Assembly: GCF_000763575.1 (NCBI RefSeq)
Contig: NZ_CP009170.1
Location: 645,501 to 709,500, forward strand
Reading direction: 5' to 3'
DNA from: Thermoanaerobacter kivui
GTDB taxonomy: Bacteria > Bacillota > Thermoanaerobacteria > Thermoanaerobacterales > Thermoanaerobacteraceae
Length of the DNA: 64,000 nucleotides
Shown here: one piece after another, positions 1-64,000 of the stretch
Numbering within the stretch: the first letter of the stretch is position 1
How the letters are laid out: the number at the start of each line of letters is the position of its first letter
Notes under the pieces: model-generated
Seen by the model: only the letters and a program-made list of their open reading frames with translations
Databases searched by the model: none
Told to the model about the DNA's origin: nothing
Position numbers and translations under genes: made by a program

Positions 1-426
1 CTCGATGAACTGCAGGCTGCAATTTTAAGAGTAAAATTAAAATATCTTGATATGTGGAATGGTCAAAGAATTAGTGCAGCTAATAAATATAACGAACTAT
101 TAAAAGACTTATCGGATGTCATAAAAACTCCATATAAATTGCCAGAGGTTAAACACATATATCATTTGTACTGCATACAAAGTGAAAAAAGAGAATTTTT
201 AATGGAAAAATTAAAAGAAAATGGCATTGCAACAGGGATATACTATCCTGTGCCATTACATCTTCAAAAGGCGTATGCGGATTTAGGCTACAAAGAAGGC
301 GACTTGCCAGTTGCTGAAGGAGTATGTAGAAAAATTTTTGCTATACCGATGTATCCTGAAATTACTGATGAAGAGATTAACTATGTTAGTGAGATACTGC
401 ACAAAATTGTAAACGAAGGAGATTGA
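1..426 (+). CDS. DegT/DnrJ/EryC1/StrS-family sugar aminotransferase, C-terminal part (WbpE-like)
   Basis: The reading frame is open from the first base, so the 5' part lies outside the window and only about 141 C-terminal residues are present. The opening LDELQAAILR and the later GIATGIYYPVPLHLQ stretch are typical of the end of PLP-dependent DegT-family nucleotide-sugar aminotransferases. The PLP lysine lies upstream of the window. The gene stops 4 bp before a WbpA-like dehydrogenase. The neighbours are WbpA-, WbpB- and WbpD-like, so it is inferred to be the WbpE-type enzyme that aminates C3 of the UDP-3-keto-uronic acid intermediate. Substrate is inferred from context; family is clear. Confidence 0.9.
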   Translation, partial: LDELQAAILRVKLKYLDMWNGQRISAANKYNELLKDLSDVIKTPYKLPEVKHIYHLYCIQSEKREFLMEKLKENGIATGIYYPVPLHLQKAYADLGYKEGDLPVAEGVCRKIFAIPMYPEITDEEINYVSEILHKIVNEGD

Positions 427-430
427 TATT

Positions 431-1768
431 GTGGAGAGGAAGAAAGAGTTTAGCAGGACATACTATGAACTTTTAGACAAAATAGAGAGCAAAAAGGCAG
501 TAATAGGGGTAATAGGGTTAGGCTATGTAGGATTGCCTCTTGCGGTGGAAAAAGCTAAAGCAGGATATAAAGTAATAGGATTTGACATTCAAGAGCACAA
601 GGTGGAAAAAGTAAACAAAGGCATAAATTACATTGGTGATATCCTAGATGGAGACTTAAAAGAAGTGGTTGAGCAGGGAAGATTAACGGCCACAAATGAT
701 TATGCTTTTCTAAAAGATGTAGATGCAGTTGCGATATGTGTTCCTACACCTCTTGATAAAAATAAACAGCCTGACTTATCCTACATAATTAACTCTACCA
801 AAGAAATAGCAAAATATTTACATAAAGGCATGTTGGTTGTACTTGAAAGCACTACATATCCCGGTACCACTGAAGAAGTTGTAAAACCTATTTTAGACGA
901 GACTGGCTTGATATGCGGAGAAGACTATTTTTTAGCCTATTCACCTGAAAGAGTGGATCCCGGTAACAAGCAATACAATACAAAAAATACTCCTAAAGTG
1001 GTAGGCGGCGTCACAAAACAATGTACAAAAATTGCCGCTGCTCTTTATAGAAATGTCCTTGACAGTGAAGTGTTTGAAGTATCAAGTCCCAAAGTAGCAG
1101 AGATGGAAAAAATATATGAAAACACTTTTAGAAATATCAATATAGCACTGGCTAATGAAATGGCTATCATATGTTATCGCATGGGCATAGATGTATGGGA
1201 AGTAATTGAGGCAGCAAAGACAAAGCCCTACGGTTTTATGGCTTTTTATCCTGGTCCAGGACTTGGTGGCCATTGCATTCCTATTGATCCTTTTTATCTC
1301 GCGTGGAAAGCAAGAGAATATGACTATCATACAAGGCTCATCGAAACCTCAGGTGAAATAAATAATTACATGCCAGAATTTGTAGTGGAGCGCATTTCAA
1401 GAATTTTAAATAGATTTAAAAAACCAATCAATGGTTCGACTATCTTGCTTTTAGGAGTAGCTTATAAAAAAGATATAGATGATATAAGGGAATCACCCGC
1501 TCTAAAGATAATCTCAATGTTAGAAAAAGAAGGAGCAAAAGTAAAATATAACGATCCCCATGTACCTGAATTTAAACATAATGGCAAATTGTATTATTCA
1601 GAGAATCTAACTGATGATTTATTAAGTTCCTCTGACCTTGTTGTAATTACAACAGACCACACAAAATACGATTATGAGCATATAGTTAAGACAGCAAAGT
1701 TTGTATTTGACACAAGAAATGCTACAAAAAACTTAAAAGAATTAAGAGAAAAAATAGAAGTGCTGTAG
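431..1768 (+). CDS. wbpA: UDP-N-acetylglucosamine 6-dehydrogenase (WbpA-type nucleotide-sugar dehydrogenase)
   Basis: This 445-residue protein has the family's usual length. An N-terminal Rossmann motif GVIGLGYVGLP (about residues 26-36) binds NAD. CVPTPLD, SPERVDPGN and the catalytic-cysteine segment GGHCIPIDPF (Cys282) follow. The enzyme oxidises C6 of a UDP-sugar to the uronic acid. The GTG start is set by an AAGGAGAT ribosome site 6-8 bases upstream. UDP-GlcNAc is preferred as substrate because the next genes are WbpB- and WbpD-like; a UDP-ManNAc or UDP-Glc dehydrogenase cannot be excluded from sequence alone. It lies in a tight operon with the aminotransferase and oxidoreductase. Confidence 0.92.
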   Translation: MERKKEFSRTYYELLDKIESKKAVIGVIGLGYVGLPLAVEKAKAGYKVIGFDIQEHKVEKVNKGINYIGDILDGDLKEVVEQGRLTATNDYAFLKDVDAVAICVPTPLDKNKQPDLSYIINSTKEIAKYLHKGMLVVLESTTYPGTTEEVVKPILDETGLICGEDYFLAYSPERVDPGNKQYNTKNTPKVVGGVTKQCTKIAAALYRNVLDSEVFEVSSPKVAEMEKIYENTFRNINIALANEMAIICYRMGIDVWEVIEAAKTKPYGFMAFYPGPGLGGHCIPIDPFYLAWKAREYDYHTRLIETSGEINNYMPEFVVERISRILNRFKKPINGSTILLLGVAYKKDIDDIRESPALKIISMLEKEGAKVKYNDPHVPEFKHNGKLYYSENLTDDLLSSSDLVVITTDHTKYDYEHIVKTAKFVFDTRNATKNLKELREKIEVL

Positions 1769-1776
1769 GTGATAAA

Positions 1777-2880
1777 ATGGATAAAAAATTAAGATTTGGA
1801 TTGATTGGTTGTGGCAGGATTTCTTTTAAGCATATTGAAGCCTTAGCAAATAATTATGATAATGCAGAATTAGTTGCACTGTGTGATTTGGAAATTGAAA
1901 AAGCTGAATTATTGAAAAAAAGATACATAGAGCTATTGGATAAAAAAAATGTAAAGATAAATAACATAGAAATATATCGGGATTATCAAGAACTACTAAA
2001 AAGAGCCGATATAGATATAGTGAGTATTGCTACATATTCGGGTACACATGCAGAAATAACTATAAATGCTTTGAAATCAGGTAAACATGTAATTGTTGAA
2101 AAGCCAATGGCTCTATCTATCAAAGATGTAGATGAGATGATTGAAACTGCTAGAAAATATAACAGAAAATTAACTGTATGCCATCAAAATAGATTTAATT
2201 CAACTGTTCAAAAATTGAGAAAAGCTATAGAAGATAAGCGCTTTGGCAAATTGGTTCATGGAGTTGCCAGTATAAGATGGAACAGAAATGACGAATATTA
2301 TAAACAAGCTTCCTGGAGAGGTACATGGGAACAAGATGGCGGAACTTTAATGAATCAGGGCATACACAATATTGACCTTCTCCAGTGGATGATGGGACCT
2401 GTTGAAAGACTCTACGCTGAAGCAGACACATTTTTAAGAAATATTGAAGGAGAAGACATGGGAGCAGCAGTACTGCGATTTAAGAATGGTGCTATAGGAA
2501 TTATAGAAGGAAGTGCGTGTATTTATCCTAGAAATCTTGAAGAAACATTGAGTATATTTGGGGAAAAAGGCACAGTAAGAATTGGTGGAGTTGCTATTAA
2601 CAAAATAATTGACTGGAAGTTTGCTGATGGATTAGATGATGAAGAAGAAGTAAAAAAAGAAGCTAATTATGAAGATCCAGATACAGTATATGGCTATGGT
2701 CATACTCCTTTATATAAAGATTTTATTGACGCAGTGCTAAACGATAGAGAACCTTACATAACAGGCGAAGATGGTAAAAAAGCTGTAGAGATAGTGTTGG
2801 CAATTTACAAATCAAGAAAAACCGGTTTACCTGTAGAATTTCCTTTAAAAGATTTTTCAACACTTGATATGAAGGAATGA
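1777..2880 (+). CDS. wbpB: Gfo/Idh/MocA-family oxidoreductase (WbpB/WlbA-like)
   Basis: The 367-residue protein begins with a Rossmann motif (LIGCGRIS from about residue 8) and carries the family's EKP motif at residues 108-110. The C-terminal GFO_IDH_MocA half follows. WbpB-type enzymes oxidise C3 of UDP-GlcNAc uronic acid to the 3-keto sugar that a WbpE aminotransferase then aminates. An AGGTGAT ribosome site precedes the ATG. The 8-bp gap to the WbpA-like gene and the near-contact with the next gene indicate one transcript. The role in a diacetamido-uronic acid pathway is inferred from neighbours. Confidence 0.88.
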   Translation: MDKKLRFGLIGCGRISFKHIEALANNYDNAELVALCDLEIEKAELLKKRYIELLDKKNVKINNIEIYRDYQELLKRADIDIVSIATYSGTHAEITINALKSGKHVIVEKPMALSIKDVDEMIETARKYNRKLTVCHQNRFNSTVQKLRKAIEDKRFGKLVHGVASIRWNRNDEYYKQASWRGTWEQDGGTLMNQGIHNIDLLQWMMGPVERLYAEADTFLRNIEGEDMGAAVLRFKNGAIGIIEGSACIYPRNLEETLSIFGEKGTVRIGGVAINKIIDWKFADGLDDEEEVKKEANYEDPDTVYGYGHTPLYKDFIDAVLNDREPYITGEDGKKAVEIVLAIYKSRKTGLPVEFPLKDFSTLDMKE

Positions 2881-2885
2881 TGAAA

Positions 2886-3596
2886 ATGAATTACATATCT
2901 GAAAAAGCCAGAATTGGACAAAATGTAATAATAGGCTATTTTACAGTTATTGAAGATGATGTAGAAATAGGAGATAACTGTGTTATAGGGAATAATGTTA
3001 CTATATATAAAGGAAGTATCATAGGTAACAATGTAAGAATTGACGATAATGTAGTAATTGGCAAACAGCCAATGAGAGCTGCGACTAGTATTTTTAAAGA
3101 TAAGCAACAAAAACCTCCTTGTAAAATAGGGGATGATTGTATAATAGGTACTTCTACCGTGATATACGCTGGCTGTGAAATAGGTAAAAAGTGTTTAATT
3201 GCTGATTTAGCAACTGTTAGAGAAGATGTAGTGATAGGTGATATGACTATTGTAGGGAGAGGTGTGGCAATAGAAAATTACTGTAAAATAGGATCTAAAT
3301 GCAAAATAGAAACAAATGCCTATATCACAGCTTATTCAGAGTTAGAAGATGAAGTTTTTATTGCTCCTTGCGTCGCAACTTCTAACGATAATTCTGCTGG
3401 AAGAGATCCAGACAGATTTAGCAAGATGAAAGGAGTAACTGTTAAAAGAAAAAGTAGAATTGGAGTCAATGCTACAATATTACCTGGAAAAGTAATAGGT
3501 GAAGATGCCTTTGTTGGAGCTGGTTCAGTTGTGACAAGAGATGTGGAAGATGGTAAGATTGTGGTAGGTAATCCGGCTAGAGAGTTTATGAAGTAG
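2886..3596 (+). CDS. wbpD: Hexapeptide-repeat N-acetyltransferase (WbpD/WlbB-like)
   Basis: The protein is built almost entirely of left-handed beta-helix hexapeptide repeats ([IV]G-x-x-x-x), for example IGQNVIIG, IGDNCVIG and IGKKCLIA. It ends in a typical VVTRDV/GNPA segment. WbpD-type enzymes acetylate the 3-amino group of the UDP-diamino-uronic acid. Three ATGs lie at 2877, 2880 and 2886. The third is best spaced (9 bases) from the AAGGA at 2872-2876, so I chose it; the coding start may overlap the upstream stop. Family is clear and substrate is inferred from the operon. Confidence 0.88.
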   Translation: MNYISEKARIGQNVIIGYFTVIEDDVEIGDNCVIGNNVTIYKGSIIGNNVRIDDNVVIGKQPMRAATSIFKDKQQKPPCKIGDDCIIGTSTVIYAGCEIGKKCLIADLATVREDVVIGDMTIVGRGVAIENYCKIGSKCKIETNAYITAYSELEDEVFIAPCVATSNDNSAGRDPDRFSKMKGVTVKRKSRIGVNATILPGKVIGEDAFVGAGSVVTRDVEDGKIVVGNPAREFMK

Positions 3597-3605
3597 GAGG
3601 TCAAA

Positions 3606-4668
3606 ATGAAAGTTATATCTTTAGTAGGTGCAAGACCACAATTTATAAAAGAAGCTGTTTTGCAAGAGCACTTTATCAAAAATGATATCCAAGAAATACT
3701 AGTCCATTCTGGGCAGCACTATGACTATGAAATGTCAGATGTTTTCTTTAAAGTTTTAAAAATGAGAAAGCCAGATTATAACTTAAATGTAGGTTCGGGT
3801 AGTCATGGTGTTGTTACAGGTAAAATTATGATAGCTTTTGAAGAGGTTTTAATGAAAGAAAAGCCAGATGTAATAGTTGTATATGGAGATACTAATACAA
3901 CAGTTGCGGGAGCATTAGTTGGAGCAAAATTAAAGATTCCTGTAGCCCATGTGGAAGCAGGTATAAGGCAGCAGCCTAAGGATATGCCTGAAGAAATAAA
4001 CAGAGTTGTGACTGACCACATTTCGCAATACCTTTTTTGTCCGTCGGAACTTGCTGTAAAAAATCTTGAAAGAGAAAATATAAGAGATGGTGTATACTTT
4101 GTTGGGGATATAATGTATGATTTAGGTCTTAAAGAAAATGAATATATTCTATGTACAATCCATAGAGACTTTAACACTGATGATCCTGAAAAATTGAAAA
4201 ACATCTTGAGTGGTCTTTCTCAGATTGCCCATGATATGAGAGTAATATTTCCAATACACCCAAGAAACTAAAAAAATGATAAATCAATTTGGATTTGAGT
4301 CTCTATTAAAAAATATTACTGTCATAGAGCCAGTTGATTATTTAAGTATGATGGGACTTTTATAAAAATGCTTTATGGTAATAACAGACAGTGGCGGCTT
4401 ACAGAAAGAGGCCTATTTTGCTGGAAAGAGAGCTTTAATTGTAATGCCGGATACAGGATGGCGAGAATTAATTGAGATAGGCTGGAATAAGCTTGTAAAT
4501 ATTCATGATATATATATTAATTACCAAGGCATTGTTTATGAAAGAAGTAATTCATTTAGAAAGACTTACATTTATGGAGAGGGGGAATCTGCGCGGAAAA
4601 CATTCGAAATCCTTGAAAATGGAATAGGAAGACAATTTTGCGAAAAAAAGTTTGAAGATATTCAATAA
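3606..4668 (+). pseudogene. wbpI: UDP-N-acetylglucosamine 2-epimerase family (WbpI-like), broken
   Basis: The first 220 codons match a 2-epimerase: VGARPQFIKEA, GDTNTTVAGAL, HVEAGIR and the PEEINR segment are all present. Several lesions follow. After GDIMYD about 20 residues of the usual helix are missing in frame. One extra A at 4265-4267 turns HPRTKK into HPRN-stop. A further stop and frame change occur near 4363. The C-terminal half resumes around VITDSGGLQKEA (from 4375) and ends at 4668. An intact enzyme would convert the UDP-diNAc-glucuronic acid to its mannuronic epimer, so that step is probably lost here unless another copy exists. An AGGAGG site precedes the ATG. Confidence 0.88.
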
Positions 4669-4868
4669 GATAAGAAGAATAATTGCAAAAACGATAGAAT
4701 TGCAGTTAATGTAGTAATTTATTCTTTATCTTGATTCTTTATCTTAGAGAAGAATAATAGGTAAGGCACTTCTATTCATAACATTTGTTGATAATTAAAG
4801 AAGTAGAAAGAGGAAAGTTGAAATGAGATGAGCAATCCTGGAAGGGTAAGAAAATAGGAGGTTTTGAA

Positions 4869-5909
4869 GTGAGAAAAAGAATATTGCATATTTTGTTTAG
4901 CAACAAATATTCAGGGGCTGAAAATATAGCAATCAATATAATTAAAGGACTTAATTCAAAATACGATTTTGCCTATGCTTGCCCATATGGTCCTATAGTA
5001 GAGGTTTTAAAAAAAGAAGGCATCAATTATATTCAATTGGAGGGTATGCCACTTCTTAAAATACGCCATATTGTTCAAAAATGGAAACCAGATATTATTC
5101 ATGCTCACGATTTTAGAGCCAGTATTCTATCTGCTTTTTCGCTTTTATCGGTACCCGTAATATCACACCTACATAACAATCCTCTTTGGATTAAAAGCTT
5201 AAATTTATATTCGATCATTTTTTACATTGCTTCTTATAAATTTACTAAAATATTGACAGTTTCTAATGCATTTGGTGATGAATATATTTTCAGCAGACAT
5301 ATAAAAAATAAAATTGTTGTAGTGCACAATGCTGTAGATATCGAGAAAGTTAAAAGTATGGCTAAAAAAATTGAAAATACAGAGCAATATGATTTGGTTT
5401 TTATTGGTAGACTTACAGAGCAAAAGGATCCAATAAGGTTTATTGATATTGTAGCTGAATTACATGACAAATATCCTAATATTACTGCGGCAATAATTGG
5501 TGATGGTGAATATAGAGCTGATTGCGAAAGGCATGTGTATGAACGTGGAGCTGAAAAGTATATAAAAATGTACGGATTTGTTCAAAATCCATTTGCAATA
5601 ATCAAAAATGCACGCATTGTGGTGATGCCTTCAAAATGGGAAGGTTTTGGTCTTTCAGCTGTAGAAGCTATGGCACTTGGAAAGCCAGTTCTTGCTTCAC
5701 CTGTAGGAGGTCTTAAGGAAATTATTGACAATTCGTGCGGTCGTTTGTGCCGAACAAACGAAGAGTTTGTTGATGCTTGTATTGAGTTTTTGGTTAATAG
5801 TGATTATTACGCTAAGGCCAGTACGGGTGCCTACAAAAGGGCACTTAAATTTGGAGATATTGAAGGTTATTGTGGCAAGATATCAAACGTATATGAAGAA
5901 ATTAAATAA
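4869..5909 (+). CDS. Glycosyltransferase family 4 (GT-B fold)
   Basis: This 346-residue cytoplasmic glycosyltransferase has the GT4 layout. The N-terminal half carries a YSGAENIAIN glycine-rich stretch. The C-terminal Glycos_transf_1 half carries VFIGRLTEQKDP and the EGFGLSAVE motif (E-x7-E, residues 258-266) that contacts the nucleotide-sugar donor. Start is GTG with AGGAGG at 4857-4862. A 200-bp gap containing only short, stop-rich frames separates it from the broken epimerase. Sugar and linkage cannot be told from sequence. Confidence 0.9.
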   Translation: MRKRILHILFSNKYSGAENIAINIIKGLNSKYDFAYACPYGPIVEVLKKEGINYIQLEGMPLLKIRHIVQKWKPDIIHAHDFRASILSAFSLLSVPVISHLHNNPLWIKSLNLYSIIFYIASYKFTKILTVSNAFGDEYIFSRHIKNKIVVVHNAVDIEKVKSMAKKIENTEQYDLVFIGRLTEQKDPIRFIDIVAELHDKYPNITAAIIGDGEYRADCERHVYERGAEKYIKMYGFVQNPFAIIKNARIVVMPSKWEGFGLSAVEAMALGKPVLASPVGGLKEIIDNSCGRLCRTNEEFVDACIEFLVNSDYYAKASTGAYKRALKFGDIEGYCGKISNVYEEIK

Positions 5910-5960
5910 ATATATCATTTTAGTCCACTTTCTTAAGGGTAAGTAGGAGGGTTATTTAAT

Positions 5961-6780
5961 GTGAGTAGATTAACGATATTTACGCCTACATATAATCGAG
6001 CATATACATTATCAAGACTTTATGAAAGCCTGAAGCAACAAACATGTAAGAATTTCATGTAAGAATTTCATTTGGTTGATAGTAGATGATGGTTCAACAG
6101 ATAACACATATGAACTTATAAGAAGTTGGATGGATGAAAAACTTATAAGCATAAAATACTATAGACAGCAAAATAGTGGAAAACATGTAGCGCATAACGT
6201 TGGAGTAAATCTGTGTGATAGTGAACTATTCTTCTGTGTAGACTCTGATGATTGGTTACCAGATTATGCAGTTGAATTTATAATAAAATTCTGGGAAAAT
6301 AATTATTCGCCTGAAATAGTTGGGATTGTGGGGTTGAAGGCATTTGAGAGTGGAGAAGTAGTAGGTTCATACATGCCACAAGGAATTACTAAATCTACAT
6401 TATTTGATCTTTATAACAAATATAAGAAAAAAGGCGATTCAGTTTTAATTTTTAGAACAGATGTGCTAAAAAGATTTCTGTTTCCGGTAATTGATGGAGA
6501 AAAATTTATTACAGAAAACATAGTATATGATATGATAGATCAAGAATATCAGTTGTTGGTTGTAAATAAGGTTCTTTATTATTGTGAATATTTAAATGAT
6601 GGTTTGACAAGAAATGCTGTTAGATTGCGAAAGAATAATCCTAGGGGGTATATTTTATACTATAGAAATCGCGTGAAAATTGCTCCTACTTTGAGCTTGA
6701 AGTTTAAATATATAACCATGTATTCTGTTTACAATATGTTAGCAGGAAAGAAAGGTTGGATAAAAAAATTCTCCATATAA
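5961..6780 (+). pseudogene. Glycosyltransferase family 2, frameshifted by a 13-bp tandem duplication
   Basis: The frame begins at GTG 5961 (ribosome site TAGGAGG at 5944-5950) and reads TIFTPTYNRAYTLSRL, the N terminus of a GT2 enzyme. It stops at 6059-6061. A 13-bp unit is present twice in direct tandem at 6043-6055 and 6056-6068. Removing one copy restores the frame into WLIVDDGSTDNTYELI and a DSDDW metal-binding motif, giving an enzyme of about 270 residues. The gene is therefore either off or switchable by slippage of the repeat. The donor sugar is unknown. Confidence 0.88.
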
Positions 6781-6871
6781 ATTTCTGACTCTTATATCAG
6801 TTCCATTTGCAATAGCAATTAAGTTTTATAGATATCATAATGTGAAATAACAAGATAAAGGTGTGGCAGTT

Positions 6872-8053
6872 ATGGATGTAGTTTTGATGACATTTGTTGA
6901 CTTCGAAGACACACAATCAAGTGGTTTTGTAAAGAAAATAGAAGGTCAGGCAAAAGCATTTAGATATTTTGGATGTAAGGTCGCACTTGCTTATTATCGT
7001 AAAGATTTGTATTGTATTGATTTACCAGATGGTAAAACAATCTGTCGATATGCAAATAGCACAAATAGGATTTTATATAGAAGAACAGCCTATCAAAGTA
7101 TTGAAGATTACTTAAAATCTAGAAAAAGTACGGATCTTCTTTTTATAAGATCACTTTATTGCGATTTTCAGCTTATTACATTTCTAAAAAAAATTAGAAA
7201 ATATGTAAATAAAATAGTTTTGGAAATTGTAACATATCCTTTTGATGGTGAGATAAAGCGAAATATTAGATATGCATTTAAAGAATATAAATTTAAGCGA
7301 GTATTTATTGAAATTATAAAGTATGTTGCATATCTTTTAAGCAGAAACTTTTTAAAATTTTATGTAGATTATATAGTGGTATATGGGAATAGCGATAAAT
7401 ATATATGGAAGATACCGTCTATTACATTAGATAATGGAATTGATACGGAGAATATACGCAAACGTATCCCTAAAAATTTAAAAAGCAACAAAATAGTAAT
7501 GCTGGGTGTTGCTGGACTTAGAGATGTTCATGGTTATGATCGAGTAATAAAAGGAATTGCTAATTATTACAAAAAATACAATAATAAACCTGAAGTGGAT
7601 GTGGAATTTAGAATTGTAGGGATAGGAATAGAGCTGCCAAGACTTCAAGAATTAGTTAAAAAATTGGATGTGGAAAACTATGTTAAATTTCTTGGCTTTA
7701 AATCGGGAAATGAATTAGATGATGAATATGATAATGCAGATGTTGCAGTTTCGGCGCTAGCATTACACAGAATAGGTTTGAAGGAGGGATCACCATTAAA
7801 ACTTCGTGAATACTGTGCAAAAGGGATACCTTTTATTTACGCATATGAAGAGAAAAATCTTGATGAAAACGTACCTTTTGCATTAAAACTTGAAGCAAAT
7901 GATAGCGACATTGACATTGATCAGATTGTTGATTTTTCCATGAGGTGCAGAAGTATTGATAATATAACAGATATAATAAGACAATATGCGGAAGAAAATT
8001 ATGAGTGGAAAGTTCAAATTGGAAAGTTACTTAAAACTTTAGGAGTAATTTAG
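6872..8053 (+). CDS. Probable glycosyltransferase (GT-B fold, GT4-like)
   Basis: This 393-residue protein has no signal peptide and sits between clear glycosyltransferase and polymerase genes. The C-terminal half shows GT4-like features: VMLGVAGLRDVHGYDR, FRIVGIGIELPRLQEL, VKFLGFKSGNELDD, and an acidic GLKEGSPLKLREY segment where the E-x7-E motif is expected. The N-terminal half is not recognisable. A GTG at 6863 is possible, but AAAGGTG at 6857-6863 is better spaced for the ATG at 6872. Donor and acceptor are unknown. Confidence 0.75.
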   Translation: MDVVLMTFVDFEDTQSSGFVKKIEGQAKAFRYFGCKVALAYYRKDLYCIDLPDGKTICRYANSTNRILYRRTAYQSIEDYLKSRKSTDLLFIRSLYCDFQLITFLKKIRKYVNKIVLEIVTYPFDGEIKRNIRYAFKEYKFKRVFIEIIKYVAYLLSRNFLKFYVDYIVVYGNSDKYIWKIPSITLDNGIDTENIRKRIPKNLKSNKIVMLGVAGLRDVHGYDRVIKGIANYYKKYNNKPEVDVEFRIVGIGIELPRLQELVKKLDVENYVKFLGFKSGNELDDEYDNADVAVSALALHRIGLKEGSPLKLREYCAKGIPFIYAYEEKNLDENVPFALKLEANDSDIDIDQIVDFSMRCRSIDNITDIIRQYAEENYEWKVQIGKLLKTLGVI

Positions 8054-8140
8054 AATGTACATTATAAAATTATAAGTCATAGTTCGTACAAATGGAAATT
8101 CCAATAAAATCAAAAATTTGCAAATCGGAGTGTATAGATT

Positions 8141-9364
8141 ATGATAACAAACTATGCTATTTTTTTGCTTTTAGGTTTTTTCTTAGGAATAGTAGTATTT
8201 GGTATCTTTCACCTATCTATAGATGCAGGTTTATTTTTAGGATTATTTTTATTTAGTGATTCTCTTTTGTTTATATTGAGTAAGGTTTTGCCTGATTACA
8301 AATCTTTACTAGTAATTTTTCTATTTTTTATAGGTGTAACTATATCATTAGTTTTACTTTTCCCTTATAGAACTTTTAAAGGATTAGATGAAAGGGGAGT
8401 TTTTTATTGGACTTTGTTTTTATTGTATACTTTATTATCTCTTATTTGGAGTTCAAATAGAGAATATGGGTATTTTAAACTTTTGCTTTTTTTAGTGAAA
8501 GGTTATTTTCCAGGAATAGTTGTTTTTATTGTCTTTAAAATATTTAAAAAGTTTGCCTATAAATCTTTAATTTTTTGGGGAGTTATATACAGTATTGTAT
8601 TATTAATTTATGGAACTTATGAATATCATGGACGCATAAGCTTACCTGGACAAAATCCAATATGGACTGCGCGTTCTTTAATCCTTTTTATAACAATTCT
8701 TCTTCTATATCAAGAGAAGAGTCGACTATTGGTTATTTGGAAAATAGTACTTTTGTGTTGTAGTATATATCTATTTTTAAAAACTCAATCACGAGGTCCA
8801 TTAATTGCTTTTATTTTTACATGGACATATTATATAATTAATAAGTTAATTGGACCAAAAAATGGTGGTTTATTTAGGGTTAAATTATCTAAAACTATTT
8901 TGACGTTTATGTTTTTAATATCTCTTTTTGTAATGACCGTTATGTTACCAAGTTTTAATCAATCAAGCGTATTTAACGGGGATAACCGATTTGCAGTTTT
9001 AATCAATAAAAACCTCTTAAGCGAAGATCAAAATTTTGTTTCACGAAAAATTATGTGGAAAGAAGCTTTAAATAAATTTTACAATAGTCCATTTTTAGGT
9101 GTAGGCGCAGGAGGTTATTCATTTAGTGGGATAGACTATCCTCATAATTTATTACTCGAAATAATGAGCGAATTAGGGATTATTGGTTTAATTTTATGGG
9201 GTATGTCTTTATACAGGTCTTTTAAAGCTACTAAAGGAGATTTAATAATGCGAATGTTTTTCTTGCAGACAATCTTTTTTTCATTATTTAGTGGTGATTT
9301 AGGTGGAAATTATGAGCATGTTATAATTGGATTGGCAGCTTTGGCAAAAAGACAAAAAGTTTAA
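8141..9364 (+). CDS. O-antigen ligase/polymerase-like membrane protein (Wzy_C domain)
   Basis: This 407-residue, very hydrophobic protein has roughly ten to twelve membrane segments. A periplasmic-type loop sits between about residues 270 and 330. The C-terminal part contains SPFLGVGAGGYSF and YPHNLLLEIMSELGIIG, the PHNxxLE pattern of the Wzy_C/O-antigen ligase family. Such proteins either polymerise lipid-linked repeat units or ligate glycan to an acceptor. No Wzx flippase gene is visible here, so the export partner must lie elsewhere. Polymerase is my first guess given the cluster context. Confidence 0.82.
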   Translation: MITNYAIFLLLGFFLGIVVFGIFHLSIDAGLFLGLFLFSDSLLFILSKVLPDYKSLLVIFLFFIGVTISLVLLFPYRTFKGLDERGVFYWTLFLLYTLLSLIWSSNREYGYFKLLLFLVKGYFPGIVVFIVFKIFKKFAYKSLIFWGVIYSIVLLIYGTYEYHGRISLPGQNPIWTARSLILFITILLLYQEKSRLLVIWKIVLLCCSIYLFLKTQSRGPLIAFIFTWTYYIINKLIGPKNGGLFRVKLSKTILTFMFLISLFVMTVMLPSFNQSSVFNGDNRFAVLINKNLLSEDQNFVSRKIMWKEALNKFYNSPFLGVGAGGYSFSGIDYPHNLLLEIMSELGIIGLILWGMSLYRSFKATKGDLIMRMFFLQTIFFSLFSGDLGGNYEHVIIGLAALAKRQKV

Positions 9365-9548
9365 GATATCAAACCATAGATATAAAATTATTTTTATGAG
9401 AAAACTTTGCTTACAAAAATTAGGGATACTAGTAAATAACACCCTTTTACACATAGTTCTACGCGTGTTCGTGCATCTATAGTAGAATAATAATTAGAAT
9501 AAAAGCCTCAAATTATTATAAAAAACTGACAGAGTGGATGATGATTAT

Positions 9549-10688
9549 ATGAGCAATAAAATAAACACTTATAAAATTTTATTTATAGCAACAATTGAAT
9601 CCCATATATTAAATTTTCATATTCCTTTTATACAATATTTTCAAAACAAAGGATGTGAAGTCCATATAGCGACAAAATTGGAAAATAGACAGGACGAACT
9701 AAAAAAATTGGGAGTTGTATATCATGGCGTTGATTTTGAAAGATCTCCATATTCATTTTCTAACATAAAGGCATTAAAGCAATTGATAAATATTATGAAG
9801 AGAAATAAGTATTCACTAGTCCATGTCCATACTCCTGTTGGAGCTTTTCTAGGTCGACTGGCTGCAAAAATTACAAATACAAAGCCTGTACTTTATACAG
9901 CCCATGGATTTCATTTTTACAAAGGAGCTCCTTTGAAAAACTGGATTATATATTACACAATGGAAAAAATAGCTGCTCATTGGACAGATGGACTTATAAC
10001 TATGAATGAAGAAGATTTTAATATTGCAAGGAAGTTCAACTTGAGAAGAAAAGATGCAGTGTTTTATGTGCATGGTGTTGGTATAGATATTAATAAATAT
10101 TGTGTAAATGATGAAGAGAAAAGAAAAAAGTTGAGAGAAGAATTAGGCTTTTCAGAGGATGATATTTTAATATTGACTGTGGCAGAAATAAATACCAATA
10201 AAAATCATAAGCAAATAATCGATGCCATAAAAATCCTGAAAAATTACACTGATATTTACTATCTCATTGTAGGCACTGGAGAAAAGGAAGAGAAATTAAA
10301 AAACTATGTTTTGCTTAATAATTTGGAAAATAGAATAATATTTTTGGGATATAGGAGAGATATTTCAGAAATTTTAAATGCTGTTGATATTTTTGCATTA
10401 ACATCTTTACGGGAAGGTCTTCCAAGAGCTATAATGGAAGCAATGGCAGCAGGTAAACCTATTATTGCCACAAATGTAAGAGGGAATAGAGATTTAGTTA
10501 GAGATGAGGTCAATGGATGCTTGGTTCCTGTAAATAATATAGAAGAAACAGCTAAAGCAGTTGCAAAATTAGCCGAAAATAAAATGTTAAGGACCAAGAT
10601 GGGAGAAGAAGGTAAAAGAATTATACAAGATTATGCTATCGAAAGAGTTTTAAAAGAAATGGATGAGATATATAGTCTGTATTTGTAA
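9549..10688 (+). CDS. Glycosyltransferase family 4 (EpsD/PglA-like)
   Basis: The 379-residue GT-B enzyme has an N-terminal half with VHVHTPVGAFLGRLA and LYTAHGFHFYKGAP, which is characteristic of the EpsD/PglA group. Its C-terminal half contains REGLPRAIMEAMAAGKP, the E-x7-E donor motif. In the Campylobacter Pgl pathway, PglA adds the second sugar onto undecaprenyl-PP-bacillosamine. The PglC/D/E/F genes downstream make a similar role attractive here, but this is inference. GTG 9534 is an alternative start 15 bases upstream; neither start has a strong ribosome site. Confidence 0.85.
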   Translation: MSNKINTYKILFIATIESHILNFHIPFIQYFQNKGCEVHIATKLENRQDELKKLGVVYHGVDFERSPYSFSNIKALKQLINIMKRNKYSLVHVHTPVGAFLGRLAAKITNTKPVLYTAHGFHFYKGAPLKNWIIYYTMEKIAAHWTDGLITMNEEDFNIARKFNLRRKDAVFYVHGVGIDINKYCVNDEEKRKKLREELGFSEDDILILTVAEINTNKNHKQIIDAIKILKNYTDIYYLIVGTGEKEEKLKNYVLLNNLENRIIFLGYRRDISEILNAVDIFALTSLREGLPRAIMEAMAAGKPIIATNVRGNRDLVRDEVNGCLVPVNNIEETAKAVAKLAENKMLRTKMGEEGKRIIQDYAIERVLKEMDEIYSLYL

Positions 10689-10704
10689 CTAGTAAGACTT
10701 TTAG

Positions 10705-11530
10705 GGTAGGAAGGATGAAGTAGAAAAATCTTTTTCTCCTGAGAGAGTTAAAACTGCACTTTATCGTTTTGGAATTTTTCCTCCTGAAAATGTTCTTCAT
10801 ATTCATGAAGACTTGCTAAAACAAAAGTACGTAAGAAAGTCTTCTTGGACTATAGCTAAAGTATTAGTTACAGAGAATGAGATTGAAGGGAATTGGCTTA
10901 ATCTGAGACTTGATGAGATAGATAGATTTATCCATAAACGGATTAAATTTTATTTGGATGATAAATATGCAGATCGTACATATTTCCCGAGTATTCTCAT
11001 TCAATATATTACTTGGAAAGATAAGAATAGAATTTTAAATGATTACTGATATAATTTTTGAGTGTTTGGCACTAGATAGATATCAAATTGAAAATGGAAA
11101 AATAATTAATGCCTTGCCTGCATCTACAGAAACTAACCACATACGAAAAATAAACTTGAACAAAAATTATGTGCTTTAGGTTGTTCTGTACCTTTACAAC
11201 ATCTCCAAGATGCTTGTGAAGACTATGCTGAAGAGCGTTGGGCGGCAGCTAATGCGTCTATTCGTTCTTTTCTCCAAGAGATATTTGATAATATAACAGA
11301 GATTATACCAAATTTTCACAAAGAAGGGTTAGATCCCGAAGGAGCGCAACGCCAATTTCGAGAAACAATAAAGTTTTTAACCAATGAGGAAGCAGAATTT
11401 AGTGCGTGCTCTTTTTAGAATTCTTCACACCAATGGTCCTCACCCCGGCCTTTCGGATGAAAGTGATTGTTCTTCAAGGATTTTGATGTCCATTGGAATT
11501 TGCTTGGCGATTCCTCTCGCGATTTTTAGA
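10705..11530 (+). pseudogene. Decayed gene of unknown function
   Basis: Three consecutive pieces in different frames look like one broken gene. An open stretch at 10705-11049 (starting VEKSFSPERVKTALYRF) has no start codon. A second runs from about 11136 to 11408 (KLEQKLCALGCSVPLQ to FLTNEEAEF). A third runs from about 11384 in a further frame and contains [10 protein letters not shown] associate HPGLSDE-type endings with a group of uncharacterised accessory proteins but cannot name a function. The piece lies between two glycan genes and has slightly higher GC than its surroundings, so it may be a failed import. Confidence 0.6.
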
Positions 11531-11548
11531 AAAAGGAGGGAGTTATTC

Positions 11549-12154
11549 TTGGAGTTAGTTATAAAAAGATTAATTGACATTTTTGTATCACTTTTTTTAT
11601 TAATTATTTTGTCACCTCTGCTAATTATTATCTCCTTAATTATTTTTATTACGATGGGGCCTCCTGTTATATTTAAACAAGAAAGACCGGGATTTAAAGG
11701 TAAACCTTTTACAATATATAAATTTAGGACAATGACTAATGAAAAGGATGAATATGGTAATCTTTTACCAGATGAAAAACGCTTAACTAAAATAGGTAAA
11801 TTCCTTAGAAGTACAAGTCTTGACGAATTACCGGAATTATTTAATGTTTTAAAAGGAGATATGAGCTTAGTGGGGCCAAGACCCTTGCTTATGGAATATT
11901 TGAATTATTACACAGAAGAACAAATGAGACGTCATGATGTAAAACCAGGTATAACTGGTTGGGCACAAGTAAATGGACGCAATAGTCTTTCATGGGAAGA
12001 GAAATTTAAGCTTGATGTATGGTATGTAGATAATTGGAGTTTATGGCTCGATTTTAAAATATTATTCTTAACACTTATAAAAGTCTTAAAAAGGGAAGGT
12101 ATTTCTGCTGAAGGTTATGCTACAATGCCAAAATTTACGGGAAGTAAGGATTAA
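11549..12154 (+). CDS. pglC: Undecaprenyl-phosphate phosphoglycosyl transferase (PglC-like, bacterial sugar transferase)
   Basis: This is a small monotopic phosphoglycosyl transferase of 201 residues. It has one N-terminal hydrophobic segment (about 12-35), then [20 protein letters not shown] and the catalytic [17 protein letters not shown] with its Asp-Glu pair, and GPRPLL. It transfers phospho-sugar from a UDP-sugar to undecaprenyl phosphate at the inner membrane face and so starts glycan assembly. Start is TTG 11549 with AAAGGAGGG eight bases upstream; an in-frame ATG at 11384 reads through the decayed gene and is rejected. Adjacent PglD, PglE and PglF homologues suggest diacetylbacillosamine-1-phosphate as donor. 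Confidence 0.9.
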
Positions 12155-12177
12155 GAAGTGAAACGGAGGTATCAACA

Positions 12178-12837
12178 ATGAATAATATAAAAGATATAGT
12201 GATTATAGGTGCAGGTGGATTTGCCCGAGAAGTTGCTTGGTTGATTGAAGATATTAATAAAGACAAACGAAAATGGAATTTATTAGGATTCATTGATGAG
12301 GATATACACAATAAAGGAAAGATTTTAAATAACTATCCTGTATTAGGTGGTTTTGAAGTAATTGAAAAATTTAATGATTTGTATGTAGTTTGTGCAGTAG
12401 GTGATCCAAAAATTAAAAGAAATTTAATAACAAAAGCTTTAAAATATAATGTAAAATTTGCAACGCTGATTCATCCTAGTGTTATAATGTCACAATATTT
12501 GACAATTGGTGAGGGTTCTATAATATGTGCAGGAAATATTATTACTACAAACATAAAAATTGGGTCACATGTTATAGTTAATCTTGATTGTACTATAGGT
12601 CATGATGCTGTTATAAGTGATTATGCTACGATATTACCTAGTGTAAATATTTCAGGAAACGTATCTATTGGAGAAGGATGTAGTATTGGTACAGGAAGTG
12701 CGATAATACAGGGTAAAAAAATTGGCGAATGGTCAATTATAGGTGCAGGGGCAGTTGTTGTTGATGATATACCGCCTTATTGTACAGCAGTAGGAGTTCC
12801 AGCAAAGCCAATAAAATTTCATGAGGAGGAAAAATAA
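12178..12837 (+). CDS. pglD: Sugar O/N-acetyltransferase of the PglD/NeuD family
   Basis: The 219-residue protein has an N-terminal Rossmann-like UDP-binding part (IVIIGAGGFAREVAWLIEDI) followed by hexapeptide repeats of a left-handed beta helix. It ends in VGVPAKPIKF. PglD acetylates the C4 amine of UDP-4-amino-6-deoxy-GlcNAc to give UDP-diacetylbacillosamine. The order PglC, PglD, PglE, PglF with almost no gaps supports that role. ACGGAGGT precedes the ATG. An EpsM-like O-acetyltransferase role is the main alternative. Confidence 0.9.
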   Translation: MNNIKDIVIIGAGGFAREVAWLIEDINKDKRKWNLLGFIDEDIHNKGKILNNYPVLGGFEVIEKFNDLYVVCAVGDPKIKRNLITKALKYNVKFATLIHPSVIMSQYLTIGEGSIICAGNIITTNIKIGSHVIVNLDCTIGHDAVISDYATILPSVNISGNVSIGEGCSIGTGSAIIQGKKIGEWSIIGAGAVVVDDIPPYCTAVGVPAKPIKFHEEEK

Positions 12838-13956
12838 ATGAAAGTTCCTTTGTCAAAACCGGATATTACCCAAAAAGAAATTGATGCAGTTGTAGAGGTT
12901 TTAAAGTCGGATATTTTAAGCATTGGACCCAAGATAGAAGAATTTGAAAGAAAGATAGCTGATTACGTAGGGAAAAAATATGCGATTGCAGTAAATAGTG
13001 GGACGAGCGCTTTGCATTTAATAGTAAGGTCATTAGGGATAAAAGATGGAGATGAAGTTATAACTACACCTTTTACTTTTATAGCATCTGTAAACTGTTT
13101 TTTATTTGAAAGGGCAAAGCCTGTTTTTGTGGATATAGATCCAGACACACTGAACATGGATATTAACAAAATAGAAGAAAAAATAACAGAGAAAACCAAA
13201 GCAATTCTAACAGTAGACGTCTTTGGGCAACCAATGGACATGGAGAAGGTAAATGAGATAGCCAAAAAATATGGTCTCAAAGTTATCGAGGATTCCTGTG
13301 AGGCGTTAGGTTCAGAGTACAAAGGTATTAAAGCAGGAACATTGTGTGATGCAGGTGTTTTTGCTTTTTATCCTAATAAACAGATTACAACTGCTGAAGG
13401 TGGGGTAATTGTTACAGATAATGAAGAAATTGCACAATTAAGTAGAAGTATGAGAAGTCAGGGAAGGCCTATTACTGGATTGTGGTTAGAACACGAACGG
13501 CTCGGTTTTAACTACCGTCTTAGTGAATTACATGCTGCTCTTGGAATAGTTCAGTTAGAGAGGATAGAAGAGATAATTAAGAGGCGGTCAGAAATAGCTG
13601 AGAAATATAATGAACGATTGAGAGATGTCAAGGGAGTTAAAATACCATACATTGCTCCTGAAGTAAATAAGATGAGTTGGTTCGTCTACGTGATAAGAGT
13701 AGATGAAAACATAGACAGAGATAAGGTTATGCAGTATTTAATTGACAATGGTATAGGTTGTAGACCGTATTTTACGCCAGTACATTTACAATCTTACGTA
13801 AAAGAATTAACTGGCCATAAAGAAGGAGATTTTCCTATAACAGAGAAAGTGGCAAGATCTACAATAGCTTTACCTTTTTTCAATAAAATAACAGATGAAC
13901 AAATTGATTATGTAGTCGATAAGTTAAAAGAGGCGATAAAGATATATAGTAGGTAA
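12838..13956 (+). CDS. pglE: UDP-4-keto-6-deoxy-GlcNAc C4 aminotransferase (PglE/EpsN-like)
   Basis: A complete DegT-family PLP enzyme of 372 residues. It has LSIGPKIEEFE near the N terminus, NSGTSALHL for phosphate binding, EDSCEALGSEYKG, and the PLP lysine in YPNKQITTAEGG (Lys181). The C-terminal part carries CRPYFTPVHLQ. In the bacillosamine pathway this enzyme aminates C4 of the 4-keto sugar made by PglF. It starts directly after the PglD stop, with GAGGAG in the end of that gene as ribosome site. Function is inferred from the tight grouping with PglC, PglD and PglF. Confidence 0.92.
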   Translation: MKVPLSKPDITQKEIDAVVEVLKSDILSIGPKIEEFERKIADYVGKKYAIAVNSGTSALHLIVRSLGIKDGDEVITTPFTFIASVNCFLFERAKPVFVDIDPDTLNMDINKIEEKITEKTKAILTVDVFGQPMDMEKVNEIAKKYGLKVIEDSCEALGSEYKGIKAGTLCDAGVFAFYPNKQITTAEGGVIVTDNEEIAQLSRSMRSQGRPITGLWLEHERLGFNYRLSELHAALGIVQLERIEEIIKRRSEIAEKYNERLRDVKGVKIPYIAPEVNKMSWFVYVIRVDENIDRDKVMQYLIDNGIGCRPYFTPVHLQSYVKELTGHKEGDFPITEKVARSTIALPFFNKITDEQIDYVVDKLKEAIKIYSR

Positions 13957-13971
13957 ATGGGAGAGATTTAT

Positions 13972-15843
13972 ATGTGGAAAAACAAGAGAAAAATTTTATT
14001 ATTGCTTATTGACATTATCCTGTTGAATATAGCATATTTTCTAGCTTTTTATTTGCGCTTTGACTATACTATTCCTCACCAATATTTTCTCTTATACAAA
14101 AAAACCTTTTACATAGTAGTTGCAGTTACTGTCGTAACATTTGTCTTTTTCAAACAATACAATAAAATCTGGAGATATGCAAGTTTACATGATATTATGG
14201 ATTTGATTATTTTTATTACCATTGGCAGCGCTATGGCTGCTTTTGTTTTACTATTTTTACAAATACGTTTGCCACGTTCTATTTATCCTTTATACTGGTT
14301 TTTGAGTGCATTGCTAATAGGTGGAAGTCGTATTGCTTATAGAAGTTATATGGAAAATAACAGTAAAGTTAAAGTAAAGAATATAAAATACAAAAAAGTG
14401 TTAATAGTAGGTGCTGGAGATGCTGGGCGTATACTTGTAAGGGAGATAAAAAATCATCCAGAAACAGGCCTTAAGCCTGTAGCAATGGTAGATGATGATG
14501 TGTCTAAATTACACAGAAGTATTGATGATGTGCCTGTTGTGGGGAAAATTGATGATATTCAGGAAGTTATTACGGAGAAGGAAATTGATGAAGTTATTTT
14601 TGCTATTCCTTCTGCACCCAGAACTGTTTTGAAAAAAGTTATTGATAAATGTAGTGAAATGCGCATAAAAGTTAAGACATTGCCAGCTATTTATGAGTTA
14701 GTTGATGGAACAATATCGATAAGCAGTATAAGAGATGTTGATATAAATGATTTGTTAGGTAGAGAACCTGTCAAAATTGATTTAGAGGAAATAAGCAGTT
14801 ACATAAAAGGCAAAAAAGTTATGGTTACAGGGGGAGGAGGATCTATTGGGTCTGAACTTTGTAGGCAAGTAGCCAGGTTTTCACCCTCTCGCCTTATTAT
14901 ACTAGACATATACGAAAACAATATGTATGAAGTACAGCAAGAATTGAAAAGGAAATATCCTGAACTTGATATTGTTTGCTTAGTAGCGAATATAAGAGAG
15001 GAAAAGAAAATGAATAAAATTTTTAGTAAGTATACTCCTGATATTGTTTTTCATGCAGCTGCTCATAAACATGTTCCATTAATGGAGGACAGCCCTCATG
15101 AAGCTATTAAAAACAATGTATATGGGACATTGAATCTTGTAAAAGTTTCTGACTTATATAATGTCAATCGCTTTGTAATGATTTCGACGGATAAGGCTGT
15201 CAATCCTACAAGTGTTATGGGAGCTTCTAAGCGCATATGTGAGATGATAATTCAAGAATATGATAAAAAAAGTAAAACTGAGTTTGTTGCAGTGCGATTT
15301 GGAAATGTGTTGGGAAGCAATGGAAGCGTTATACCTCTTTTTAAAAAGCAGATTGCAGAAGGTGGACCTGTTACGGTGACCCATGAAGAAGTAAAAAGAT
15401 ACTTTATGACAATACCAGAAGCTGTTCAATTGGTTATACAAGCAGGTGCTATGGCAAAAGGGGGCGAAATATTTGTACTTGATATGGGTGAGCCGGTTAA
15501 AATTATAGATTTAGCAAGAACGTTAATTCGATTATCGGGTTTTGAGCCTGATGTAGATATACCTATTAAGATTATTGGTTTAAGGCCAGGAGAGAAATTA
15601 TTTGAGGAATTATTAATAAGTGATGATAAATACGTGTCGACAAAGCATGAGAAAATTTTTATTGAAAAGCCTGTTTCTGTTGAGTATGGGAATTTAATTT
15701 TAACATTGGAAAAATATAAAGATAAGATAGACGATATGAATGAAGATGAAATAAGAGAGTTTATAAAATCCCTTGTACCAGAGTATAACCCTGATTATCA
15801 ACGTTTCTTAATGGAAGAAATTGCTGCTACTGAAATAGAATAG
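13972..15843 (+). CDS. pglF: Membrane UDP-GlcNAc 4,6-dehydratase (PglF/CapD-like)
   Basis: The 623-residue protein has four N-terminal membrane helices (about residues 5-115), then a nucleotide-binding domain beginning VLIVGAGDAGRILVREI. A large extended-SDR dehydratase domain with MVTGGGGSIGSELCRQ and the ISTDKAVNPT motif follows. PglF-type enzymes use this Thr-Asp-Lys instead of the usual YxxxK chemistry to form UDP-4-keto-6-deoxy-GlcNAc, the first bacillosamine step. ATG 13972 is preferred over ATG 13957 because GGGAGAG is then correctly spaced. Length and domain order match the family. Confidence 0.93.
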   Translation: MWKNKRKILLLLIDIILLNIAYFLAFYLRFDYTIPHQYFLLYKKTFYIVVAVTVVTFVFFKQYNKIWRYASLHDIMDLIIFITIGSAMAAFVLLFLQIRLPRSIYPLYWFLSALLIGGSRIAYRSYMENNSKVKVKNIKYKKVLIVGAGDAGRILVREIKNHPETGLKPVAMVDDDVSKLHRSIDDVPVVGKIDDIQEVITEKEIDEVIFAIPSAPRTVLKKVIDKCSEMRIKVKTLPAIYELVDGTISISSIRDVDINDLLGREPVKIDLEEISSYIKGKKVMVTGGGGSIGSELCRQVARFSPSRLIILDIYENNMYEVQQELKRKYPELDIVCLVANIREEKKMNKIFSKYTPDIVFHAAAHKHVPLMEDSPHEAIKNNVYGTLNLVKVSDLYNVNRFVMISTDKAVNPTSVMGASKRICEMIIQEYDKKSKTEFVAVRFGNVLGSNGSVIPLFKKQIAEGGPVTVTHEEVKRYFMTIPEAVQLVIQAGAMAKGGEIFVLDMGEPVKIIDLARTLIRLSGFEPDVDIPIKIIGLRPGEKLFEELLISDDKYVSTKHEKIFIEKPVSVEYGNLILTLEKYKDKIDDMNEDEIREFIKSLVPEYNPDYQRFLMEEIAATEIE

Positions 15844-15877
15844 TTTTTGAATTTTAATAAGTGAGGAGATACGTATA

Positions 15878-16807
15878 ATGAAAGTTTTAGTCACAGGCGG
15901 TGCAGGCTTTATAGGTTCACATATAGTAGATTTGCTGATTGAGAATGGATATGAAGTCGTAATAGTGGATAATCTTTCAACAGGAAAAAAAGAGTTTATA
16001 AATAAAAAGGCTATCTTTTATAAAAAAGACATCACAGATGAAGACTTATGTGAAATATTTGAAAAAGAAAAACCTGATTATGTAATACATCAGGCAGCTC
16101 AAATAGATGTGCAGAAATCAATTGATAATCCTGTATTTGACGCGAAGGTAAATGTACTGGGGACAGTAAATTTACTGGAATGCTGCAGAAAAAGTGGTGT
16201 TAAAAAGATTGTATATGCTTCATCGGCAGCAGTATATGGAAACCCTGAGTATCTTCCTATTGATGAAGGACATAAAATAAATCCCATATCTTACTATGGC
16301 ATATCAAAACACACACCAGAGCATTATTTTGAGGTATACAGTCAATTGTATGGATTGAAATATACGATTTTGCGCTATGCAAATGTATATGGAATAAGGC
16401 AGGACTCAAAAGGGGAAGGTGGAGTAATATCTATTTTTATAGATAAAATGCTTAAAGGGGAAAGACCTATTATTTTCGGAGATGGAAACCAAACAAGGGA
16501 TTTTGTTTATGTAAAAGATGTAGCTAAAGCCAATCTTCTGGCATTGGAGAGAGGAGATAATGAGATTGTAAATATAAGCACAGGAAAGCCCACAAGTATA
16601 AATGCTCTTGTTGAGATGATGAATAAAATCATGAATACCTCTTTAGAGCCTATTTATACAGAGCCACGAAAGGGAGATATAATGCATAGTTATCTTGATA
16701 ATAAAAAAGCATTGGAAATACTCAGATGGGAGCCAAAATATAGTTTGGAGGAAGGGTTAAGGGAAACAATTGAGTATTATAAAAGGGAACGTCAAATAAC
16801 GCTATGA
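15878..16807 (+). CDS. NAD-dependent UDP-sugar 4-epimerase (GalE/WbpP-like)
   Basis: A short-chain dehydrogenase-type epimerase of 309 residues, with the NAD motif VTGGAGFIGSH at the start, VDNLSTG, and the catalytic YYGISK (YxxxK). It interconverts UDP-Glc/Gal or the N-acetyl forms; the exact sugar is not certain. GAGGAGA precedes the ATG. Its last ~370 bp are repeated, in decayed form, at 22456-22826, directly beyond the next three genes. This makes the gene's 3' end a likely recombination or insertion point. Confidence 0.92.
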   Translation: MKVLVTGGAGFIGSHIVDLLIENGYEVVIVDNLSTGKKEFINKKAIFYKKDITDEDLCEIFEKEKPDYVIHQAAQIDVQKSIDNPVFDAKVNVLGTVNLLECCRKSGVKKIVYASSAAVYGNPEYLPIDEGHKINPISYYGISKHTPEHYFEVYSQLYGLKYTILRYANVYGIRQDSKGEGGVISIFIDKMLKGERPIIFGDGNQTRDFVYVKDVAKANLLALERGDNEIVNISTGKPTSINALVEMMNKIMNTSLEPIYTEPRKGDIMHSYLDNKKALEILRWEPKYSLEEGLRETIEYYKRERQITL

Positions 16808-16840
16808 AGATTCCCTAAAAAATTTCGGGAGGGACATCAA

Positions 16841-18685
16841 ATGAAAAAAGGCAAGTCTCCAACAGTAGGTTATTTATTGGCTTTTTTCTTAGGGGGTTTT
16901 GGAGCACATCTTTTTTATTATCAAAAATATCTAAAGGCCGTGATATATCTCTTGATTGTCATATTTTCTGCGGGCAAATTGCTCCCTTTGACCATGGTAT
17001 TGGGTTGGGTAGATATGTTTTTTATTAAGAAATGGCAGAAGGAGTATTCAGAAAGGGAAGAAAAGGTTTCAAAGAGGCCTCCTGAAACATCAACTCAGCT
17101 TCCTTTTACGAAGGAAATCACTCAAGTCAAAAAACTTGAACCTTCTGCAGAAAAAGTTTTACCTCAAAAGGGAGAAGAGAAATTTTACAAGGAAGAAGAT
17201 ATCATACTGCCAGAATATGCTCATCTTGAAACTCCTTTCTACATAAGGAAAGAAATTGATGAACTAAAAAATTCTGTTAAAGCCAAAAAGTCGAGTTCAC
17301 CTGCTATAGAAATTACCTTTTCCACTCGCGATACAGAGTTTATGAAAGATTCAATTAAATACGCTGATATGAAACTCAAGAAGGCGGATTTTGTGCCATT
17401 GAAGGTGTATTGGACTACTTTTAGAGATTTGGACGAAAGGCAGAAGAGGTGGTATTTCTACTGGAGGTATCAGGCGCTAAACGGCAATTATTTGGACACA
17501 GATTTGAGCTACGTAATATTATTTGTTTATGAACTCTTGAACTATACATTTAATCAAAATGCTGCGTTCAACGTTAGCATGATGGTCCGCTTACGGGAGG
17601 CGTACAAGGATAGACTTCCTGATCTGAACAGATATATTGTGCCCTGGATAAGGGATATGTTGGTAGAACTGAATGAAATTGAATTGGCTTATAAATGGGG
17701 ATTAGGGGCAGAACCGTATTCTGGGCTCAATTTTTATCAGATTTTTAAAGAATATCAAGATGATATTAGCAAAATACCTATGGAAGAATGGCGAAAGGTT
17801 CTATATGGATATTCAGAAACTACCTTTTTTAAGGCCAATGCCAAAAAAGTATATGCTGTTTTTGAACAGGCTTTAAAATTATTTCAAAGGATAAATATAG
17901 AAGAGGGATTGGATCTGGAGAAAGCCTGGTTTAAACCAGAAGAAAAAATAGAGACATATCACTTTTTTAGTAGTGCAGTAATAGGTCGAAATGTTCCAAG
18001 CCGTATTATAAAGTACTTACAATATGTGCCTACAGATTATTTCTACAATGAAGTAACAGCTTTATTCCGGCTTTCAGAAAATGTTGCTCGATTGCTCGCT
18101 GGAATTACCAGACAGCTTCAAGTAAACGAAGAATTGTTGCCTCCTGGGTTCAAGGAAGCTTTATTAGAGGAAATAAAGAGATTAGATCTAACAGAGGATG
18201 TAGGACTAAAAAGCCGCTTTTCTCCAGATAAAAAAATAAAGAATCGTTTTTATCAAGTAGCATCGAAAGAAAAGGAAGAGTCGAAACATACTATACCTCA
18301 AAGACCAACCCAAACCACAGGAATAGACGGCGAGGAAATTGAACCTGAACTGGACTTGCCTGAAATAGACATTCCCGAAAATAGGTCTCGAATCCGCTTG
18401 TCTGATGAAGAAGTTGATGTGGAAGGATTTATTTCTTCCTTAACAGAAGAGGAATTCAAATTTATCAGCACGTTTTCTAATGGAAAGAAAAGTATAAATG
18501 AAGCAGAGGAGCAGTTAAAAGACCAAGGTGTTCCTGTAACGATTTTTGTCGAGCAGATAAATGCTAAAGCGGAGGAATATTTAGAAGATGTCTTTATTGA
18601 GCTCATAGGAGAAGAGTATGTGATAAACGAAGAGCTGATAACTGTATGGGAAGAAGTGGAGAGGAGGAATCGGCATGAAAATTAA
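16841..18685 (+). CDS. TM2-domain protein with TerB-N and TerB-C domains
   Basis: The 614-residue protein opens with a TM2-like membrane hairpin (residues ~7-65: LLAFFLGGFGAHLF then a second hydrophobic stretch). A charged linker follows. A TerB-N-type domain then covers roughly residues 175-400 (QKRWYFYWRYQAL, TDLSYVILFVYELLNY), and a C-terminal TerB-C-type domain covers about 510-610 (LSDEEVDVEGFISSLTEEEF). TerB-related domains are linked in the literature to tellurite/chemical stress and phage-defence gene neighbourhoods. The gene overlaps the next one by 11 bp. GGGAGGG precedes the ATG. The membrane anchor suggests that the complex formed with the ATPase and helicase is tethered to the membrane. 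Confidence 0.82.
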   Translation: MKKGKSPTVGYLLAFFLGGFGAHLFYYQKYLKAVIYLLIVIFSAGKLLPLTMVLGWVDMFFIKKWQKEYSEREEKVSKRPPETSTQLPFTKEITQVKKLEPSAEKVLPQKGEEKFYKEEDIILPEYAHLETPFYIRKEIDELKNSVKAKKSSSPAIEITFSTRDTEFMKDSIKYADMKLKKADFVPLKVYWTTFRDLDERQKRWYFYWRYQALNGNYLDTDLSYVILFVYELLNYTFNQNAAFNVSMMVRLREAYKDRLPDLNRYIVPWIRDMLVELNEIELAYKWGLGAEPYSGLNFYQIFKEYQDDISKIPMEEWRKVLYGYSETTFFKANAKKVYAVFEQALKLFQRINIEEGLDLEKAWFKPEEKIETYHFFSSAVIGRNVPSRIIKYLQYVPTDYFYNEVTALFRLSENVARLLAGITRQLQVNEELLPPGFKEALLEEIKRLDLTEDVGLKSRFSPDKKIKNRFYQVASKEKEESKHTIPQRPTQTTGIDGEEIEPELDLPEIDIPENRSRIRLSDEEVDVEGFISSLTEEEFKFISTFSNGKKSINEAEEQLKDQGVPVTIFVEQINAKAEEYLEDVFIELIGEEYVINEELITVWEEVERRNRHEN

Positions 18686-20006
18686 AAGGAGAGATTCAGC
18701 AGATATTTTAAGTGCATTGGCAGGCGGGGTGGTTCCTAAAAGAGGTCTCCAGTATATAATGGTGGGCCGGCAAGCGGAAATGAAACAGATAAGAGAAGAG
18801 TTAAGAGAGATAAAAGAAAATGGAAACTCTATGATTAAGTTTTTTATCGGCGCCTATGGAACTGGGAAAAGTTTTATGCAAAATTTTGTTAGGCAAGTGG
18901 GTCTAGAAGAAGGATTTGTAGTTACCAATGCGGATTTTACTCCCCATAGAAGATTGTATGGAAGCGATAATCAAGCTCTGGCCTTGTACAATGAATTGAT
19001 AAAAAATCTATCAACCAAGTCCGCACCCCAAGGGAACGCCCTGCCCATTATTTTAGATCAGTGGATAATGGGTTTGCAAAAGAAAGTAATGGAAGACCTA
19101 GATTATGAAGATAAAGCTGTTTTGGAGGACAGTGTATTTGTTCAAGCAGTAGAGAAAGAAATTATTAAAGCTGTTTCTCATTTAGATGAGTTAACGGGTG
19201 GTTACGATTTTGCAAAAGTTCTAAGTATTTACTATAAAAGTTTTGTAAAACAAGATAAAGAAAAACAGCGTCAAGCTTTGAGGTGGCTCAGAGGAGAATA
19301 TTTGACCAAAACCGATGCAATGCGGGACTTAGGAATTAGAGAGATTATTGATGATAGCAATTATTATGCTTACTTAAACGTGCTGTGTAAATTTGTGAGG
19401 CAAGCAGGGTATTCAGGCTTGATTATCAATTTAGATGAAGCAGTCAATCTATATAAGATTACTCATAGAGAAGCCAGAGAAAAAAATTATGACTATATCC
19501 TAATGATCTACAATGACATTTTGCAAGGTTCAGTTGAGGGCTTGTATATAACGTTCAGCGGTACCCCTGAGTTTTTAGAGGATGAGCGCCGTGGGCTTTA
19601 CAGCTACCAGGCATTGAAGCGACGTTTGAAGCCAGCGGTGGAAAAGGAAGAATATCAAGATTTAAGGCAGGCAGTAATGAAATTAACTCCCCTTACACCT
19701 GAAGAAACCTTGATCCTATTGATGAATATACGGGATATCCACGCAGCCCATTATGGTTATGAAATAAATGTGACGGACGAAGAAATTCGAAAGTATCTAC
19801 TGTGGACATACAAACGACCGGGGGCTGAAAAGCACATTATTTTAGGAAATGTGGTCAGGCAGTTTATCAGCTTTTTGAATATTAAGATGGAACATCCTGC
19901 TCTGAATTTTGAAGAATTATATATAGGAGAAGAGACTAGAGAAAGCAACTCCTCGGAGAAAGTTATCGATATCCATGAACGTTTTAAAAGGGCTCGGATT
20001 TCATAA
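18675..20006 (+). CDS. BrxD-like P-loop ATPase (DUF2791, BREX ATP-binding family)
   Basis: The 443-residue AAA-type ATPase has Walker A GAYGTGKS at residues 59-66 and Walker B LIINLDEA with Asp254-Glu255. The opening RRDSADILSALAGGVVP and the VGRQAEMKQI segment resemble BrxD-type proteins. In type 2 BREX, BrxD pairs with the BrxHI helicase. Here the same pair occurs without PglZ, PglX, BrxC or a methylase, and with a TerB-domain partner instead. It overlaps the upstream gene and has GAGGAGGAAT before the ATG. A DNA-loading ATPase role is inferred from the family. Confidence 0.85.
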   Translation: MKIKRRDSADILSALAGGVVPKRGLQYIMVGRQAEMKQIREELREIKENGNSMIKFFIGAYGTGKSFMQNFVRQVGLEEGFVVTNADFTPHRRLYGSDNQALALYNELIKNLSTKSAPQGNALPIILDQWIMGLQKKVMEDLDYEDKAVLEDSVFVQAVEKEIIKAVSHLDELTGGYDFAKVLSIYYKSFVKQDKEKQRQALRWLRGEYLTKTDAMRDLGIREIIDDSNYYAYLNVLCKFVRQAGYSGLIINLDEAVNLYKITHREAREKNYDYILMIYNDILQGSVEGLYITFSGTPEFLEDERRGLYSYQALKRRLKPAVEKEEYQDLRQAVMKLTPLTPEETLILLMNIRDIHAAHYGYEINVTDEEIRKYLLWTYKRPGAEKHIILGNVVRQFISFLNIKMEHPALNFEELYIGEETRESNSSEKVIDIHERFKRARIS

Positions 20007-20023
20007 CCTGGGGGTAAATAGAT

Positions 20024-22162
20024 ATGAGCCAAATATTTTATAAGCTATCAGATAAAGTGCAAAAGAAAATATGGGACATGGGATGGAAACATTTTACCCC
20101 TATCCAAGAAAAAGCAATCCCTGTGATTATCGATACAGAAAAAGATGTGGTTTTGTCGTCGGGTACAGCTTCTGGAAAAACTGAGGCTGCATTTTTGCCC
20201 ATCATCAGCAAAATCGAGGAGACAGCTCCTAGCGTTTTGAAGGTTCTTTACGTTTCTCCTCTAAAGGCTTTGATTAATAATCAATTTGAGCGACTTCAAA
20301 AATTATGTGAAGAGATGAATATTCCTGTGCATAGGTGGCATGGAGATGTGAGCCAACACAGTAAGAAAAAATTAATTGATAATCCTGCTGGCATATTACA
20401 GATTACTCCTGAATCCATTGAAAGCTTGTTCATAAACAGAACACGCTCTTTGAAGCAATTATTTCAGGACCTCGAATTTATTGTAATTGACGAACTCCAC
20501 GCTTTTATTGATACAGAAAGAGGAGTTCAGCTCCGATCCCTCTTATCTCGTATTGAGCGATACACCAAAAAGCCAGCCAGGATTATCGGGTTGTCAGCAA
20601 CAATCGATAATTTTTCTCTGGTTAAAAAATGGGTTAATTGCAACAATCCAGATAATGTGGAAATCATTGAAGTAAAGGGATTTGAGAGGGACATCTATTA
20701 CAGTTTAATGCATTTTGAAAAAACTAAAACAGGAAATTATCCTCTGGAATTATACGAAGATATTCTAGAACTGACCCGGAACTATACCTCTTTAATTTTT
20801 TTTAATAGTCGGGCGGCAGTAGAGGAGGCTACAGTAATTTTAAATCGATTAGCTCAAAGGGAGGGACTAGGAGAAAGGTATTATGCCCATCATTCTTCAA
20901 TAGCTAAGGCAGAACGGGAATTTGTGGAGAAGCTAATGGCAGAGTCTACAGGGATTAAAAGCGTCATAGCTACAAGCTCCTTAGAACTAGGGATCGATAT
21001 AGGGGAAATCGATCTGGTAATACAGGTGGATAGTACATTTACAGTTTCCTCTTTAAAGCAGAGATTGGGCAGATCAGGAAGAAAGCAAGGAGAAGGTCAA
21101 TATTTACAGATGTATACCACAGACAAATATGGATTGCTACAATCTATTGCAGTGATGGATCTCTTGTTGCAAGGTTGGACTGAACCCAGCAAAGGCTATC
21201 CGTACCCATATGATATTTTATTTCATCAAATTATTTCTATATGTCACCAACTGAACGGTATCCCTCTTGAGGAACTTGTTTCATTAATAAGTGAAAACGC
21301 TGCATTTCATGAACTGCCGGAATCAGATATCCGTATGTTGATTGAGCACATGATTGACAGGGATTATTTAGAAATACTGACGGATACTCAGGAGTTAATT
21401 GTAGGTCTAGAGGGAGAACGACTGCTAAGGCAAAAAGATTTTTATTCGGTCTTCATGACCCCAGAGGTCTATGAAGTTTTTTACGGAACTAAAAATATAG
21501 GAGAAATCGAAAAAAATTTTCTTTTAAATGAAGGAGACAATATTATTCTTGCTGGGCAGCTGTGGAAAATAGAAGAGATAGATTTTCAGAAAAATAAAGT
21601 ATATGTAAAAAAAGCGGTGGATGGAAAGCCTCCTCGATATTCAGGTGGACCAGGACCATTGCACCCCCGTATTCCTGAGCGCATGCACGAAATATTGTGT
21701 TCAGACTGTAAGTTTGATTTTATTGATGAGAGGGCCCAGACTGTTTTAGAAGAATTAAGGACACCTTATAGATATTTCAATGTTAAGCCAGACGAAAGGA
21801 TTATCTGGAAAACGAAAGAGTGCTTACTATTTGAAACCTTTACTGGCACAAATATTTTTAGAACTTTGATATGGATGTTGCGCTATTATGGAGTTGACGT
21901 GGTGAAAACAGACGGAATCGGACGCATGGAGATTCCCGTTAATGACGAATTTATTGATATTTTACAGGATATTAAGAGAAGAAGATGGTCTTTAGAAAGT
22001 TTATTGCCCTATACTAGGGAACAGGAATTTTTTGTCTCCAAGTATAGCTATTTCCTCCCTCCCAAATTGCAAATAAAAATGCACGGAGCTCATAATGTGG
22101 ATATCGAAGGGGTATTGAAATTTTTAGATAAATTCCGTATCAGGATAATAAGTTTAGAATAA
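20024..22162 (+). CDS. DEAD/DEAH-box helicase, Lhr/BrxHI-like
   Basis: A superfamily 2 helicase of 712 residues. Motif I is SGTASGKT (Lys52), motif II is DELH at 156-159, and motif III is LSATIDN. Motifs V-VI are ATSSLELGIDIGEIDLV and RLGRSGRKQGEGQ. An Lhr-type accessory region follows the two RecA domains. It is the last gene of the three-gene insert, 17 bp after the ATPase, with GGGGGT before the ATG. The BrxD-BrxHI pairing known from type 2 BREX supports action on DNA together with the ATPase; the substrate is unknown. Confidence 0.88.
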   Translation: MSQIFYKLSDKVQKKIWDMGWKHFTPIQEKAIPVIIDTEKDVVLSSGTASGKTEAAFLPIISKIEETAPSVLKVLYVSPLKALINNQFERLQKLCEEMNIPVHRWHGDVSQHSKKKLIDNPAGILQITPESIESLFINRTRSLKQLFQDLEFIVIDELHAFIDTERGVQLRSLLSRIERYTKKPARIIGLSATIDNFSLVKKWVNCNNPDNVEIIEVKGFERDIYYSLMHFEKTKTGNYPLELYEDILELTRNYTSLIFFNSRAAVEEATVILNRLAQREGLGERYYAHHSSIAKAEREFVEKLMAESTGIKSVIATSSLELGIDIGEIDLVIQVDSTFTVSSLKQRLGRSGRKQGEGQYLQMYTTDKYGLLQSIAVMDLLLQGWTEPSKGYPYPYDILFHQIISICHQLNGIPLEELVSLISENAAFHELPESDIRMLIEHMIDRDYLEILTDTQELIVGLEGERLLRQKDFYSVFMTPEVYEVFYGTKNIGEIEKNFLLNEGDNIILAGQLWKIEEIDFQKNKVYVKKAVDGKPPRYSGGPGPLHPRIPERMHEILCSDCKFDFIDERAQTVLEELRTPYRYFNVKPDERIIWKTKECLLFETFTGTNIFRTLIWMLRYYGVDVVKTDGIGRMEIPVNDEFIDILQDIKRRRWSLESLLPYTREQEFFVSKYSYFLPPKLQIKMHGAHNVDIEGVLKFLDKFRIRIISLE

Positions 22163-22455
22163 ATGACAGTTTGAAAAGAATTTCTTTGTTCTGTAAAACT
22201 TTTTTCTGTACAGAGAGCCCAGTAAGAGAAGTACTCCCTTGTCATTTCCAAGGATGGCCAGTTAGGAGATAAAGATTAGTTCAATTCCAAGCAACAAGAA
22301 GATACTTTTTCTTCTTCTCTTTTGGAGAAAGACATAATCCAGCAACTTGAGTTGGTGTCAAGCCATTAAGAGGAGAATTGGGGCCTTACAAAATTATAGA
22401 AGAACACAAAAAATCAAATTCCAGAAACAATTATTCAGTTATTGAAATAAGTGTA
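22163..22455. other. Non-coding scar after the helicase, with a probable transposase remnant
   Basis: No intact gene is seen. On the minus strand, roughly 22260-22390, one frame reads PNSPLNGLTPTQVAGLCL, resembling the end of a DDE transposase (the LNGKTPAEVAG type of ending). It is followed by KEKKKYLLVAWN and a stop. No terminal inverted repeats were found. The stretch marks the right edge of the three-gene insert. Confidence 0.45.
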
Positions 22456-22826
22456 GTGAGATTTATTTTTTTGTAGATAAGATACTTAAAGATGAAATGT
22501 CTATTATTTTTGAAGAAGGGAAACAAACGTGAGATTTTGTTTATGTAAAAGATGTAGCTAAAGCGAATTTTCTGGCATTGGAGAGAGGAGATAATGAGAT
22601 TGTAAATATAAGCACAGGAAAACCCACAAGTATAAATGCTCTTGTTGAGATGATGAATAAAATTATGAATACCTTTTTAGAGCCTATTTATACAGAGCCA
22701 CGAAAAGGAGATATAATGCATAGTTATCTTGATAATAAAAAAGCATTGGATGTGCTTGGATGGAAGCCTGAGTATAGTTTGGGAGATGGATTGAGAGAGA
22801 CAATTGAGTATTACAGAATAAAATGA
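22456..22826 (+). pseudogene. Decayed second copy of the UDP-sugar epimerase 3' end
   Basis: This stretch repeats the end of the epimerase gene at 15878-16807. Over 22575-22750 only about four bases differ from 16540-16715. Further upstream the match weakens and contains a stop (near 22530). The final 80 bases diverge to their own ending, LGWKPEYSLGDGLRETIEYY. It has no ribosome site and no 5' half, so it is not a gene. It forms a direct repeat with the intact copy, bracketing the TerB/ATPase/helicase insert. Confidence 0.85.
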
Positions 22827-22869
22827 GCTGAAAGTGAAGTTGCTGTCACGGAGGAAAAGTGGAGGGATG

Positions 22870-22986
22870 ATGCATATTGTAATAATTGTAGATGCAGAGG
22901 ATGCACTTTTAATTTGCTCAAAAGATAAGGCGCAGAATGTGAAAGAGATATTGAAGGAGTTGAAAGAGAAAGCAGAGTACTTATGA
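22870..22986 (+). pseudogene. manC: C-terminal fragment of a ManC/AlgA-type mannose-1-P guanylyltransferase
   Basis: A 38-codon frame reads VIIVDAEDALLICSKDKAQ and then VKEILKELKEKAEYL. This is the usual last segment of mannose-1-phosphate guanylyltransferases. The catalytic N-terminal domain is absent. It runs directly into a wzz fragment in another frame, showing a deletion junction. It looks like a remnant of an older polysaccharide cluster. Confidence 0.65.
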
Positions 22987-23085
22987 GGCTACTACTGTTT
23001 TAAATGTCACTAATGTGACACCGGCGACAGGGTTTTTAGGTTCCAATACTACTGGAATACTACCTGGCAAAGATTCAGCTGTACT
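22979..23085 (+). pseudogene. Internal fragment of a Wzz-type chain-length determinant gene
   Basis: The frame reads TYEATTVLNVTNVTPATGF, LGSNTTGILPGKDS. It corresponds closely to residues ~43-80 of the intact Wzz-like protein encoded at 62511-63458 (TYEATTTLSVTDVTPETGF). Only about 35 codons remain, with no start and no downstream part. It is fused out of frame to the manC end. Confidence 0.75.
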
Positions 23086-23402
23086 ATTCAAACACCCGTT
23101 TTTTATTTTTCTTGATATATGCCGAAATATTTTTAATATTTGAGTTGGTTTTTAGGAGACGAAATGGTAAAATGTTGTGATGTATCAAATATTTGCTTAA
23201 TCGAGAAACCTAACTTAACTTTTTTTATAAAAGATGGTTGTTTTTATTACTTGTATAAGACTTAATGTAAGTTATATAATATAATCAAAGGAGACATGGA
23301 ATTGAAATGTTGTGCAAAGTAATATACCCAAAGCAATTTTTTAGTGTTAAAATCTATATATATCTTTGTCTGTTTTAAATTTTTTCTCTGGAGGTATTAA
23401 AA
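23086..23402. other. Intergenic leader region of the GerMN lipoprotein gene
   Basis: No gene is seen. Two promoter-like pairs lie here: TTGGTT (23145-23150) with TAAAAT (23168-23173) at 17 bp, and TTGTAT (23251-23256) with TATAAT (23275-23280) at 18 bp. The second is the likelier promoter for the lipoprotein. An AAAGGAGA at 23288 precedes only an 8-codon frame, which I do not regard as a gene. Confidence 0.5.
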
Positions 23403-24419
23403 TTGCAAAAAACTTTTCTTGCTATTGCGATAATACTAGTTTTATCAGTAGTTTTTACGGGTTGCACCAGGGGAAATCAAAGCCCCGAAAGTAGTTTACC
23501 CAAGGAAGAAATAAAAGTAACCGATTACTTTCCGGTTTCGGAAAATCTTTATTGGGAATACGAAGGTATCGGCAATGAATTTGCAGGCGGAAGAGTAGAT
23601 ATAGAATTTATTGAAGGGAACAGAGTTCAGTTCTCTCATGACAATGGAGGTACTGTGACAGCAAAAGTTTTTGAAGTGAGTAATGAAGGCGTAAAGTTGA
23701 TTAATTCTATCGAAGAAAGTTATTACAGGATAAACTATCTTGCAGAAGAACCTACCCGTGAGGAGTATTATCTAAAATCACCCATAGAAGAGGGAAACAG
23801 CTGGCAAGACGGCAGCATTGTCTGGACTATTGAAAGCTTAAATGAGAAGGTAAAAGTACCTGCAGGAGAATTTACATGTGTTAAAGTTGTAGGTAGGGCT
23901 GGAGAGTTTGTATTAGAAAGATATTTTGCAAAAGGCGTAGGGCTTGTCAAACAAAAATTTGTATCTGATAACATGACTGTAGAAGACAATCTTTCTAAAT
24001 TTGGCAATGCAGAAGAAGACAACTGCCTGCCTGCAAAAGAGCTGGCAGTTTATTATCCTTCAAAAAACGTAGATAAACTGCTGGAAGATAGGGTAGTAGA
24101 GAAGTTTAAAACTGGCGAAACTCTTGTGGAGAAGATAACCGAACTTTTAAAGGACAAAAAATACAGAGTGCTGAGCAAAAACACCCGACTTTTAGAGATG
24201 AAAAAAGAAGAAGGTATTTTGAGGTTGAATTTTTCTAAAGAGCTTATCACCGAAATGAACGCGGGTTCGGGATATGAAGCACTGCTGATAGACAGCATAG
24301 TAAACACCTACGGCCATAACTTTGGAGCAGAAGGTGTCATCTTAAATGTGGAAGGTAAGGGATACGAGTCCGGGCATTTTCTCTTCGGCAAGGACGAAGT
24401 CTTGAAGGTAGGCAGGTAA
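23403..24419 (+). CDS. Lipoprotein with C-terminal GerMN domain
   Basis: The 338-residue protein has a lipoprotein signal peptide with lipobox VFTGC (Cys21). A middle beta-rich region follows (residues ~45-200: YFPVSENLYWEYEG, VKVPAGEFTCVKV). The C-terminal GerMN-like domain runs from about residue 215 (LAVYYPSKN to the FSKE and NTYG segments). GerMN domains occur in GerM and related sporulation/germination or envelope proteins. Start is TTG with GGAGG eight bases upstream. It would sit on the outer face of the membrane; a precise role is not known. Confidence 0.85.
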   Translation: MQKTFLAIAIILVLSVVFTGCTRGNQSPESSLPKEEIKVTDYFPVSENLYWEYEGIGNEFAGGRVDIEFIEGNRVQFSHDNGGTVTAKVFEVSNEGVKLINSIEESYYRINYLAEEPTREEYYLKSPIEEGNSWQDGSIVWTIESLNEKVKVPAGEFTCVKVVGRAGEFVLERYFAKGVGLVKQKFVSDNMTVEDNLSKFGNAEEDNCLPAKELAVYYPSKNVDKLLEDRVVEKFKTGETLVEKITELLKDKKYRVLSKNTRLLEMKKEEGILRLNFSKELITEMNAGSGYEALLIDSIVNTYGHNFGAEGVILNVEGKGYESGHFLFGKDEVLKVGR

Positions 24420-24754
24420 TTGTGCTGAGGATTTCAACATAGGGCGCAAAAAAATTTCTAAGGATAGTTGTATTTGTTCATTTCAATCTGAATCTGCCGT
24501 GGTTTTTGCTGCACTATTCATGATATGTCAATGTAGTAGGTTATTTCTTCAATTTTCCGTGTTGATACGCCGTTAACCATATAATACCTAACTAAAATGA
24601 ATTGACAAAAATTAGATTAAATTAATTAATTGAATAGTTAATGAGGAAGAGAGGAAAGTCCTCTGTAGCAGAAAAGCTATTGAGAACTTTGCAATAGATT
24701 TATTTACAGAGGAATAGGGTTGTCATACAACATGAGGGGAGTGTTTAATGTAGT
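24420..24754. other. Intergenic region with a probable IS256-type transposase scrap
   Basis: No intact gene. On the minus strand at about 24520-24600 a short frame reads YYMVNGVSTRKIEEITYYIDIS. This recalls the YAKGMSTRDIE...IYGIDIS segment of IS256-family transposases. On the plus strand, TTGACA at 24602-24607 with an AT-rich -10 (ATTAAT, 17 bp away) may drive the next gene. The remainder shows nothing recognisable. Confidence 0.4.
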
Positions 24755-25417
24755 ATGGATGAAAACTACAATGTCAAATACGAAATAAAAAAGGATTGGT
24801 GGTTAATTGGCATTATCATATTAATATGGATTTTTACATTTGCCATTTTTGGACGTTTACCGGCTAAAATTCCAATGCATTGGAATATTTATGGTCAAGT
24901 AGATAGGTTTGGTTCAAAAATTGAGATATTTATTTTGCCTGTCATTATTACAGTAATATACCTTATAATGCTGTTTATACCGCTTATTGACCCTAAAAGG
25001 GCTAATTACGGCAGATTTGCTGGAGCGTATAGGATAATAAGAGCGGTTGTGGTAATTATTTTCATGGCAGTATATTTTGCTTCTACGTATTCTGCATTAG
25101 GATATAAAATTGATATGAATATAGTAGGCAATCTTGTTATTCCTTTCATTTTGATTGGTTTTGGGAGTGTTATGGGTAAGCTTTATCATAATTATTTTGT
25201 AGGTATAAGGGTGCCTTGGACGCTGGCAGATGAGGAAGTATGGGATAAGACTCATAGGTTTAGTGGAAAAGTTTGGATTACTGCGGGTATCATTGGACTA
25301 TTCGCTTCCTTTTTCAAAGGTACATGGGTGACTGTTTTTATGCTTGTGCTGCTAATTACTGCTGTTATAGTACCGATTGTATATTCTTATATAACTTTTA
25401 AAAACAAAGGAAAGTAA
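24755..25417 (+). CDS. SdpI/DUF1648-family membrane protein
   Basis: This 220-residue protein has about six membrane helices. The first section carries LPAKIPMHWNIYGQVDRFGSK, the hallmark of DUF1648. The second carries the SdpI-like RVPWTLADEEVWDKTHRFSG. In Bacillus, SdpI is an immunity protein against the SdpC toxin and also a signalling element; many homologues have no toxin nearby, and none is seen here. GAGGGGAG lies somewhat far upstream of the ATG. Function beyond the family is unknown. Confidence 0.88.
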   Translation: MDENYNVKYEIKKDWWLIGIIILIWIFTFAIFGRLPAKIPMHWNIYGQVDRFGSKIEIFILPVIITVIYLIMLFIPLIDPKRANYGRFAGAYRIIRAVVVIIFMAVYFASTYSALGYKIDMNIVGNLVIPFILIGFGSVMGKLYHNYFVGIRVPWTLADEEVWDKTHRFSGKVWITAGIIGLFASFFKGTWVTVFMLVLLITAVIVPIVYSYITFKNKGK

Positions 25418-25539
25418 AGGATGGATGAGATTAACAGTAAAGTTTTTTGTGATATGATTTATAAGTGTGGTGGGACAGAGGGCTTTGTCTGAGAAAATTG
25501 AGTTGAATAGAATTTTTATGTAGATGGGTGCGATAGGCT

Positions 25540-26694
25540 ATGTTAATACAATGTACAAAAAAGTTGTTGGATGTGATAGAGAGAAAACCCGTTACGTATG
25601 AAGAAGAAAATTTGTTATTTTCTTGGCATGCAAATTTGATCACCTTAAATCGAAGAAAGACTGTAGTCCTTGTAAATGATAAAAACAGGTATGTAGTTGT
25701 TTTATATGGACTTAAAGCAAGGGACTTTAAAAGGCTTGATGAAATTATTTTAAATGCTATTCGTCTGACGTTATTAGATGAATGTATTGATGAAGATATT
25801 GTAGATGAGTATTTAAGACAGTCTGGAGAAATTGTATATGGGAAAACGAAAAATAGTAGTTATGTAGGGAAATTAAATACAGCTTGTAATATAGTACCCT
25901 ATTATGAAGAATTGCTTTTGGACAATACAATTTATCAAACCTTTGTGAGCAAAATAGCGAGTCGCTATTGGGTAGGTAAACAGGAGGGGGGACGTTATAT
26001 ATCTCCAGGCAAAGAAATGCTTAAAGATTTAGAAATTTTTGCAGGCAGACCCATTTTTAAATGCAAGGCAGTAGAACTAAAAGTGACACTTCAAATGGAG
26101 AATCATAATATTTGGCGCAGGCTTATCGTTCCTTTAAATACTACATTTACACAGTTTCACAAAGTACTTCAGGCTGCTTTTGGCTGGTTAGATTATCATC
26201 TTCACGAATTTTTCATTTACGGAGATGAGATGCAGGATATCTCATTTATTAATCATCCTGCTTATAATAAAGCGGGGTATAAACCAGTTGTAAATTTGGT
26301 CAGCTATGATGAAGACTTTGATTATCTAAGGGAAGATGGTATAGAGAGGAAATTAGAAAAAGGGATAAGATTATCGGAGTATATTCCAAAATACAAAAGG
26401 CTGCAATATGTTTATGATTTTGGAGACAATTGGCGGCATTATATCGAAGTAGAGAGAGTGATAGAGGATTATGATAAAAATTATGCTATTTGTGTTGATG
26501 GAGAAGGAAACGCCCCGCCTGAAGATGTAGGCGGTGAATATGGCTATGATAAATTTTTGGAAATAATTTCTGATAAAAATAATCCAGAGTATGAGAGTAC
26601 ACTGGTTTGGGGCGAGTATCAAGGATATAAGGATTTTAATATTGATGAAGTAAATAAAAATATTAAATTTGTGTATGATTCTTTTTTACTATGA
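25540..26694 (+). CDS. Plasmid pRiA4b ORF-3-family protein
   Basis: The 384-residue protein has a poorly recognisable N-terminal half (~1-175). Its C-terminal half matches the pRiA4b ORF-3 family: LKVTLQMENHNIWRRLIVP, FTQFHKVLQAAFGWLDYHLHEF, YVYDFGDNWRHYIEVE and CVDGEGNAPPEDVGG. The family is widespread on mobile and accessory DNA and has no established biochemical role. The gene stands alone, convergent with the Uma2-type gene. Confidence 0.88.
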   Translation: MLIQCTKKLLDVIERKPVTYEEENLLFSWHANLITLNRRKTVVLVNDKNRYVVVLYGLKARDFKRLDEIILNAIRLTLLDECIDEDIVDEYLRQSGEIVYGKTKNSSYVGKLNTACNIVPYYEELLLDNTIYQTFVSKIASRYWVGKQEGGRYISPGKEMLKDLEIFAGRPIFKCKAVELKVTLQMENHNIWRRLIVPLNTTFTQFHKVLQAAFGWLDYHLHEFFIYGDEMQDISFINHPAYNKAGYKPVVNLVSYDEDFDYLREDGIERKLEKGIRLSEYIPKYKRLQYVYDFGDNWRHYIEVERVIEDYDKNYAICVDGEGNAPPEDVGGEYGYDKFLEIISDKNNPEYESTLVWGEYQGYKDFNIDEVNKNIKFVYDSFLL

Positions 26695-26776
26695 AAGGTT
26701 TAATGTTATTACTAACTCTATGATAGTGATTAACTATCAAAGCTCTGTAGAAAAAGTGTGCCAGAAAAGAATTACT

Positions 26777-27361
26777 TTAATAGTTGAGCACATCTTTTAA
26801 GTCTATTACAAGGTCTTCAAAAATAGAGACTTTAATTTTATCTTCTTCCGTGTATATATTTGGCCTGCCGTATCTACCATTTTCCTGAAGCAGGAATACT
26901 GTTACCAATTTTATTTCTGGTTCTACTATCCAGTATTCTTTTACTCCATGTTTTTCATATAAGTTAAATTTTTCTACTTTATCTATCCTTGCAGTAGAAG
27001 GAGAAGTAATTTCAACAATGAGATCAGGAGTCCCTTTACATCCTTGATCATCTAATTTTGATTTATCGCAGACTACTATAATATCAGGTTCTACAACAGT
27101 CGTTATTTCTTTATCGCTTTTTTCATTACCTGATGGTAACCTTACTCCAAGACGTGCAAAATAAACCTCACATTTTTTATCTTTCAAGTAATTAGAAAAT
27201 TGATAGGCTATTCTTCCGGAAATTTCTTGATGTATTCTTGGTGGAACAGTGTGCAAGTAAACCTGTCCGTCAATTATTTCTATTTTATGTTCATCTGGCC
27301 AGTTTAAATAATCCTCGTAAGTATAAACTTTTTTTCTTTCTGGCAAAGACATAATTGACAC
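26777..27361 (-). CDS. Uma2-family putative endonuclease (DUF820)
   Basis: The 194-residue protein has the Uma2 pattern: YEDYLNWPDEHKIEIIDGQVYL, HQEISGRIAYQFSNYL, VVEPDIIVVCD, TPDLIVEITSPSTARIDKVEKFNLYEKHGVKEYW. The fold is PD-(D/E)XK-like, with the acidic residues in PDIIV and IVEI...K. Uma2 proteins are abundant in some bacteria and no biological target is agreed. Its promoter region (27375-27480) is nearly the same as that in front of lemA-htpX. Confidence 0.9.
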   Translation of the reverse strand: MSIMSLPERKKVYTYEDYLNWPDEHKIEIIDGQVYLHTVPPRIHQEISGRIAYQFSNYLKDKKCEVYFARLGVRLPSGNEKSDKEITTVVEPDIIVVCDKSKLDDQGCKGTPDLIVEITSPSTARIDKVEKFNLYEKHGVKEYWIVEPEIKLVTVFLLQENGRYGRPNIYTEEDKIKVSIFEDLVIDLKDVLNY

Positions 27362-27450
27362 TCCTTGTAATTTTTATATTAAGCTTGGCATTTTAATAGC
27401 TTTTATACAGCTTTTATATTCTGTATTCTTAGGAATTCTTTCTTGATTTC

Positions 27451-27480
27451 ATTATATTATACATGTTACTCTCCTTGCAA
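27451..27480 (-). promoter_or_regulatory. Promoter for the Uma2 gene (minus strand)
   Basis: Read on the minus strand, TTGCAA (27480-27475) and TATAAT (27456-27451) are 18 bp apart. The whole block from about 27375 to 27490 recurs upstream of lemA at 37980-38085. Confidence 0.6.
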
Positions 27481-27530
27481 CAGAATATTTTTACTCTTGT
27501 CAATGCAGTAGAAATTTTTGATGCTCATGC

Positions 27531-27559
27531 TAGTTTTTTGAGAAATAAAATGGTAAAAT
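27531..27559 (+). promoter_or_regulatory. Promoter for the Rpn-type gene, TGG-extended -10
   Basis: TAGTTT and TAAAAT are 17 bp apart. The -10 is preceded by AAAATGG, the same context seen upstream of yfcE (38161) and the MNT gene (43386). Confidence 0.5.
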
Positions 27560-27635
27560 AAGGATAGAGTGAAAAATTATTATTCAAAACTTATCATTTA
27601 TGAGATATAATGATACTAAGAAGGAGCAGAATGCC

Positions 27636-28718
27636 ATGGATAATAAAAATGTAAAGGAAGCTATTCACAATCAGCATGACAAAGGGTATAAGTTTTTGTT
27701 ATCCAGTAAGCGAGTATTTATAGAGTTATTACGAAGTTTTGTAAAGCAGGAATGGGTAAATGATGTAGACGAGGCAAATGTAGTTAAAGTAGATAAGTCA
27801 TTTGTATTACAAGACTTTGCGGACAAAGAAGCAGACTTGGTTTACAGAGTAAAATTAAAAGATAAAGAAGTGATATTTTACATACTGATGGAATTACAAT
27901 CAACAGTTGACTATCAAATGCCCTACAGGTTACTTTTATACATGGTAGAGATATGGAGAAGCATATTAAAAGACGTACCAAAAAAAGAATCAAGAAGGAA
28001 AGATTTTGAATTACCAGTTATAGTGCCGATAGTACTGTACAATGGGAGTCGTAAATGGACAGCAAAGACAAGCTATAAAGAAATCCTAAATTCTTATGAA
28101 ACTTTTGGAGAATATGCAGTAGATTTTAAATATATACTGATAGATGTAAATAGGTATACGAAAGAGGAGTTATTGAGGCTGGAGAATTTAATAGCGTCTG
28201 TATTTTTATTAGAACAGAAGGTAGAATTCGAAGAAATGATGACAAGACTTAGAGAATTGTCAAACACGTTAAAGAAATTGGATGAAGATGAGATTTTGTT
28301 ATTTAAAGCATGGTTTAAAAAGATATTAATGGCAAGGATGCCAGAAGAAGAGAGAAAAAATATAGAAAGAATAATAGATGAAAACAAGGAGGTGGAAGAG
28401 ATGATATCAAATCTTGAAAAGACCATATTGCAAGAGATGAAAGAGCGTGAGAAAAGGGGTATTAAAAAAGGGATAAAAAAAGGGATAAAAAAAGGAATAG
28501 AAAAAGGAATAGAAAAAGGAATAGAAAAAGGAATAGAAAAAGGCATGGAGAAGGGAATAGGAGTAACTGTTATTAAGTTATTAGAGAAGAAATTTGGGAA
28601 TGTTCCTGAAGAATATGTAAAGAAAATAGATGGTGCAAACAGGGAAACGTTGATGGATATTGTTGACAATATATTTGATATAGATAAGATAGAGGATTTA
28701 GATAAGTTTTTGAAATAA
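27636..28718 (+). CDS. Rpn-family recombination-promoting nuclease / PD-(D/E)XK transposase-like protein
   Basis: The protein of about 360 residues has an N-terminal PD-(D/E)XK nuclease domain of the Rpn/Transposase_31 type. This domain includes HDKGYKFLLSS, KEADLVYRVKLKDKEVIFYILMELQS (the D...E-x-Q acidic core) and MPYRLLLYMVEIW. Near the C terminus about nine KGI(K/E) tetrapeptides are encoded by 12-bp repeats. The ending is [12 protein letters not shown]. Rpn proteins promote RecA-independent recombination. ATG 27636 follows AAGGAG and is preferred over ATG 27600. Its last ~60 bp and terminator recur at 35274-35362. Confidence 0.88.
   Translation: MDNKNVKEAIHNQHDKGYKFLLSSKRVFIELLRSFVKQEWVNDVDEANVVKVDKSFVLQDFADKEADLVYRVKLKDKEVIFYILMELQSTVDYQMPYRLLLYMVEIWRSILKDVPKKESRRKDFELPVIVPIVLYNGSRKWTAKTSYKEILNSYETFGEYAVDFKYILIDVNRYTKEELLRLENLIASVFLLEQKVEFEEMMTRLRELSNTLKKLDEDEILLFKAWFKKILMARMPEEERKNIERIIDENKEVEEMISNLEKTILQEMKEREKRGIKKGIKKGIKKGIEKGIEKGIEKGIEKGMEKGIGVTVIKLLEKKFGNVPEEYVKKIDGANRETLMDIVDNIFDIDKIEDLDKFLK
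28458..28560 (+). repeat. 12-bp tandem repeat coding KGI(K/E)
   Basis: Roughly eight to nine copies of a 12-bp unit of the type ggaatagaaaaa lie inside the Rpn-type gene. The unit is a multiple of three, so copy-number change would lengthen or shorten the linker without breaking the frame. Confidence 0.9.
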
Positions 28719-28719
28719 G

Positions 28720-28750
28720 GGCACTATGAAAGGTAGTGTCTTTATTTTTT
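28720..28750 (+). terminator. Rho-independent terminator of the Rpn-type gene
   Basis: GGCACTA and TAGTGTC form a 7-bp stem with one G-U pair and a 7-base loop, followed by TTTATTTTTT. It begins two bases after the stop codon. Confidence 0.85.
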
Positions 28751-28830
28751 ATGGAAATATAAAGGATTTTCAATAAATTTATAGAATAGATAATATAACA
28801 TACATTGATGTAGTTTTAGGGGGACTTAGG

Positions 28831-31221
28831 ATGAAGATTGAGGATTTAAAAGGAAAATTGTTTGAGGACAATTATATTAACATTGCTATTGAGGAGTATT
28901 TAAAATTCAAGGAAACTAATGTTTATGATGAAGCATACAAAAGACAGATTTTAAGTGAACTGAATAATTATTTAAAAGATAAAAGGATTACTTCTGAAAA
29001 TATTATTGAAATAGTCGAATATTTTCAGAAGAAAAATCCGCCAAGAGGTAGTTTTGTTCACTGGAGTAATTTGGATGACCTATATAAATATGCTAAAGAA
29101 AGACCTGTTGAAGTAGCTGAGTTGTTAAATTATTTATATGAGGAATCGGTAGAGGTCGGCGATAGAATAGAAAGATTTTTAAATACGGCTAAAAGTTATA
29201 ATTTGTCAATTAAATTGGGTACTTCGCTTTTTGGATATTTGTTAGCAGGATTTAATATGAGAAAATATCCCCTATTTAAAGATAGCATATTTAAGGATTT
29301 TCTGGATTCTTTTGGTATTAAAGAAATTTTTGGTGATATACCTACTAAATATTCTGCCTACTACAATCTTTGCCTTATTTTACTTGATTATTTTAAAGAA
29401 AAGGACTACATAAAAAATCCTGATATGATGGATGTCCAAGATTTTATTTTTTGTATGTCTCCGAAAGACGGTTATAAAGATTTGTATGTTAAGGTTAGTG
29501 TAAGGTATCTTTATGAACATGCTAAAATACTTGATTCTTTTAACAGGGATGATAAAGTTTTTATAGATTATATAAATAAACTGGACAGAGATTATATAGG
29601 GGAAATGTATGATAGGTATAGAGATACAGAAAAAGTAAATGAGATAAGGTTTGAAGTTTGCAAAAAAGTAATAAACGATGGGAGTATAAGTATTGAAGAT
29701 TTGGAAGAAATAAAGAGTAAAGTTTCAAGCAAACATAAAAAAGACATATTAAAGTCATGGAATAATTTTAAAATATTATTTCCATTTTATTATGAAAAAT
29801 ACAAAAAAAAGATAAATATAGAGCTTAGGAAAATCTATGATAGTGTTAAATCTATTGAAACTTTTAGAGGATATGACTTCAAAGAAAACGAATATATTTG
29901 TGACTTTTATGGTCCACAAAATTTTGGTGGTACAAGATCTTGGTTTGCCATATATTCCAAGGATAAAGATACTCACAAGGATTCGGCTCAATTGTTTTTT
30001 AGCCTTGAAAACAAAGAGATTTCATATGGTCTGTATATTGGTTCTAATCTTAGAAAGATTGATGAAGTGATAAAAGATGATATTGATAGTGTTAATGATG
30101 TAGAGGAGTTTACGTACAACAAAATGGAAAAGAAATTTGTTGAAGTTTTTGACAGGTTTAAGGAAATAAATGAATCTACTCAAGTAAAAGCGGATAATGG
30201 TGACAATGTTGCTAAAGACGATGGTGAAAATATCTCAGAAGATGTGATAAGCTTGGGGGTTGATTTTAATAAAGAAATCAAGATCAGAAAGTTATTTTTT
30301 GAGGATGCCGATATCTTGGCAAAGCGAATATCTACTGCCTTGAAATCAGGTAAACACATAATTCTTGTAGGACCTCCTGGCACAGGTAAGTCTAAGTTGG
30401 CTAAGGAAATATGTGAAAGCTATGAAGTAGATTATGAAATGGTGACAGCTATGTCTGATTGGTCTACCTATGACACTATTGGGGGTTATAGGCCTGAGGT
30501 AGATGGAACTTTGTATTTTGATGAAGGTATATTTTTGCGCCTTTTTAAGGATAAGAAAAATAATGCCCCTACAAATAAGTGGCTTATTATAGATGAAATC
30601 AATAGGGCTGATATTGATAAGGCTTTTGGTTCTCTTTTTTCTGCTCTGACAGGAGATAAAGTAACGTTAAGCTTTAAATCAAAATCAGGAAATAATATAG
30701 TTTTAAGGCCACAGCAAGATAACGAAAAAATAGAGCCAAATGATTATGAATATATAATCCCTAAGGATTTTCGAATTATTGGAACGATAAACACTTATGA
30801 CAAAACTTCTTTATATGAAATGAGCTATGCGTTTATGAGGAGGTTTGCTTTTATTCCTGTAGGAGTGCCCCAAAATATTGATAAAGACCTTATAGAAAGA
30901 TATTTGAATATATGGGGCATAGAGGATAGGGTTATTAACAACGTGGATTTAAAAGAAGGTTTGGCTGAAGTTTGGAGTATAATAAATAAATACCGAAAAA
31001 TTGGTCCTGCTATTATTAAAGACATTGCCAAGTATGTGAGCGAAGAGGGGGATTACACTTCAGCTATAATACTTTACGTGTTGCCTCAATTTGAGGGGCT
31101 TATGGTCAATGAGATAAAAAAATTTGCCGAGGAACTGTATGGATGTAGTATTAAAGATTTTATAAATATAGAGCAAAGGAAAAGACTAGACAGTTTCATC
31201 GAGGACTTTTTCGGTGTATAA
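28831..31221 (+). CDS. mcrB: McrB-like AAA+ GTPase/ATPase of a type IV restriction system
   Basis: The 796-residue protein has a long N-terminal region (about 1-470) that I do not recognise and that probably recognises the target DNA. An AAA+ motor of McrB type follows. Walker A is GPPGTGKS (514-521), Walker B is LIIDEINRAD with Asp588-Glu589, and the GTINTYDK segment matches the McrB NTxD-type sensor. It overlaps or abuts the McrC-like nuclease gene. McrBC systems cut modified DNA. AGGGGGAC precedes the ATG. Confidence 0.88.
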   Translation: MKIEDLKGKLFEDNYINIAIEEYLKFKETNVYDEAYKRQILSELNNYLKDKRITSENIIEIVEYFQKKNPPRGSFVHWSNLDDLYKYAKERPVEVAELLNYLYEESVEVGDRIERFLNTAKSYNLSIKLGTSLFGYLLAGFNMRKYPLFKDSIFKDFLDSFGIKEIFGDIPTKYSAYYNLCLILLDYFKEKDYIKNPDMMDVQDFIFCMSPKDGYKDLYVKVSVRYLYEHAKILDSFNRDDKVFIDYINKLDRDYIGEMYDRYRDTEKVNEIRFEVCKKVINDGSISIEDLEEIKSKVSSKHKKDILKSWNNFKILFPFYYEKYKKKINIELRKIYDSVKSIETFRGYDFKENEYICDFYGPQNFGGTRSWFAIYSKDKDTHKDSAQLFFSLENKEISYGLYIGSNLRKIDEVIKDDIDSVNDVEEFTYNKMEKKFVEVFDRFKEINESTQVKADNGDNVAKDDGENISEDVISLGVDFNKEIKIRKLFFEDADILAKRISTALKSGKHIILVGPPGTGKSKLAKEICESYEVDYEMVTAMSDWSTYDTIGGYRPEVDGTLYFDEGIFLRLFKDKKNNAPTNKWLIIDEINRADIDKAFGSLFSALTGDKVTLSFKSKSGNNIVLRPQQDNEKIEPNDYEYIIPKDFRIIGTINTYDKTSLYEMSYAFMRRFAFIPVGVPQNIDKDLIERYLNIWGIEDRVINNVDLKEGLAEVWSIINKYRKIGPAIIKDIAKYVSEEGDYTSAIILYVLPQFEGLMVNEIKKFAEELYGCSIKDFINIEQRKRLDSFIEDFFGV

Positions 31222-31234
31222 GGGGATGTTAGGG

Positions 31235-32548
31235 GTGAAAACCAGCAAGGAAGAATTACTGGATGCCATAAGTGCGGATTTGATTGCATATTTGAAATCC
31301 GGCGTATTTTCTCCTCGGCCTTTTCTCAATAAAATAAATTTAAACATAGACAGAATTGAAGATTTAATCAAGATACATTTTTTGCTGGATGAGAAAGTGA
31401 AGGATTATATTTTAAATCTACCTCAAATGATTAGAAGACTGACAGTTTCTACCGATTTATATCAAGAGACTGGCCGCGACCGGATTAAAGGTGCCATAGA
31501 TTGGTCTAAAACTATGTTTCAAAGACTAAATACCTACTATAAGGATAAAACTCTTTTTAGCTACAGAGAAAGGGACAAGCTTTATAACACCAAAGAAAAC
31601 ATAGTTTTAAAAAAATTTATAGAAGTACTGTACAATATTATTTTTGTAGAAGTTAAAATGGAACGATTTGTAAACTATGAGTGGTATAGAGAAGGTTATG
31701 AAATAAATCGGATTATAAAGGAAATATACGAAAAGAATATTTATCTTAGCAGAATAAATATTGAAGGGATAAAAGTAAGCCATAGAATGATTGAAGATGT
31801 TGCTAAAAATAGAAATAAACTTTACAAAGAGGCAGCGGAATTGTTGAGGAAATACAAGAGGTTAGTAAATTTTGTAGACGAAGGAGAGGTCATAGACCTA
31901 TTCCGAAATACTTTTGTAGAAATTGTAAATGAAAATGTGCTCTTTGAGCTTTATTGGGTCATTAGGCTTATAAAGGACAATACCTCCAATGCCAAAATGC
32001 ATATTGTGGACGGTGGCAATAATAAAGTAGCTTCTTGGGAACAGGGTAATTTTTTATATAACGTTTACCACAATAGTACCGGCTCCGGAAGACTAATATT
32101 CCGAATAGACTTTGAAGAAGTAAAAAATATTGAAAATGAGTATTTTAGAAGAAGTATTGAGGTTGCCAAGAATACCTCTAGAATAGCAGCAAAACTTTTT
32201 GAGGACAACAGCGCTTTTTTATCTGACAGTTTATGGAGCGGTCGGCCTGATATTCTTGTGGAAGTTGTCGACAGAAATACTGGTAAGATAAAAAAGATTA
32301 TCATTGGGGAAGTAAAATATACTACAGACAGGGATTACATGATACAGGGATTAAAAGAGCTTTTGGAGTATGTTTATTATATAAAGGAAAAGTCAATAAA
32401 AGGCATGTACGTTTTTGACAATCCACAAAGTGAAATAGAGGTAGGAGGTATTTTGTTTGTTGATGATATTAAGTTTTTATTCTTAGAAGGTGAAATTGTA
32501 AATGTTTATAAAACAAGTGATAAAAACATATTATTGCAGTCTATATGA
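31235..32548 (+). CDS. mcrC: McrC-like PD-(D/E)XK nuclease subunit
   Basis: This protein of about 437 residues has a C-terminal nuclease core with SGRPDILVE (Asp339) and IIIGEVKYT (Glu359, Lys361), the D...E-x-K pattern of McrC/LlaJI-type subunits. The N-terminal part resembles DUF2357-type McrC relatives (FLLDEKVKDYIL, YRERDKLYNTKENIVLKKF). In-frame GTG 31214 and ATG 31226 exist. GTG 31235 is best spaced from AGGGG at 31221-31225 and would place the start just after the McrB stop. Together with mcrB it should form a complete modification-dependent restriction system. Confidence 0.86.
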   Translation: MKTSKEELLDAISADLIAYLKSGVFSPRPFLNKINLNIDRIEDLIKIHFLLDEKVKDYILNLPQMIRRLTVSTDLYQETGRDRIKGAIDWSKTMFQRLNTYYKDKTLFSYRERDKLYNTKENIVLKKFIEVLYNIIFVEVKMERFVNYEWYREGYEINRIIKEIYEKNIYLSRINIEGIKVSHRMIEDVAKNRNKLYKEAAELLRKYKRLVNFVDEGEVIDLFRNTFVEIVNENVLFELYWVIRLIKDNTSNAKMHIVDGGNNKVASWEQGNFLYNVYHNSTGSGRLIFRIDFEEVKNIENEYFRRSIEVAKNTSRIAAKLFEDNSAFLSDSLWSGRPDILVEVVDRNTGKIKKIIIGEVKYTTDRDYMIQGLKELLEYVYYIKEKSIKGMYVFDNPQSEIEVGGILFVDDIKFLFLEGEIVNVYKTSDKNILLQSI

Positions 32549-32553
32549 TGGAT

Positions 32554-32584
32554 AAAAAAGGAGACAAATTTGACCCCTTTTTTT
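32554..32584. terminator. Bidirectional terminator between mcrC and the TM2 gene
   Basis: AAAAAAGG (32554-32561) and CCTTTTTT (32576-32583) form a stem around a 14-base loop. It ends in T runs on both strands between convergent genes. Confidence 0.7.
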
Positions 32585-32921
32585 ATTCTGCAGGTTGCAT
32601 ACTTTTTATCTGATTTATAATTTGACTTTCTATTTCGTTATTTTTGGTTCGAATCATACTGTTCATTAAGAATGCGTCTACTACCAACCAAATAAAAGTT
32701 GGTATTCCAAAAGTCCACCAAACAGTTAAAATAGTTACCAGTAATAAAATTACACCGGATGTTGTTTTACCAAGATAAAATCTATGTGCTCCTAATCCAC
32801 CTAAAAAGAACCACAAAAGCCAAGCTACTACAGGATTTCTTTTTCTTTTTTTAAATTCCTGATTTAGAATTGATAGTTGTTTTTCTGTTAATTGATTTTT
32901 TATGTACATATTATTATCCAT
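32583..32921 (-). CDS. TM2-domain membrane protein
   Basis: The 112-residue protein has a charged N terminus, then the TM2 pattern VAWLLWFFLGGLGAHRFYLGK and a second hydrophobic hairpin ending WLVVDAFLM. TM2 proteins are small membrane proteins of unknown function, often next to other membrane genes. It lies 21 bp downstream of an RDD-family gene on the same strand, so the two are probably cotranscribed. Confidence 0.9.
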   Translation of the reverse strand: MDNNMYIKNQLTEKQLSILNQEFKKRKRNPVVAWLLWFFLGGLGAHRFYLGKTTSGVILLLVTILTVWWTFGIPTFIWLVVDAFLMNSMIRTKNNEIESQIINQIKSMQPAE

Positions 32922-32942
32922 ACAATTAGACCTCCCTTTAAA

Positions 32943-33383
32943 TTAATTTTTAATAACTGTTGTTTTTGCAATAAGGTCATGTAAAGCCTGCTTGCGCTTT
33001 GTAAAGCCAGCCATAAAAAAACCTATGAAGAGAATTAATGCTGATAATAGCTTTGAAAAATATCTTATTGTTGCTAATTTAAAAGAGATTTTTTTACCTT
33101 CATAATCTACTACTTTAATATTTAGGGCTATTTTACCCACGGTAGCTTGAAATTTTGAGGATTCCATCAAAGAGAAATAAAGCCAATTCACTATTATTAT
33201 TAATATTAATAAAAAGGTGCCAGCAATAATTTGTGAGGTCTCATCTTTGTTTATTGAATCAGTGATACCTGTTAGTTGTAAAACTAAACCTAAAACAAAA
33301 AGGAATACTAATTCTGCAAAGGCCAGAATAACATTGTCTAAAAAATAAGCTGTAAATCTTCTCCAAAAACCAGCATATTCCAT
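32943..33383 (-). CDS. RDD-family membrane protein
   Basis: This 146-residue protein starts with the RDD-type motif AGFWRRFTAYFLDNVILAF, which carries the Arg and Asp of the family name. It has three to four membrane helices and the LESSKFQATVGKIALNIKVVD segment typical of the second half. RDD proteins are thought to be transport-related, and some act in ion exchange. The CTTTAAGAGG upstream (minus-strand sense) provides a ribosome site before the ATG. Confidence 0.9.
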   Translation of the reverse strand: MEYAGFWRRFTAYFLDNVILAFAELVFLFVLGLVLQLTGITDSINKDETSQIIAGTFLLILIIIVNWLYFSLMESSKFQATVGKIALNIKVVDYEGKKISFKLATIRYFSKLLSALILFIGFFMAGFTKRKQALHDLIAKTTVIKN

Positions 33384-33600
33384 TAAATATGCACCTCTTA
33401 AAGATAAAATAACATTAAATAATACTTAAATCCTCCTTTCTAAAAATTTTTGTATTTAAAAAAATAATATATTAACTATCTTTTCTTGTCAATAAAATTT
33501 AATTTTGATGAAGAAATCTTTTTGCTAAACTAAAGTTATTTTTTGTCGATAATATTTATGATAATTGCATACTTTGAATAATAAAATGGGGAGTGAGGAA

Positions 33601-35298
33601 ATGAAGGGGACAGTTGTAGGAACGTGGATTAAAAGCTTAAAAAATTTATATGGTGAAGATTTAGTTGATAATGTACTAGAAAGTCTTGGTTGGGATATTA
33701 ATCATGTTATTACCCCTTTAGAAGATAAAAATCAAAGATGTATTTGACGCTGTGAGTAAAAAGGTTGGTGTTCCTGTTAATGAGATTTGGAGAAAAGTGG
33801 GGAGGCAAAATATTAATAATTTTAGTGAATGGTTTCCTTCATATTTTACAGGGAGAAAACTTGTGAACTTTTTGTCAATGATGGATGAAGTGCATTTGCA
33901 ACTTACAAAAATGACAAAAGGTGCTAATCCACCGAGGCTTTTAGTAAGACCTGTTTCTGTTGATACTATAGAGATGGAGTACATATCAAAAAGAAAACTT
34001 TATGATTATTTTTTAGGTCTTATTGAAGGCAGCTCTAAATTTTTTAAAGAAGATATAACTGTAAAAGAGATTTCGCGAGAAGAAAAAGACGGCAATGCAC
34101 ACTTAAAAGTACATATTAAGTTTAGTAAGCCTGTATTTGTTTATAAGAAAAATCTTTTAAGTAAGATTTTTGGTTTAGGGATTATGAAAAGTGTATCTTT
34201 AAAAACAAGCTTTGTAAGCTTTTTAGCAAGTTTTTTGGTTTTAGGGGTTGTATCTTCTTGGAATATAGTAGATGCAACAACTGGTGCAATAATAATTGGT
34301 TTTATAACGTATGCCACATCATATATTATTAATTCGCCAATAAAAAGCTTTCAGGACTTTATAAAAATATTAAAGAGTAGAAATTTTGAAGATGAGTTTA
34401 AAATAAAAAGTGGAGATATTTATGAGACAATATCTAAAGAGTTAAATGAGCTAAAGGACAATATAAAAAAGGATATGCTCTTCTTAAAAGGCGGAACTGA
34501 CGATATGTATAATTTCACACAGAAGTTTAATCAGATTGCCAAAAACATGGAAAAAGTTTCAGATGATATATCGGGAGTTGTCCATGATGTTGCAACATCT
34601 ACGGTAAGCCAGGCAGAAGAGATAGAAAAAGCTGTTGGTATATTAGATGAAAATATTAAGAAAATTAATGAAATAGCAGAGATAGAGAAAAAAGTAACGA
34701 AAAATTAGAGGATTCTATAGGTAATAGTAAAAAGACAAACAATGATATAACCTATGTATCTGAAGATTTGTCACAAGTTGAAAGTGATTTTTCAAGTATT
34801 TATGAAATGGGTAAAATCTTATCTGACAATGCTAAAGATATTATGAAGATAGTCACAACAGTTGAGCAGATTTCAGATCAGACAAATTTGCTTGCATTAA
34901 ATGCAGCCATTGAAGCTGCAAGAGCTGGTGAGGCAGGCAGAGGCTTTGCAGTTGTTGCCGAAGAAGTCAGGAATTTAGCAGAAGATTCTAAAAATGCAGT
35001 AAAGACAATCACAGATAGTTTGTTAAGTTTTACTGGGCAAGTAGAGAATTTGGCTGAGAAAATTAGTGCTCAATTTGAAAAGCTAAAAAAGAGCATTGCA
35101 ATATTAGAAGGTGTTGTAAATAACAATAAAGAAGCTACAGAGAAAGTAGCCAATATATCAAAAATAATTATGGATTCAGCCGATAAGCTTTATAAGGAGG
35201 CTGAGGAACTTTCAGAGGTATTTAGTCATCTTGAAAATTTGGCAGCTATATCAGAAGAAAATTCTGCTTCTTCATTGTTGATAATATATTTGAGATAG
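33601..35298 (+). pseudogene. H-NOX (heme NO/O2-binding) chemoreceptor, frameshifted and 3'-truncated
   Basis: With two one-base corrections the gene reads as a fusion of an H-NOX sensor, a membrane hairpin and a methyl-accepting signalling domain, like Tar4H of Caldanaerobacter. The heme ligand His lies in MDEVHLQL and the YxSxR propionate motif in EYISKR. The distal-pocket Trp9, Asn (RQNINNF) and Tyr (LYDYFLGL) of the O2-binding type are all present. One A too many at 33727-33731 and one too few at 34688-34693 break the frame. After ISEENSASS the gene switches into an Rpn-type tail. The signalling tip [18 protein letters not shown] is intact. ATG 33601 follows GGGGAGTG. Confidence 0.9.
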
Positions 35299-35333
35299 AT
35301 AAAATAGAGGATTTAGATAAGTTCTTGAAATAA
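35274..35333 (+). pseudogene. 3' tail of an Rpn-type gene fused to the chemoreceptor gene
   Basis: In the frame ending at 35333 this stretch reads [19 protein letters not shown]. It matches the last 19 codons of the Rpn-type gene at 27636-28718 ([19 protein letters not shown]), and the DNA match continues through the terminator. The upstream part of that gene copy is missing. Confidence 0.85.
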
Positions 35334-35334
35334 A

Positions 35335-35367
35335 GGTACTATGAAAAGGAGTGTCTTTATTTTTTTG
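35335..35367 (+). terminator. Terminator copied with the Rpn-type tail
   Basis: GGTACT and AGTGTC form a weak stem with two wobble pairs around ATGAAAAGG, followed by TTTATTTTTTT. It is about 90% identical to 28720-28750. Confidence 0.7.
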
Positions 35368-35397
35368 GTAACAGAAGAGCAGATAAAATCCTGCTCC

Positions 35398-36411
35398 CTA
35401 TCTAAAGTTTACAAATTCTTCTATGAAATAATCAATCGCATTTAATCGGCTCTTTATATACAAACCAATTTTAGTCCTTTCACACAAATCGACTAATAAA
35501 TGAAATAAATATTCATCTCTTACAAATATTTTCTTTGGTTTACCCATATTTAAAATATATGGAATTACCATATCAAAAACATATTGTACTTCATTATCTT
35601 CTGGAGAAAGAATATGTTGATCTATTATCATCCCTGATTTAGAATCAGCAAGAATACAAATTCTCCCTGCAATTGGTCTATCATATTCTTTATCTCTAAT
35701 TATGGTATTCAAGTACGCTATATCAACTTCTATTTCGGCAGAAGTAGTTGGTTGCTTTGCCATTCTTGATAAAAGAAGCTCATCTTTTAATATAGGGATT
35801 AAATATTTTCTTTGGGGTAACAAAAGGGGAGCTGCTAAAGTAACCCATTGATTTTTTTGCTCATCGTATTTATGAACTAGAGTTTCTCCCTCTTCGAAGT
35901 TAACTACAATATTTTCTTCAATGTAATTTTTTAGTGCTTGTAATAAATGTCTCATTATTGCTGTCTGTTTTAATACTTCTTCTTTATTCAAAATATAAGG
36001 AGCATATCCTTTCTTGAAAGATCTAAAATAGATCCAGTTATTCCTACCTCTAAACTTCAATCCCAGGTCTTTTACAATTTGCAATTCTTCTTTAAACAAC
36101 TCTTCTCTATCCCCAAAATAGCATATAATTACATTATCTTCTTGAAATCGCTGAATTTGCTGTGGTGGCATATCAGTAGTCTCAATAATTTTGTAAAAAT
36201 TATCCAAAGCATCAAACCCAAAATAAAAACCTATACCGTAAAATTCTCCTCCTCTTCCCATTACACTACAATATACTGGTTCTTCATTTTCTGGCAAAAT
36301 TAATGTTATTATATCTACATCCCAAAAATATTTCCAAGGATTTAATTCCTTTATTTTAACAGCTACCTCATACAATTCTTTCCACTCTTCTAATGTCGCT
36401 TTTTCTTTCAT
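35398..36411 (-). CDS. Hypothetical protein with DUF7309/DUF6930-like regions
   Basis: The 337-residue soluble protein begins WKELYEVAVKIKELNPWKYFWD and contains YCSVMGRGGEFYGIGFYFG. This matches what I know of a two-part family annotated DUF7309 plus DUF6930. The C-terminal third includes RICILADSKSGMIIDQHILSP and PKKIFVRDEYLFHLL. No catalytic motif is evident. It lies 40 bp downstream of htpX on the same strand with its own ribosome site. Function is unknown. Confidence 0.7.
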   Translation of the reverse strand: MKEKATLEEWKELYEVAVKIKELNPWKYFWDVDIITLILPENEEPVYCSVMGRGGEFYGIGFYFGFDALDNFYKIIETTDMPPQQIQRFQEDNVIICYFGDREELFKEELQIVKDLGLKFRGRNNWIYFRSFKKGYAPYILNKEEVLKQTAIMRHLLQALKNYIEENIVVNFEEGETLVHKYDEQKNQWVTLAAPLLLPQRKYLIPILKDELLLSRMAKQPTTSAEIEVDIAYLNTIIRDKEYDRPIAGRICILADSKSGMIIDQHILSPEDNEVQYVFDMVIPYILNMGKPKKIFVRDEYLFHLLVDLCERTKIGLYIKSRLNAIDYFIEEFVNFR

Positions 36412-36451
36412 TACTATTTACACCCTTCCTTATAAAATTTTCTTATGTCTT

Positions 36452-37351
36452 TTACATTGTAAGGCTCTTCAACCTCTTAATTCTCTCTTCAATTGGTGGA
36501 TGAGTTGCAAATAACTTTTCCGCTCTTCCGAAAGGATTTGATATAAACAAATGAGCTGTTGCGTCAGAGGTAACTCTCATGGGTCTAGTATAACTACCTA
36601 TTTTTTCAAGAGCTGATGCAAGACCATAGGGATCTCTTACAATATAGGCACCAGTTGCATCTGCCAAATATTCTCTTTGTCTTGAAATTGCAGACCTTAT
36701 AATTAATACAATAAGAGGAGCAATAATAGAAAAAATAAGCCCAATAATGAGGAGAATTATAGCTCCATTGTCATTTTTATCTCTTCTTCTGCTTTCTCCC
36801 ATTCCCCACCACATACTTCTTAGCATTACATCCCTGAGTAAAATTATAAGTCCTGCAACAACTGCAACAACCGTCATCAAAAGTATATCTCTATTTCTGA
36901 TGTGAGATATTTCATGAGCTATTACTCCTTGGAGCTCTTCTCTATTCATCATTTGAAGTAGACCGGTTGTGACACAAACAGAAGCATGCTTTGGGTCTTT
37001 GCCCGTAGCAAAAGCATTAGGTTGGGATTCTTCCATTATATAAACATTGGGCTTTGGTATACCTGCTGCGAGAGCAACTTCTTCCACAATATTATGAAGA
37101 ACATAATATTCTTCCGGATGTGCCGGGATGGCTCCCACCGACGCAAGAGCTATTTTATCCGACTGTTCATACGCTATCCAATTATACAGCACAATAAAAA
37201 TTGCTAAAAGAACTATTCCTGTAAGTCCCCAGTTGAAATACCATACAAAAAAATAACCTATAGCAAAAAGTATAAGAGAAAATGTGACTATAAATAGATA
37301 AGTTTTCCTTACATTTTCTGCTTGAAGTTCATATAGAGTTTTTCTAGACAT
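36452..37351 (-). CDS. htpX: HtpX-family membrane zinc metalloprotease
   Basis: The protein of about 299 residues has two N-terminal membrane helices, then the M48 zinc motif HEISH (His146, Glu147, His150) followed by RNRD. Further helices and the third-ligand region ([16 protein letters not shown]) come after. HtpX degrades damaged membrane proteins in the cytoplasmic membrane. The minus-strand ATG at 37351 follows GAGGGTG with good spacing; a TTG at 37375 is less likely. It is paired with lemA directly upstream, a common arrangement. Confidence 0.93.
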
Positions 37352-37371
37352 TACACTCACACCCTCGTTAA

Positions 37372-37917
37372 TCAAAACTGAACATTAATAGGTCCTCTTT
37401 CACCTTCATCAACAGGATAATATTCCTTGGGTGTTAATCTCATCATATTTGCAACAATAGAAGCAGGGATTCTCTGTTGTGCTGCATTGTACTGCATGAC
37501 TATATCATTATAAAACTGTCTTGCAAAAGCAATTTTATTTTCTGTATTAGTTAATTCTTCTTGGAGTTTTAAAAAATTCTCATTTGCCTTTAATTCTGGA
37601 TAATTTTCTGCAACAGCAAAAATTGTCTTAAGAGCTTGTGTAATCTGATTATTAGTATCTCCTACTTCTTTTACTGATTGAGCTCCCATTGCCTTAGCCC
37701 TTAATTCTCCTAAATTTTCAAAAATCTCTTTTTCATGAGCAGCATATCCTTTTACTGTATTCACAAGGTTAGGTATAAGGTCATATCTTCTCTTTAACTG
37801 TACATCTATTTGCGCCCAAGCATTTTCTACTCTGTTTTTCAAATTAATAAAACTATTGTAAGTCATAATAAACCACAAAACTATAACTGCTACGATACCT
37901 AAAATTATCCATATCAT
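37372..37917 (-). CDS. lemA: LemA-family protein
   Basis: The 181-residue protein has one N-terminal membrane helix (about 3-22) followed by the LemA coiled helical domain: [60 protein letters not shown]. It is exported or anchored at the membrane with the domain outside. LemA and HtpX genes are frequently adjacent, as here with a 20-bp gap. The promoter lies at 38045-38073 on the minus strand. Confidence 0.93.
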
Positions 37918-38044
37918 TTGATTTCCTCCTTCATATTCATTATAAATTTCTGACCTACCATATTTGCTCCTTTAATTTCTTACACTAAGTTTGACATTTT
38001 AATAGCTTTTATATTCTGTGTTTTCTTAAATCTTTCTTAGTTTC

Positions 38045-38073
38045 ATTATATTATATATCTATTATACATGCAA
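38045..38073 (-). promoter_or_regulatory. Promoter for lemA-htpX (minus strand)
   Basis: On the minus strand, TTGCAT (38073-38068) and TATAAT (38050-38045) are 17 bp apart. The surrounding ~110 bp closely match the Uma2 promoter block at 27375-27490. Confidence 0.65.
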
Positions 38074-38145
38074 CAGAATATAACTTTGGTATCCGGCGTT
38101 CCAAAATGGGGTTAGATTACTTTTGTCAGAGTATGTCTATTTGTA

Positions 38146-38174
38146 TTGGAATTTGCTTTATAAAATGGTAAAAT
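38146..38174 (+). promoter_or_regulatory. Promoter for yfcE
   Basis: TTGGAA and TAAAAT are separated by 17 bp, with TGG directly before the -10. It lies about 36 bases upstream of the yfcE start. Confidence 0.6.
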
Positions 38175-38209
38175 TAAAATTAAGATGTAGAAAGGTAGGG
38201 TGATATTAT

Positions 38210-38764
38210 ATGAAAATTGGTGTTATAAGTGACACTCATGGAGATTATAGGTCATGGGAAAAGGCGTGGGATTTTTTAAAGGATTCGGATATTATTTTAC
38301 ATGCAGGGGATGTATTGTATCATGGACCGCGTAATCCAATTCCCGAAGGATATGACCCGAAAAAACTTGCTGATGCTGTAAATGCCTCTCCCGTTCCAAT
38401 TTTGATTGCAGAAGGGAATTGTGATGCTTATGTTGACCAAATGATGCTTGATGTACCTATACAAACACCGTATGTCTTTGCTTTCATTGAGGGGAAAAGA
38501 TTTATGATTCAACATGGCCATAATATTTCTGATGAAGATATACATAAGTTGGTTAAGAAGTATAAATTAGATTATTTTATAATTGGGCACACGCATATTC
38601 CTTTAATAAAAAAGATTGAAAATTGTGTGGTGATTAATCCTGGTTCTACATCTCTCAGCAAACGGGAAGATAAGATTAATTCGGTAGGATTTATTGAAGT
38701 TGAAAGTGGAAGTGTTCATATAATTGATTTGGAAAGCGGAAAAGATATTTTGTTTTTGGAATGA
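38210..38764 (+). CDS. yfcE: YfcE-family metallophosphodiesterase
   Basis: The 184-residue calcineurin-type phosphoesterase carries GVISDTHGD (metal site I), LHAGDVLYHG, EGNCDAY, QHGHNIS and IGHTHIPL. This is the full set of metal-binding motifs. YfcE of E. coli hydrolyses phosphodiesters in vitro. Length matches the family. A GGTAGGGTGAT stretch lies before the ATG. It is followed directly by a broken aldo/keto reductase fragment. Confidence 0.92.
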   Translation: MKIGVISDTHGDYRSWEKAWDFLKDSDIILHAGDVLYHGPRNPIPEGYDPKKLADAVNASPVPILIAEGNCDAYVDQMMLDVPIQTPYVFAFIEGKRFMIQHGHNISDEDIHKLVKKYKLDYFIIGHTHIPLIKKIENCVVINPGSTSLSKREDKINSVGFIEVESGSVHIIDLESGKDILFLE

Positions 38765-39232
38765 TATGTAAGTTTAGAACTGCTTAGTAAGTATTTAAAC
38801 CAAAAGCTTATTATAAACCAATTGCAGTTTAGTATTATGCATAAAGGTATAATAGATTCTGGTTTTAATGTGAATATGAAAATAGATCAGTCTATAGATA
38901 GAGATGGCAATGTTTTGGAGTATTGCAGGTTAAAGAATATTACGATACAAGCATGGTCACCGTTCCAATATGGATTTTTTGAAGGCACTTTTTTAGATAA
39001 CGAAAAATTTAAAGAACTTAATGACAAAATTGACGAAATTGCTGCTAAAAAGGGTGTGCCAAGTATTGCTATACCTATTGCATGGATTTTAAGACATCCA
39101 GCAAAGATACAACCTATTGTTGGTACGACAAATCCTGCTCGATTGAAAGATATATGCAAAGCATCAGAGATTGAACTTACAAGAGAGGAATGGTATGAGT
39201 TATATAGAGCTGCAGGAAATAAATTACCATAA
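38765..39232 (+). pseudogene. Aldo/keto reductase, 5'-truncated remnant
   Basis: An open frame without a proper start reads ELLSKYLNQKLIINQLQFSIMH, then ITIQAWSPFQYGFFEG, IPIAWILRHPAKIQPIVGTT and ARLKDICKASEIELTREEWYELYRAAG. This is the C-terminal half of a YdhF-type NADPH-dependent aldo/keto reductase. The N-terminal half with the catalytic Tyr and Lys is absent and the fragment begins immediately after the yfcE stop, so the 5' part was deleted. Confidence 0.85.
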
Positions 39233-39272
39233 AGGCGAGTATTATTTTTGTGATAAAGAAAATAAAGTTTAC

Positions 39273-39303
39273 AAAAAGGTACTAAGCAATTAGTACCTTT
39301 TTT
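39273..39303. terminator. Strong bidirectional terminator
   Basis: AAAAAGGTACTAA and TTAGTACCTTTTT form a perfect 13-bp stem around the loop GCAA, with T/A runs on both sides. Confidence 0.9.
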
Positions 39304-39374
39304 GTAATGAATCTGGTTAGAGTGCTTTAGAGAATTTTTTGCTTCTCCTCGGGTATCACAGAGTATTGTGAATA

Positions 39375-39403
39375 CTTAAAAGTGAAGTAAAGTGTGATAT
39401 AAT
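39375..39403 (+). promoter_or_regulatory. Promoter for rtcB
   Basis: CTTAAA and TATAAT are 17 bp apart, followed by about 100 bases of leader before the rtcB start. Confidence 0.5.
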
Positions 39404-39502
39404 GGAATTAAGAAGGAAATGGCAGGACAATTGAAAAGATTGTAATATAGATGATAATATGCTTCTATTTGTTAATTGTAGGGGAATAATGAGAAGAAGG
39501 GA

Positions 39503-40954
39503 GTGACTCCCTATGGGGTAGAAGTTATACAGGGGTATACAGTTCTAAAAGATGGGATTAATCGATGGCGAATTCCCAAGTTTGGAAAAATGAGAGTGGA
39601 TGCTGTAATATATGTGAATGATACGTTAAAAGAGCTTTTATATGAAGACCAGTCTTTAAGGCAGCTTGTCAATGCTGCTAGTCTTCCCGGAGTTGTGGAA
39701 CCTGTTATAGGTATGCCGGATATCCATGAGGGGTTTGGGCTTCCTATAGGAGGAGTTATGGCAATAGAGGAGAAAGGGGTCATTTCAACTGGAGCAGTAG
39801 GGTATGATATTAATTGTGGCGTAAGGCTTTTGAAAACTAATCTTGAAGCAGCGTATTTTAATAAAGAGCTTTTATATAAGCTTATAGAACGGATCGAGTA
39901 TTATGTTCCTACAGGCATAGGGAAAAAGGGAAAACACAAGGGTATTACACGGGTAATTTTTGATGATGTAGTGCACAGAGGGGTAGAAGCGGTTATTAAA
40001 GCTGGTTTTGGAAAAAAATCAGATCTGGAGTATATTGAAGAGGGAGGAAAGCTTGAAGGAGCTGATCTTTCTGCGGTATCAAAGGAAGCACAGGAAAGAG
40101 GCGAAGAACAACTTGGCACTTTAGGAGGAGGCAATCACTTCATAGAGATTCAGCGAGTTGATTCTATTTTGGATGAAAAATTGGCAAGACAATTTGGGCT
40201 TTTTAAAGGGCAAATTGTCGTTATGATTCACACGGGAAGCCGCGGATTTGGGCATCAGATTGCTACAGATTACACCAAAATCCTTTGGGAAGCGGCGAAA
40301 AAATACGGAATTGAGGTTCCTGAAAAGGGACTTGCTGCGGCTCCTATTGATTCGAAAGAGGGCAAAGCGTATTATAAAGCGATGGCAGCTGCAGTGAACT
40401 TTGCTTTTTCAAACAGGCAGATAATCATGTTTGATGTGATAAGGGCTTTTGAGGATGTTTTGAAAAAGTCTGAGGAGTCTATGGGGTTCCAACTTGTATA
40501 TGACGTTGCTCACAATATTGCTAAATGGGAAGTACATGGCGGTAAGAGGCTTCTTGTCCACAGAAAAGGAGCCACAAGGGCTTTACCAGCAGGACATTCT
40601 CAGAATCCTTCTTTTTACAAAGAATCAGGACATCCTGCTCTTATTCCCGGTAGTATGGGTACAGGTTCTTATGTGGTGGTTGGCACAGAAAAAGCGGCAG
40701 AGACCTTTTATTCTGTAAATCACGGAGCAGGACGAAAGCTTTCACGAAATAAGGCTAAAAAAATCAGTAAAGAGGAATTTGAAAAGGCTATGGGGGATGT
40801 AGTATACAATGTTCGGTCTTATAAAGATATCGCTGATGAGTCGCCACTTGCTTACAAAGACGTAGAAGAGGTTGTGTCTGTTCTTGAGAAAAGAGAAATT
40901 ACTATACCTGTTGCTCGATTTGTGCCTCTTGCAGTTGTAAAAGGCGCAGATTAA
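39503..40954 (+). CDS. rtcB: RtcB-type RNA-splicing ligase
   Basis: The 483-residue protein carries all RtcB signatures. GYDINCGVRLL has the metal-binding Cys105. GGGNHFIE, HTGSRGFGHQ and YDVAHNIAKWE follow. HRKGATRALPAGH comes next, and VNHGAGR contains the guanylylated His407. RtcB joins 2',3'-cyclic phosphate or 3'-phosphate RNA ends to 5'-OH ends using GTP and Mn2+. The GTG start is the only candidate before the conserved INRWRIP region, and its ribosome site is poorly spaced, so the N terminus is uncertain. Confidence 0.93.
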   Translation: MTPYGVEVIQGYTVLKDGINRWRIPKFGKMRVDAVIYVNDTLKELLYEDQSLRQLVNAASLPGVVEPVIGMPDIHEGFGLPIGGVMAIEEKGVISTGAVGYDINCGVRLLKTNLEAAYFNKELLYKLIERIEYYVPTGIGKKGKHKGITRVIFDDVVHRGVEAVIKAGFGKKSDLEYIEEGGKLEGADLSAVSKEAQERGEEQLGTLGGGNHFIEIQRVDSILDEKLARQFGLFKGQIVVMIHTGSRGFGHQIATDYTKILWEAAKKYGIEVPEKGLAAAPIDSKEGKAYYKAMAAAVNFAFSNRQIIMFDVIRAFEDVLKKSEESMGFQLVYDVAHNIAKWEVHGGKRLLVHRKGATRALPAGHSQNPSFYKESGHPALIPGSMGTGSYVVVGTEKAAETFYSVNHGAGRKLSRNKAKKISKEEFEKAMGDVVYNVRSYKDIADESPLAYKDVEEVVSVLEKREITIPVARFVPLAVVKGAD

Positions 40955-41058
40955 TGGGTAAGTTTGCAAATACATCGCTTTATAAGGTATTGTTGTGGAC
41001 TATAGGAATTATAGTGACGGTTTTAAATGTGATGCTTCTTATGAGCTTTGTTGGATGA
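40954..41058 (+). CDS. 34-residue membrane peptide, possibly a fragment of an Nramp-type transporter
   Basis: An ATG overlapping the rtcB stop opens a 34-codon frame with a single membrane helix (YKVLLWTIGIIVTVLNVMLLM). The MGKFANTSLYKVL opening resembles the last helix of Nramp-type divalent-metal transporters. It may be a leftover of such a gene, or a translated small protein coupled to rtcB. No ribosome site of its own is evident apart from AAAGGCG. Confidence 0.4.
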   Translation: MGKFANTSLYKVLLWTIGIIVTVLNVMLLMSFVG

Positions 41059-41195
41059 TTGATACTTTTTTAATTAAATATTAAAATTAAAATATAAAAA
41101 TATAAATATTTTGTTTAAGAAAGTTTAATTGAAGTGATATAATGATACCAGAAAACTAGACAGACAAAAAGTCAAAAATAAGTTAGAATATAGTT

Positions 41196-41489
41196 ATGAA
41201 TAAGAGAAGAAATTTTACACCAGAACAAAAAGCAAAAATTGTATTAGATGTATTACGAGAAGAAAAAACGCTTAATGAAATTGCTGCTGAATATGAAATA
41301 CATCCGAATATGATTAGTCGCTGGAAAGCAGAATTTGTCAATAATGCAGCAAAGGTATTTGCCAAAGAAACCGACGAGTTAGAAAAGGTCAAAAAATCAT
41401 ATGAAAAGGAGAAGGAGGAATTATTGAAACAAATAGGGCAGCTCTCTTATGAGAATGCCTGGCTTAAAAAAAAATCTGGCCAATTCTAA
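41196..41489 (+). CDS. IS3 transposase OrfA (HTH protein)
   Basis: The 97-residue protein has a helix-turn-helix (NFTPEQKAKIVLDVLREEKTLNEIAAEYEIHPNMISRWKAEF) followed by a leucine-zipper-like coiled coil (ELEKVKKSYEKEKEELLKQIGQL). It binds the IS ends. At 41466-41474 a run of nine A residues lies in the overlap with OrfB, as expected for the programmed -1 frameshift that makes the OrfAB transposase. Confidence 0.93.
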   Translation: MNKRRNFTPEQKAKIVLDVLREEKTLNEIAAEYEIHPNMISRWKAEFVNNAAKVFAKETDELEKVKKSYEKEKEELLKQIGQLSYENAWLKKKSGQF

Positions 41490-42348
41490 ATCTCGTGAGG
41501 AACGCATGAAAATGATTGATAGGGGTGATAAAAAGCTTAGTATTAGCAGACAGGCTGAGCTCTTAAGCATTAATCGCACAAGTCTTTATTACAAGCCTGT
41601 GCCAATAAGCGATGAAGAGTACATGATTAAGCGTATCATTGATGAGGTCTATACAGCCCATCCCGAATATGGATATCGCAGAATGACAACTATACTAAGG
41701 AGGGATTATGGAATTCTTATCAACCGTAAAAGGACTCGCCGTTACATGCGGGAGATGGGCATACACGGATTTTGCCCTGGACCAAATCTTAGTAAGAGAC
41801 TGCATAGCAAATACATCTATCCATACTTATTGAAAGGACTATACATTGATCATCCTAATCAAGTATGGTCAATAGATATAACATATTGTCGGATGAAACG
41901 AGGTTTTATGTACTTAGTAGCCATTATAGACTGGTATTCCAGGTATATTGTAGGATATGGGCTGTCTAATACACTTGAACATACATTCGTCATTGATACA
42001 CTCAAAAAAGCCATAAAGCGGCATGGAGCACCAGAAATCATAAACAGTGATCAAGGTTCACAATTTACATGTGAAGACTATATAAACTTGCTGAAAGAAA
42101 ATAAGATAAAAATATCTATGGATAGTAAAGGTAGAGCATTGGACAATCATCGTATAGAGCGATTTTTCAGGAGCTATAAGTGGGAGAAACTCTACCTGGA
42201 AGACTGTGAAACTGGGCATCAGCTAAGAAAAATAACACAAGAGTATATTGAATACTACAACAACAAGAGACCACACCAGTCATTAGGGAATAGAACACCT
42301 TCTGAATATTACTACGGAAAATCTAATATTCTTGTGCAAGCTGGTTAA
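41449..42348 (+). CDS. IS3 transposase OrfB (DDE integrase domain)
   Basis: The frame carries the HTH_21 segment (YGYRRMTTILRRDYGI) and the rve integrase core with SIDITY, INSDQGSQFT and IERFFRSYKWE giving the DDE triad. It ends in YNNKRPHQSLGNRTPSEYY. It is probably expressed mainly as an OrfAB fusion through slippage on the nine-A run. The ATG at 41449 lies inside orfA and may not be used. It appears intact, so the element may be active. Confidence 0.93.
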   Translation: MRMPGLKKNLANSKSREERMKMIDRGDKKLSISRQAELLSINRTSLYYKPVPISDEEYMIKRIIDEVYTAHPEYGYRRMTTILRRDYGILINRKRTRRYMREMGIHGFCPGPNLSKRLHSKYIYPYLLKGLYIDHPNQVWSIDITYCRMKRGFMYLVAIIDWYSRYIVGYGLSNTLEHTFVIDTLKKAIKRHGAPEIINSDQGSQFTCEDYINLLKENKIKISMDSKGRALDNHRIERFFRSYKWEKLYLEDCETGHQLRKITQEYIEYYNNKRPHQSLGNRTPSEYYYGKSNILVQAG

Positions 42349-42542
42349 ATCTGCGGCATTTATAACATATTCCCTGTGGTGAGCTTTTCATTCCATGCCT
42401 TGATGCATCAGTGGTTGCTATGAAATGGTTATGCTTGACATAGCTGTATACATCTATTGTAATAAGACCATACACTCAAATAACTTCAGTTTATGTATCT
42501 AACTTACATTTTATATAAAACTATCAAAATAAAGGAGGTGCA

Positions 42543-42563
42543 AAAAATCTAACTTAGATTTTT
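42543..42563. repeat. Perfect 21-bp palindrome
   Basis: AAAAATCTAA, a central C and TTAGATTTTT form a perfect inverted repeat. Related ATCTAACTTA motifs occur at 42498-42507 and, inverted, near 41176-41187 at the left IS flank. Confidence 0.8.
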
Positions 42564-42617
42564 AAAAAAATTGTCTTGACAGATGGGGGCATTATATGAA
42601 AGCTGAGGTGAGTGATA

Positions 42618-42833
42618 GTGAAATCAAATTTGAATGAAATACTCAATCTGATAGATAATTTATCATTTGCAGAGAAAAAAATCATTTATAAAAAAATGCA
42701 AAACGAGATAAACAGCAAATTGCTTGATATATTAGAAAAAACTAATGAAAGAGCCGAAAAATATCCCATATCATTAGAAGAAATAACTGAAGAAGTAGAG
42801 TATATTAGAGGGAAAAGATATGAAAAAAATTAA
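42618..42833 (+). CDS. Small putative antitoxin of a PIN-domain toxin-antitoxin pair
   Basis: This protein of about 71 residues is charged and largely helical (LNEILNLIDNLSFAEKKIIYKKMQNEI, then EEITEEVEYIRGKRYEKN). It overlaps the following PIN gene by 14 bp, the standard antitoxin-first layout. No known DNA-binding fold is recognisable. GAGGTG at 42605-42610 suits GTG 42618 better than GTG 42612. Confidence 0.7.
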   Translation: MKSNLNEILNLIDNLSFAEKKIIYKKMQNEINSKLLDILEKTNERAEKYPISLEEITEEVEYIRGKRYEKN

Positions 42834-43239
42834 AGTAGTTATTGATACAAATATTTTTATTAGTGCTTTTCTAGGAAGTAAAAATGCAAAATTTTTAATG
42901 AAAGAAATTTTTAACGATGAATATATACTCATAATGTCAGCTGAACAATTGCTAGAAATAAAAGAAGTATTGAATCGACCTAAGTTTAAAAAGTATATTT
43001 CTAAGTCAGAAATTGATGCACTTATTGAATTGCTTTCTTTGAAAATAGTTGAGCCTGTTATATATCAAAAAATCACAGATTGTAGAGATGAAAAAGACAA
43101 TATGATTCTTGAAGAAGCTGTATATGGAAATGCAGACTATATAATAACTGGTGATGATGATTTGCTTGTATTAAATCCTTATAGATGGATAAAGATTGTT
43201 GAACTAAGAAGTTTCTTAAAAGAAATGTATGATTTATAA
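42820..43239 (+). CDS. PIN-domain toxin (COG1569-type ribonuclease)
   Basis: The 139-residue protein carries the PIN acidic core: VVIDTNIFISAF (Asp9), the LLEIKEVLNRPKF segment with its conserved Glu, DEKDNMILEEAV, and ADYIITGDDDLL. PIN toxins of this group are predicted endoribonucleases held in check by the upstream antitoxin. The overlap with the antitoxin gene indicates coupled translation. The pair lies directly beside the IS3 element, which fits a mobile accessory module. Confidence 0.88.
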   Translation: MKKIKVVIDTNIFISAFLGSKNAKFLMKEIFNDEYILIMSAEQLLEIKEVLNRPKFKKYISKSEIDALIELLSLKIVEPVIYQKITDCRDEKDNMILEEAVYGNADYIITGDDDLLVLNPYRWIKIVELRSFLKEMYDL

Positions 43240-43369
43240 AGTAGAGATATTTATTTAAGAGAAAATAAGAAAATGATGATAAATTATGAGAGGGGACCGG
43301 TGAGATACCCTTGATTTTTTTATTAAAAAATTGAGGTATACTAGTGTTTTGCAAAGTTTTGTTGGGTGA

Positions 43370-43398
43370 TTGATATAAATGCTATAAAATGGTAGAAT
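43370..43398 (+). promoter_or_regulatory. Promoter for the MNT/HEPN pair
   Basis: TTGATA and TAGAAT are 17 bp apart with TGG before the -10. An imperfect hairpin at 43300-43340 just upstream may end transcription from the PIN gene. Confidence 0.55.
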
Positions 43399-43428
43399 AT
43401 ATGTAAAGAATTTTGTGTGGTGAGGAAG

Positions 43429-43806
43429 ATGAGTATCACTGATGAAGAAAAAAAGAAAATACGTGAAAATTGGCGGTTAAAGAGTGAAAAAGAGAAAGAA
43501 ATGCTAGAAATACGAAAAAAGGATGCATTAGATAAAGCGTATAAGATTGCTAAATTTTTGAAAGAAAAATATAATGTGAGTAAAGTTGTCTTGTATGGAT
43601 CACTGGCAAGGGGATTTGATTTTTGGGAATTTTCGGATATTGATATTTTTGTAGATGATTGGGATGATGATAAGTTTAACTACTGGACAATGTTTGTTGA
43701 GATAGAGAATATTGCAAGGCCTTATAAAGTGAGTATAGTTACACAACGAGATGCTACGGAGGCTTTGTTAAAGGAAATAGAGAAAGAGGGGAGGGAAATA
43801 GGGTAG
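43429..43806 (+). CDS. MNT-type nucleotidyltransferase (putative antitoxin)
   Basis: This protein of about 125 residues has a charged helical N terminus (~1-45). The minimal nucleotidyltransferase motif follows as VVLYGSLARGFDFWEFSDIDIFV (GS...DxD). Where many MNT proteins have a third acidic residue in a DxV strand, this one reads PYKVSIVT, so catalysis may be altered. It overlaps the HEPN gene by one base. MNT proteins of MntA type inactivate HepT toxins by adding AMP; that role is inferred. Two GTG codons just upstream are alternative starts. Confidence 0.82.
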   Translation: MSITDEEKKKIRENWRLKSEKEKEMLEIRKKDALDKAYKIAKFLKEKYNVSKVVLYGSLARGFDFWEFSDIDIFVDDWDDDKFNYWTMFVEIENIARPYKVSIVTQRDATEALLKEIEKEGREIG

Positions 43807-44306
43807 TGGATGTGGGTAAGGTAAAAGTTATTTCAGCAAGACTCAAAATGGAACTTGAGAATATACAAAAATTGTATGATACTTTAAAGACGAAAGATAT
43901 GTTTGACAAAAAAACTTTGAAACAAAAACTGACTGATGATTTTGTGTTAAGAGCTATTGGCTCTATTTTCCATGATTTTTATACTGCTGTTGAAAATATG
44001 TTTAAAATTGTTGCAAAAAATATAGATGGTTTTATGCCATCTGGAGCTGAATGGCATTTAGAATTACTTGAACAAATGTCTATGCCGATAGAAGGGGAAA
44101 GACCAGCTTTTATAAATACAGATACTAAATTATTGCTTAATGAATTTAGGGGATTTAGACATATTTTTAGAAATATTTATGGATTTAATCTTATGCCCGA
44201 ACGAATAGCAAGATTGTTAGATATTTTTCCAGAAGCTGTGGATAATCTAAAAAAAGATGTTGGGAAATTTATCAATGATATGGAATCTATTATAAAAGAG
44301 GAGTGA
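43806..44306 (+). CDS. HepT-like HEPN-domain protein (putative ribonuclease toxin)
   Basis: This 166-residue all-helical protein has a C-terminal segment LNEFRGFRHIFRNIYGFNL, the variant HEPN motif (FRHxFRNxYGF) of HepT-like toxins. The segment FVLRAIGSIFHDFYTAVENMF matches the dimer-forming helix. It is translated directly after the MNT gene (GGGAGGG before the GTG). The pair differs in detail from the canonical MntA/HepT pair at 52971-53844, so two distinct MNT-HEPN modules flank the Wadjet genes. Confidence 0.82.
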   Translation: MDVGKVKVISARLKMELENIQKLYDTLKTKDMFDKKTLKQKLTDDFVLRAIGSIFHDFYTAVENMFKIVAKNIDGFMPSGAEWHLELLEQMSMPIEGERPAFINTDTKLLLNEFRGFRHIFRNIYGFNLMPERIARLLDIFPEAVDNLKKDVGKFINDMESIIKEE

Positions 44307-44311
44307 GATTT

Positions 44312-44662
44312 ATGCCAATTGTAAATTTAATTACAAAAGAAAAGATTGCACCAGAAAATAAGGAAGTTTTAAAGAAAGAATTTGCCGATGTGATGTATGA
44401 AGTTGCAGGAAAAAGTGAAAATTGGCTTATGGTAAGATTTACTGAAGAAGAGGATATATTTTTCCATGGACAACCTCTTGAAGAGGGTGGCATTGTAGAG
44501 ATAAAGCTTGTTGGCAAACTTCAAAGGGGACAAAAGGAAGAAATATCAAAAAGGATTTGTGATGTTTTAAATAAGGTTTTGGGTTATAGAAAAGACAACA
44601 TTTATATAGTTATCCAAGAGGTAGAAGGACAGAATTGGGGTTATAATGGAAGCACTTTTTAA
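44312..44662 (+). CDS. MIF/tautomerase-superfamily protein
   Basis: A protein of about 116 residues beginning Met-Pro-Ile-Val-Asn. The Pro after the initiator Met is the catalytic base of the tautomerase superfamily. GEEKxxIS-type helices and the ENWLMVRFTEEEDIFFHGQPLE and IVEIKLVGKL strands match MIF-like proteins. ATG 44312 after GAGGAG gives the required N-terminal Pro; an upstream GTG at 44303 would not. The substrate is unknown. It lies 5 bp after the HEPN gene and is followed by a strong terminator. Confidence 0.85.
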   Translation: MPIVNLITKEKIAPENKEVLKKEFADVMYEVAGKSENWLMVRFTEEEDIFFHGQPLEEGGIVEIKLVGKLQRGQKEEISKRICDVLNKVLGYRKDNIYIVIQEVEGQNWGYNGSTF

Positions 44663-44704
44663 AAATGGAATGCTTAAAGGTGAAAATGATGCGAAGATTT
44701 TTTA

Positions 44705-44749
44705 AATCCTTATTATTTCCATAAATTTGGGAAGTGATAAGGATTTTTG
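44705..44749 (+). terminator. Terminator after the tautomerase gene
   Basis: A 17-bp stem (AAATCCTTATTATTTCC with GGAAGTGATAAGGATTT, two G-U pairs) with a 9-base loop, followed by TT. Confidence 0.85.
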
Positions 44750-44771
44750 TTTCAAAAGGTCAAAAAATAAA

Positions 44772-44800
44772 TTGAAATGATGGAGTATTAAGTTTACAAT
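44772..44800 (+). promoter_or_regulatory. Promoter for the Wadjet operon
   Basis: TTGAAA and TACAAT are separated by 17 bp, about 30 bases upstream of jetA. Confidence 0.65.
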
Positions 44801-44832
44801 ATATATGAAATATAAATGCAAGGTGAAGTGTT

Positions 44833-46320
44833 ATGGAAGATAAACTTGATTTGAATGTGATAAAACCGATTGAAGAGGTAAAGTATTTGTCTGCGGAAAA
44901 TGCTTCGCGATATCGCCTCATCATGAGGTATTTTTATGAACAGTACCAGAAATTTAAATATTGGCTGTACAAAGAGGATGTATATGAATATGTAAGTCAA
45001 TTTGATGTGTTTTCCGACTATACAATGGAAAAATGTGAGCAGGACTTAAAAGCACTTACTGAATGGAAAAACCTTATTGCGACACAAGATACCAGTAAAG
45101 CTTCTACGATTGACGAATTTAAAAACAAAAAATTCAGGTATCAGCTGAGTCCATATTCTATTGAGATAGAAAGAATGACCATAAGGCTGGAAAGCATCGT
45201 TGGTTATGGTGGGTCACTACAGCCGTCTTTATTTGAAAGGATTTACCGCAATTTAATAAAGATAAATGAAATGGCTAAAAAAGAGGATTTACAGGAAATA
45301 AACAGGTGGTGGGAAGACCTCAATACCGACTTTGAAAATATATATCACAATGCGACAGATTACATTGCAAGTCTTCAAAGCTCTAACGCTGATGAACTTA
45401 TGAAGTCAGAGCAGTTTATAATTTACAAAGACAAACTTATAGAATATTTAAGAGATTTTATAAAAGACCTTCAGAGGTTTTCTGTTGCCATAGAGAGCTT
45501 TTTGAAAAAGGTGAGTCCGCAGATTGTCAATTCCGTTGTAGATAAGTTATGCCAATATGAAATGAGTATCCCAAGAATTGACAGGGTTTTAAATGAAGAG
45601 GAAGTAAAAGAAGATTTGATGGATAAGTGGAATAACATATCTTTTTGGTTTACAGGTCATAATTTTGAAGACAGCGAGGCAGTAAGGCTTCTTAATATAT
45701 CAAATGAAATAATCAGAAAAATAACAATGTATGCGGCGAGAATAGCTGAAAACAGAATGAAAGCTGCCAGCAGAAAGAATGAATATATTGCTCTTTCTAA
45801 AATGTTTGCAAAAGCAGGTAGTATAAAAGAAGCACACCTTTTGTCTGCGGCGGTTTTCGGTTGCTTTTACACAAGGCACATAAAAGGTGATTTTGAAAGA
45901 AAGACAGAAAGTGTAAACCAGAGCGTGTGGGAAGAACCGCCCTTTAAAGTGATTATAAAGCCAAAAACAAGGAGCTACAGTAATTATGTTAAGACAAATG
46001 CGATTATTGATAAAAGTGCTGACAAGACGGAGATGCTGATGGACTATCTCAATCAGAAAAATATAGAAGATGAAATAATAGCAAGTTGCATTGTTGGCAA
46101 TAGAATAAGGATAAAGGATTTACCTGTTGTAAAACCTTTTGTGAGGGCAACGATACTTAAATGGATAGGAAAAGCGATGGCAAGAAATAGTTTTACAGGA
46201 AAGACAGAAGATGGAAGAACATACAGGCTTCATATGCCAAAGAATGGTGAGAGGGCAATACTAAAATGCACAGATGGTAATCTTGATATGCCTGATATTG
46301 TAATTGAGTTTGTTGATTGA
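44833..46320 (+). CDS. jetA: Wadjet JetA, kleisin-like subunit (TIGR02677/DUF2397)
   Basis: The 495-residue protein opens with VKYLSAENASRYRLIMRYFYEQYQ, the recognisable start of the TIGR02677 family. It is largely helical, as expected for a MukF/kleisin-like subunit that bridges the SMC heads. It leads the jetABCD operon and ends 10 bp before jetB. AAGGTGA precedes the ATG. Wadjet complexes recognise and cleave circular DNA such as plasmids by loop extrusion. Type II assignment rests on the DUF2397/2398/2399 family set as I recall it. Confidence 0.9.
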   Translation: MEDKLDLNVIKPIEEVKYLSAENASRYRLIMRYFYEQYQKFKYWLYKEDVYEYVSQFDVFSDYTMEKCEQDLKALTEWKNLIATQDTSKASTIDEFKNKKFRYQLSPYSIEIERMTIRLESIVGYGGSLQPSLFERIYRNLIKINEMAKKEDLQEINRWWEDLNTDFENIYHNATDYIASLQSSNADELMKSEQFIIYKDKLIEYLRDFIKDLQRFSVAIESFLKKVSPQIVNSVVDKLCQYEMSIPRIDRVLNEEEVKEDLMDKWNNISFWFTGHNFEDSEAVRLLNISNEIIRKITMYAARIAENRMKAASRKNEYIALSKMFAKAGSIKEAHLLSAAVFGCFYTRHIKGDFERKTESVNQSVWEEPPFKVIIKPKTRSYSNYVKTNAIIDKSADKTEMLMDYLNQKNIEDEIIASCIVGNRIRIKDLPVVKPFVRATILKWIGKAMARNSFTGKTEDGRTYRLHMPKNGERAILKCTDGNLDMPDIVIEFVD

Positions 46321-46330
46321 AGGTGAAAAA

Positions 46331-47482
46331 ATGGAAGAACTTCAGATGCTTCTTGAAAATTTTTGGATACTGAGAGAGGATAGAGAAAATTTCAACAAAA
46401 TAAGAGATGCGGAGAATAAAATAAAACCTTTTGTTGAAGAAAAATTAGGATATAGATTGATTATAAACCCATATATTATTAAGTTAGAAAAAGTGCCGTC
46501 AGATGTTGAAGAGTGGATGAGGATAGATGCATTTCAAACGCCTATGGATTATGCATTTTTGTGTTTGCTCTTAGCTTTTTTGGAGGATAAAGGACCAGAA
46601 GACCAGTTTGTGTTGTCTAATATAACGGAATACATAGAGGCACAGTATGATGGACCTGATAAAGTAGATTGGACGCTTTTTCAGCACAGAAAGTCACTTG
46701 TGCGGGTGCTCAATTTTGCTGTAGATATTGGCATAATTAAAATAGATGATGGTGACCATGAGAGGTTTTCAGAAAGTGAAGATACTGAAGTTCTTTACGA
46801 AAACACAGGTATTTCAAGGTATTTTTTGAGGTCTTTTAACAGAGAAATTACAGAAGACATGAAGATTGAGGATTTTTTGCAGGAGGATTTAAATCTTTCA
46901 AACCCCAAAGATGCGGTTATACAGAGAAGACACAGGGTGTACCGAAAACTTATTCTTTCACCTTCTGTGTATAGTGAAGGACCTGATGACCAAGACTTCA
47001 TGTATATAAAAAATTACAGAAATACTATAGCGAAAGATTTAGAGGAGTATCTTGATGCAAAACTTCACCTCCACAAAACTTCTGCTTTTGTCCTCTTTAA
47101 TGACAACAAATATTTAAAGTCCTATTTTCCCGACAAAAACAAAAACATATCTGATATAATGCTGCAGGTAAATAAAATTATAAGAGAAATGATTGAAGAT
47201 GGAAAACTCGCCTATAATCCTGATGATACTATAGATATAACTGAAGCAGAATTTATAAATATTATTTTGAAAGTAAAGGAAAGATTTAGTGATGGTTGGT
47301 ATAAGTCTTACAGGGAGATGAGTGAAAAGCAGCTTATAGAAGAGGTCATTGAAAACATGGAAAGCTTTAAAATGATAAAAAGAGTTGAGGAATTGCATTC
47401 TATTAAAATATTGCCTATGGCGGCAAAGTTAATTGGGGAATATCCTCCAGATTTTGAAAAAGGAGAAGGTGCAGATGAGTGA
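46331..47482 (+). CDS. jetB: Wadjet JetB, kite-like subunit (TIGR02678/DUF2398)
   Basis: This protein of about 383 residues begins with LENFWILREDRENFNKIRDAE and contains LEDKGPEDQFVLSNITEYIEAQY and the HRKSLVRVLNFAVDIGIIKI winged-helix-like segment typical of TIGR02678. It is the MukE/kite-like partner of JetA. ATG 46331 follows GAAGGTG; a TTG at 46304 overlapping jetA is less likely. The stop overlaps the jetC start (ATGAGTGA), showing coupled translation. Confidence 0.9.
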   Translation: MEELQMLLENFWILREDRENFNKIRDAENKIKPFVEEKLGYRLIINPYIIKLEKVPSDVEEWMRIDAFQTPMDYAFLCLLLAFLEDKGPEDQFVLSNITEYIEAQYDGPDKVDWTLFQHRKSLVRVLNFAVDIGIIKIDDGDHERFSESEDTEVLYENTGISRYFLRSFNREITEDMKIEDFLQEDLNLSNPKDAVIQRRHRVYRKLILSPSVYSEGPDDQDFMYIKNYRNTIAKDLEEYLDAKLHLHKTSAFVLFNDNKYLKSYFPDKNKNISDIMLQVNKIIREMIEDGKLAYNPDDTIDITEAEFINIILKVKERFSDGWYKSYREMSEKQLIEEVIENMESFKMIKRVEELHSIKILPMAAKLIGEYPPDFEKGEGADE

Positions 47483-50400
47483 AAAATTAGCTGAAAGATG
47501 GATGATTAACAGGATTGGGCTTCTTAATTTTTGGTATTATGATGATGAAATATTTGAGTTTGCAGATGGAAGGCTTCTTTTAAGAGGTGCTAATGGTTCT
47601 GGAAAGTCAGTGACAATGCAGAGTTTCATACCTTTAGTATTAGATGGCAACAAAAGTCCTGAAAGACTCGATCCCTTTGGCTCAAAGGCGAGAAAGCTTG
47701 AGGACTATCTTCTTGGGGAAGAAGAGGTAAGTGGGCTTGATGAAAGAACTGGCTATCTTTTCATGGAATTTAAAAAAGAGAAAAAAGACAGCTACATTAC
47801 AATAGGCATGGGACTAAAGGCGAAAAGGCATCAAAATATGGACTTTTGGGGCTTTGTAATACTTGACGGCAGGCGTATAGGTATCGACTTCTTTTTATAC
47901 AAAATGGAAATAGGCGATGACGGCAAAAGAGTAAAAGTCCCACTTACCAAAAAAGAACTTAAGAATAGAATAGGTGAAGGCGGAGAAGTAGTTGAAAGCC
48001 AAAAAGAGTACATGGAAATGGTCAATAAATACATTTTTGGCTTTAGTTCTATTGAGGAATACGACGAGCTCATAAAACTGCTGATACAGCTTAGAAGTCC
48101 AAAGCTTTCCAAAGACTTCAGGCCTACTGTGATATATGAAATTATGAAGGCTTCACTGCCTTCACTCACAGATGATGATTTGAGGCCCCTTTCAGAAACT
48201 ATAGAAAACATGGACCAGATTAAGATGCACCTTGATGTTCTTTACAGGAATATGGCTGCAGTAAAAAAGCTTAAAAACGAGTACGACAACTACAACAAAT
48301 ACATTCTTTATGAAAAGGCTGGGGATTTAGTAAAGGCATACAGCGATTTATACGCATCAAAAAAAGAATACGATAATTTAACTAAAGATATTGAAAATTA
48401 CAGAAGTACAATAGCAAACTTAGGAAATGACATCATTTCTCTTGAAAGTGAAAGAGAAGCTTTAAAGAAAAAGGAAGAACAGCTTTCAAGTGGTGATGCT
48501 AAAAGAACCCAAAAGGAATTATTAGAAGAAGAGGATCGATATAAGCAGTATTTGGAGGATAAGTCTAAAAAAGAAGAAGAACTCCGGAATAAACAAGATA
48601 AATATTATGGTTTAGAAAGAAAGATAAAAAACACTGAGGAACAAAAATACAAACTGGATAAAGAACTACAGGATAAATTAGAGGATATATCTTCAATTGC
48701 CCAGGATATAGATTTCATGGAACATGAGTTTTCTGTAAGTGAACTTAAAAAAGTGTATGGAAAAGAATTTGATTTTACTTATTGGAAAAATGAATTAAAA
48801 AAGCATAAAGATAAAATAAAGCGTGCCATCAATGCATTGAGAGAAGAAATAGAAGCAAATAAAAGGTATGATGCCGCACTTAAAGAGCAGGAAAGGCTTA
48901 AAAAAGAAAGAGAAGACAGGGCTAAAAAGCTTAATGAGGCAGAAAGGCTTTTTGACGAACAAAAAAGAGAATACGTTGAAAGAGTTTATAGTTGGTCACA
49001 GGGCAATGCAGAGCTTAAGCTTTTAAGTAGCCAATTGGAAGGCTTAAGCCGTGTCATACTGGTGTATGGAGAGGATAAAGGATTTGACGATATTTTGGCT
49101 TTTGTGAGAAAACCCTATGAGGAAATACTAAATGGAATTCAGCAAGAAATTTTAAGATTAGAAAATCAAAGAGAGATAAAAGAAAATCAGCTTCATGAGG
49201 AAGAAAAGTTATTGGAGGAATGGAAAAACAAAAAAGACCCTGAGCCTGAAAGAGATGAACAAGTCATAAACAACAGAAAAAGGCTTAAAGAAGCTGGAAT
49301 TCCTTACATTCCTCTTTACATGGCGATTGATTTTAAAGAGGATGTGGATGAAGATACAAGAGGAAATATAGAAGCTGCGATAGAAGACATGGGGCTTTTG
49401 GACGCTCTTATCGTGCCAAAGGAATATTTTGAAAAAGCTCTTCAAATGGACAGCAATATGGCGGATAAATATGTTATGCCTGGAAGCTTTAATATGATGC
49501 TAAATGTATCTCAATATTTTAAAGTAGTTGACAATGAAGAAGGAGTTTCACCAGAAGATATTTCAGATGCTTTAAGCAATATATTTGTATCAGAAGAAGG
49601 CGGGACAACCTATATCGATTCAAATGGCGCATATGGAATAGGAGTAATAAAAGGGAAAGCACGGGATAAAGTTAGATCAAAGTACATCGGGAGTGAGTCT
49701 AGAAAGCGCTACAGAGAAGAGCTTATTAAATCTATACAAGAAGAAATACAGGCTATAAAAACTGAAATATCTGCAATCGATGAGGAAATAAATGCAAAAA
49801 AATTAAGGATACAGAGGCTGGATTACGAATATTCGGCATTTCCCGGGAAAGAAGACATTGAAGAAGCGTATAGATATTTAAAAACGGCAAAGGCTGATTA
49901 CGAATACACCTCTCATAAACTGGATGAACAGCTTTTCACAGTTAAAAACTGTTTTGAGGACCTTCAGAAAAAGAAAGCTGTTGTAAGAGAATTGACATCT
50001 GGCATAAACATACATCCAGATATTGATACCTATTCTTCTGCCTATGAGTATGCGGAAGAATACGCTTCAGGGCTTAATGAAGTAGAAATACTATACAATA
50101 AATATGTTTTGCAAATTTCAAACGAAGAAATGTTATTGCAGCAAAAACAAGATTTAGAATACGATATTGATAACTTAAAGTACGAAATAGACGTACTGGA
50201 AAACAAAATACAGAGTTCTGTTAAGAAAATTGAGATGCTAAAAGAGACATTAAAAGAACTTGGACTTGAAGAAATTGAAAAAGAACTGGAGATTTGCCTA
50301 AAAAGGCTGGAGGAAATACCTAAAGAGATTACAAATAAATCAGCCGAAAAAGCAAAACTTGAGGAGAGGCTACAGAGAAGCTTAAAAGACCTTTTAAACA

Positions 50401-51641
50401 TTGAAGAAGAGATTAATCTTAAAGAGAAAATTTACAATATTGTTGAAGAGGGTTTAAAAAAGGAATTAGCACTTGGCTTTGTCAAGCAAGACGTTGAAAT
50501 GGAGGATATGTTAAAATTAAGTAAAAGCATTCTTTCTGAATACAAAGGCTTTTTTGACAAAGCGGGCTTTGACAGAGAAAAGTTTACAGAGAGACTTCAA
50601 AATGTGTATTTTGAAACTCGCAACGAACTTTTGGAATATGGGCTTTCAATTGGCAATATCTTTGACGAAGCTTGTGAGGGAGACAATGAAAGAATAAAAG
50701 AGGCAAAGAATAAGCAGAGAAGGCTCAATATTACGGCAAATATAAATGGTAAAATTGTGTCTTTATATACGCTTTATTCTAATATTGAAGAAGATATAAT
50801 GGCGAATGAAAGCCTTTTAAGAGAGACTGATAAGATTCTTTTTGAAGAGATTATAATGCACAATGTGGGAATTAAGATAAGAGCAAAGATTTTTAAAGCA
50901 GAAGAATGGGTAAAGAAAATGAACAAACTCATGTCTGAAAGGGATACTTCCAGCGGACTTAAGTTCTCTATTGAGTGGAGAAGCATTCCTGCTTCTAATG
51001 AAGAAGAACTTGATACAAAGGAACTTGTGGATATTTTAAAATCTGATGCTGATATGCTGAAAAAGGAAGTCTTCGATAAAGTTGTAAATCATTTTAGGTC
51101 AAAAGTAGAAAGAGCCAGGAGGGCAATGGAGGAAAAAAACAATACAGAAACTTTTCACAAGATTATGAAAGAAATATTAGATTACAGAGATTGGTTTGAG
51201 TTTAAGCTTTACTACAGAAAAGAAGGGGAAAGCCGCAAGGAGCTTACTGATAATGCTTTTAATAAATTGAGCGGCGGAGAAAAAGCGATGGCCATGTATA
51301 TACCTTTATTTTCCGCGGTTTATTCAAGATATGAGGGAGCATTGCCGACTGCACCTCGCATGATATCTCTAGATGAAGCATTTGCAGGAGTTGATGACAC
51401 AAACATAAGGGATATGTTTAAACTGATTGAGGATTTAAGATTTAATTATATAATGAATTCGCAGGTTTTGTGGGGAGATTATGACACTGTCCCCAAGCTT
51501 TCAATTTATGAACTTATAAGGCCAAAAAATGCAAAGGCTGTATTGGTCATGAAGTATTTGTGGGATGGAAAAGTAAAGCACCTTATACTTCCTGAGAAAG
51601 AGGAGGTTGCTGCTCTTGAGGTGGGTGCTATAAATGAATAA
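47475..51641 (+). CDS. jetC: Wadjet JetC, SMC/MukB-like ATPase (TIGR02680)
   Basis: The 1388-residue SMC-like protein has Walker A GANGSGKS near residue 44 and long coiled coils (about residues 280-1150, interrupted near 600-740 by a hinge-like globular part). The C-terminal ABC head has signature LSGGEKAM (Ser1266) and Walker B MISLDEAF (Asp1300-Glu1301). It opens AERWMINRIGLLNFWYYDD as in TIGR02680. It is the loop-extruding motor of Wadjet. AAGGAGAAGGTG precedes the ATG; the start overlaps the jetB stop. Confidence 0.93.
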   Translation: MSEKLAERWMINRIGLLNFWYYDDEIFEFADGRLLLRGANGSGKSVTMQSFIPLVLDGNKSPERLDPFGSKARKLEDYLLGEEEVSGLDERTGYLFMEFKKEKKDSYITIGMGLKAKRHQNMDFWGFVILDGRRIGIDFFLYKMEIGDDGKRVKVPLTKKELKNRIGEGGEVVESQKEYMEMVNKYIFGFSSIEEYDELIKLLIQLRSPKLSKDFRPTVIYEIMKASLPSLTDDDLRPLSETIENMDQIKMHLDVLYRNMAAVKKLKNEYDNYNKYILYEKAGDLVKAYSDLYASKKEYDNLTKDIENYRSTIANLGNDIISLESEREALKKKEEQLSSGDAKRTQKELLEEEDRYKQYLEDKSKKEEELRNKQDKYYGLERKIKNTEEQKYKLDKELQDKLEDISSIAQDIDFMEHEFSVSELKKVYGKEFDFTYWKNELKKHKDKIKRAINALREEIEANKRYDAALKEQERLKKEREDRAKKLNEAERLFDEQKREYVERVYSWSQGNAELKLLSSQLEGLSRVILVYGEDKGFDDILAFVRKPYEEILNGIQQEILRLENQREIKENQLHEEEKLLEEWKNKKDPEPERDEQVINNRKRLKEAGIPYIPLYMAIDFKEDVDEDTRGNIEAAIEDMGLLDALIVPKEYFEKALQMDSNMADKYVMPGSFNMMLNVSQYFKVVDNEEGVSPEDISDALSNIFVSEEGGTTYIDSNGAYGIGVIKGKARDKVRSKYIGSESRKRYREELIKSIQEEIQAIKTEISAIDEEINAKKLRIQRLDYEYSAFPGKEDIEEAYRYLKTAKADYEYTSHKLDEQLFTVKNCFEDLQKKKAVVRELTSGINIHPDIDTYSSAYEYAEEYASGLNEVEILYNKYVLQISNEEMLLQQKQDLEYDIDNLKYEIDVLENKIQSSVKKIEMLKETLKELGLEEIEKELEICLKRLEEIPKEITNKSAEKAKLEERLQRSLKDLLNIEEEINLKEKIYNIVEEGLKKELALGFVKQDVEMEDMLKLSKSILSEYKGFFDKAGFDREKFTERLQNVYFETRNELLEYGLSIGNIFDEACEGDNERIKEAKNKQRRLNITANINGKIVSLYTLYSNIEEDIMANESLLRETDKILFEEIIMHNVGIKIRAKIFKAEEWVKKMNKLMSERDTSSGLKFSIEWRSIPASNEEELDTKELVDILKSDADMLKKEVFDKVVNHFRSKVERARRAMEEKNNTETFHKIMKEILDYRDWFEFKLYYRKEGESRKELTDNAFNKLSGGEKAMAMYIPLFSAVYSRYEGALPTAPRMISLDEAFAGVDDTNIRDMFKLIEDLRFNYIMNSQVLWGDYDTVPKLSIYELIRPKNAKAVLVMKYLWDGKVKHLILPEKEEVAALEVGAINE

Positions 51642-52929
51642 AGAAGAACTTAGATATTTTAAAGAAAAAAAGGGATACAAGAGGATTTTTGAAGGTATAC
51701 GGGAAAAGTATAGAAGTTTAGGACGTCTTGGAGGCGTTGTAAAGCTTGATAATCTTACGGAAGATGAAAAAGAAGTACTTACAAACCATTTTAAAAAAGA
51801 CTATAGGACAAAAAAATCTGCATCCATTGATGTGGCAAAGCTTGAAGAGTCGCTAAAAAATACGCGATTTGAGGAGTATACGCTAAAAGATATACTGGAA
51901 TACTATTTTGGCGAAAAACTCACCAGCAAAAAAGAGGATATGGAAATATTGGCAAAAGAAAGAGAAGAGTTCTTTAAAGAGCTCTTCTCTAAATACCAGG
52001 AATGTAAGTGCATTGATTGGCTAAAAAGTTTGTATCAAGGAACCGCTGTAGGGGTAAGGGCAGTAAATCAGAGGTATTTAAATGATAAGGACGGATTAAA
52101 AAAAGATATAATGTGCGTATGCGATGCCATAAACAATTTGCCTGTTTATAAAGGGGAAAAGAAAAGACTGCCGGTGTTTTCTTCCCAGATTGCACGGAAT
52201 CCTCACTATTTTGATTCAAATACAGAAGCTGGAAATATGTTTATAAACGCTTTATGCACTTTAATGGGGCTTAATGAAGCAAAAGGAAGTGAAGAAATAT
52301 CAGAACTTTATTACAACGTTGGTATTTTGATAGATGAAATATCCAATTATGTCACACTCTCAGGACTTTTGGCATATGAGGGCGATATGGAAAATCAAGT
52401 ATTTAAGGCTGCTTATGAAAGCAATCAAGTCTTGCAAGTTCCTCTTTTAAATTTGAGCAAAATTGAAAGGGTCATAAGCCCTTCTAAGAAAGTGTATGTT
52501 GTAGAGAATCCTTCAGTTTTTACATCTTTAATAGATGCTACAAGCAAAGTATTTCCTCTTGTATGCACATATGGCCAGCCAAAACTTTCTTCTCTCCTGC
52601 TTTTAGATATGCTTTATAAAGAAGGGACAGAGATATATTACTCGGGAGATTTTGACCCAGAGGGGCTTATGATAGCAGATAGATTGTACAAAAGGTATAA
52701 AGATAAATTTCACTTTTTAAGGTACGGCCTAGAGGATTATTTAAAATCTCTTTCAAATGAGGTCATAAATGATGTAAGGCTTAGTAAGCTAAATAAGATT
52801 GAATCACCTTTACTTTTTGATGTGGCAAATGAGATGAAAATAATAAAAAAAGCAGGGTATCAGGAGCTTATAATAGATGATATTATAAATGATATAAAAT
52901 TGATTGAAGAAGGTAAGGGGGAGTGGTAA
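51634..52929 (+). CDS. jetD: Wadjet JetD, topoisomerase-VI-like nuclease subunit (TIGR02679/DUF2399)
   Basis: The 431-residue protein has an N-terminal helical region and a C-terminal Toprim-like domain. The Toprim domain carries VVENPSVFTSLI (conserved Glu) and YYSGDFDPEGL (Asp339, Asp341), the metal-binding residues expected for DNA cleavage. JetD is the nuclease that cuts the DNA after JetABC has extruded it. It overlaps jetC by 8 bp (ATGAATAA) with GAGGTG upstream. All four Wadjet genes are full length, so the system looks functional. Confidence 0.92.
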   Translation: MNKEELRYFKEKKGYKRIFEGIREKYRSLGRLGGVVKLDNLTEDEKEVLTNHFKKDYRTKKSASIDVAKLEESLKNTRFEEYTLKDILEYYFGEKLTSKKEDMEILAKEREEFFKELFSKYQECKCIDWLKSLYQGTAVGVRAVNQRYLNDKDGLKKDIMCVCDAINNLPVYKGEKKRLPVFSSQIARNPHYFDSNTEAGNMFINALCTLMGLNEAKGSEEISELYYNVGILIDEISNYVTLSGLLAYEGDMENQVFKAAYESNQVLQVPLLNLSKIERVISPSKKVYVVENPSVFTSLIDATSKVFPLVCTYGQPKLSSLLLLDMLYKEGTEIYYSGDFDPEGLMIADRLYKRYKDKFHFLRYGLEDYLKSLSNEVINDVRLSKLNKIESPLLFDVANEMKIIKKAGYQELIIDDIINDIKLIEEGKGEW

Positions 52930-52970
52930 AATTAAGATAATAAGTATGCCTTCTTAAAGAGGTGTCTGTA

Positions 52971-53411
52971 GTGGTTCAGAGAGATTTAAAAGAAGTGGAA
53001 GAAATATTTAAGAGAAATTTGCAATATTTAAAGGGTAAATATGACATAAAGTTGATATATGTTTTTGGCTCATATAGTAAAGGCACTAATACAAAAAATA
53101 GTGACCTTGATATTGCGGTACTTTTAGGGAATGGATATGATCCTATGGACAAACTTGCTTTAATTGGCGATTTGGTTTCAATATTTAAACGAGATGATAT
53201 AGATTTGGTAGTATTAAATTCTGCAAATCCAGTGTTAAGGCATCAAGTAATAAAGCACGGCAAACTTATTTTTGAAGAAAATGAAGATGTAAAGGTGGAA
53301 TTTGAGGTTAAAACTCTAAGAGAATATATGGACATGGAATATTTTAGAAAAGTGCAGATGGATGTTATTAAAGAATGGGTAAAAAGTGTTGTAGGTGATA
53401 ATAGTGACTAA
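52971..53411 (+). CDS. mntA: MntA-type nucleotidyltransferase antitoxin
   Basis: This protein of about 146 residues has the complete MNT motif: VFGSYSKGTNTKNSDLDIAVL (GS...DxD) and a third acidic strand DIDLVVL. MntA adds AMP to the HepT toxin and so silences it (type VII toxin-antitoxin). GTG 52971 is well spaced from AAAGAGGTG; GTG 52962 is an alternative. It overlaps hepT by 8 bp and lies 41 bp behind jetD, so it may be carried on the Wadjet transcript. Confidence 0.92.
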   Translation: MVQRDLKEVEEIFKRNLQYLKGKYDIKLIYVFGSYSKGTNTKNSDLDIAVLLGNGYDPMDKLALIGDLVSIFKRDDIDLVVLNSANPVLRHQVIKHGKLIFEENEDVKVEFEVKTLREYMDMEYFRKVQMDVIKEWVKSVVGDNSD

Positions 53412-53844
53412 AAGTATAATAGAAACAATAAATTCTAAAATAGGTAAGTTACAAAAAAATTTAATATTGTTAAAAAAAGTATCGCAAGAAGTAACTAAAG
53501 AAAATATAAAAGAGGATATGCTCAAATATTGGGGAATAGAAAGAGGAATTCAAATATCTATAGAATGTGTTATTGATATAGCAAATATAATTATTTCTTC
53601 TCTTGGTTTAGAAAAACCCGATACCTATAGAGAAACGGTTTTATTATTAGGTAAATCAAACATTTTGCCGGAAAATTTTGCCCAAAATATTTCTAACATG
53701 GTTTCTTTTAGAAATATACTTGTACATGATTATATGAAAATTGATGAGAAGGTGATTGTTGACATATTAAAGAACCATTTGGATGATTTTGTTAAATATA
53801 TACATTATATAAATAAATGGATCGAAGAAAATTATTATTCCTAA
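53404..53844 (+). CDS. hepT: HepT-type HEPN ribonuclease toxin (DUF86)
   Basis: This 146-residue helical protein has the canonical HEPN active-site motif RNILVHDY (Arg103, His108, Tyr110: R-x4-H-x-Y). It also carries ERGIQISIECVIDIANIIIS, the DUF86 dimer helix. The motif Tyr is the residue modified by MntA in studied systems. GTG 53404 sits 5 bases after AGGTGA within the end of mntA. All key residues are present on both sides, so the pair should be functional. Confidence 0.92.
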   Translation: MTKSIIETINSKIGKLQKNLILLKKVSQEVTKENIKEDMLKYWGIERGIQISIECVIDIANIIISSLGLEKPDTYRETVLLLGKSNILPENFAQNISNMVSFRNILVHDYMKIDEKVIVDILKNHLDDFVKYIHYINKWIEENYYS

Positions 53845-53863
53845 TATGAAAGGAGACGTTATT

Positions 53864-55492
53864 GTGAAAATAAGTTTTTTGGGAGCTGCTAAAGAGGTTA
53901 CAGGCTCATGCTATTTAGTTGAGACGGAAAAGACTAAGTTTCTTGTTGACTGCGGAATGTTTCAGGGGGGAGAAGTTGAAGACGAACTAAACTATCAAGA
54001 ATTTATTTTTGATGTAAATGATATCGATTTTGTGCTTTTAACTCATGCACATATAGACCACAGCGGAAGAATTCCTCTTTTGTACAAGAGGGGATACAGA
54101 AAAAGGATTTACGCTACAAAAGCTACCGTGGATTTATGCAGATATATGCTTCCAGACAGTGGGCATATACAAGAGATGGAAAGTGAATGGAAAAATAGAA
54201 AAAGAAAAAGGGCAGGCAAGCCTTTGAGAGAACCTCTTTATACTGCTGATGAGGCGAAAGATTCTTTAAGCATTTTCTATGGAGTAGATTATGAAGAAAT
54301 AATTGAACCAGCGCAAGATGTGAGAGTTCGATTTAATGATGCAGGACATATGCTTGGCTCATCTATAATCGAAGTTTGGGTAAATGAAAAAGGTAAAGAG
54401 ACTAAAATTGTGTTTTCAGGGGATTTGGGAAATAAAAAAATTCCTCTTTTAAAAGAAGTTACACCGATTAAGAGTGCGGATTATGTTTTGTGTGAGTCCA
54501 CATATGGCAATAGGCTTCATGAAGATATTGGAGATAGGGCAAAAAAACTCATGGAAATTATCATAAAAACCGTAAAGAGAGGCGGAAATGTCATAATACC
54601 TTCTTTTGCCGTCGGAAGGACTCAAGAACTTTTATATGAATTACATAAAAACAGAGAATTGTACAAAGACGAAATAGAGTTTTTAAACAACGTACCTGTT
54701 TATGTAGATAGTCCACTTGCAACTTCTATAACAAATGTATTTACTAAACATCCTGAATATTGGGACAGTGAAGCTCAAGAATACATTAAAAGAGGAGATT
54801 TACCCCTTGACTTTCCCAATTTGCACTTTACTCACAGTGTAGAAGAATCAAAAGCACTAAATGAAATTAAAACACCTGTAATAATCATATCAGCCAGTGG
54901 GATGTGTGAAGCAGGGCGTATTAAGCATCATTTAAAACATAATTTGTGGAGGCCTGAATGCACAATATTGTTTGTGGGATATCAAGCGAAGGGAACTTTA
55001 GGGCGAAAACTTTTAGAAGGAGAAAAAAACGTCAAAATATTTGGTGAGGATATTAGCGTAAAAGCCGAGATAGAGTACATTGAAAGCTTTTCTGGACACG
55101 CAGACCAAAAGGGTATATTAGATTGGCTTTCTCAATTTACGGATAAGCCAAGGAAAATATTCATTGTACACGGGGAAGATGAAGCACAGGAAGAGCTGGC
55201 AGATAAGATAGAAAATCAACTTGGCATAGAGACTTTGATACCCTCGCGATATGATACATATAATTTTGAAGAAGATAAACTTTTTACTGCAGAAGCTGAA
55301 GATAAAGTTAAGCTGAGCGTTGAACTTACTAACAAGATCGAAGAAATGAAATTAAGAAGTGACAAAGCATTGAATAAACTTCAAGAGTTAATAAACAGTA
55401 AAGATATAACAAAAGATTTAAGTCCTATTGTAAGTGAGTTAAACAATATAAATGAAAGTTTAATGAAATTGTATAGAGAACTTTTAGATTAG
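53864..55492 (+). CDS. Metallo-beta-lactamase/beta-CASP ribonuclease (TTHA0252-like)
   Basis: The 542-residue protein has the metallo-beta-lactamase core (GAAKEVTGSCYLVET, LTHAHIDHSGR with His61-x-His63-x-Asp65-His66, AGHMLGSS, SGDLGN). The beta-CASP domain (SFAVGRTQELLYEL, SASGMCEAGRIKHHL) and the RMMBL end (SFSGHADQKGILDWL, IVHGE) follow. This is the bacterial CPSF73-like family that processes or degrades RNA. A C-terminal helical extension of about 60 residues follows. GTG 53864 follows AAAGGAGA and is preferred over ATG 53846. Confidence 0.92.
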   Translation: MKISFLGAAKEVTGSCYLVETEKTKFLVDCGMFQGGEVEDELNYQEFIFDVNDIDFVLLTHAHIDHSGRIPLLYKRGYRKRIYATKATVDLCRYMLPDSGHIQEMESEWKNRKRKRAGKPLREPLYTADEAKDSLSIFYGVDYEEIIEPAQDVRVRFNDAGHMLGSSIIEVWVNEKGKETKIVFSGDLGNKKIPLLKEVTPIKSADYVLCESTYGNRLHEDIGDRAKKLMEIIIKTVKRGGNVIIPSFAVGRTQELLYELHKNRELYKDEIEFLNNVPVYVDSPLATSITNVFTKHPEYWDSEAQEYIKRGDLPLDFPNLHFTHSVEESKALNEIKTPVIIISASGMCEAGRIKHHLKHNLWRPECTILFVGYQAKGTLGRKLLEGEKNVKIFGEDISVKAEIEYIESFSGHADQKGILDWLSQFTDKPRKIFIVHGEDEAQEELADKIENQLGIETLIPSRYDTYNFEEDKLFTAEAEDKVKLSVELTNKIEEMKLRSDKALNKLQELINSKDITKDLSPIVSELNNINESLMKLYRELLD

Positions 55493-55808
55493 AATGCATT
55501 ATGCATTCTTTAGACTGTAGACAAACCTCTTTTTTTCATATAGAGGAGGCATTTTGCATAGGTGAAGCGACTTGTTACAAAGCGGCAACTAAACTTAGCG
55601 AGACCAAGGAACGGAGGCAGGGCCGAAGCCAAGGACGGCGGAGGCGGGCACCTGAGGCATGGACGCCACCTGACGTAGGAACCCTGCCGGAGTCCGATGT
55701 CGAGCTTATGTTTAGTCGCTTTGTAACTCTGGAGCGAACAATGCAAAATGCCTTCTTAAGAGAAGATAATTTTGTCAACAAACTGAAGAATGCGTTATGC
55801 ATTCTTTT
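55491..55808. repeat. GC-rich inverted-repeat element flanked by direct copies of a terminator-like palindrome
   Basis: Nearly identical 22-bp sequences (AGAATGCATTATGCATTCTT type) lie at 55491-55512 and 55787-55808. Between them is a ~270-bp block whose two ends are imperfect inverted repeats of ~90 bp: ACTGTAGACAAA with TTTGTCAACAAACT, GGCATTTTGCAT with ATGCAAAATGCC, and TTACAAAGCGGCAACTAAAC with TTTAGTCGCTTTGTAA. The core (55610-55700) is far richer in GC than its surroundings and has GGCAGGG paired with CCCTGCC. It could be a MITE-like mobile repeat or a structured RNA. Open frames inside are not genes. Confidence 0.75.
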
Positions 55809-55829
55809 TTTGTATCTATAATGTTATGA

Positions 55830-55858
55830 TTGATTTGTTTCGATTTAATAGGTACAAT
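55830..55858 (+). promoter_or_regulatory. Promoter for pdxST
   Basis: TTGATT and TACAAT are 17 bp apart, about 50 bases upstream of pdxS, just beyond the inverted-repeat element. Confidence 0.6.
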
Positions 55859-55909
55859 TGATATTAAGATATATAAAATACCGATACAATTGCAAGGAGG
55901 AGTAGAACA

Positions 55910-56788
55910 ATGAATGAAAGGTATGAACTAAATAAAAATTTAGCCCAAATGCTAAAAGGTGGTGTCATCATGGATGTGACAACACCAGAACAGGCAATTA
56001 TTGCGGAAAAAGCAGGTGCTGTTGCTGTCATGGCACTTGAAAGGGTTCCAGCTGATATTAGGGCAAGAGGCGGAGTTGCAAGAATGTCAGACCCTAAAAT
56101 AATAAAGGAGATAAAGGCAGCAGTATCAATCCCTGTTATGGCAAAAGTTAGAATTGGGCATTTTGTGGAAGCACAGATTTTAGAGGCACTCGGGATAGAT
56201 TTTATTGATGAAAGCGAAGTTTTAACCCCTGCAGATGAGATGTACCATATAAACAAATGGGATTTTAAAGTGCCGTTTGTATGCGGTGCGAGAAACCTCG
56301 GAGAGGCTTTAAGGCGCATAGGAGAAGGAGCTTCAATGATAAGGACAAAAGGAGAGGCAGGGACTGGAAATGTAGTAGAGGCTGTAAGGCATATGAGGAC
56401 GATAAATGCCGAAATAAAAAGGCTTACAACTTTAAGGGAAGACGAACTTATGGCTGCTGCAAAAGAACTTCAGGCGCCCTATGACCTTGTAAAATATGTT
56501 GCACAACACGGAAGACTTCCAGTTGTGAATTTCGCAGCGGGAGGTATTGCCACACCGGCAGACGCGGCACTTATGATGCAACTGGGTGCAGATGGAATTT
56601 TTGTGGGTTCAGGAATATTTAAATCGCAAAACCCTGAGAAAATGGCAGCTGCTATAGTAAAAGCCACAACATATTTTGATAGGCCGGAAATAATTGCGGA
56701 AGTTTCAGAAGGGCTAGGAGAAGCGATGGCCAGCATAGATATAAGGCAACTGGAAGAAAAAGATTTATATGCAACAAGGGGATGGTAA
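55910..56788 (+). CDS. pdxS: Pyridoxal 5'-phosphate synthase, PdxS subunit
   Basis: The 292-residue TIM-barrel protein is highly conserved. It has [17 protein letters not shown], the Schiff-base Lys79 in [26 protein letters not shown], and the second catalytic lysine Lys147 in [10 protein letters not shown]. PdxS condenses ribose 5-phosphate (or ribulose 5-phosphate), glyceraldehyde 3-phosphate and ammonia from PdxT into PLP. GGAGG precedes the ATG. It is followed directly by pdxT. Confidence 0.97.
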
Positions 56789-56789
56789 T

Positions 56790-57353
56790 TTGCGCGTAGG
56801 AGTTTTGGGAGTTCAAGGCTCTGTTAAGGAACATATGGATAAATTAAAGCTTATAAAAGGAATTGAAGCGGTAGAGGCAAAGGACAGGGACACTATCTTA
56901 ACTCTCGATGCCCTCATTATTCCAGGTGGCGAAAGCACTGCAATAGGAAAAATACTTGTAGATTTTGGGCTTAAAGATGCCATTTTAAAGTTAAACGAGA
57001 GGAAAGTTCCTATATGGGGTACTTGTGCAGGCATGATACTTATGGCTAAACATATAGTTAATGATGAGAGGATACACCTTGGAATAATGGATATTACTGT
57101 TAGACGAAATGCTTACGGAAGTCAGATTGACAGCTTTAAAACGCGGCTTATGATACCAGCGGTATCTGAAAATGAGATAGAAGCGGTGTTTATAAGAGCG
57201 CCGTATATAGAGAGTGTAGGCGATGGTGTTAGGATACTTGCAAAATATGAAGGTAAAATTGTTGCGGCACAGCAGGACAATTTACTTGCTACAGCATTTC
57301 ATCCAGAACTTACAGATGATTTGAGCTTTTATAGATATTTTTTAAGGCTTTAA
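56790..57353 (+). CDS. pdxT: Pyridoxal 5'-phosphate synthase, PdxT glutaminase subunit
   Basis: The class I glutaminase of about 187 residues has VGVLGVQGSVKEH at the start, PGGEST, the nucleophile Cys79 in GTCAGM, and the His of the C-terminal FHPEL. It supplies ammonia to PdxS. TTG 56790 starts one base after the pdxS stop with AAGGGG upstream; an ATG at 56769 inside pdxS would add residues that are not conserved. The gene ends in a rho-independent terminator that overlaps its stop codon. Confidence 0.95.
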   Translation: MRVGVLGVQGSVKEHMDKLKLIKGIEAVEAKDRDTILTLDALIIPGGESTAIGKILVDFGLKDAILKLNERKVPIWGTCAGMILMAKHIVNDERIHLGIMDITVRRNAYGSQIDSFKTRLMIPAVSENEIEAVFIRAPYIESVGDGVRILAKYEGKIVAAQQDNLLATAFHPELTDDLSFYRYFLRL

Positions 57354-57371
57354 TTTGCTAAAGCCTTTTTT
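57344..57371 (+). terminator. pdxST terminator
   Basis: AAGGCTTTA and TAAAGCCTT form a perfect 9-bp stem with a 6-base loop and a T run. The group IIC intron remnant begins directly after the T run. Confidence 0.92.
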
Positions 57372-57645
57372 GTGCGCCTGGCATGGGTTAAAGCTTAAGC
57401 GGTGAAAGTCCGCTATGGCATGGCATTAAACCTGCCAAAGGCAAGGGTGTCTATCGTGAGGTGGAATCTGAAGGAAGTCGGCGGCAAACTCCCGGCCCGA
57501 TGAACAAGAACCACATATGAGGCTAAGCTGGAATGGACGAGTTTGCACAACAAAAGGAAGTCCAACACTGCCCGAACTCCAAGCAGTAAATGTGGCGGGT
57601 ATATGGGAGGAAAGCTATCGTTCTTACCCAGGGAGAGGGCGGAAT
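57372..57645 (+). mobile_element. Group IIC intron, 5' remnant (ribozyme domains I-III, no ORF)
   Basis: The block starts GTGCGCC and continues with features of the Oceanobacillus-type group IIC ribozyme: GGTGAAAGTCC, CAAGGGTGTC, TGGAATCTGAAGGAAG, CGGCAAAC, GAACAAGAAC, CATATGAGGCTAAG, GAGTTTGCACAACA, AAGTCCAACACTGCC and TTCTTACCCAGGGAG. No reverse transcriptase frame and no domain V hairpin follow, so the intron is cut off after about 275 bp. It sits exactly behind a terminator hairpin, the classical IIC insertion site. Confidence 0.85.
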
Positions 57646-57708
57646 AATACAACAAAGAGCCAATGAAGTTCTTACAAAAGCTTGCGAATTATTAAAAAAG
57701 ATATATAA

Positions 57709-57740
57709 AAAGAAGACTGCGAAAAGCAGCCTTCTTTTTT
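57709..57740. terminator. Terminator behind the amino-acid permease gene
   Basis: AAGAAGACTGC and GCAGCCTTCTT pair (one mismatch) around GAAAA, with A/T runs on both sides. It serves the minus-strand permease and possibly also plus-strand read-through. Confidence 0.8.
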
Positions 57741-57745
57741 ACACG

Positions 57746-59124
57746 TTATTTTTGCATATTTAGTACGCTGTGGTATTTGCCGTAAGCGAAGTAAATTATC
57801 AAACCTACCAACATCCATATTCCAAACCTTGCCCATGTAACCCAAGGTAGACTTGCCATAAGGTATAAGCTGAAAGCCATTGTAAGAGGTGCTACTACCC
57901 AAACAAAAGGAACTCTGAATTTCCTTTCAACATTAGGCATTTTAACTCTTAAGACTAATATTCCTATTGATACAATTACAAATACAGACAGAGTACCTAT
58001 ATTGCAAAGCTCAATAATTATATCAAGTGGCAAAAATCCAGCAATAATAGCTGCTACTACACTTGTAATTATAGTGTTGATATGAGGTGTTCTATATTTG
58101 GGATGAACATGAGAGAAAACTTCTGGCAAAAGTCCATCTCTTGCCATAACCATAAATATTCTTATTTGACCGTAAAGAGTTACGAGGAGTGTGGATATCA
58201 TACCCACAGCGGCACCAGTGGCTACCAAAGCAGAACCCCAGTTGATTCCTATGCTCATAAGGGCACCGGGTAGAGCATTATCCGGGATAATCTGTTTATA
58301 AGGTACCATGCCTACTAAAACAACAGCTACTGAAATATAAAGAGCCAGTATCAACACCATCGCCATCATCAGTCCCAAAGGGACGTCCCGCTTTGGATTT
58401 TTAGTTTCTTCCGCTGCGGTAGATACTGCATCAAAACCTATATACGCAAAGAATATGATGGCTGCAGCAGACATTATGCCTTTCCAACCGTAAGGTGCAA
58501 AGGGTGTTAAATTTGACAATTTTACATGGCTAAAGCCTAAGAAAAGGAACAAAAGTATTACTGCTATTTTTAAAAGCACTATTATGTTGTTTGTCGTTGC
58601 ACTTTCTCTAACACCTATATACAAAATCCAAGCGACAAATGCTGTTACTAAAATTGCAGGTAAATCCATTACTCCTCCCCAAATAGGGGGTTTTGCTATA
58701 ACTTCTGGCAAAGTTATGCCAAAAGATTTTAAAAGTCCCACGAAAGTACCTGACCATCCGGAGGCTACTGCGCTGGCAGATACTAAATATTCCAAGAGTA
58801 AGTCCCATCCTATTATCCAAGCTATAAGTTCACCAAATGCAACATAAGCATACGTATAAGTACTTCCGGCAACAGGAAACATTGTAACCAATTCGGCAAA
58901 TATAAATGCAGCTAATGCCGCAGTTATACCGCCTATCACATAGGAAATTATGACGGCTGGACCAGCTCTTAATGCACCTTCCCCGGTTGCTACAAAGATT
59001 CCGGTGCCTACGACAGAACCTATTGCCAAAGCTGCGAGGTCTATAGCGGTGAGCTTTTTGTTTAAACCTGTTCGTTTCGCTGCTTCCAGCAGCTGGTCTG
59101 CTGATTTTTTCTAAATAAATCCAT
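57746..59124 (-). pseudogene. APC-family amino-acid permease (YfnA/CAT type) with an N-terminal frameshift
   Basis: From 59029 downward the protein is complete for the membrane part. It has GSVVGTGIFVATGEGALRAGPA in helix 1, about twelve helices, and FIGFDAVSTAAEETKNP typical of cationic amino-acid transporters. The natural start is the ATG at 59124 after GGGGA, reading MDLFRK. A run of six A (59110-59105, minus sense) instead of seven then shifts the frame. In the next frame SADQLLEAAKRTGLNKKLTAID leads smoothly into the transporter. The gene is broken by one base, or a sequencing error is present, or translation re-starts at TTG 59029. Confidence 0.88.
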
Positions 59125-59477
59125 CAAAAAATCCCCCTAATCCAAAAATTTAAAATCATACACTTAAATATTTTATCAAAAATTTTGTCTCATGTCTCCC
59201 CCCTCTTTGTGAATGTTTTAATGTTATAAAGCTTTAAAAATTTACAACAATAATTTTTTAATATAACTTAAACTTATGCTTTCACCTTGATGGATTTACT
59301 ACTCCTGCAGGATTGCCACTAAATTCTTTGTTTGTAAAAGCGTCAACAATAAAAATTTGCATAAAAAGTCCCCCTCTAAACGTTAATTTGTTTCGAATAA
59401 TTATAATATAGCACAATAGCTGAGTTTTTCAAGTTTCCATTCGCATACTCATTTATATAAGATTTGGAAATTATATG
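59125..59477. other. Intergenic region between permease and loaP
   Basis: Apart from a PhzF fragment at 59282-59362 (minus strand) and its upstream ATTATAATATAG promoter-like stretch near 59399, I see no gene here. The region is AT-rich with runs of C or G at the two ribosome sites. Confidence 0.6.
59282..59362 (-). pseudogene. PhzF-family protein, first 26 codons only
   Basis: A ribosome site (GAGGGGGAC) and ATG lead into MQIFIVDAFTNKEFSGNPAG, the N terminus of PhzF-family isomerases. A stop follows after 26 codons and no continuation is found in any frame, so the rest of the gene has been deleted. Confidence 0.75.
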
Positions 59478-59506
59478 TTGAATTTTGTAAAAATAATTGC
59501 TAAAAT
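59478..59506 (+). promoter_or_regulatory. Promoter for loaP
   Basis: TTGAAT and TAAAAT are 17 bp apart, 21 bases before the loaP start. Confidence 0.6.
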
Positions 59507-59527
59507 TATAAAATGGGGTGTAGAAAA

Positions 59528-60070
59528 ATGAAAAAATGGTATGTTATTTTTACTCGAAGTGGATATGAAAACAAAGTTAGAGATATTATTGAGAGTTGCT
59601 TTAAACAAAAGGAAGTGAAATTGCTTATTCCGAAAAGAAAAATTATAGAGAGAGAAAAAGGACAACCAGTGGAAAGAATTAGACTTTTGTTTCCTGGATA
59701 TGTTTTTGTAAATGCCGAGATGAGCGATGATTTATATTATAAAATATCTGAAGTTTTAAAAAGAGGTATTTTTCTGAAAGAAGGGAAAAGGCCTGCTTTT
59801 GTAAAAGAAGAAGAGATGAAAATAATTTTGTCTCTTACTAAAAATTCTGATTTAATAGATTTGTCAAAAGGTATAATGGAAGGAGAAAGAGTAAAGATAA
59901 TTGAAGGACCATTGAAAGGGTATGAGGGGCTTATTAAGAAAATAGACAAAAGGAAAAAGAGAGCAAAAGTTATATTTAGTATAGCAGGTGAGCTAAAAAG
60001 TGTAGATTTAGCTATTGAAGTGATGGAAAATGTATCTGAGCAGCAAAGGAGTCTGGTTTATGCTTATTGA
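59528..60070 (+). CDS. loaP: LoaP-type NusG-paralogue antiterminator
   Basis: This 180-residue protein has an N-terminal NGN domain (KKWYVIFTRSGYENKVRDII, RIRLLFPGYVFVNAEM) and a C-terminal KOW domain (GERVKIIEGPLKGYEGLIKKIDKRKKRAKVIF). LoaP proteins are specialised NusG paralogues that let RNA polymerase pass terminators in long polysaccharide or antibiotic operons. It stands alone directly upstream of the phosphohexomutase-galU-wzz operon, its likely target. ATG 59528 is spaced by 7 bases from GGGGTG; ATG 59513 is less likely. Confidence 0.9.
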   Translation: MKKWYVIFTRSGYENKVRDIIESCFKQKEVKLLIPKRKIIEREKGQPVERIRLLFPGYVFVNAEMSDDLYYKISEVLKRGIFLKEGKRPAFVKEEEMKIILSLTKNSDLIDLSKGIMEGERVKIIEGPLKGYEGLIKKIDKRKKRAKVIFSIAGELKSVDLAIEVMENVSEQQRSLVYAY

Positions 60071-60114
60071 CATATTTGCATAAAGTCAAGAAACAATTTT
60101 GTGAAGATTGTGTA

Positions 60115-60143
60115 TTGAGGATTTTCAGTATTATCTATATAAT
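60115..60143 (+). promoter_or_regulatory. Promoter of the second polysaccharide operon
   Basis: TTGAGG and TATAAT are 17 bp apart. The transcript leader up to the phosphohexomutase start is only about 30 bases, so a large LoaP leader would have to lie upstream or inside the genes. Confidence 0.65.
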
Positions 60144-60178
60144 TAAATTGTATGGCATAAAAAAGGAGGTTGAGACAA

Positions 60179-61546
60179 ATGAAGTTGAATGAAAATATGT
60201 TTAGGATGTATGATATTAGAGGCGTATGGGAAGATGATTTGACTGTTGAAAGTGCTGAGCTTATAGGGAAGGCCTTTGGTACATATGTGAGACAAAAAGG
60301 AATTAAGGATGTGCTGGTAGGCAGAGATAATAGATTATCATCAAGACCTATACGAGATGCTTTGATTAAAGGACTTACTTCTACAGGCTGTGATGTATTA
60401 GATGTAGGGGTTTTGACGACTCCAGCTTTTTACTATTCTAATGTCCTGTACAATTATCAAGCAGGGATGATGATTACTGCAAGCCACAATCCGCCACAAT
60501 TTAATGGTTTCAAAGTTATGGTAGGACCTTCTACAATTTATGGCGATGAACTTAAAAAACTTTACTATATAGCAGAAAAAGGCGAATTTGAAGAAGGTAC
60601 AGGAAATGTGAAGTATGCTTATCCAATTAATTCGTATATTAATATGATAAAAGAAAAGGTTAAATTAGGCAACAGAAAACTTAAAGTTGTTGTCGATTGT
60701 GGAAATGGAACAGGTTCATATTTTTATCCTGATGTTATATATAACTTAGGTTGTGAAGTATATCCTCTCTATTGTGAATCTGATCCTACATTTCCAAACC
60801 ATTTCCCAGATCCAGTAAAAGAAGAAAATTTAAAAGATTTAATTGAAGAAGTAAAAAGAGTGAAGGCTGATTTGGGTATAGCTTTTGATGGTGACGGTGA
60901 TAGAATTGGCGTTGTGGATGATAAGGGGAATATAATTTGGGGAGATATGTTGATGATTCTTTATTGGAGAGAAATAATGAAAAAACATCCCGGTGCCGAT
61001 GCCATTGTAGAAGTGAAATGTTCTCAGGCATTAGTAGAAGAAATTGAGAGATTGGGAGGCAAACCTATCTTTTTCAAAACAGGCCATTCCCTTATAAAAG
61101 CAAAAATGAAAGAATTAGGTGCTGTATTTACAGGAGAAATGTCTGGTCATATGTTTTTTGCAGATGAGTACTATGGATTTGATGATGCGGCATATGCTGC
61201 TGCAAGGCTTTTACGAATACTTTCTAATACAGATAAATCTTTGTCTGAGCTTTTAGCTGATGTTCCTAAATATCCTGCAACACCTGAAATAAGGCTAGAA
61301 TGTGACGATGAGAAAAAATTTGATGTGGTAAAAGGTGTAACTGAGTACTTTAAAGAAAAAGGATACGACATTATAGATGTTGATGGTGCAAGAGTGTTGT
61401 TTGACGAAGGATGGGGACTGGTTAGAGCTTCTAACACAGGACCAGAGCTTATTGTGAGATGTGAGGCAAAGACAAAAGAAAAATTAGAAGAGATTAAAAA
61501 AGAGCTTTCAGAAGCTTTAGTTAAATTTGGCGTAAAGTTTAAATAA
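60179..61546 (+). CDS. Phosphomannomutase/phosphoglucomutase
   Basis: This enzyme of about 455 residues is an alpha-D-phosphohexomutase. It has the active Ser102 in TASHNPP, the metal loop DGDGDRIG, the sugar-binding GEMSGHMFF and the C-terminal phosphate-binding RASNTGPELIVR. It interconverts hexose 6- and 1-phosphates to feed nucleotide-sugar synthesis and pairs with the GalU gene that follows. AAAGGAGGT sits 8 bases before ATG 60179. AlgC-type bifunctionality is likely but cannot be shown from sequence. Confidence 0.92.
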   Translation: MKLNENMFRMYDIRGVWEDDLTVESAELIGKAFGTYVRQKGIKDVLVGRDNRLSSRPIRDALIKGLTSTGCDVLDVGVLTTPAFYYSNVLYNYQAGMMITASHNPPQFNGFKVMVGPSTIYGDELKKLYYIAEKGEFEEGTGNVKYAYPINSYINMIKEKVKLGNRKLKVVVDCGNGTGSYFYPDVIYNLGCEVYPLYCESDPTFPNHFPDPVKEENLKDLIEEVKRVKADLGIAFDGDGDRIGVVDDKGNIIWGDMLMILYWREIMKKHPGADAIVEVKCSQALVEEIERLGGKPIFFKTGHSLIKAKMKELGAVFTGEMSGHMFFADEYYGFDDAAYAAARLLRILSNTDKSLSELLADVPKYPATPEIRLECDDEKKFDVVKGVTEYFKEKGYDIIDVDGARVLFDEGWGLVRASNTGPELIVRCEAKTKEKLEEIKKELSEALVKFGVKFK

Positions 61547-61574
61547 GTTGTAAAGCTTGTATTGGGAGGAAAAA

Positions 61575-62486
61575 ATGGTGAAGATAAAAAAGGCGATAAT
61601 TCCGGCTGCAGGCCTTGGTACAAGGTTTTTACCTGCTACCAAGGCCCAGCCTAAAGAAATGCTTCCAATTGTGGACAAGCCCACTATTCAGTACATAGTT
61701 GAAGAAGCGATACAGTCGGGGATAGAGGACATTCTTATAATAACTGGCAGAAATAAAAGAGCAATAGAAGACCATTTTGATAAATCTGTGGAGTTGGAGC
61801 TGGAGTTAAAAAAGAAAAAGAAGGAAAGCCTTTTACACCTTGTAGAAGATATTAGCAATATGGTAAATATTCATTATATAAGGCAGAAAGAACCAAAAGG
61901 TTTAGGACATGCTATATACTGTGCGAGAGCATTTGTGGGCAATGAACCCTTTGCTGTTCTTTTAGGGGATGACATAGTAGATGCTGAAGTCCCTGTTTTA
62001 AAACAGATGATGGAACAATACGAAAGGTACAACTGTTCTATTATTGGGGTACAAGAAGTGCCGTATGAGGATGTAGATAAATATGGTATTGTTGATTCTA
62101 CACCTATTGAGGACAGATTGTACAAGGTGAATAATCTCGTAGAAAAGCCTAAAAAAGAAGAAGCTCCGTCAAATATAGCTATTCTGGGAAGATATATAAT
62201 AACGCCAAGAATATTTGAAATATTAGAAATCACGCCACCAGGAGCAGGTGGGGAGATACAGCTTACAGATGCGTTAAAAACTCTTTTAAATTATGAAGCA
62301 ATTTACGCCTATAATTTTATTGGCAAGAGATATGATGTGGGAGATAAATTAGGTTACCTTATGGCAACTGTTGAGTATGCTCTGAAAAGAGAGGACTTAA
62401 GGGAACCTTTTAAGAGGTATTTATTAGACGTTACGAGAAGCTTAGATCCTGTGATGGATGAAGCTGCAGTTACAATTACACAATAA
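61575..62486 (+). CDS. galU: UTP-glucose-1-phosphate uridylyltransferase
   Basis: The protein of about 303 residues starts with [38 protein letters not shown], the GalU nucleotide-binding signature. It has LGDDIV as the metal-binding Asp pair, LVEKPK, and GEIQLTDAL. It makes UDP-glucose from glucose 1-phosphate. GGGAGG precedes the ATG. Its position between the mutase and wzz makes it the precursor-supply step of the second polysaccharide cluster. Confidence 0.95.
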
Positions 62487-62510
62487 GTTTAAAGCGAAAG
62501 GAGAATAAAA

Positions 62511-63458
62511 TTGGAGGAAGAAATTTCATTAAGAGAACTTATTGAGGTAATTTTAAAATATAAAAAAACAATCATTATTGTAACTCTTGCTGCAACTTTA
62601 GTAGCAGCAGTGCTTAGTTTTTTCATAATAAAACCCACCTATGAAGCTACTACAACTTTGTCTGTTACTGATGTAACACCTGAAACAGGTTTTTTTGGTT
62701 CGAATACCACGGTTATTCTTCCGGGGAAAGATTCAGATCTGCCGGCAGTACAAAGTGACAGCATAGAAAAAGATTTATCTTTGTTGCTGTCTTCACTTTT
62801 GAAATATCCTGATATGTCAGTGGAGGCATTTAAAGAAGAGGTTACTAATCCTATTGTTCTTATGAATACTGTAAAACAATTAGGATTAGATCCTCAAAAG
62901 TACACAGTAGAAAATTTAAAAAAGCAAATTTCAGTTTCTGTTGTTAATAATACAAATCTTATAACAGTAACTGTAAAGGAAAATGATCCAAAGCTTGCGG
63001 CAAAAATTGCAGATACAATAGCCCAAAATTTTCGGACTTATATCATTGAGAGGAATAACAGGCAGACAGATAAATTAATCGAAACTTTGAACAAACTTAT
63101 AACTCTCCAAAATGATAAAATAAAAGAGGCAACAGCGGAACTTAATAAAGTTCAAACAAATTCTCAAGACAAGCTTTTAATTGAGCAGAAACAAAAACAG
63201 TTGGATTTACTAAAAAGCACACGAGATATAATGTTAGAAAAATATAATATACTGGAATTGGTTAAAGAATCAGACCTTGGCAAACAGAGTATTCTTATAA
63301 CTAGCAAAGCGTTAGTGCCGGATAAACCAGTAGCTCCTAAAAAGTTGTTGAATATAATTATAGCATTTATGTTGGGACTTATGGTCAGTATTTTTATAGT
63401 GTTTTTTATGGAATATTGGAAAAATACTGACCCTAAAAGAACTACTGTAAAAGCTTAG
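62511..63458 (+). CDS. Wzz/YveK-type polysaccharide chain-length determinant
   Basis: This 315-residue protein begins EEEISLRELIEVILKYKKTII, has a membrane helix at about 18-38, a large extracytoplasmic region with a coiled coil (~185-260) and a second membrane helix near 283-303. The VPDKPVAPKKLLN segment before the last helix is the Pro-rich Wzz motif. Such polysaccharide co-polymerases set chain length and often work with a separate tyrosine kinase. TTG start after AAAGGAGA. A fragment closely like residues 43-80 survives at 22979-23085. Confidence 0.9.
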   Translation: MEEEISLRELIEVILKYKKTIIIVTLAATLVAAVLSFFIIKPTYEATTTLSVTDVTPETGFFGSNTTVILPGKDSDLPAVQSDSIEKDLSLLLSSLLKYPDMSVEAFKEEVTNPIVLMNTVKQLGLDPQKYTVENLKKQISVSVVNNTNLITVTVKENDPKLAAKIADTIAQNFRTYIIERNNRQTDKLIETLNKLITLQNDKIKEATAELNKVQTNSQDKLLIEQKQKQLDLLKSTRDIMLEKYNILELVKESDLGKQSILITSKALVPDKPVAPKKLLNIIIAFMLGLMVSIFIVFFMEYWKNTDPKRTTVKA

Positions 63459-63483
63459 GAGAAAAGAGGAAAGGGGTTTAAAA

Positions 63484-64000
63484 ATGGCAGAAGAGGAACT
63501 TGAATTGCGAGAAATTTTTCTTATTACGAGAAAAAGAGCAAAAATGATAGTAAGTATAACTCTTTTATCGATTATAATGAGTGGGATATTTTCATATTTC
63601 ATTGCTACTCCTGTGTATAAAGCGAGTACTTCTTTGATAGTCAGCAGAACACAAAGTTCCGCGCTTAACAATAGTCAGATACAAGTTCAAGATATACAAA
63701 CTAGTAGGATGCTAGCTGCCACTTATAGTGAATTTGTTAAAAGCAGGAGGGTTTTGCAGCCAGTAATTGAGAGACTGAGCAACTTTGGACAAGGCGGATA
63801 CTGGATTAGCCCTGAGTTTTGCAGCCAGTAATTGAGAGACTGAGACTACCTCTAACTGTTGACCAATTAAAAAATAGTGTAGATGTAGCAGCTAAAGGTA
63901 ACACAGAGATTATTGAGATAAGCGTAAAAAATAGTGACCCTCGTAAAGCAGCAGAAATAGCAAATGCGATTGCGGATTCATTTGTGGAAAACATTGTAAA
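63484..64000 (+). pseudogene. Second Wzz-type gene, broken by an insertion with duplication; runs off the window
   Basis: The first 100 codons read as a Wzz-type protein (ELELREIFLITRKRAKMIVS, a membrane helix, PVYKASTSLIVSRT, MLAATYSEFVKSRRVLQPVIERL). At 63780 a 36-bp foreign stretch is followed by a second copy (63816-63844) of the 29 bases at 63751-63779, adding 65 bp and a stop. Past the second copy the normal frame resumes (LPLTVDQLKNSV, IIEISVKNSDPRKAAEIANAIADSF) to the window end. Removing the 65 bp restores the gene. It is therefore off or reversibly switched. Confidence 0.88.

What the first reader, a model, noticed from the sequence alone, without database searches (positions are those of the whole stretch)
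16841..22162. Stand-alone TM2-TerB / BrxD-like / BrxHI-like trio without other BREX genes
The sequence shows three tightly packed, translationally linked genes. They are a membrane-anchored TerB-N/TerB-C protein, a DUF2791 ATPase with intact Walker motifs, and a complete Lhr-type SF2 helicase. BrxD and BrxHI are known as partners in type 2 BREX, but here there is no PglZ, PglX, BrxC, methylase or nuclease. TerB domains have been linked to stress and phage-defence neighbourhoods. A membrane-tethered ATPase-helicase machine acting on incoming DNA is a plausible inference and seems poorly described.
Basis: partly seen in the sequence, partly recalled or inferred. Interest (0 to 1): 0.8.

Follow-up and report, generated by a model that had tools for sequence, protein, structure and literature searches.

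The report
Shango anti-phage operon with membrane anchor
The three genes are a complete copy of Shango (SngA-SngB-SngC), an already described bacterial anti-phage defence system, here with an SngA protein held in the membrane by a TM2 hairpin; a membrane anchor turns out to be common across this family.

Summary
Three intact, tightly packed genes lie at 16841-22162: TM2 + TerB_N + TerB_C, a BrxC/D-type ATPase, and an SF2 helicase with an Lhr winged helix. The reading as a poorly described stand-alone BREX-like trio is not right. PADLOC assigns them to SngA, SngB and SngC, the three genes of Shango. The ATPase scores 515 bits as SngB against 181 as BrxD; the helicase 719 as SngC against 461 as BrxHI. 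No PglZ exists anywhere in the genome. Shango is published and protects E. coli and Pseudomonas. In 398 genomes of the phylum, the families occur together in order A-B-C in 23 genomes. In the genus (Thermoanaerobacter) 3 of 10 genomes carry it, always beside the same sugar-epimerase gene; related genomes lack it there. So it is a patchy, mobile defence operon, not housekeeping. One point appears not to have been described in what I could read: most SngA proteins outside one Bacillota clade carry an N-terminal membrane anchor (TM2, other hairpins, one helix), and two carry wall-associated domains. Here the anchor is under purifying selection. Membrane-tethered helicase loading onto incoming DNA is the best-supported but untested mechanism.

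The parts
16841..18685 (+). SngA: TM2 membrane hairpin (aa 4-41 by Pfam, hydrophobic segments 8-26 and 37-55), linker, TerB_N (157-289), TerB_C (510-600); no PF05099 TerB hit in the middle
   Evidence: (SngA 135 bits over model positions 52-525 of 528); dN/dS of the TM2 part 0.04-0.10, linker 0.46
18675..20006 (+). SngB: BrxC/D-type (ORC/Cdc6-like) AAA+ ATPase; Walker A GAYGTGKS, Walker B INLDEA
   Evidence: SngB 515 bits, BrxD 181; PF10923 474 bits
20024..22162 (+). SngC: SF2 helicase with Lhr-type winged helix; motifs I, II, III and VI intact
   Evidence: (SngC 719 bits, BrxHI 461)
15878..16807 (+). NAD-dependent sugar-nucleotide epimerase gene; left border of the variable site at which Shango sits in three Thermoanaerobacter genomes
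22461..22822 (+). decayed second copy of the epimerase 3' end (90% over 300 nt): right border of the island
22835..22990 (+). remnant of manC (mannose-1-phosphate guanylyltransferase): its start joined to its last ~40 codons, about 960 bp deleted between window 22877 and 22878
   Evidence: against the intact, Shango-free site L037

Best explanation
The three genes are a complete, probably functional Shango (SngABC) anti-phage system. Most likely mechanism, with its status. (1) SngA sits in the cytoplasmic membrane by its TM2 hairpin with the TerB domains inside (predicted). (2) SngA recruits SngB, an ORC/Cdc6-like AAA+ ATPase (family membership shown; recruitment inferred). (3) SngB assembles on DNA and loads or activates the SF2 helicase SngC, as proposed for the homologous BrxD-BrxHI pair (inferred by homology). 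(4) SngC translocates on phage DNA near its entry site, displaces replication or repair proteins, and exposes the DNA to host or accessory nucleases, since none of the three has a recognised nuclease domain (inferred). The infection fails without a dedicated modification system. Probability of the identity 0.95; of the mechanism in steps 2-4 about 0.35. The confidence below refers to the identity as a functional-type Shango defence system.
For: PADLOC assigns all three proteins to SngA, SngB and SngC in one operon in the published order. The catalytic motifs are invariant. Purifying selection acts on all three genes among three Thermoanaerobacter species (dN/dS 0.11-0.24). In 398 genomes of the phylum SngB (strong hits) and SngA were each found in the same 23 genomes and SngC in 22 of these at the cut-off used; the 23rd has SngC in pieces. 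Distribution is patchy: 3 of 10 in the genus, about 6% of sampled phylum genomes. The same site is free of Shango in four congeners. It occurs on 692 plasmid records, in E. coli (689 of 5,426 genomes with some match, 437 with most of it) and on viral/proviral contigs. Shango gave 10-100-fold protection against many phages when cloned into PAO1, and about 10-fold against two phages for the E. coli system (PMC10250203). BrxD-BrxHI is described as a tightly linked dyad in which the ATPase may load the helicase (PMC12839542).
Against: No Shango from the window's clade has been tested in any host as far as I found: its SngB is 38-41% identical to those of other clades and its SngA 16-22% identical to the ones on viral contigs. 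The window's SngA scores only 135 bits and lacks a recognisable central TerB domain, which the Klebsiella-type SngA has. No experiment shows SngB loading SngC, SngA in the membrane, or DNA as the target. The structure models were too weak to test it: SngA pLDDT 37; SngB pLDDT 59 with no significant PDB match. Members of the Paenibacillus-type clade lack the anchor, so the membrane is not needed by every Shango.
Confidence: 0.9

Rival explanations
1. A stand-alone or decayed BREX type 2 module (BrxD-BrxHI) that acquired a TerB partner and still works in a BREX-like way.
For: SngB and BrxD, and SngC and BrxHI, are clear homologues; SngC is 32% identical to a BrxHI-type helicase over its full length. 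A true BrxD-BrxHI pair beside a PglZ-domain gene and a weakly BrxC-like gene is present in a related phylum member (L115).
Against: All three proteins score far better as Shango; SngB rows and the two BrxD rows separate with full support (100/99). No PglZ anywhere in the genome. The A-B-C trio is the fixed unit in 23 phylum genomes and in plasmid records from Bacteroidota, Pseudomonadota and archaea.
Confidence: 0.05
2. An abortive-infection system: SngB-SngC sense phage DNA or replication intermediates, and membrane-anchored SngA is the effector that damages the membrane or arrests the cell.
For: SngA is the only membrane component; other helicase-containing systems such as Hachiman are damage sensors coupled to an effector (PMC12278908). 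TerB function is unknown.
Against: The TM2 hairpin looks like an anchor; Shango of the Paenibacillus-type clade has no N-terminal transmembrane segment; [quoted passage not shown]
Confidence: 0.25
3. A housekeeping DNA repair or envelope-stress operon (metal or tellurite stress) rather than defence.
For: TerB domains are also found in tellurite/stress operons; in some lineages SngABC is followed by Mre11-Rad50-type or PD-(D/E)XK-UvrD genes.
Against: Patchy presence, variable genomic site, plasmid and proviral carriage, neighbouring defence systems, and direct anti-phage activity of homologues in two hosts.
Confidence: 0.05

Closest known systems
Shango (SngA-SngB-SngC), Millman et al. 2022 and Johnson et al. 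2023 (PMC10250203)
   Same: Same three families, same order, same translational packing, stand-alone, no other genes needed; PADLOC SngA/SngB/SngC are the best hits. Enterobacterial members also have an N-terminal membrane helix.
   Different: Distinct, untested clade: SngB 38-41% identical to other clades; SngA anchored by a TM2 hairpin instead of a single helix and without a Pfam-detectable central TerB domain.
BREX type 2 BrxD-BrxHI dyad (PMC12839542)
   Same: Homologous ATPase-helicase pair, adjacent and probably a loader-helicase pair.
   Different: BREX type 2 has PglZ, BrxC, PglX and PglW as well; PglZ is absent from the genome, and BrxD/BrxHI models score much lower than SngB/SngC models.
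Hachiman (HamAB) and other SF2-helicase defence systems (PMC12278908)
   Same: SF2 helicase at the core; that paper places SngC, BrxHI, DruE and DpdJ in one possible clade of defence helicases.
   Different: Hachiman has a dedicated nuclease effector HamA; Shango has no recognised one.
Zorya (comparison from my own knowledge, not tested here)
   Same: Membrane component combined with a DNA-acting helicase.
   Different: Zorya uses a proton-driven MotAB-like motor and a nuclease; no sequence relation was looked for or seen here.

Membership tests
Shango | TerB-domain protein SngA | tested here: met
   PADLOC SngA 1.3e-39 over 90% of the model; TerB_N and TerB_C above Pfam cut-offs
Shango | ATPase SngB | tested here: met
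   PADLOC SngB 6.2e-155, 515 bits, best hit; Walker motifs invariant
Shango | DEAD/DEAH helicase SngC | tested here: met
   PADLOC SngC 2.2e-216, 719 bits, best hit; SF2 motifs invariant
Shango | three genes adjacent, order A-B-C, stand-alone | tested here: met
Shango | anti-phage activity | not testable with these tools
   shown for PA14 Shango in PAO1 and for an E. coli homologue (PMC10250203), not for this clade
BREX type 2 | PglZ | tested here: not met
   no PF08665 hit in the whole genome, controls rang
BREX type 2 | BrxD equivalog score | tested here: not met
   NF033438 181.9 bits against cut-off 350
BREX type 2 | BrxHI as best helicase family | tested here: not met
   BrxHI 461 bits against SngC 719
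BREX type 2 | BrxC, PglX and PglW | tested here: inconclusive
   none beside the trio and no other BrxC/D-family (PF10923) gene in the genome; PglX and PglW models were not run genome-wide

The most novel reading that the evidence does not exclude
Shango is at root an envelope-tethered defence. SngA is a transmembrane platform, in some lineages with extracytoplasmic wall-associated domains (PG_binding_1 in Azospirillum, SH3_3 in Persicobacter), that places an ORC/Cdc6-like loader and a helicase at the site where phage DNA enters; unrelated anchors are used in different lineages, and the anchor is missing in one Bacillota clade.
Probability: 0.3. Interest if true: 0.6.

Novelty: new member of a known kind. 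Interest (0 to 1): 0.3.

Why it matters
It removes a supposed new BREX-like system by naming it. It also turns a vague idea (membrane-tethered machine) into a testable statement about a published system whose mechanism is unknown: 22 of 40 SngA proteins scored carry an N-terminal membrane segment, with only two changes of state needed on the SngB tree, and in this genus the anchor is the most constrained of the three parts of SngA compared. A truncation of the anchor in E. coli or Pseudomonas Shango would test directly whether defence happens at the membrane. The thermophilic Thermoanaerobacter version may also give stable proteins for structural work.

Tried and rejected
BREX type 2 fragment: rejected by scores, tree and absence of PglZ. 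TM2 anchor as a unique new variant: rejected, because anchors of other types occur in most Shango clades including the Klebsiella/E. coli one. An obligatory fourth gene (Mre11-Rad50-type nuclease pair, seen after SngC in Thermoanaerobacter sp. A7A and in two haloarchaeal plasmids): rejected as general, since it is absent from the window genome (only a distant SbcD-like gene elsewhere) and from nearly all other loci. Structure prediction of SngA and SngB: too weak to use, Foldseek not significant. PDB by sequence: no relative of SngB; SngC matches Lhr- and Ski2-like helicases such as 5v9x. Viral contigs: six Shango loci with a broad SngB profile, none with the window-clade profile. Published phages: no match. 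The 2012 paper on Ter-dependent systems could not be read here, and Millman et al. 2022 was not read either, so earlier mention of the TM2-TerB architecture cannot be excluded.

Full report
What is there. Three ORFs on the + strand at 16841-18685, 18675-20006 and 20024-22162: the first two overlap by 11 nt, the second and third are separated by 17 nt, all with strong ribosome-binding sites. Pfam gives TM2 + TerB_N + TerB_C; BrxC_BrxD; and DEAD + Helicase_C + WH_Lhr.

What it is. PADLOC-DB identifies the proteins as SngA (135 bits), SngB (515; BrxD only 181) and SngC (719; BrxHI 461). These are the three components of Shango, an anti-phage system named in Millman et al. 2022 and tested in Pseudomonas by Johnson et al. 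2023 (PMC10250203): a TerB-like protein, an ATPase and a helicase, giving 10-100-fold protection against many phages in PAO1. NCBIfam's BrxD equivalog is missed by a wide margin (182 against 350 bits), the whole genome has no PglZ, and SngB sequences form a group separate from two BrxD rows with full support. A genuine BrxD-BrxHI pair, next to a PglZ-domain gene and a weakly BrxC-like gene, was found in a related genome (L115); its helicase is 32% identical to the window's SngC.

Conservation of the trio. Among 398 genomes drawn from the phylum, SngB (above 350 bits) occurs in 23, SngA in the same 23, and SngC in 22 of them, adjacent and in the order A-B-C. The 23rd (G357, L082) has SngC in two pieces. 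About 6% of sampled genomes carry it, and 3 of 10 in the genus. The close relatives found by name are Thermoanaerobacter sp. A7A and sp. Bu09. SngB homologues are also on 692 plasmid records, mostly Klebsiella and Salmonella (trio annotated in the regions read). The Klebsiella-type operon has some match in 689 of 5,426 complete E. coli genomes and a match over at least 80% of its length in 437. Six viral or proviral contigs carry Shango genes. No published phage record matched.

Site. In three Thermoanaerobacter genomes SngABC follows the same sugar-nucleotide epimerase gene of a polysaccharide cluster, directly in two and after an inserted HD/RT cassette in the third. In four congeners the epimerase is followed by other genes: manC directly in one (L037), rmlBADC and then manC in two (L035, L036), other genes in the fourth (L034). 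In the window, Shango lies between the intact epimerase and a decayed second copy of that gene's 3' end, followed by manC with about 960 bp deleted. This looks like acquisition by recombination between epimerase copies; that step is inferred.

Function retained. Among window, A7A and Bu09 copies dN/dS is 0.17-0.24 (SngA), 0.15-0.22 (SngB) and 0.11-0.16 (SngC). Walker A and B of SngB and motifs I, II, III and VI of SngC are invariant across 16 and 14 diverse members.

Membrane anchor. The window's SngA starts with a TM2 hairpin whose 70 codons are more constrained than the linker and the rest of the gene (dN/dS 0.04-0.10; linker 0.46; rest 0.18). A survey of 40 SngA proteins shows that an anchor is not unique to this clade. 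TM2 recurs in the related Bacillota rows and in haloarchaeal SngA; Klebsiella, Salmonella and E. coli SngA have a single N-terminal helix; other lineages have unrelated hairpins. The Paenibacillus-type clade has none, with one exception (L077). Counted on the SngB tree, two changes explain the pattern. The transmembrane calls come from a hydropathy scan, not a trained predictor, and the longest ORF was used in each case. Two SngA proteins carry domains associated with the cell wall in front of the anchor: PG_binding_1 in Azospirillum (L094) and SH3_3 followed by TM2 in Persicobacter (L091). Their hydrophobic segments fit these domains outside and TerB inside. The PADLOC SngA match begins after the anchor in the anchored members scanned, so annotation by that model does not show it. 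I found no paper in the library that mentions it, but key papers are not held.

How it probably works. For BrxD-BrxHI, an ORC/Cdc6-like AAA+ ATPase and a Ski2/Lhr-like helicase, loading of the helicase by the ATPase has been proposed (PMC12839542). By homology SngB would load SngC. None of the three proteins has a recognised nuclease domain, so destruction of phage DNA would need host nucleases or accessory ones; nuclease genes do follow SngC in a few lineages: Mre11-Rad50-type in A7A and two haloarchaeal plasmids, with NurA and a DUF87 gene in one of them, and PD-(D/E)XK plus UvrD helicase in Sulfitobacter. Anchoring by SngA would put the machine where DNA enters. Shown: families, motifs, linkage, selection. 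Predicted: the anchor. Inferred: contacts, loading, target, fate of the DNA.

Verdict. Real, functional-looking, and already a named system; the window adds an untested clade and draws attention to the membrane anchor.

Noticed in passing
window 44833-52929: Complete type II Wadjet system (JetA 44833-46320, JetB 46304-47482, JetC 47433-51641, JetD 51634-52929), best PADLOC scores 489-1687 bits.
   Followed up: partly
window 28831-32548: 796-aa AAA_5 (McrB-like) ATPase overlapping a 444-aa protein without any Pfam hit: candidate McrBC-like type IV restriction pair with an unrecognised second subunit.
   Followed up: no
window 15878-16807 and 22461-23360; L034, L035, L036, L037, L022, L023: The 3' end of a polysaccharide-cluster epimerase gene is a variable site in Thermoanaerobacter: Shango, rmlBADC, manC or other genes follow it, with partial duplicate copies of the epimerase.
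   Followed up: partly
L023 3526-5366 and L116 13265-15128: A two-gene pair, HD-domain hydrolase (about 445 aa, 37% identical between the two loci) plus a small partner (168-176 aa, 24% identical, no Pfam hit), sits next to Shango in one genome and next to BrxD-BrxHI in another: possible unnamed defence module.
   Followed up: partly
L023 5547-6041: Truncated UG13a-type defence reverse transcriptase (DRT) just upstream of SngA in Thermoanaerobacter sp. Bu09.
   Followed up: no
L022 11716-15083, L092 8736-11236, L096 12736-19224: SngABC directly followed by Mre11-like and Rad50/SMC-like genes in a bacterium and in two haloarchaeal plasmids (plus NurA and a DUF87 gene in L096); the A7A pair is accessory, not conserved in the genus.
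   Followed up: partly
L094 5571-8990, L091 2334-4991: SngA proteins with extracytoplasmic-type wall domains (PG_binding_1; SH3_3 followed by TM2) before the TerB part. RefSeq annotates a shorter L094 gene that leaves the PG_binding part out.
   Followed up: partly
L114 1-13738; L110 6066-7982: Shango beside phage structural-looking genes (L114), and a Shango whose SngA N-terminus is replaced by a resolvase-like sequence (L110), on viral contigs.
   Followed up: no
L115 6293-16374: BrxD-BrxHI next to a divergent PglZ-domain protein (823 aa) and a 1381-aa protein with only weak BrxC similarity: possibly a divergent BREX-like type.
   Followed up: no
window 25540-26694: PRiA4_ORF3 + DUF6933 fusion with a PADLOC candidate-defence hit (PDC-S63, 69 bits); homologous sequence in congeners.
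   Followed up: no

Follow-up and report, generated by a model that had tools for sequence, protein, structure and literature searches.

Does Thermoanaerobacter kivui DSM 2030 still encode a working H-NOX chemoreceptor at positions 33601-35298 of the window (the whole stretch of 64,000 nucleotides that was analysed, positions 645,501 to 709,500 of contig NZ_CP009170.1), or are these the remains of a receptor gene that has been lost? We are highly confident that 33601-35273 is a recently inactivated pseudogene, the former product of which was a membrane-anchored methyl-accepting chemoreceptor (MCP) coupled to an H-NOX domain of the Caldanaerobacter O2-binding class. Disruption of this receptor is a known kind of event, gene decay, in a known family, and two observations mark it as a pseudogene: intact orthologues exist elsewhere, and the lesions are backed by independent data in the form of a published difference table.

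The identity of the gene emerges when its three frames are read together (Table 1), frame 1 carrying it up to codon 42, frame 2 on to about codon 368 and frame 1 again thereafter. Both N-terminal pieces belong to the Pfam family HNOB (PF07700) by profile match, with E-values of 2.3e-30 and 4.3e-6; against a cut-off of 25.5 bits, piece 2 scores 106.1 and piece 1 27.2. MCPsignal matches the third piece. The proximal His102 and the YxSxR residues have a role in H-NOX, and Trp9 and Asn74 act in the distal pocket in stabilising O2. We compared eleven pocket and ligand positions (5, 9, 74, 78, 102, 115, 131, 133, 135, 140 and 144) column by column with 16 other aligned rows; His102, Y131/S133/R135, W9/N74/Y140, F78, P115 and L144 are all kept in T. 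kivui, and these ten positions agree in 16/16 rows, whereas position 5 is Val in T. kivui and in all rows other than the two of Caldanaerobacter type, where it is Ile. The proximal His and YxSxR expected of an H-NOX domain are thus present, and the distal Tyr140 together with Trp9 and Asn74 would place the domain, at residue level, in the O2-binding subclass; in H-NOX, Tyr140 stabilises bound O2, as stated in the available part of PMC9814294. Against the solved H-NOX domain of the Caldanaerobacter subterraneus (tengcongensis) H-NOX-MCP (PDB 1u4h/1u55/1xbn), T. kivui aligns over residues 1-43 and 56-190 with Trp9, Asn74, Tyr140, His102 and YxSxR identical, and the domain order (H-NOX, linker/membrane part, MCP) is the same. 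Both this alignment and that of the 16 rows bear out the sequence-only reading of a conserved heme His, YxSxR motif and Trp/Asn/Tyr pocket. Unlike the Caldanaerobacter gene, that of T. kivui is disabled by three lesions, is missing its last 40 codons, carries Val at position 5 and has no AAA_33 gene directly upstream.

Table 1. Positions of the receptor segments, lesions and neighbouring features (window coordinates unless a locus is named).
Feature	Coordinates	Strand	Basis
Sigma-28-like promoter candidate TAAA-N15-GTCGATAA, weak, 48 nt upstream of ATG	33526..33552	+	pattern match
Shine-Dalgarno-like GGGGAGTGAG ahead of ATG	33588..33597	+	kept in aligned orthologues
H-NOX-MCP segment 1, codons 1-42, holds Trp9	33601..33726	+	62% aa identity to L003; HNOB 1-40
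Lesion 1: deletion, 11 bases fewer (net) than in the intact orthologues; shifts the frame, first stop 33745-33747	33726..33728	+	alignment
H-NOX-MCP segment 2, codons 47-368: Asn74, His102, Y131/S133/R135, Tyr140, membrane/linker part	33728..34693	+	65% aa identity to L003; 1u4h/1xbn alignment
Lesion 2: one base lost (net), changing the frame; stop 34706-34708	34676..34693	+	alignment
H-NOX-MCP segment 3, MCP signalling domain to codon 562/602	34693..35273	+	79% aa identity to L003; MCPsignal E 2.9e-32
Lesion 3: junction, last ~40 receptor codons missing	35273..35274	+	alignment
3' end of Rpn/Transposase_31 gene: about the last 18 codons, stop, terminator-like tail	35274..35375	+	nucleotide identity
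Intact Rpn/Transposase_31 (PF04754) gene, left border of variable island	27600..28718	+	same side of slot in G001, G002, G003, G007
Conserved right border: DUF7309 (-), HtpX (-), LemA (-), YfcE-like phosphoesterase (+)	35376..38764		same order in G001-G004
AAA_33 5' stub, 145 bases	L069 8280-8424; L070 11423-11567		beside DUF7309

Three lesions interrupt the gene. At the first, 11 bases are absent after codon 42 relative to both orthologues (L003 and L004), and since the loop concerned has a constant length in the 16/16 other aligned proteins, we regard this lesion as a deletion and not as a miscounted A run. The second could be slippage in a run of six A. The sequence-only reading had ascribed both frameshifts to A runs, and while it placed them correctly (33727-33731 and 34688-34693), its account fits the second and not the first. 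It had also noted that the protein ends early, which is so, but the cause is a junction and not a plain truncation: receptor homology stops at 35273, and what follows is the tail of an Rpn/Transposase_31 gene, with an identity of 99.0% over 102 bp to the copy in genome G001 (L068), of 97.1% over 103 bp to the G002 copy (L067) and of 91.3% over 92 bp to the one that T. kivui itself has intact. The stop at 35296-35298, which lies in the receptor frame, comes from this remnant being translated out of frame. The 26 bases that follow from 35375 recur unchanged in G001, G002, G003 and G004 and run on into DUF7309. No single open frame therefore joins the sensor to an MCP hairpin with a complete C-terminal helix, and ordinary translation of the T. 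kivui sequence does not allow a full-length receptor.

Lesions of this sort may be sequencing errors, and 454 reads, from which the reference was built in part, miscount homopolymers; lesion 2 does sit at a run of six A. On that account, put forward in the sequence-only reading, both frameshifts would be errors in A runs and the 3' truncation alone would be real. An 11-base gap is not explained in this way, and MiSeq reads were already part of the original assembly along with the 454 reads (according to the available portion of PMC4320612). Moreover, a resequencing of the same strain from a DSMZ colony, G-1, with ONT (308x) and Illumina (427x) reads, tabulated the small differences from the reference, and the table has no entry within 679,101-680,798, that is, within the H-NOX-MCP gene, the nearest tabulated differences lying at 542,777 and 704,424 (PMC11895483). 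At three landmarks of this table (C at 110,469, the 22-base unit at 542,777 and T at 704,424) the genome analysed here agrees with it. Because this second assembly lists no change in the gene and the first already included MiSeq data, the lesions are very probably real in T. kivui DSM 2030, a judgement based on the G-1 difference table and not on the G-1 sequence; the error account is set aside as highly improbable. The two G-1 differences that do fall in the window are at 58924 and 59105 (genome 704,424 and 704,605; Table 1 of PMC11895483).

Real lesions might still be tolerated if the split gene worked, either as separately expressed fragments or by recoding across the breaks to give a shortened sensor. 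The first open reading frame keeps a good ribosome-binding site, most of the H-NOX core lies in the second (318 aa, from the GTG at 33752) and the MCP hairpin in the third, and with the second and third being long, fragments may be expressed; the frame change at lesion 2 also runs in the direction that would be expected of backward slippage on an A run. Nevertheless, the second frame lacks the first 55 H-NOX residues, Trp9 among them, and the earliest possible start of the third, at 34768, is 59 nt past the stop of the second. Recoding at lesion 1 would require the opposite direction of shift and would still leave several residues absent, and the C-terminal helix is missing in any case. A programmed frameshift would be expected to be kept in relatives, but one open frame was found in 15/17 other HNOB-bearing genomes, and the two exceptions, a stop in G028 and a frameshift in G036, are broken at other places. 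Hence we give very little credence to a split gene that still works, and favour an inactivated one.

Intact orthologues, a search for which the sequence-only reading had proposed, were found: in Caldanaerobacter subterraneus DSM 13054 (L003/G007) and in a Thermoanaerobacter-labelled MAG (L004/G006) the gene is one open frame of 605 codons from a GTG, or of 602 from a TTG that aligns with the T. kivui ATG. In a tree of 17 rows the T. kivui gene groups with these two Caldanaerobacter-type genes with a support of 100/100, the proteins being about 70% identical over 556 columns. A full-length second copy in T. kivui would have spoken against the sequence-only reading; the whole genome (one contig, 2,397,824 bases) has no second copy of the HNOB family. 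The family was detected in 3/10 genomes of the genus set, T. kivui included, with 7/10 devoid of H-NOX (among the nine other genus genomes it is found in G006 and G007 only), in 3/20 genomes of the family-level search and in 18/37 of the class-level search. Class relatives have full-length homologues of 602-605 aa with the same pocket and about 38-42% identity to L003; the H-NOX-MCP gene is present in 13/13 searched genomes of family f4 and also in G035, and these genes are intact save those of G028 and the draft G036. The former (L085, single contig) has an in-frame TGA at codon 47, where its close relative L086 has TTA; as read from the assembly, an O2-type H-NOX-MCP gene has thus probably been disabled a second time, independently. 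In the latter (L089 1241-3048), whose draft has about 110 contigs, the frame shifts at a T run and divides the gene at codon 94, which may be a sequencing error. Among the open-access papers searched, none pairs T. kivui with H-NOX.

When was the gene lost? Relative to L003, the T. kivui pieces differ at 129/71/307 sites of codon positions 1/2/3 (pN 0.176, pS 0.794), and as synonymous sites are saturated with respect to the nearest orthologues, the neutral period is bounded only loosely. Since this saturation defeated dating by dS, we relied on relative-rate counts and on the absence of nonsense codons. T. kivui and L003 show equal change (chi2 ≤0.73 in 14/14 outgroup rows), and with three outgroups the excess amino acid distance of T. 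kivui is -0.9%, +0.5% and 0.0%, the upper 95% limits being ≤3.4%; there is no detectable relaxation of constraint. Moreover, the 557 codons of the T. kivui gene contain no in-frame nonsense codon, which bounds the neutral substitutions since the loss to at most about 3.5-6.6% per site (95%, varying with the transition bias). By comparison, T. kivui and G002 differ by a dS of 0.02 in DUF7309, 0.06 in YfcE and HtpX and 0.17 in RtcB. With neither nonsense codons nor excess divergence, nearly all of the divergence of the gene arose under selection and the loss is late; on the scale of the family, it is recent. The earlier suggestion of recent sensor loss is upheld by these data, together with the intact pocket and the intact orthologues.

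The surroundings of the gene point to how its 3' end may have been replaced. In T. kivui the order is Rpn, McrBC-like pair, TM2, RDD, broken H-NOX-MCP, Rpn tail and DUF7309, and in Caldanaerobacter it is Rpn, AAA_33, H-NOX-MCP, YfcE and AKR. The same slot holds transposase-like genes (named by eye from the open reading frames) in G001 and G002 and McrBC-like genes in G003 and G004, the halves of the slot in G004 being on separate contigs; G003 and G004, which have no H-NOX, carry beside DUF7309 a 145-base 5' stub of AAA_33 that is 95% identical to Caldanaerobacter. In T. kivui, the 102 bases just ahead of DUF7309 correspond to the 3' end of the Rpn/Transposase_31 genes (PF04754) of Thermoanaerobacter; only a remnant stands at this place, the intact T. 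kivui copy ending 6.5 kb upstream. We read the slot as a turnover-prone island in which the H-NOX module was gained or lost more than once.

Possibly, the partial receptor was imported by natural transformation when already cut and never worked in T. kivui; it would have been inserted by homologous joining at the left Rpn gene and by illegitimate joining inside the tail of a resident Rpn gene. This would be compatible with a pseudogene and would alter only the history of the gene. T. kivui is naturally competent (as given in the accessible part of PMC9834392), the left Rpn gene is closest to the G003 copy (94%), next to which McrBC-like genes are found too, the tail remnant is closest to G001 (99%), and among the nine other genus genomes H-NOX occurs solely in G006 and G007. 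However, no donor is known, as the copies found share no more than about 70% identity with the T. kivui gene; an import junction leaves the two further small intragenic lesions unexplained, and two deletions beside an older Rpn copy would produce the same map. We hold import of a cut gene to be less likely than not, but it competes seriously with two deletions at the site itself.

In the ancestor with a functional receptor, a diatomic ligand (O2 or another), the identity of which we infer, would have bound the ferrous heme on His102, and judging from the family, binding would have shifted the H-NOX fold and altered the activity of the coupled MCP hairpin and CheA. In T. kivui three separate lesions prevent this: the loop behind codon 42 has lost 11 bases, one base is missing near codon 368, and a rearrangement exchanged the last 40 codons for the tail of an Rpn/Transposase_31 gene within the turnover-prone island that extends from the Rpn gene to the DUF7309-HtpX-LemA-YfcE block. 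The order of these events, like the reason for the loss, is something we infer. The genome retains an open CheA gene of 660 aa, two matches to flagellin and four further matches to MCPsignal, counts that fall inside the range seen across the rest of the genus set. As judged from its genes, it is one receptor that is lost and not chemotaxis; with CheA, the flagellins and four more receptors still present, we rejected the idea that the chemotaxis system was lost as a whole.

Relatives with an intact receptor most likely detect O2 at a ferrous heme that Tyr140 stabilises, and pass the signal on through CheA. The available part of PMC9814294 describes the O2-sensor role of the Caldanaerobacter H-NOX protein as presumed, not demonstrated, and a function of H-NOX-MCP as an oxygen-avoidance sensor is likewise a presumption. 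Broken H-NOX-MCP copies occur in 3/18 HNOB-bearing genomes of the class search (T. kivui, G028 and G036) with unrelated lesions, and G003 and G004 keep only the 5' stub of AAA_33, the gene that precedes H-NOX in Caldanaerobacter. We tentatively suggest, while considering it somewhat doubtful, that O2-type H-NOX chemoreceptors are repeatedly shed in thermophilic anaerobes while the chemotaxis machinery is retained. If so, O2 avoidance through an H-NOX receptor would be dispensable and niche-dependent. T. kivui, a genetically tractable relative that recently lost the gene and kept CheA, flagellins and other receptors, would offer a natural loss-of-function test background; annotators and modellers should credit no working H-NOX receptor to T. 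kivui DSM 2030.

The sigma-28-like promoter upstream of the gene is suggestive only. The pattern matches once in the window against 0.16 expected and is present in 14/100 shuffles; genome-wide it matches 13 times against 25 for a reversed control pattern and hence is not enriched. At the other 12 sites, the longest open reading frame starting ≤250 nt away lacks the MCP motif searched for (12/12), and the -35 part of the intact orthologues is TGAA, unlike the TAAA of T. kivui. For these reasons the site was dropped as proof of a flagellar regulon.

Further observations concern the neighbouring genes. The McrB/McrC-like pair beside the Rpn gene (28831-32548) is about 67% identical to the pair at the same place in G003 and G004. 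After RtcB, an Nramp-like transporter is matched over no more than its final 39 codons (40939-41055), and the same remnant occurs in G001 and G004. Abutting YfcE, an aldo/keto reductase gene (38768-39232) lacks its first 150 codons, and the same truncation in G004 suggests a shared deletion.
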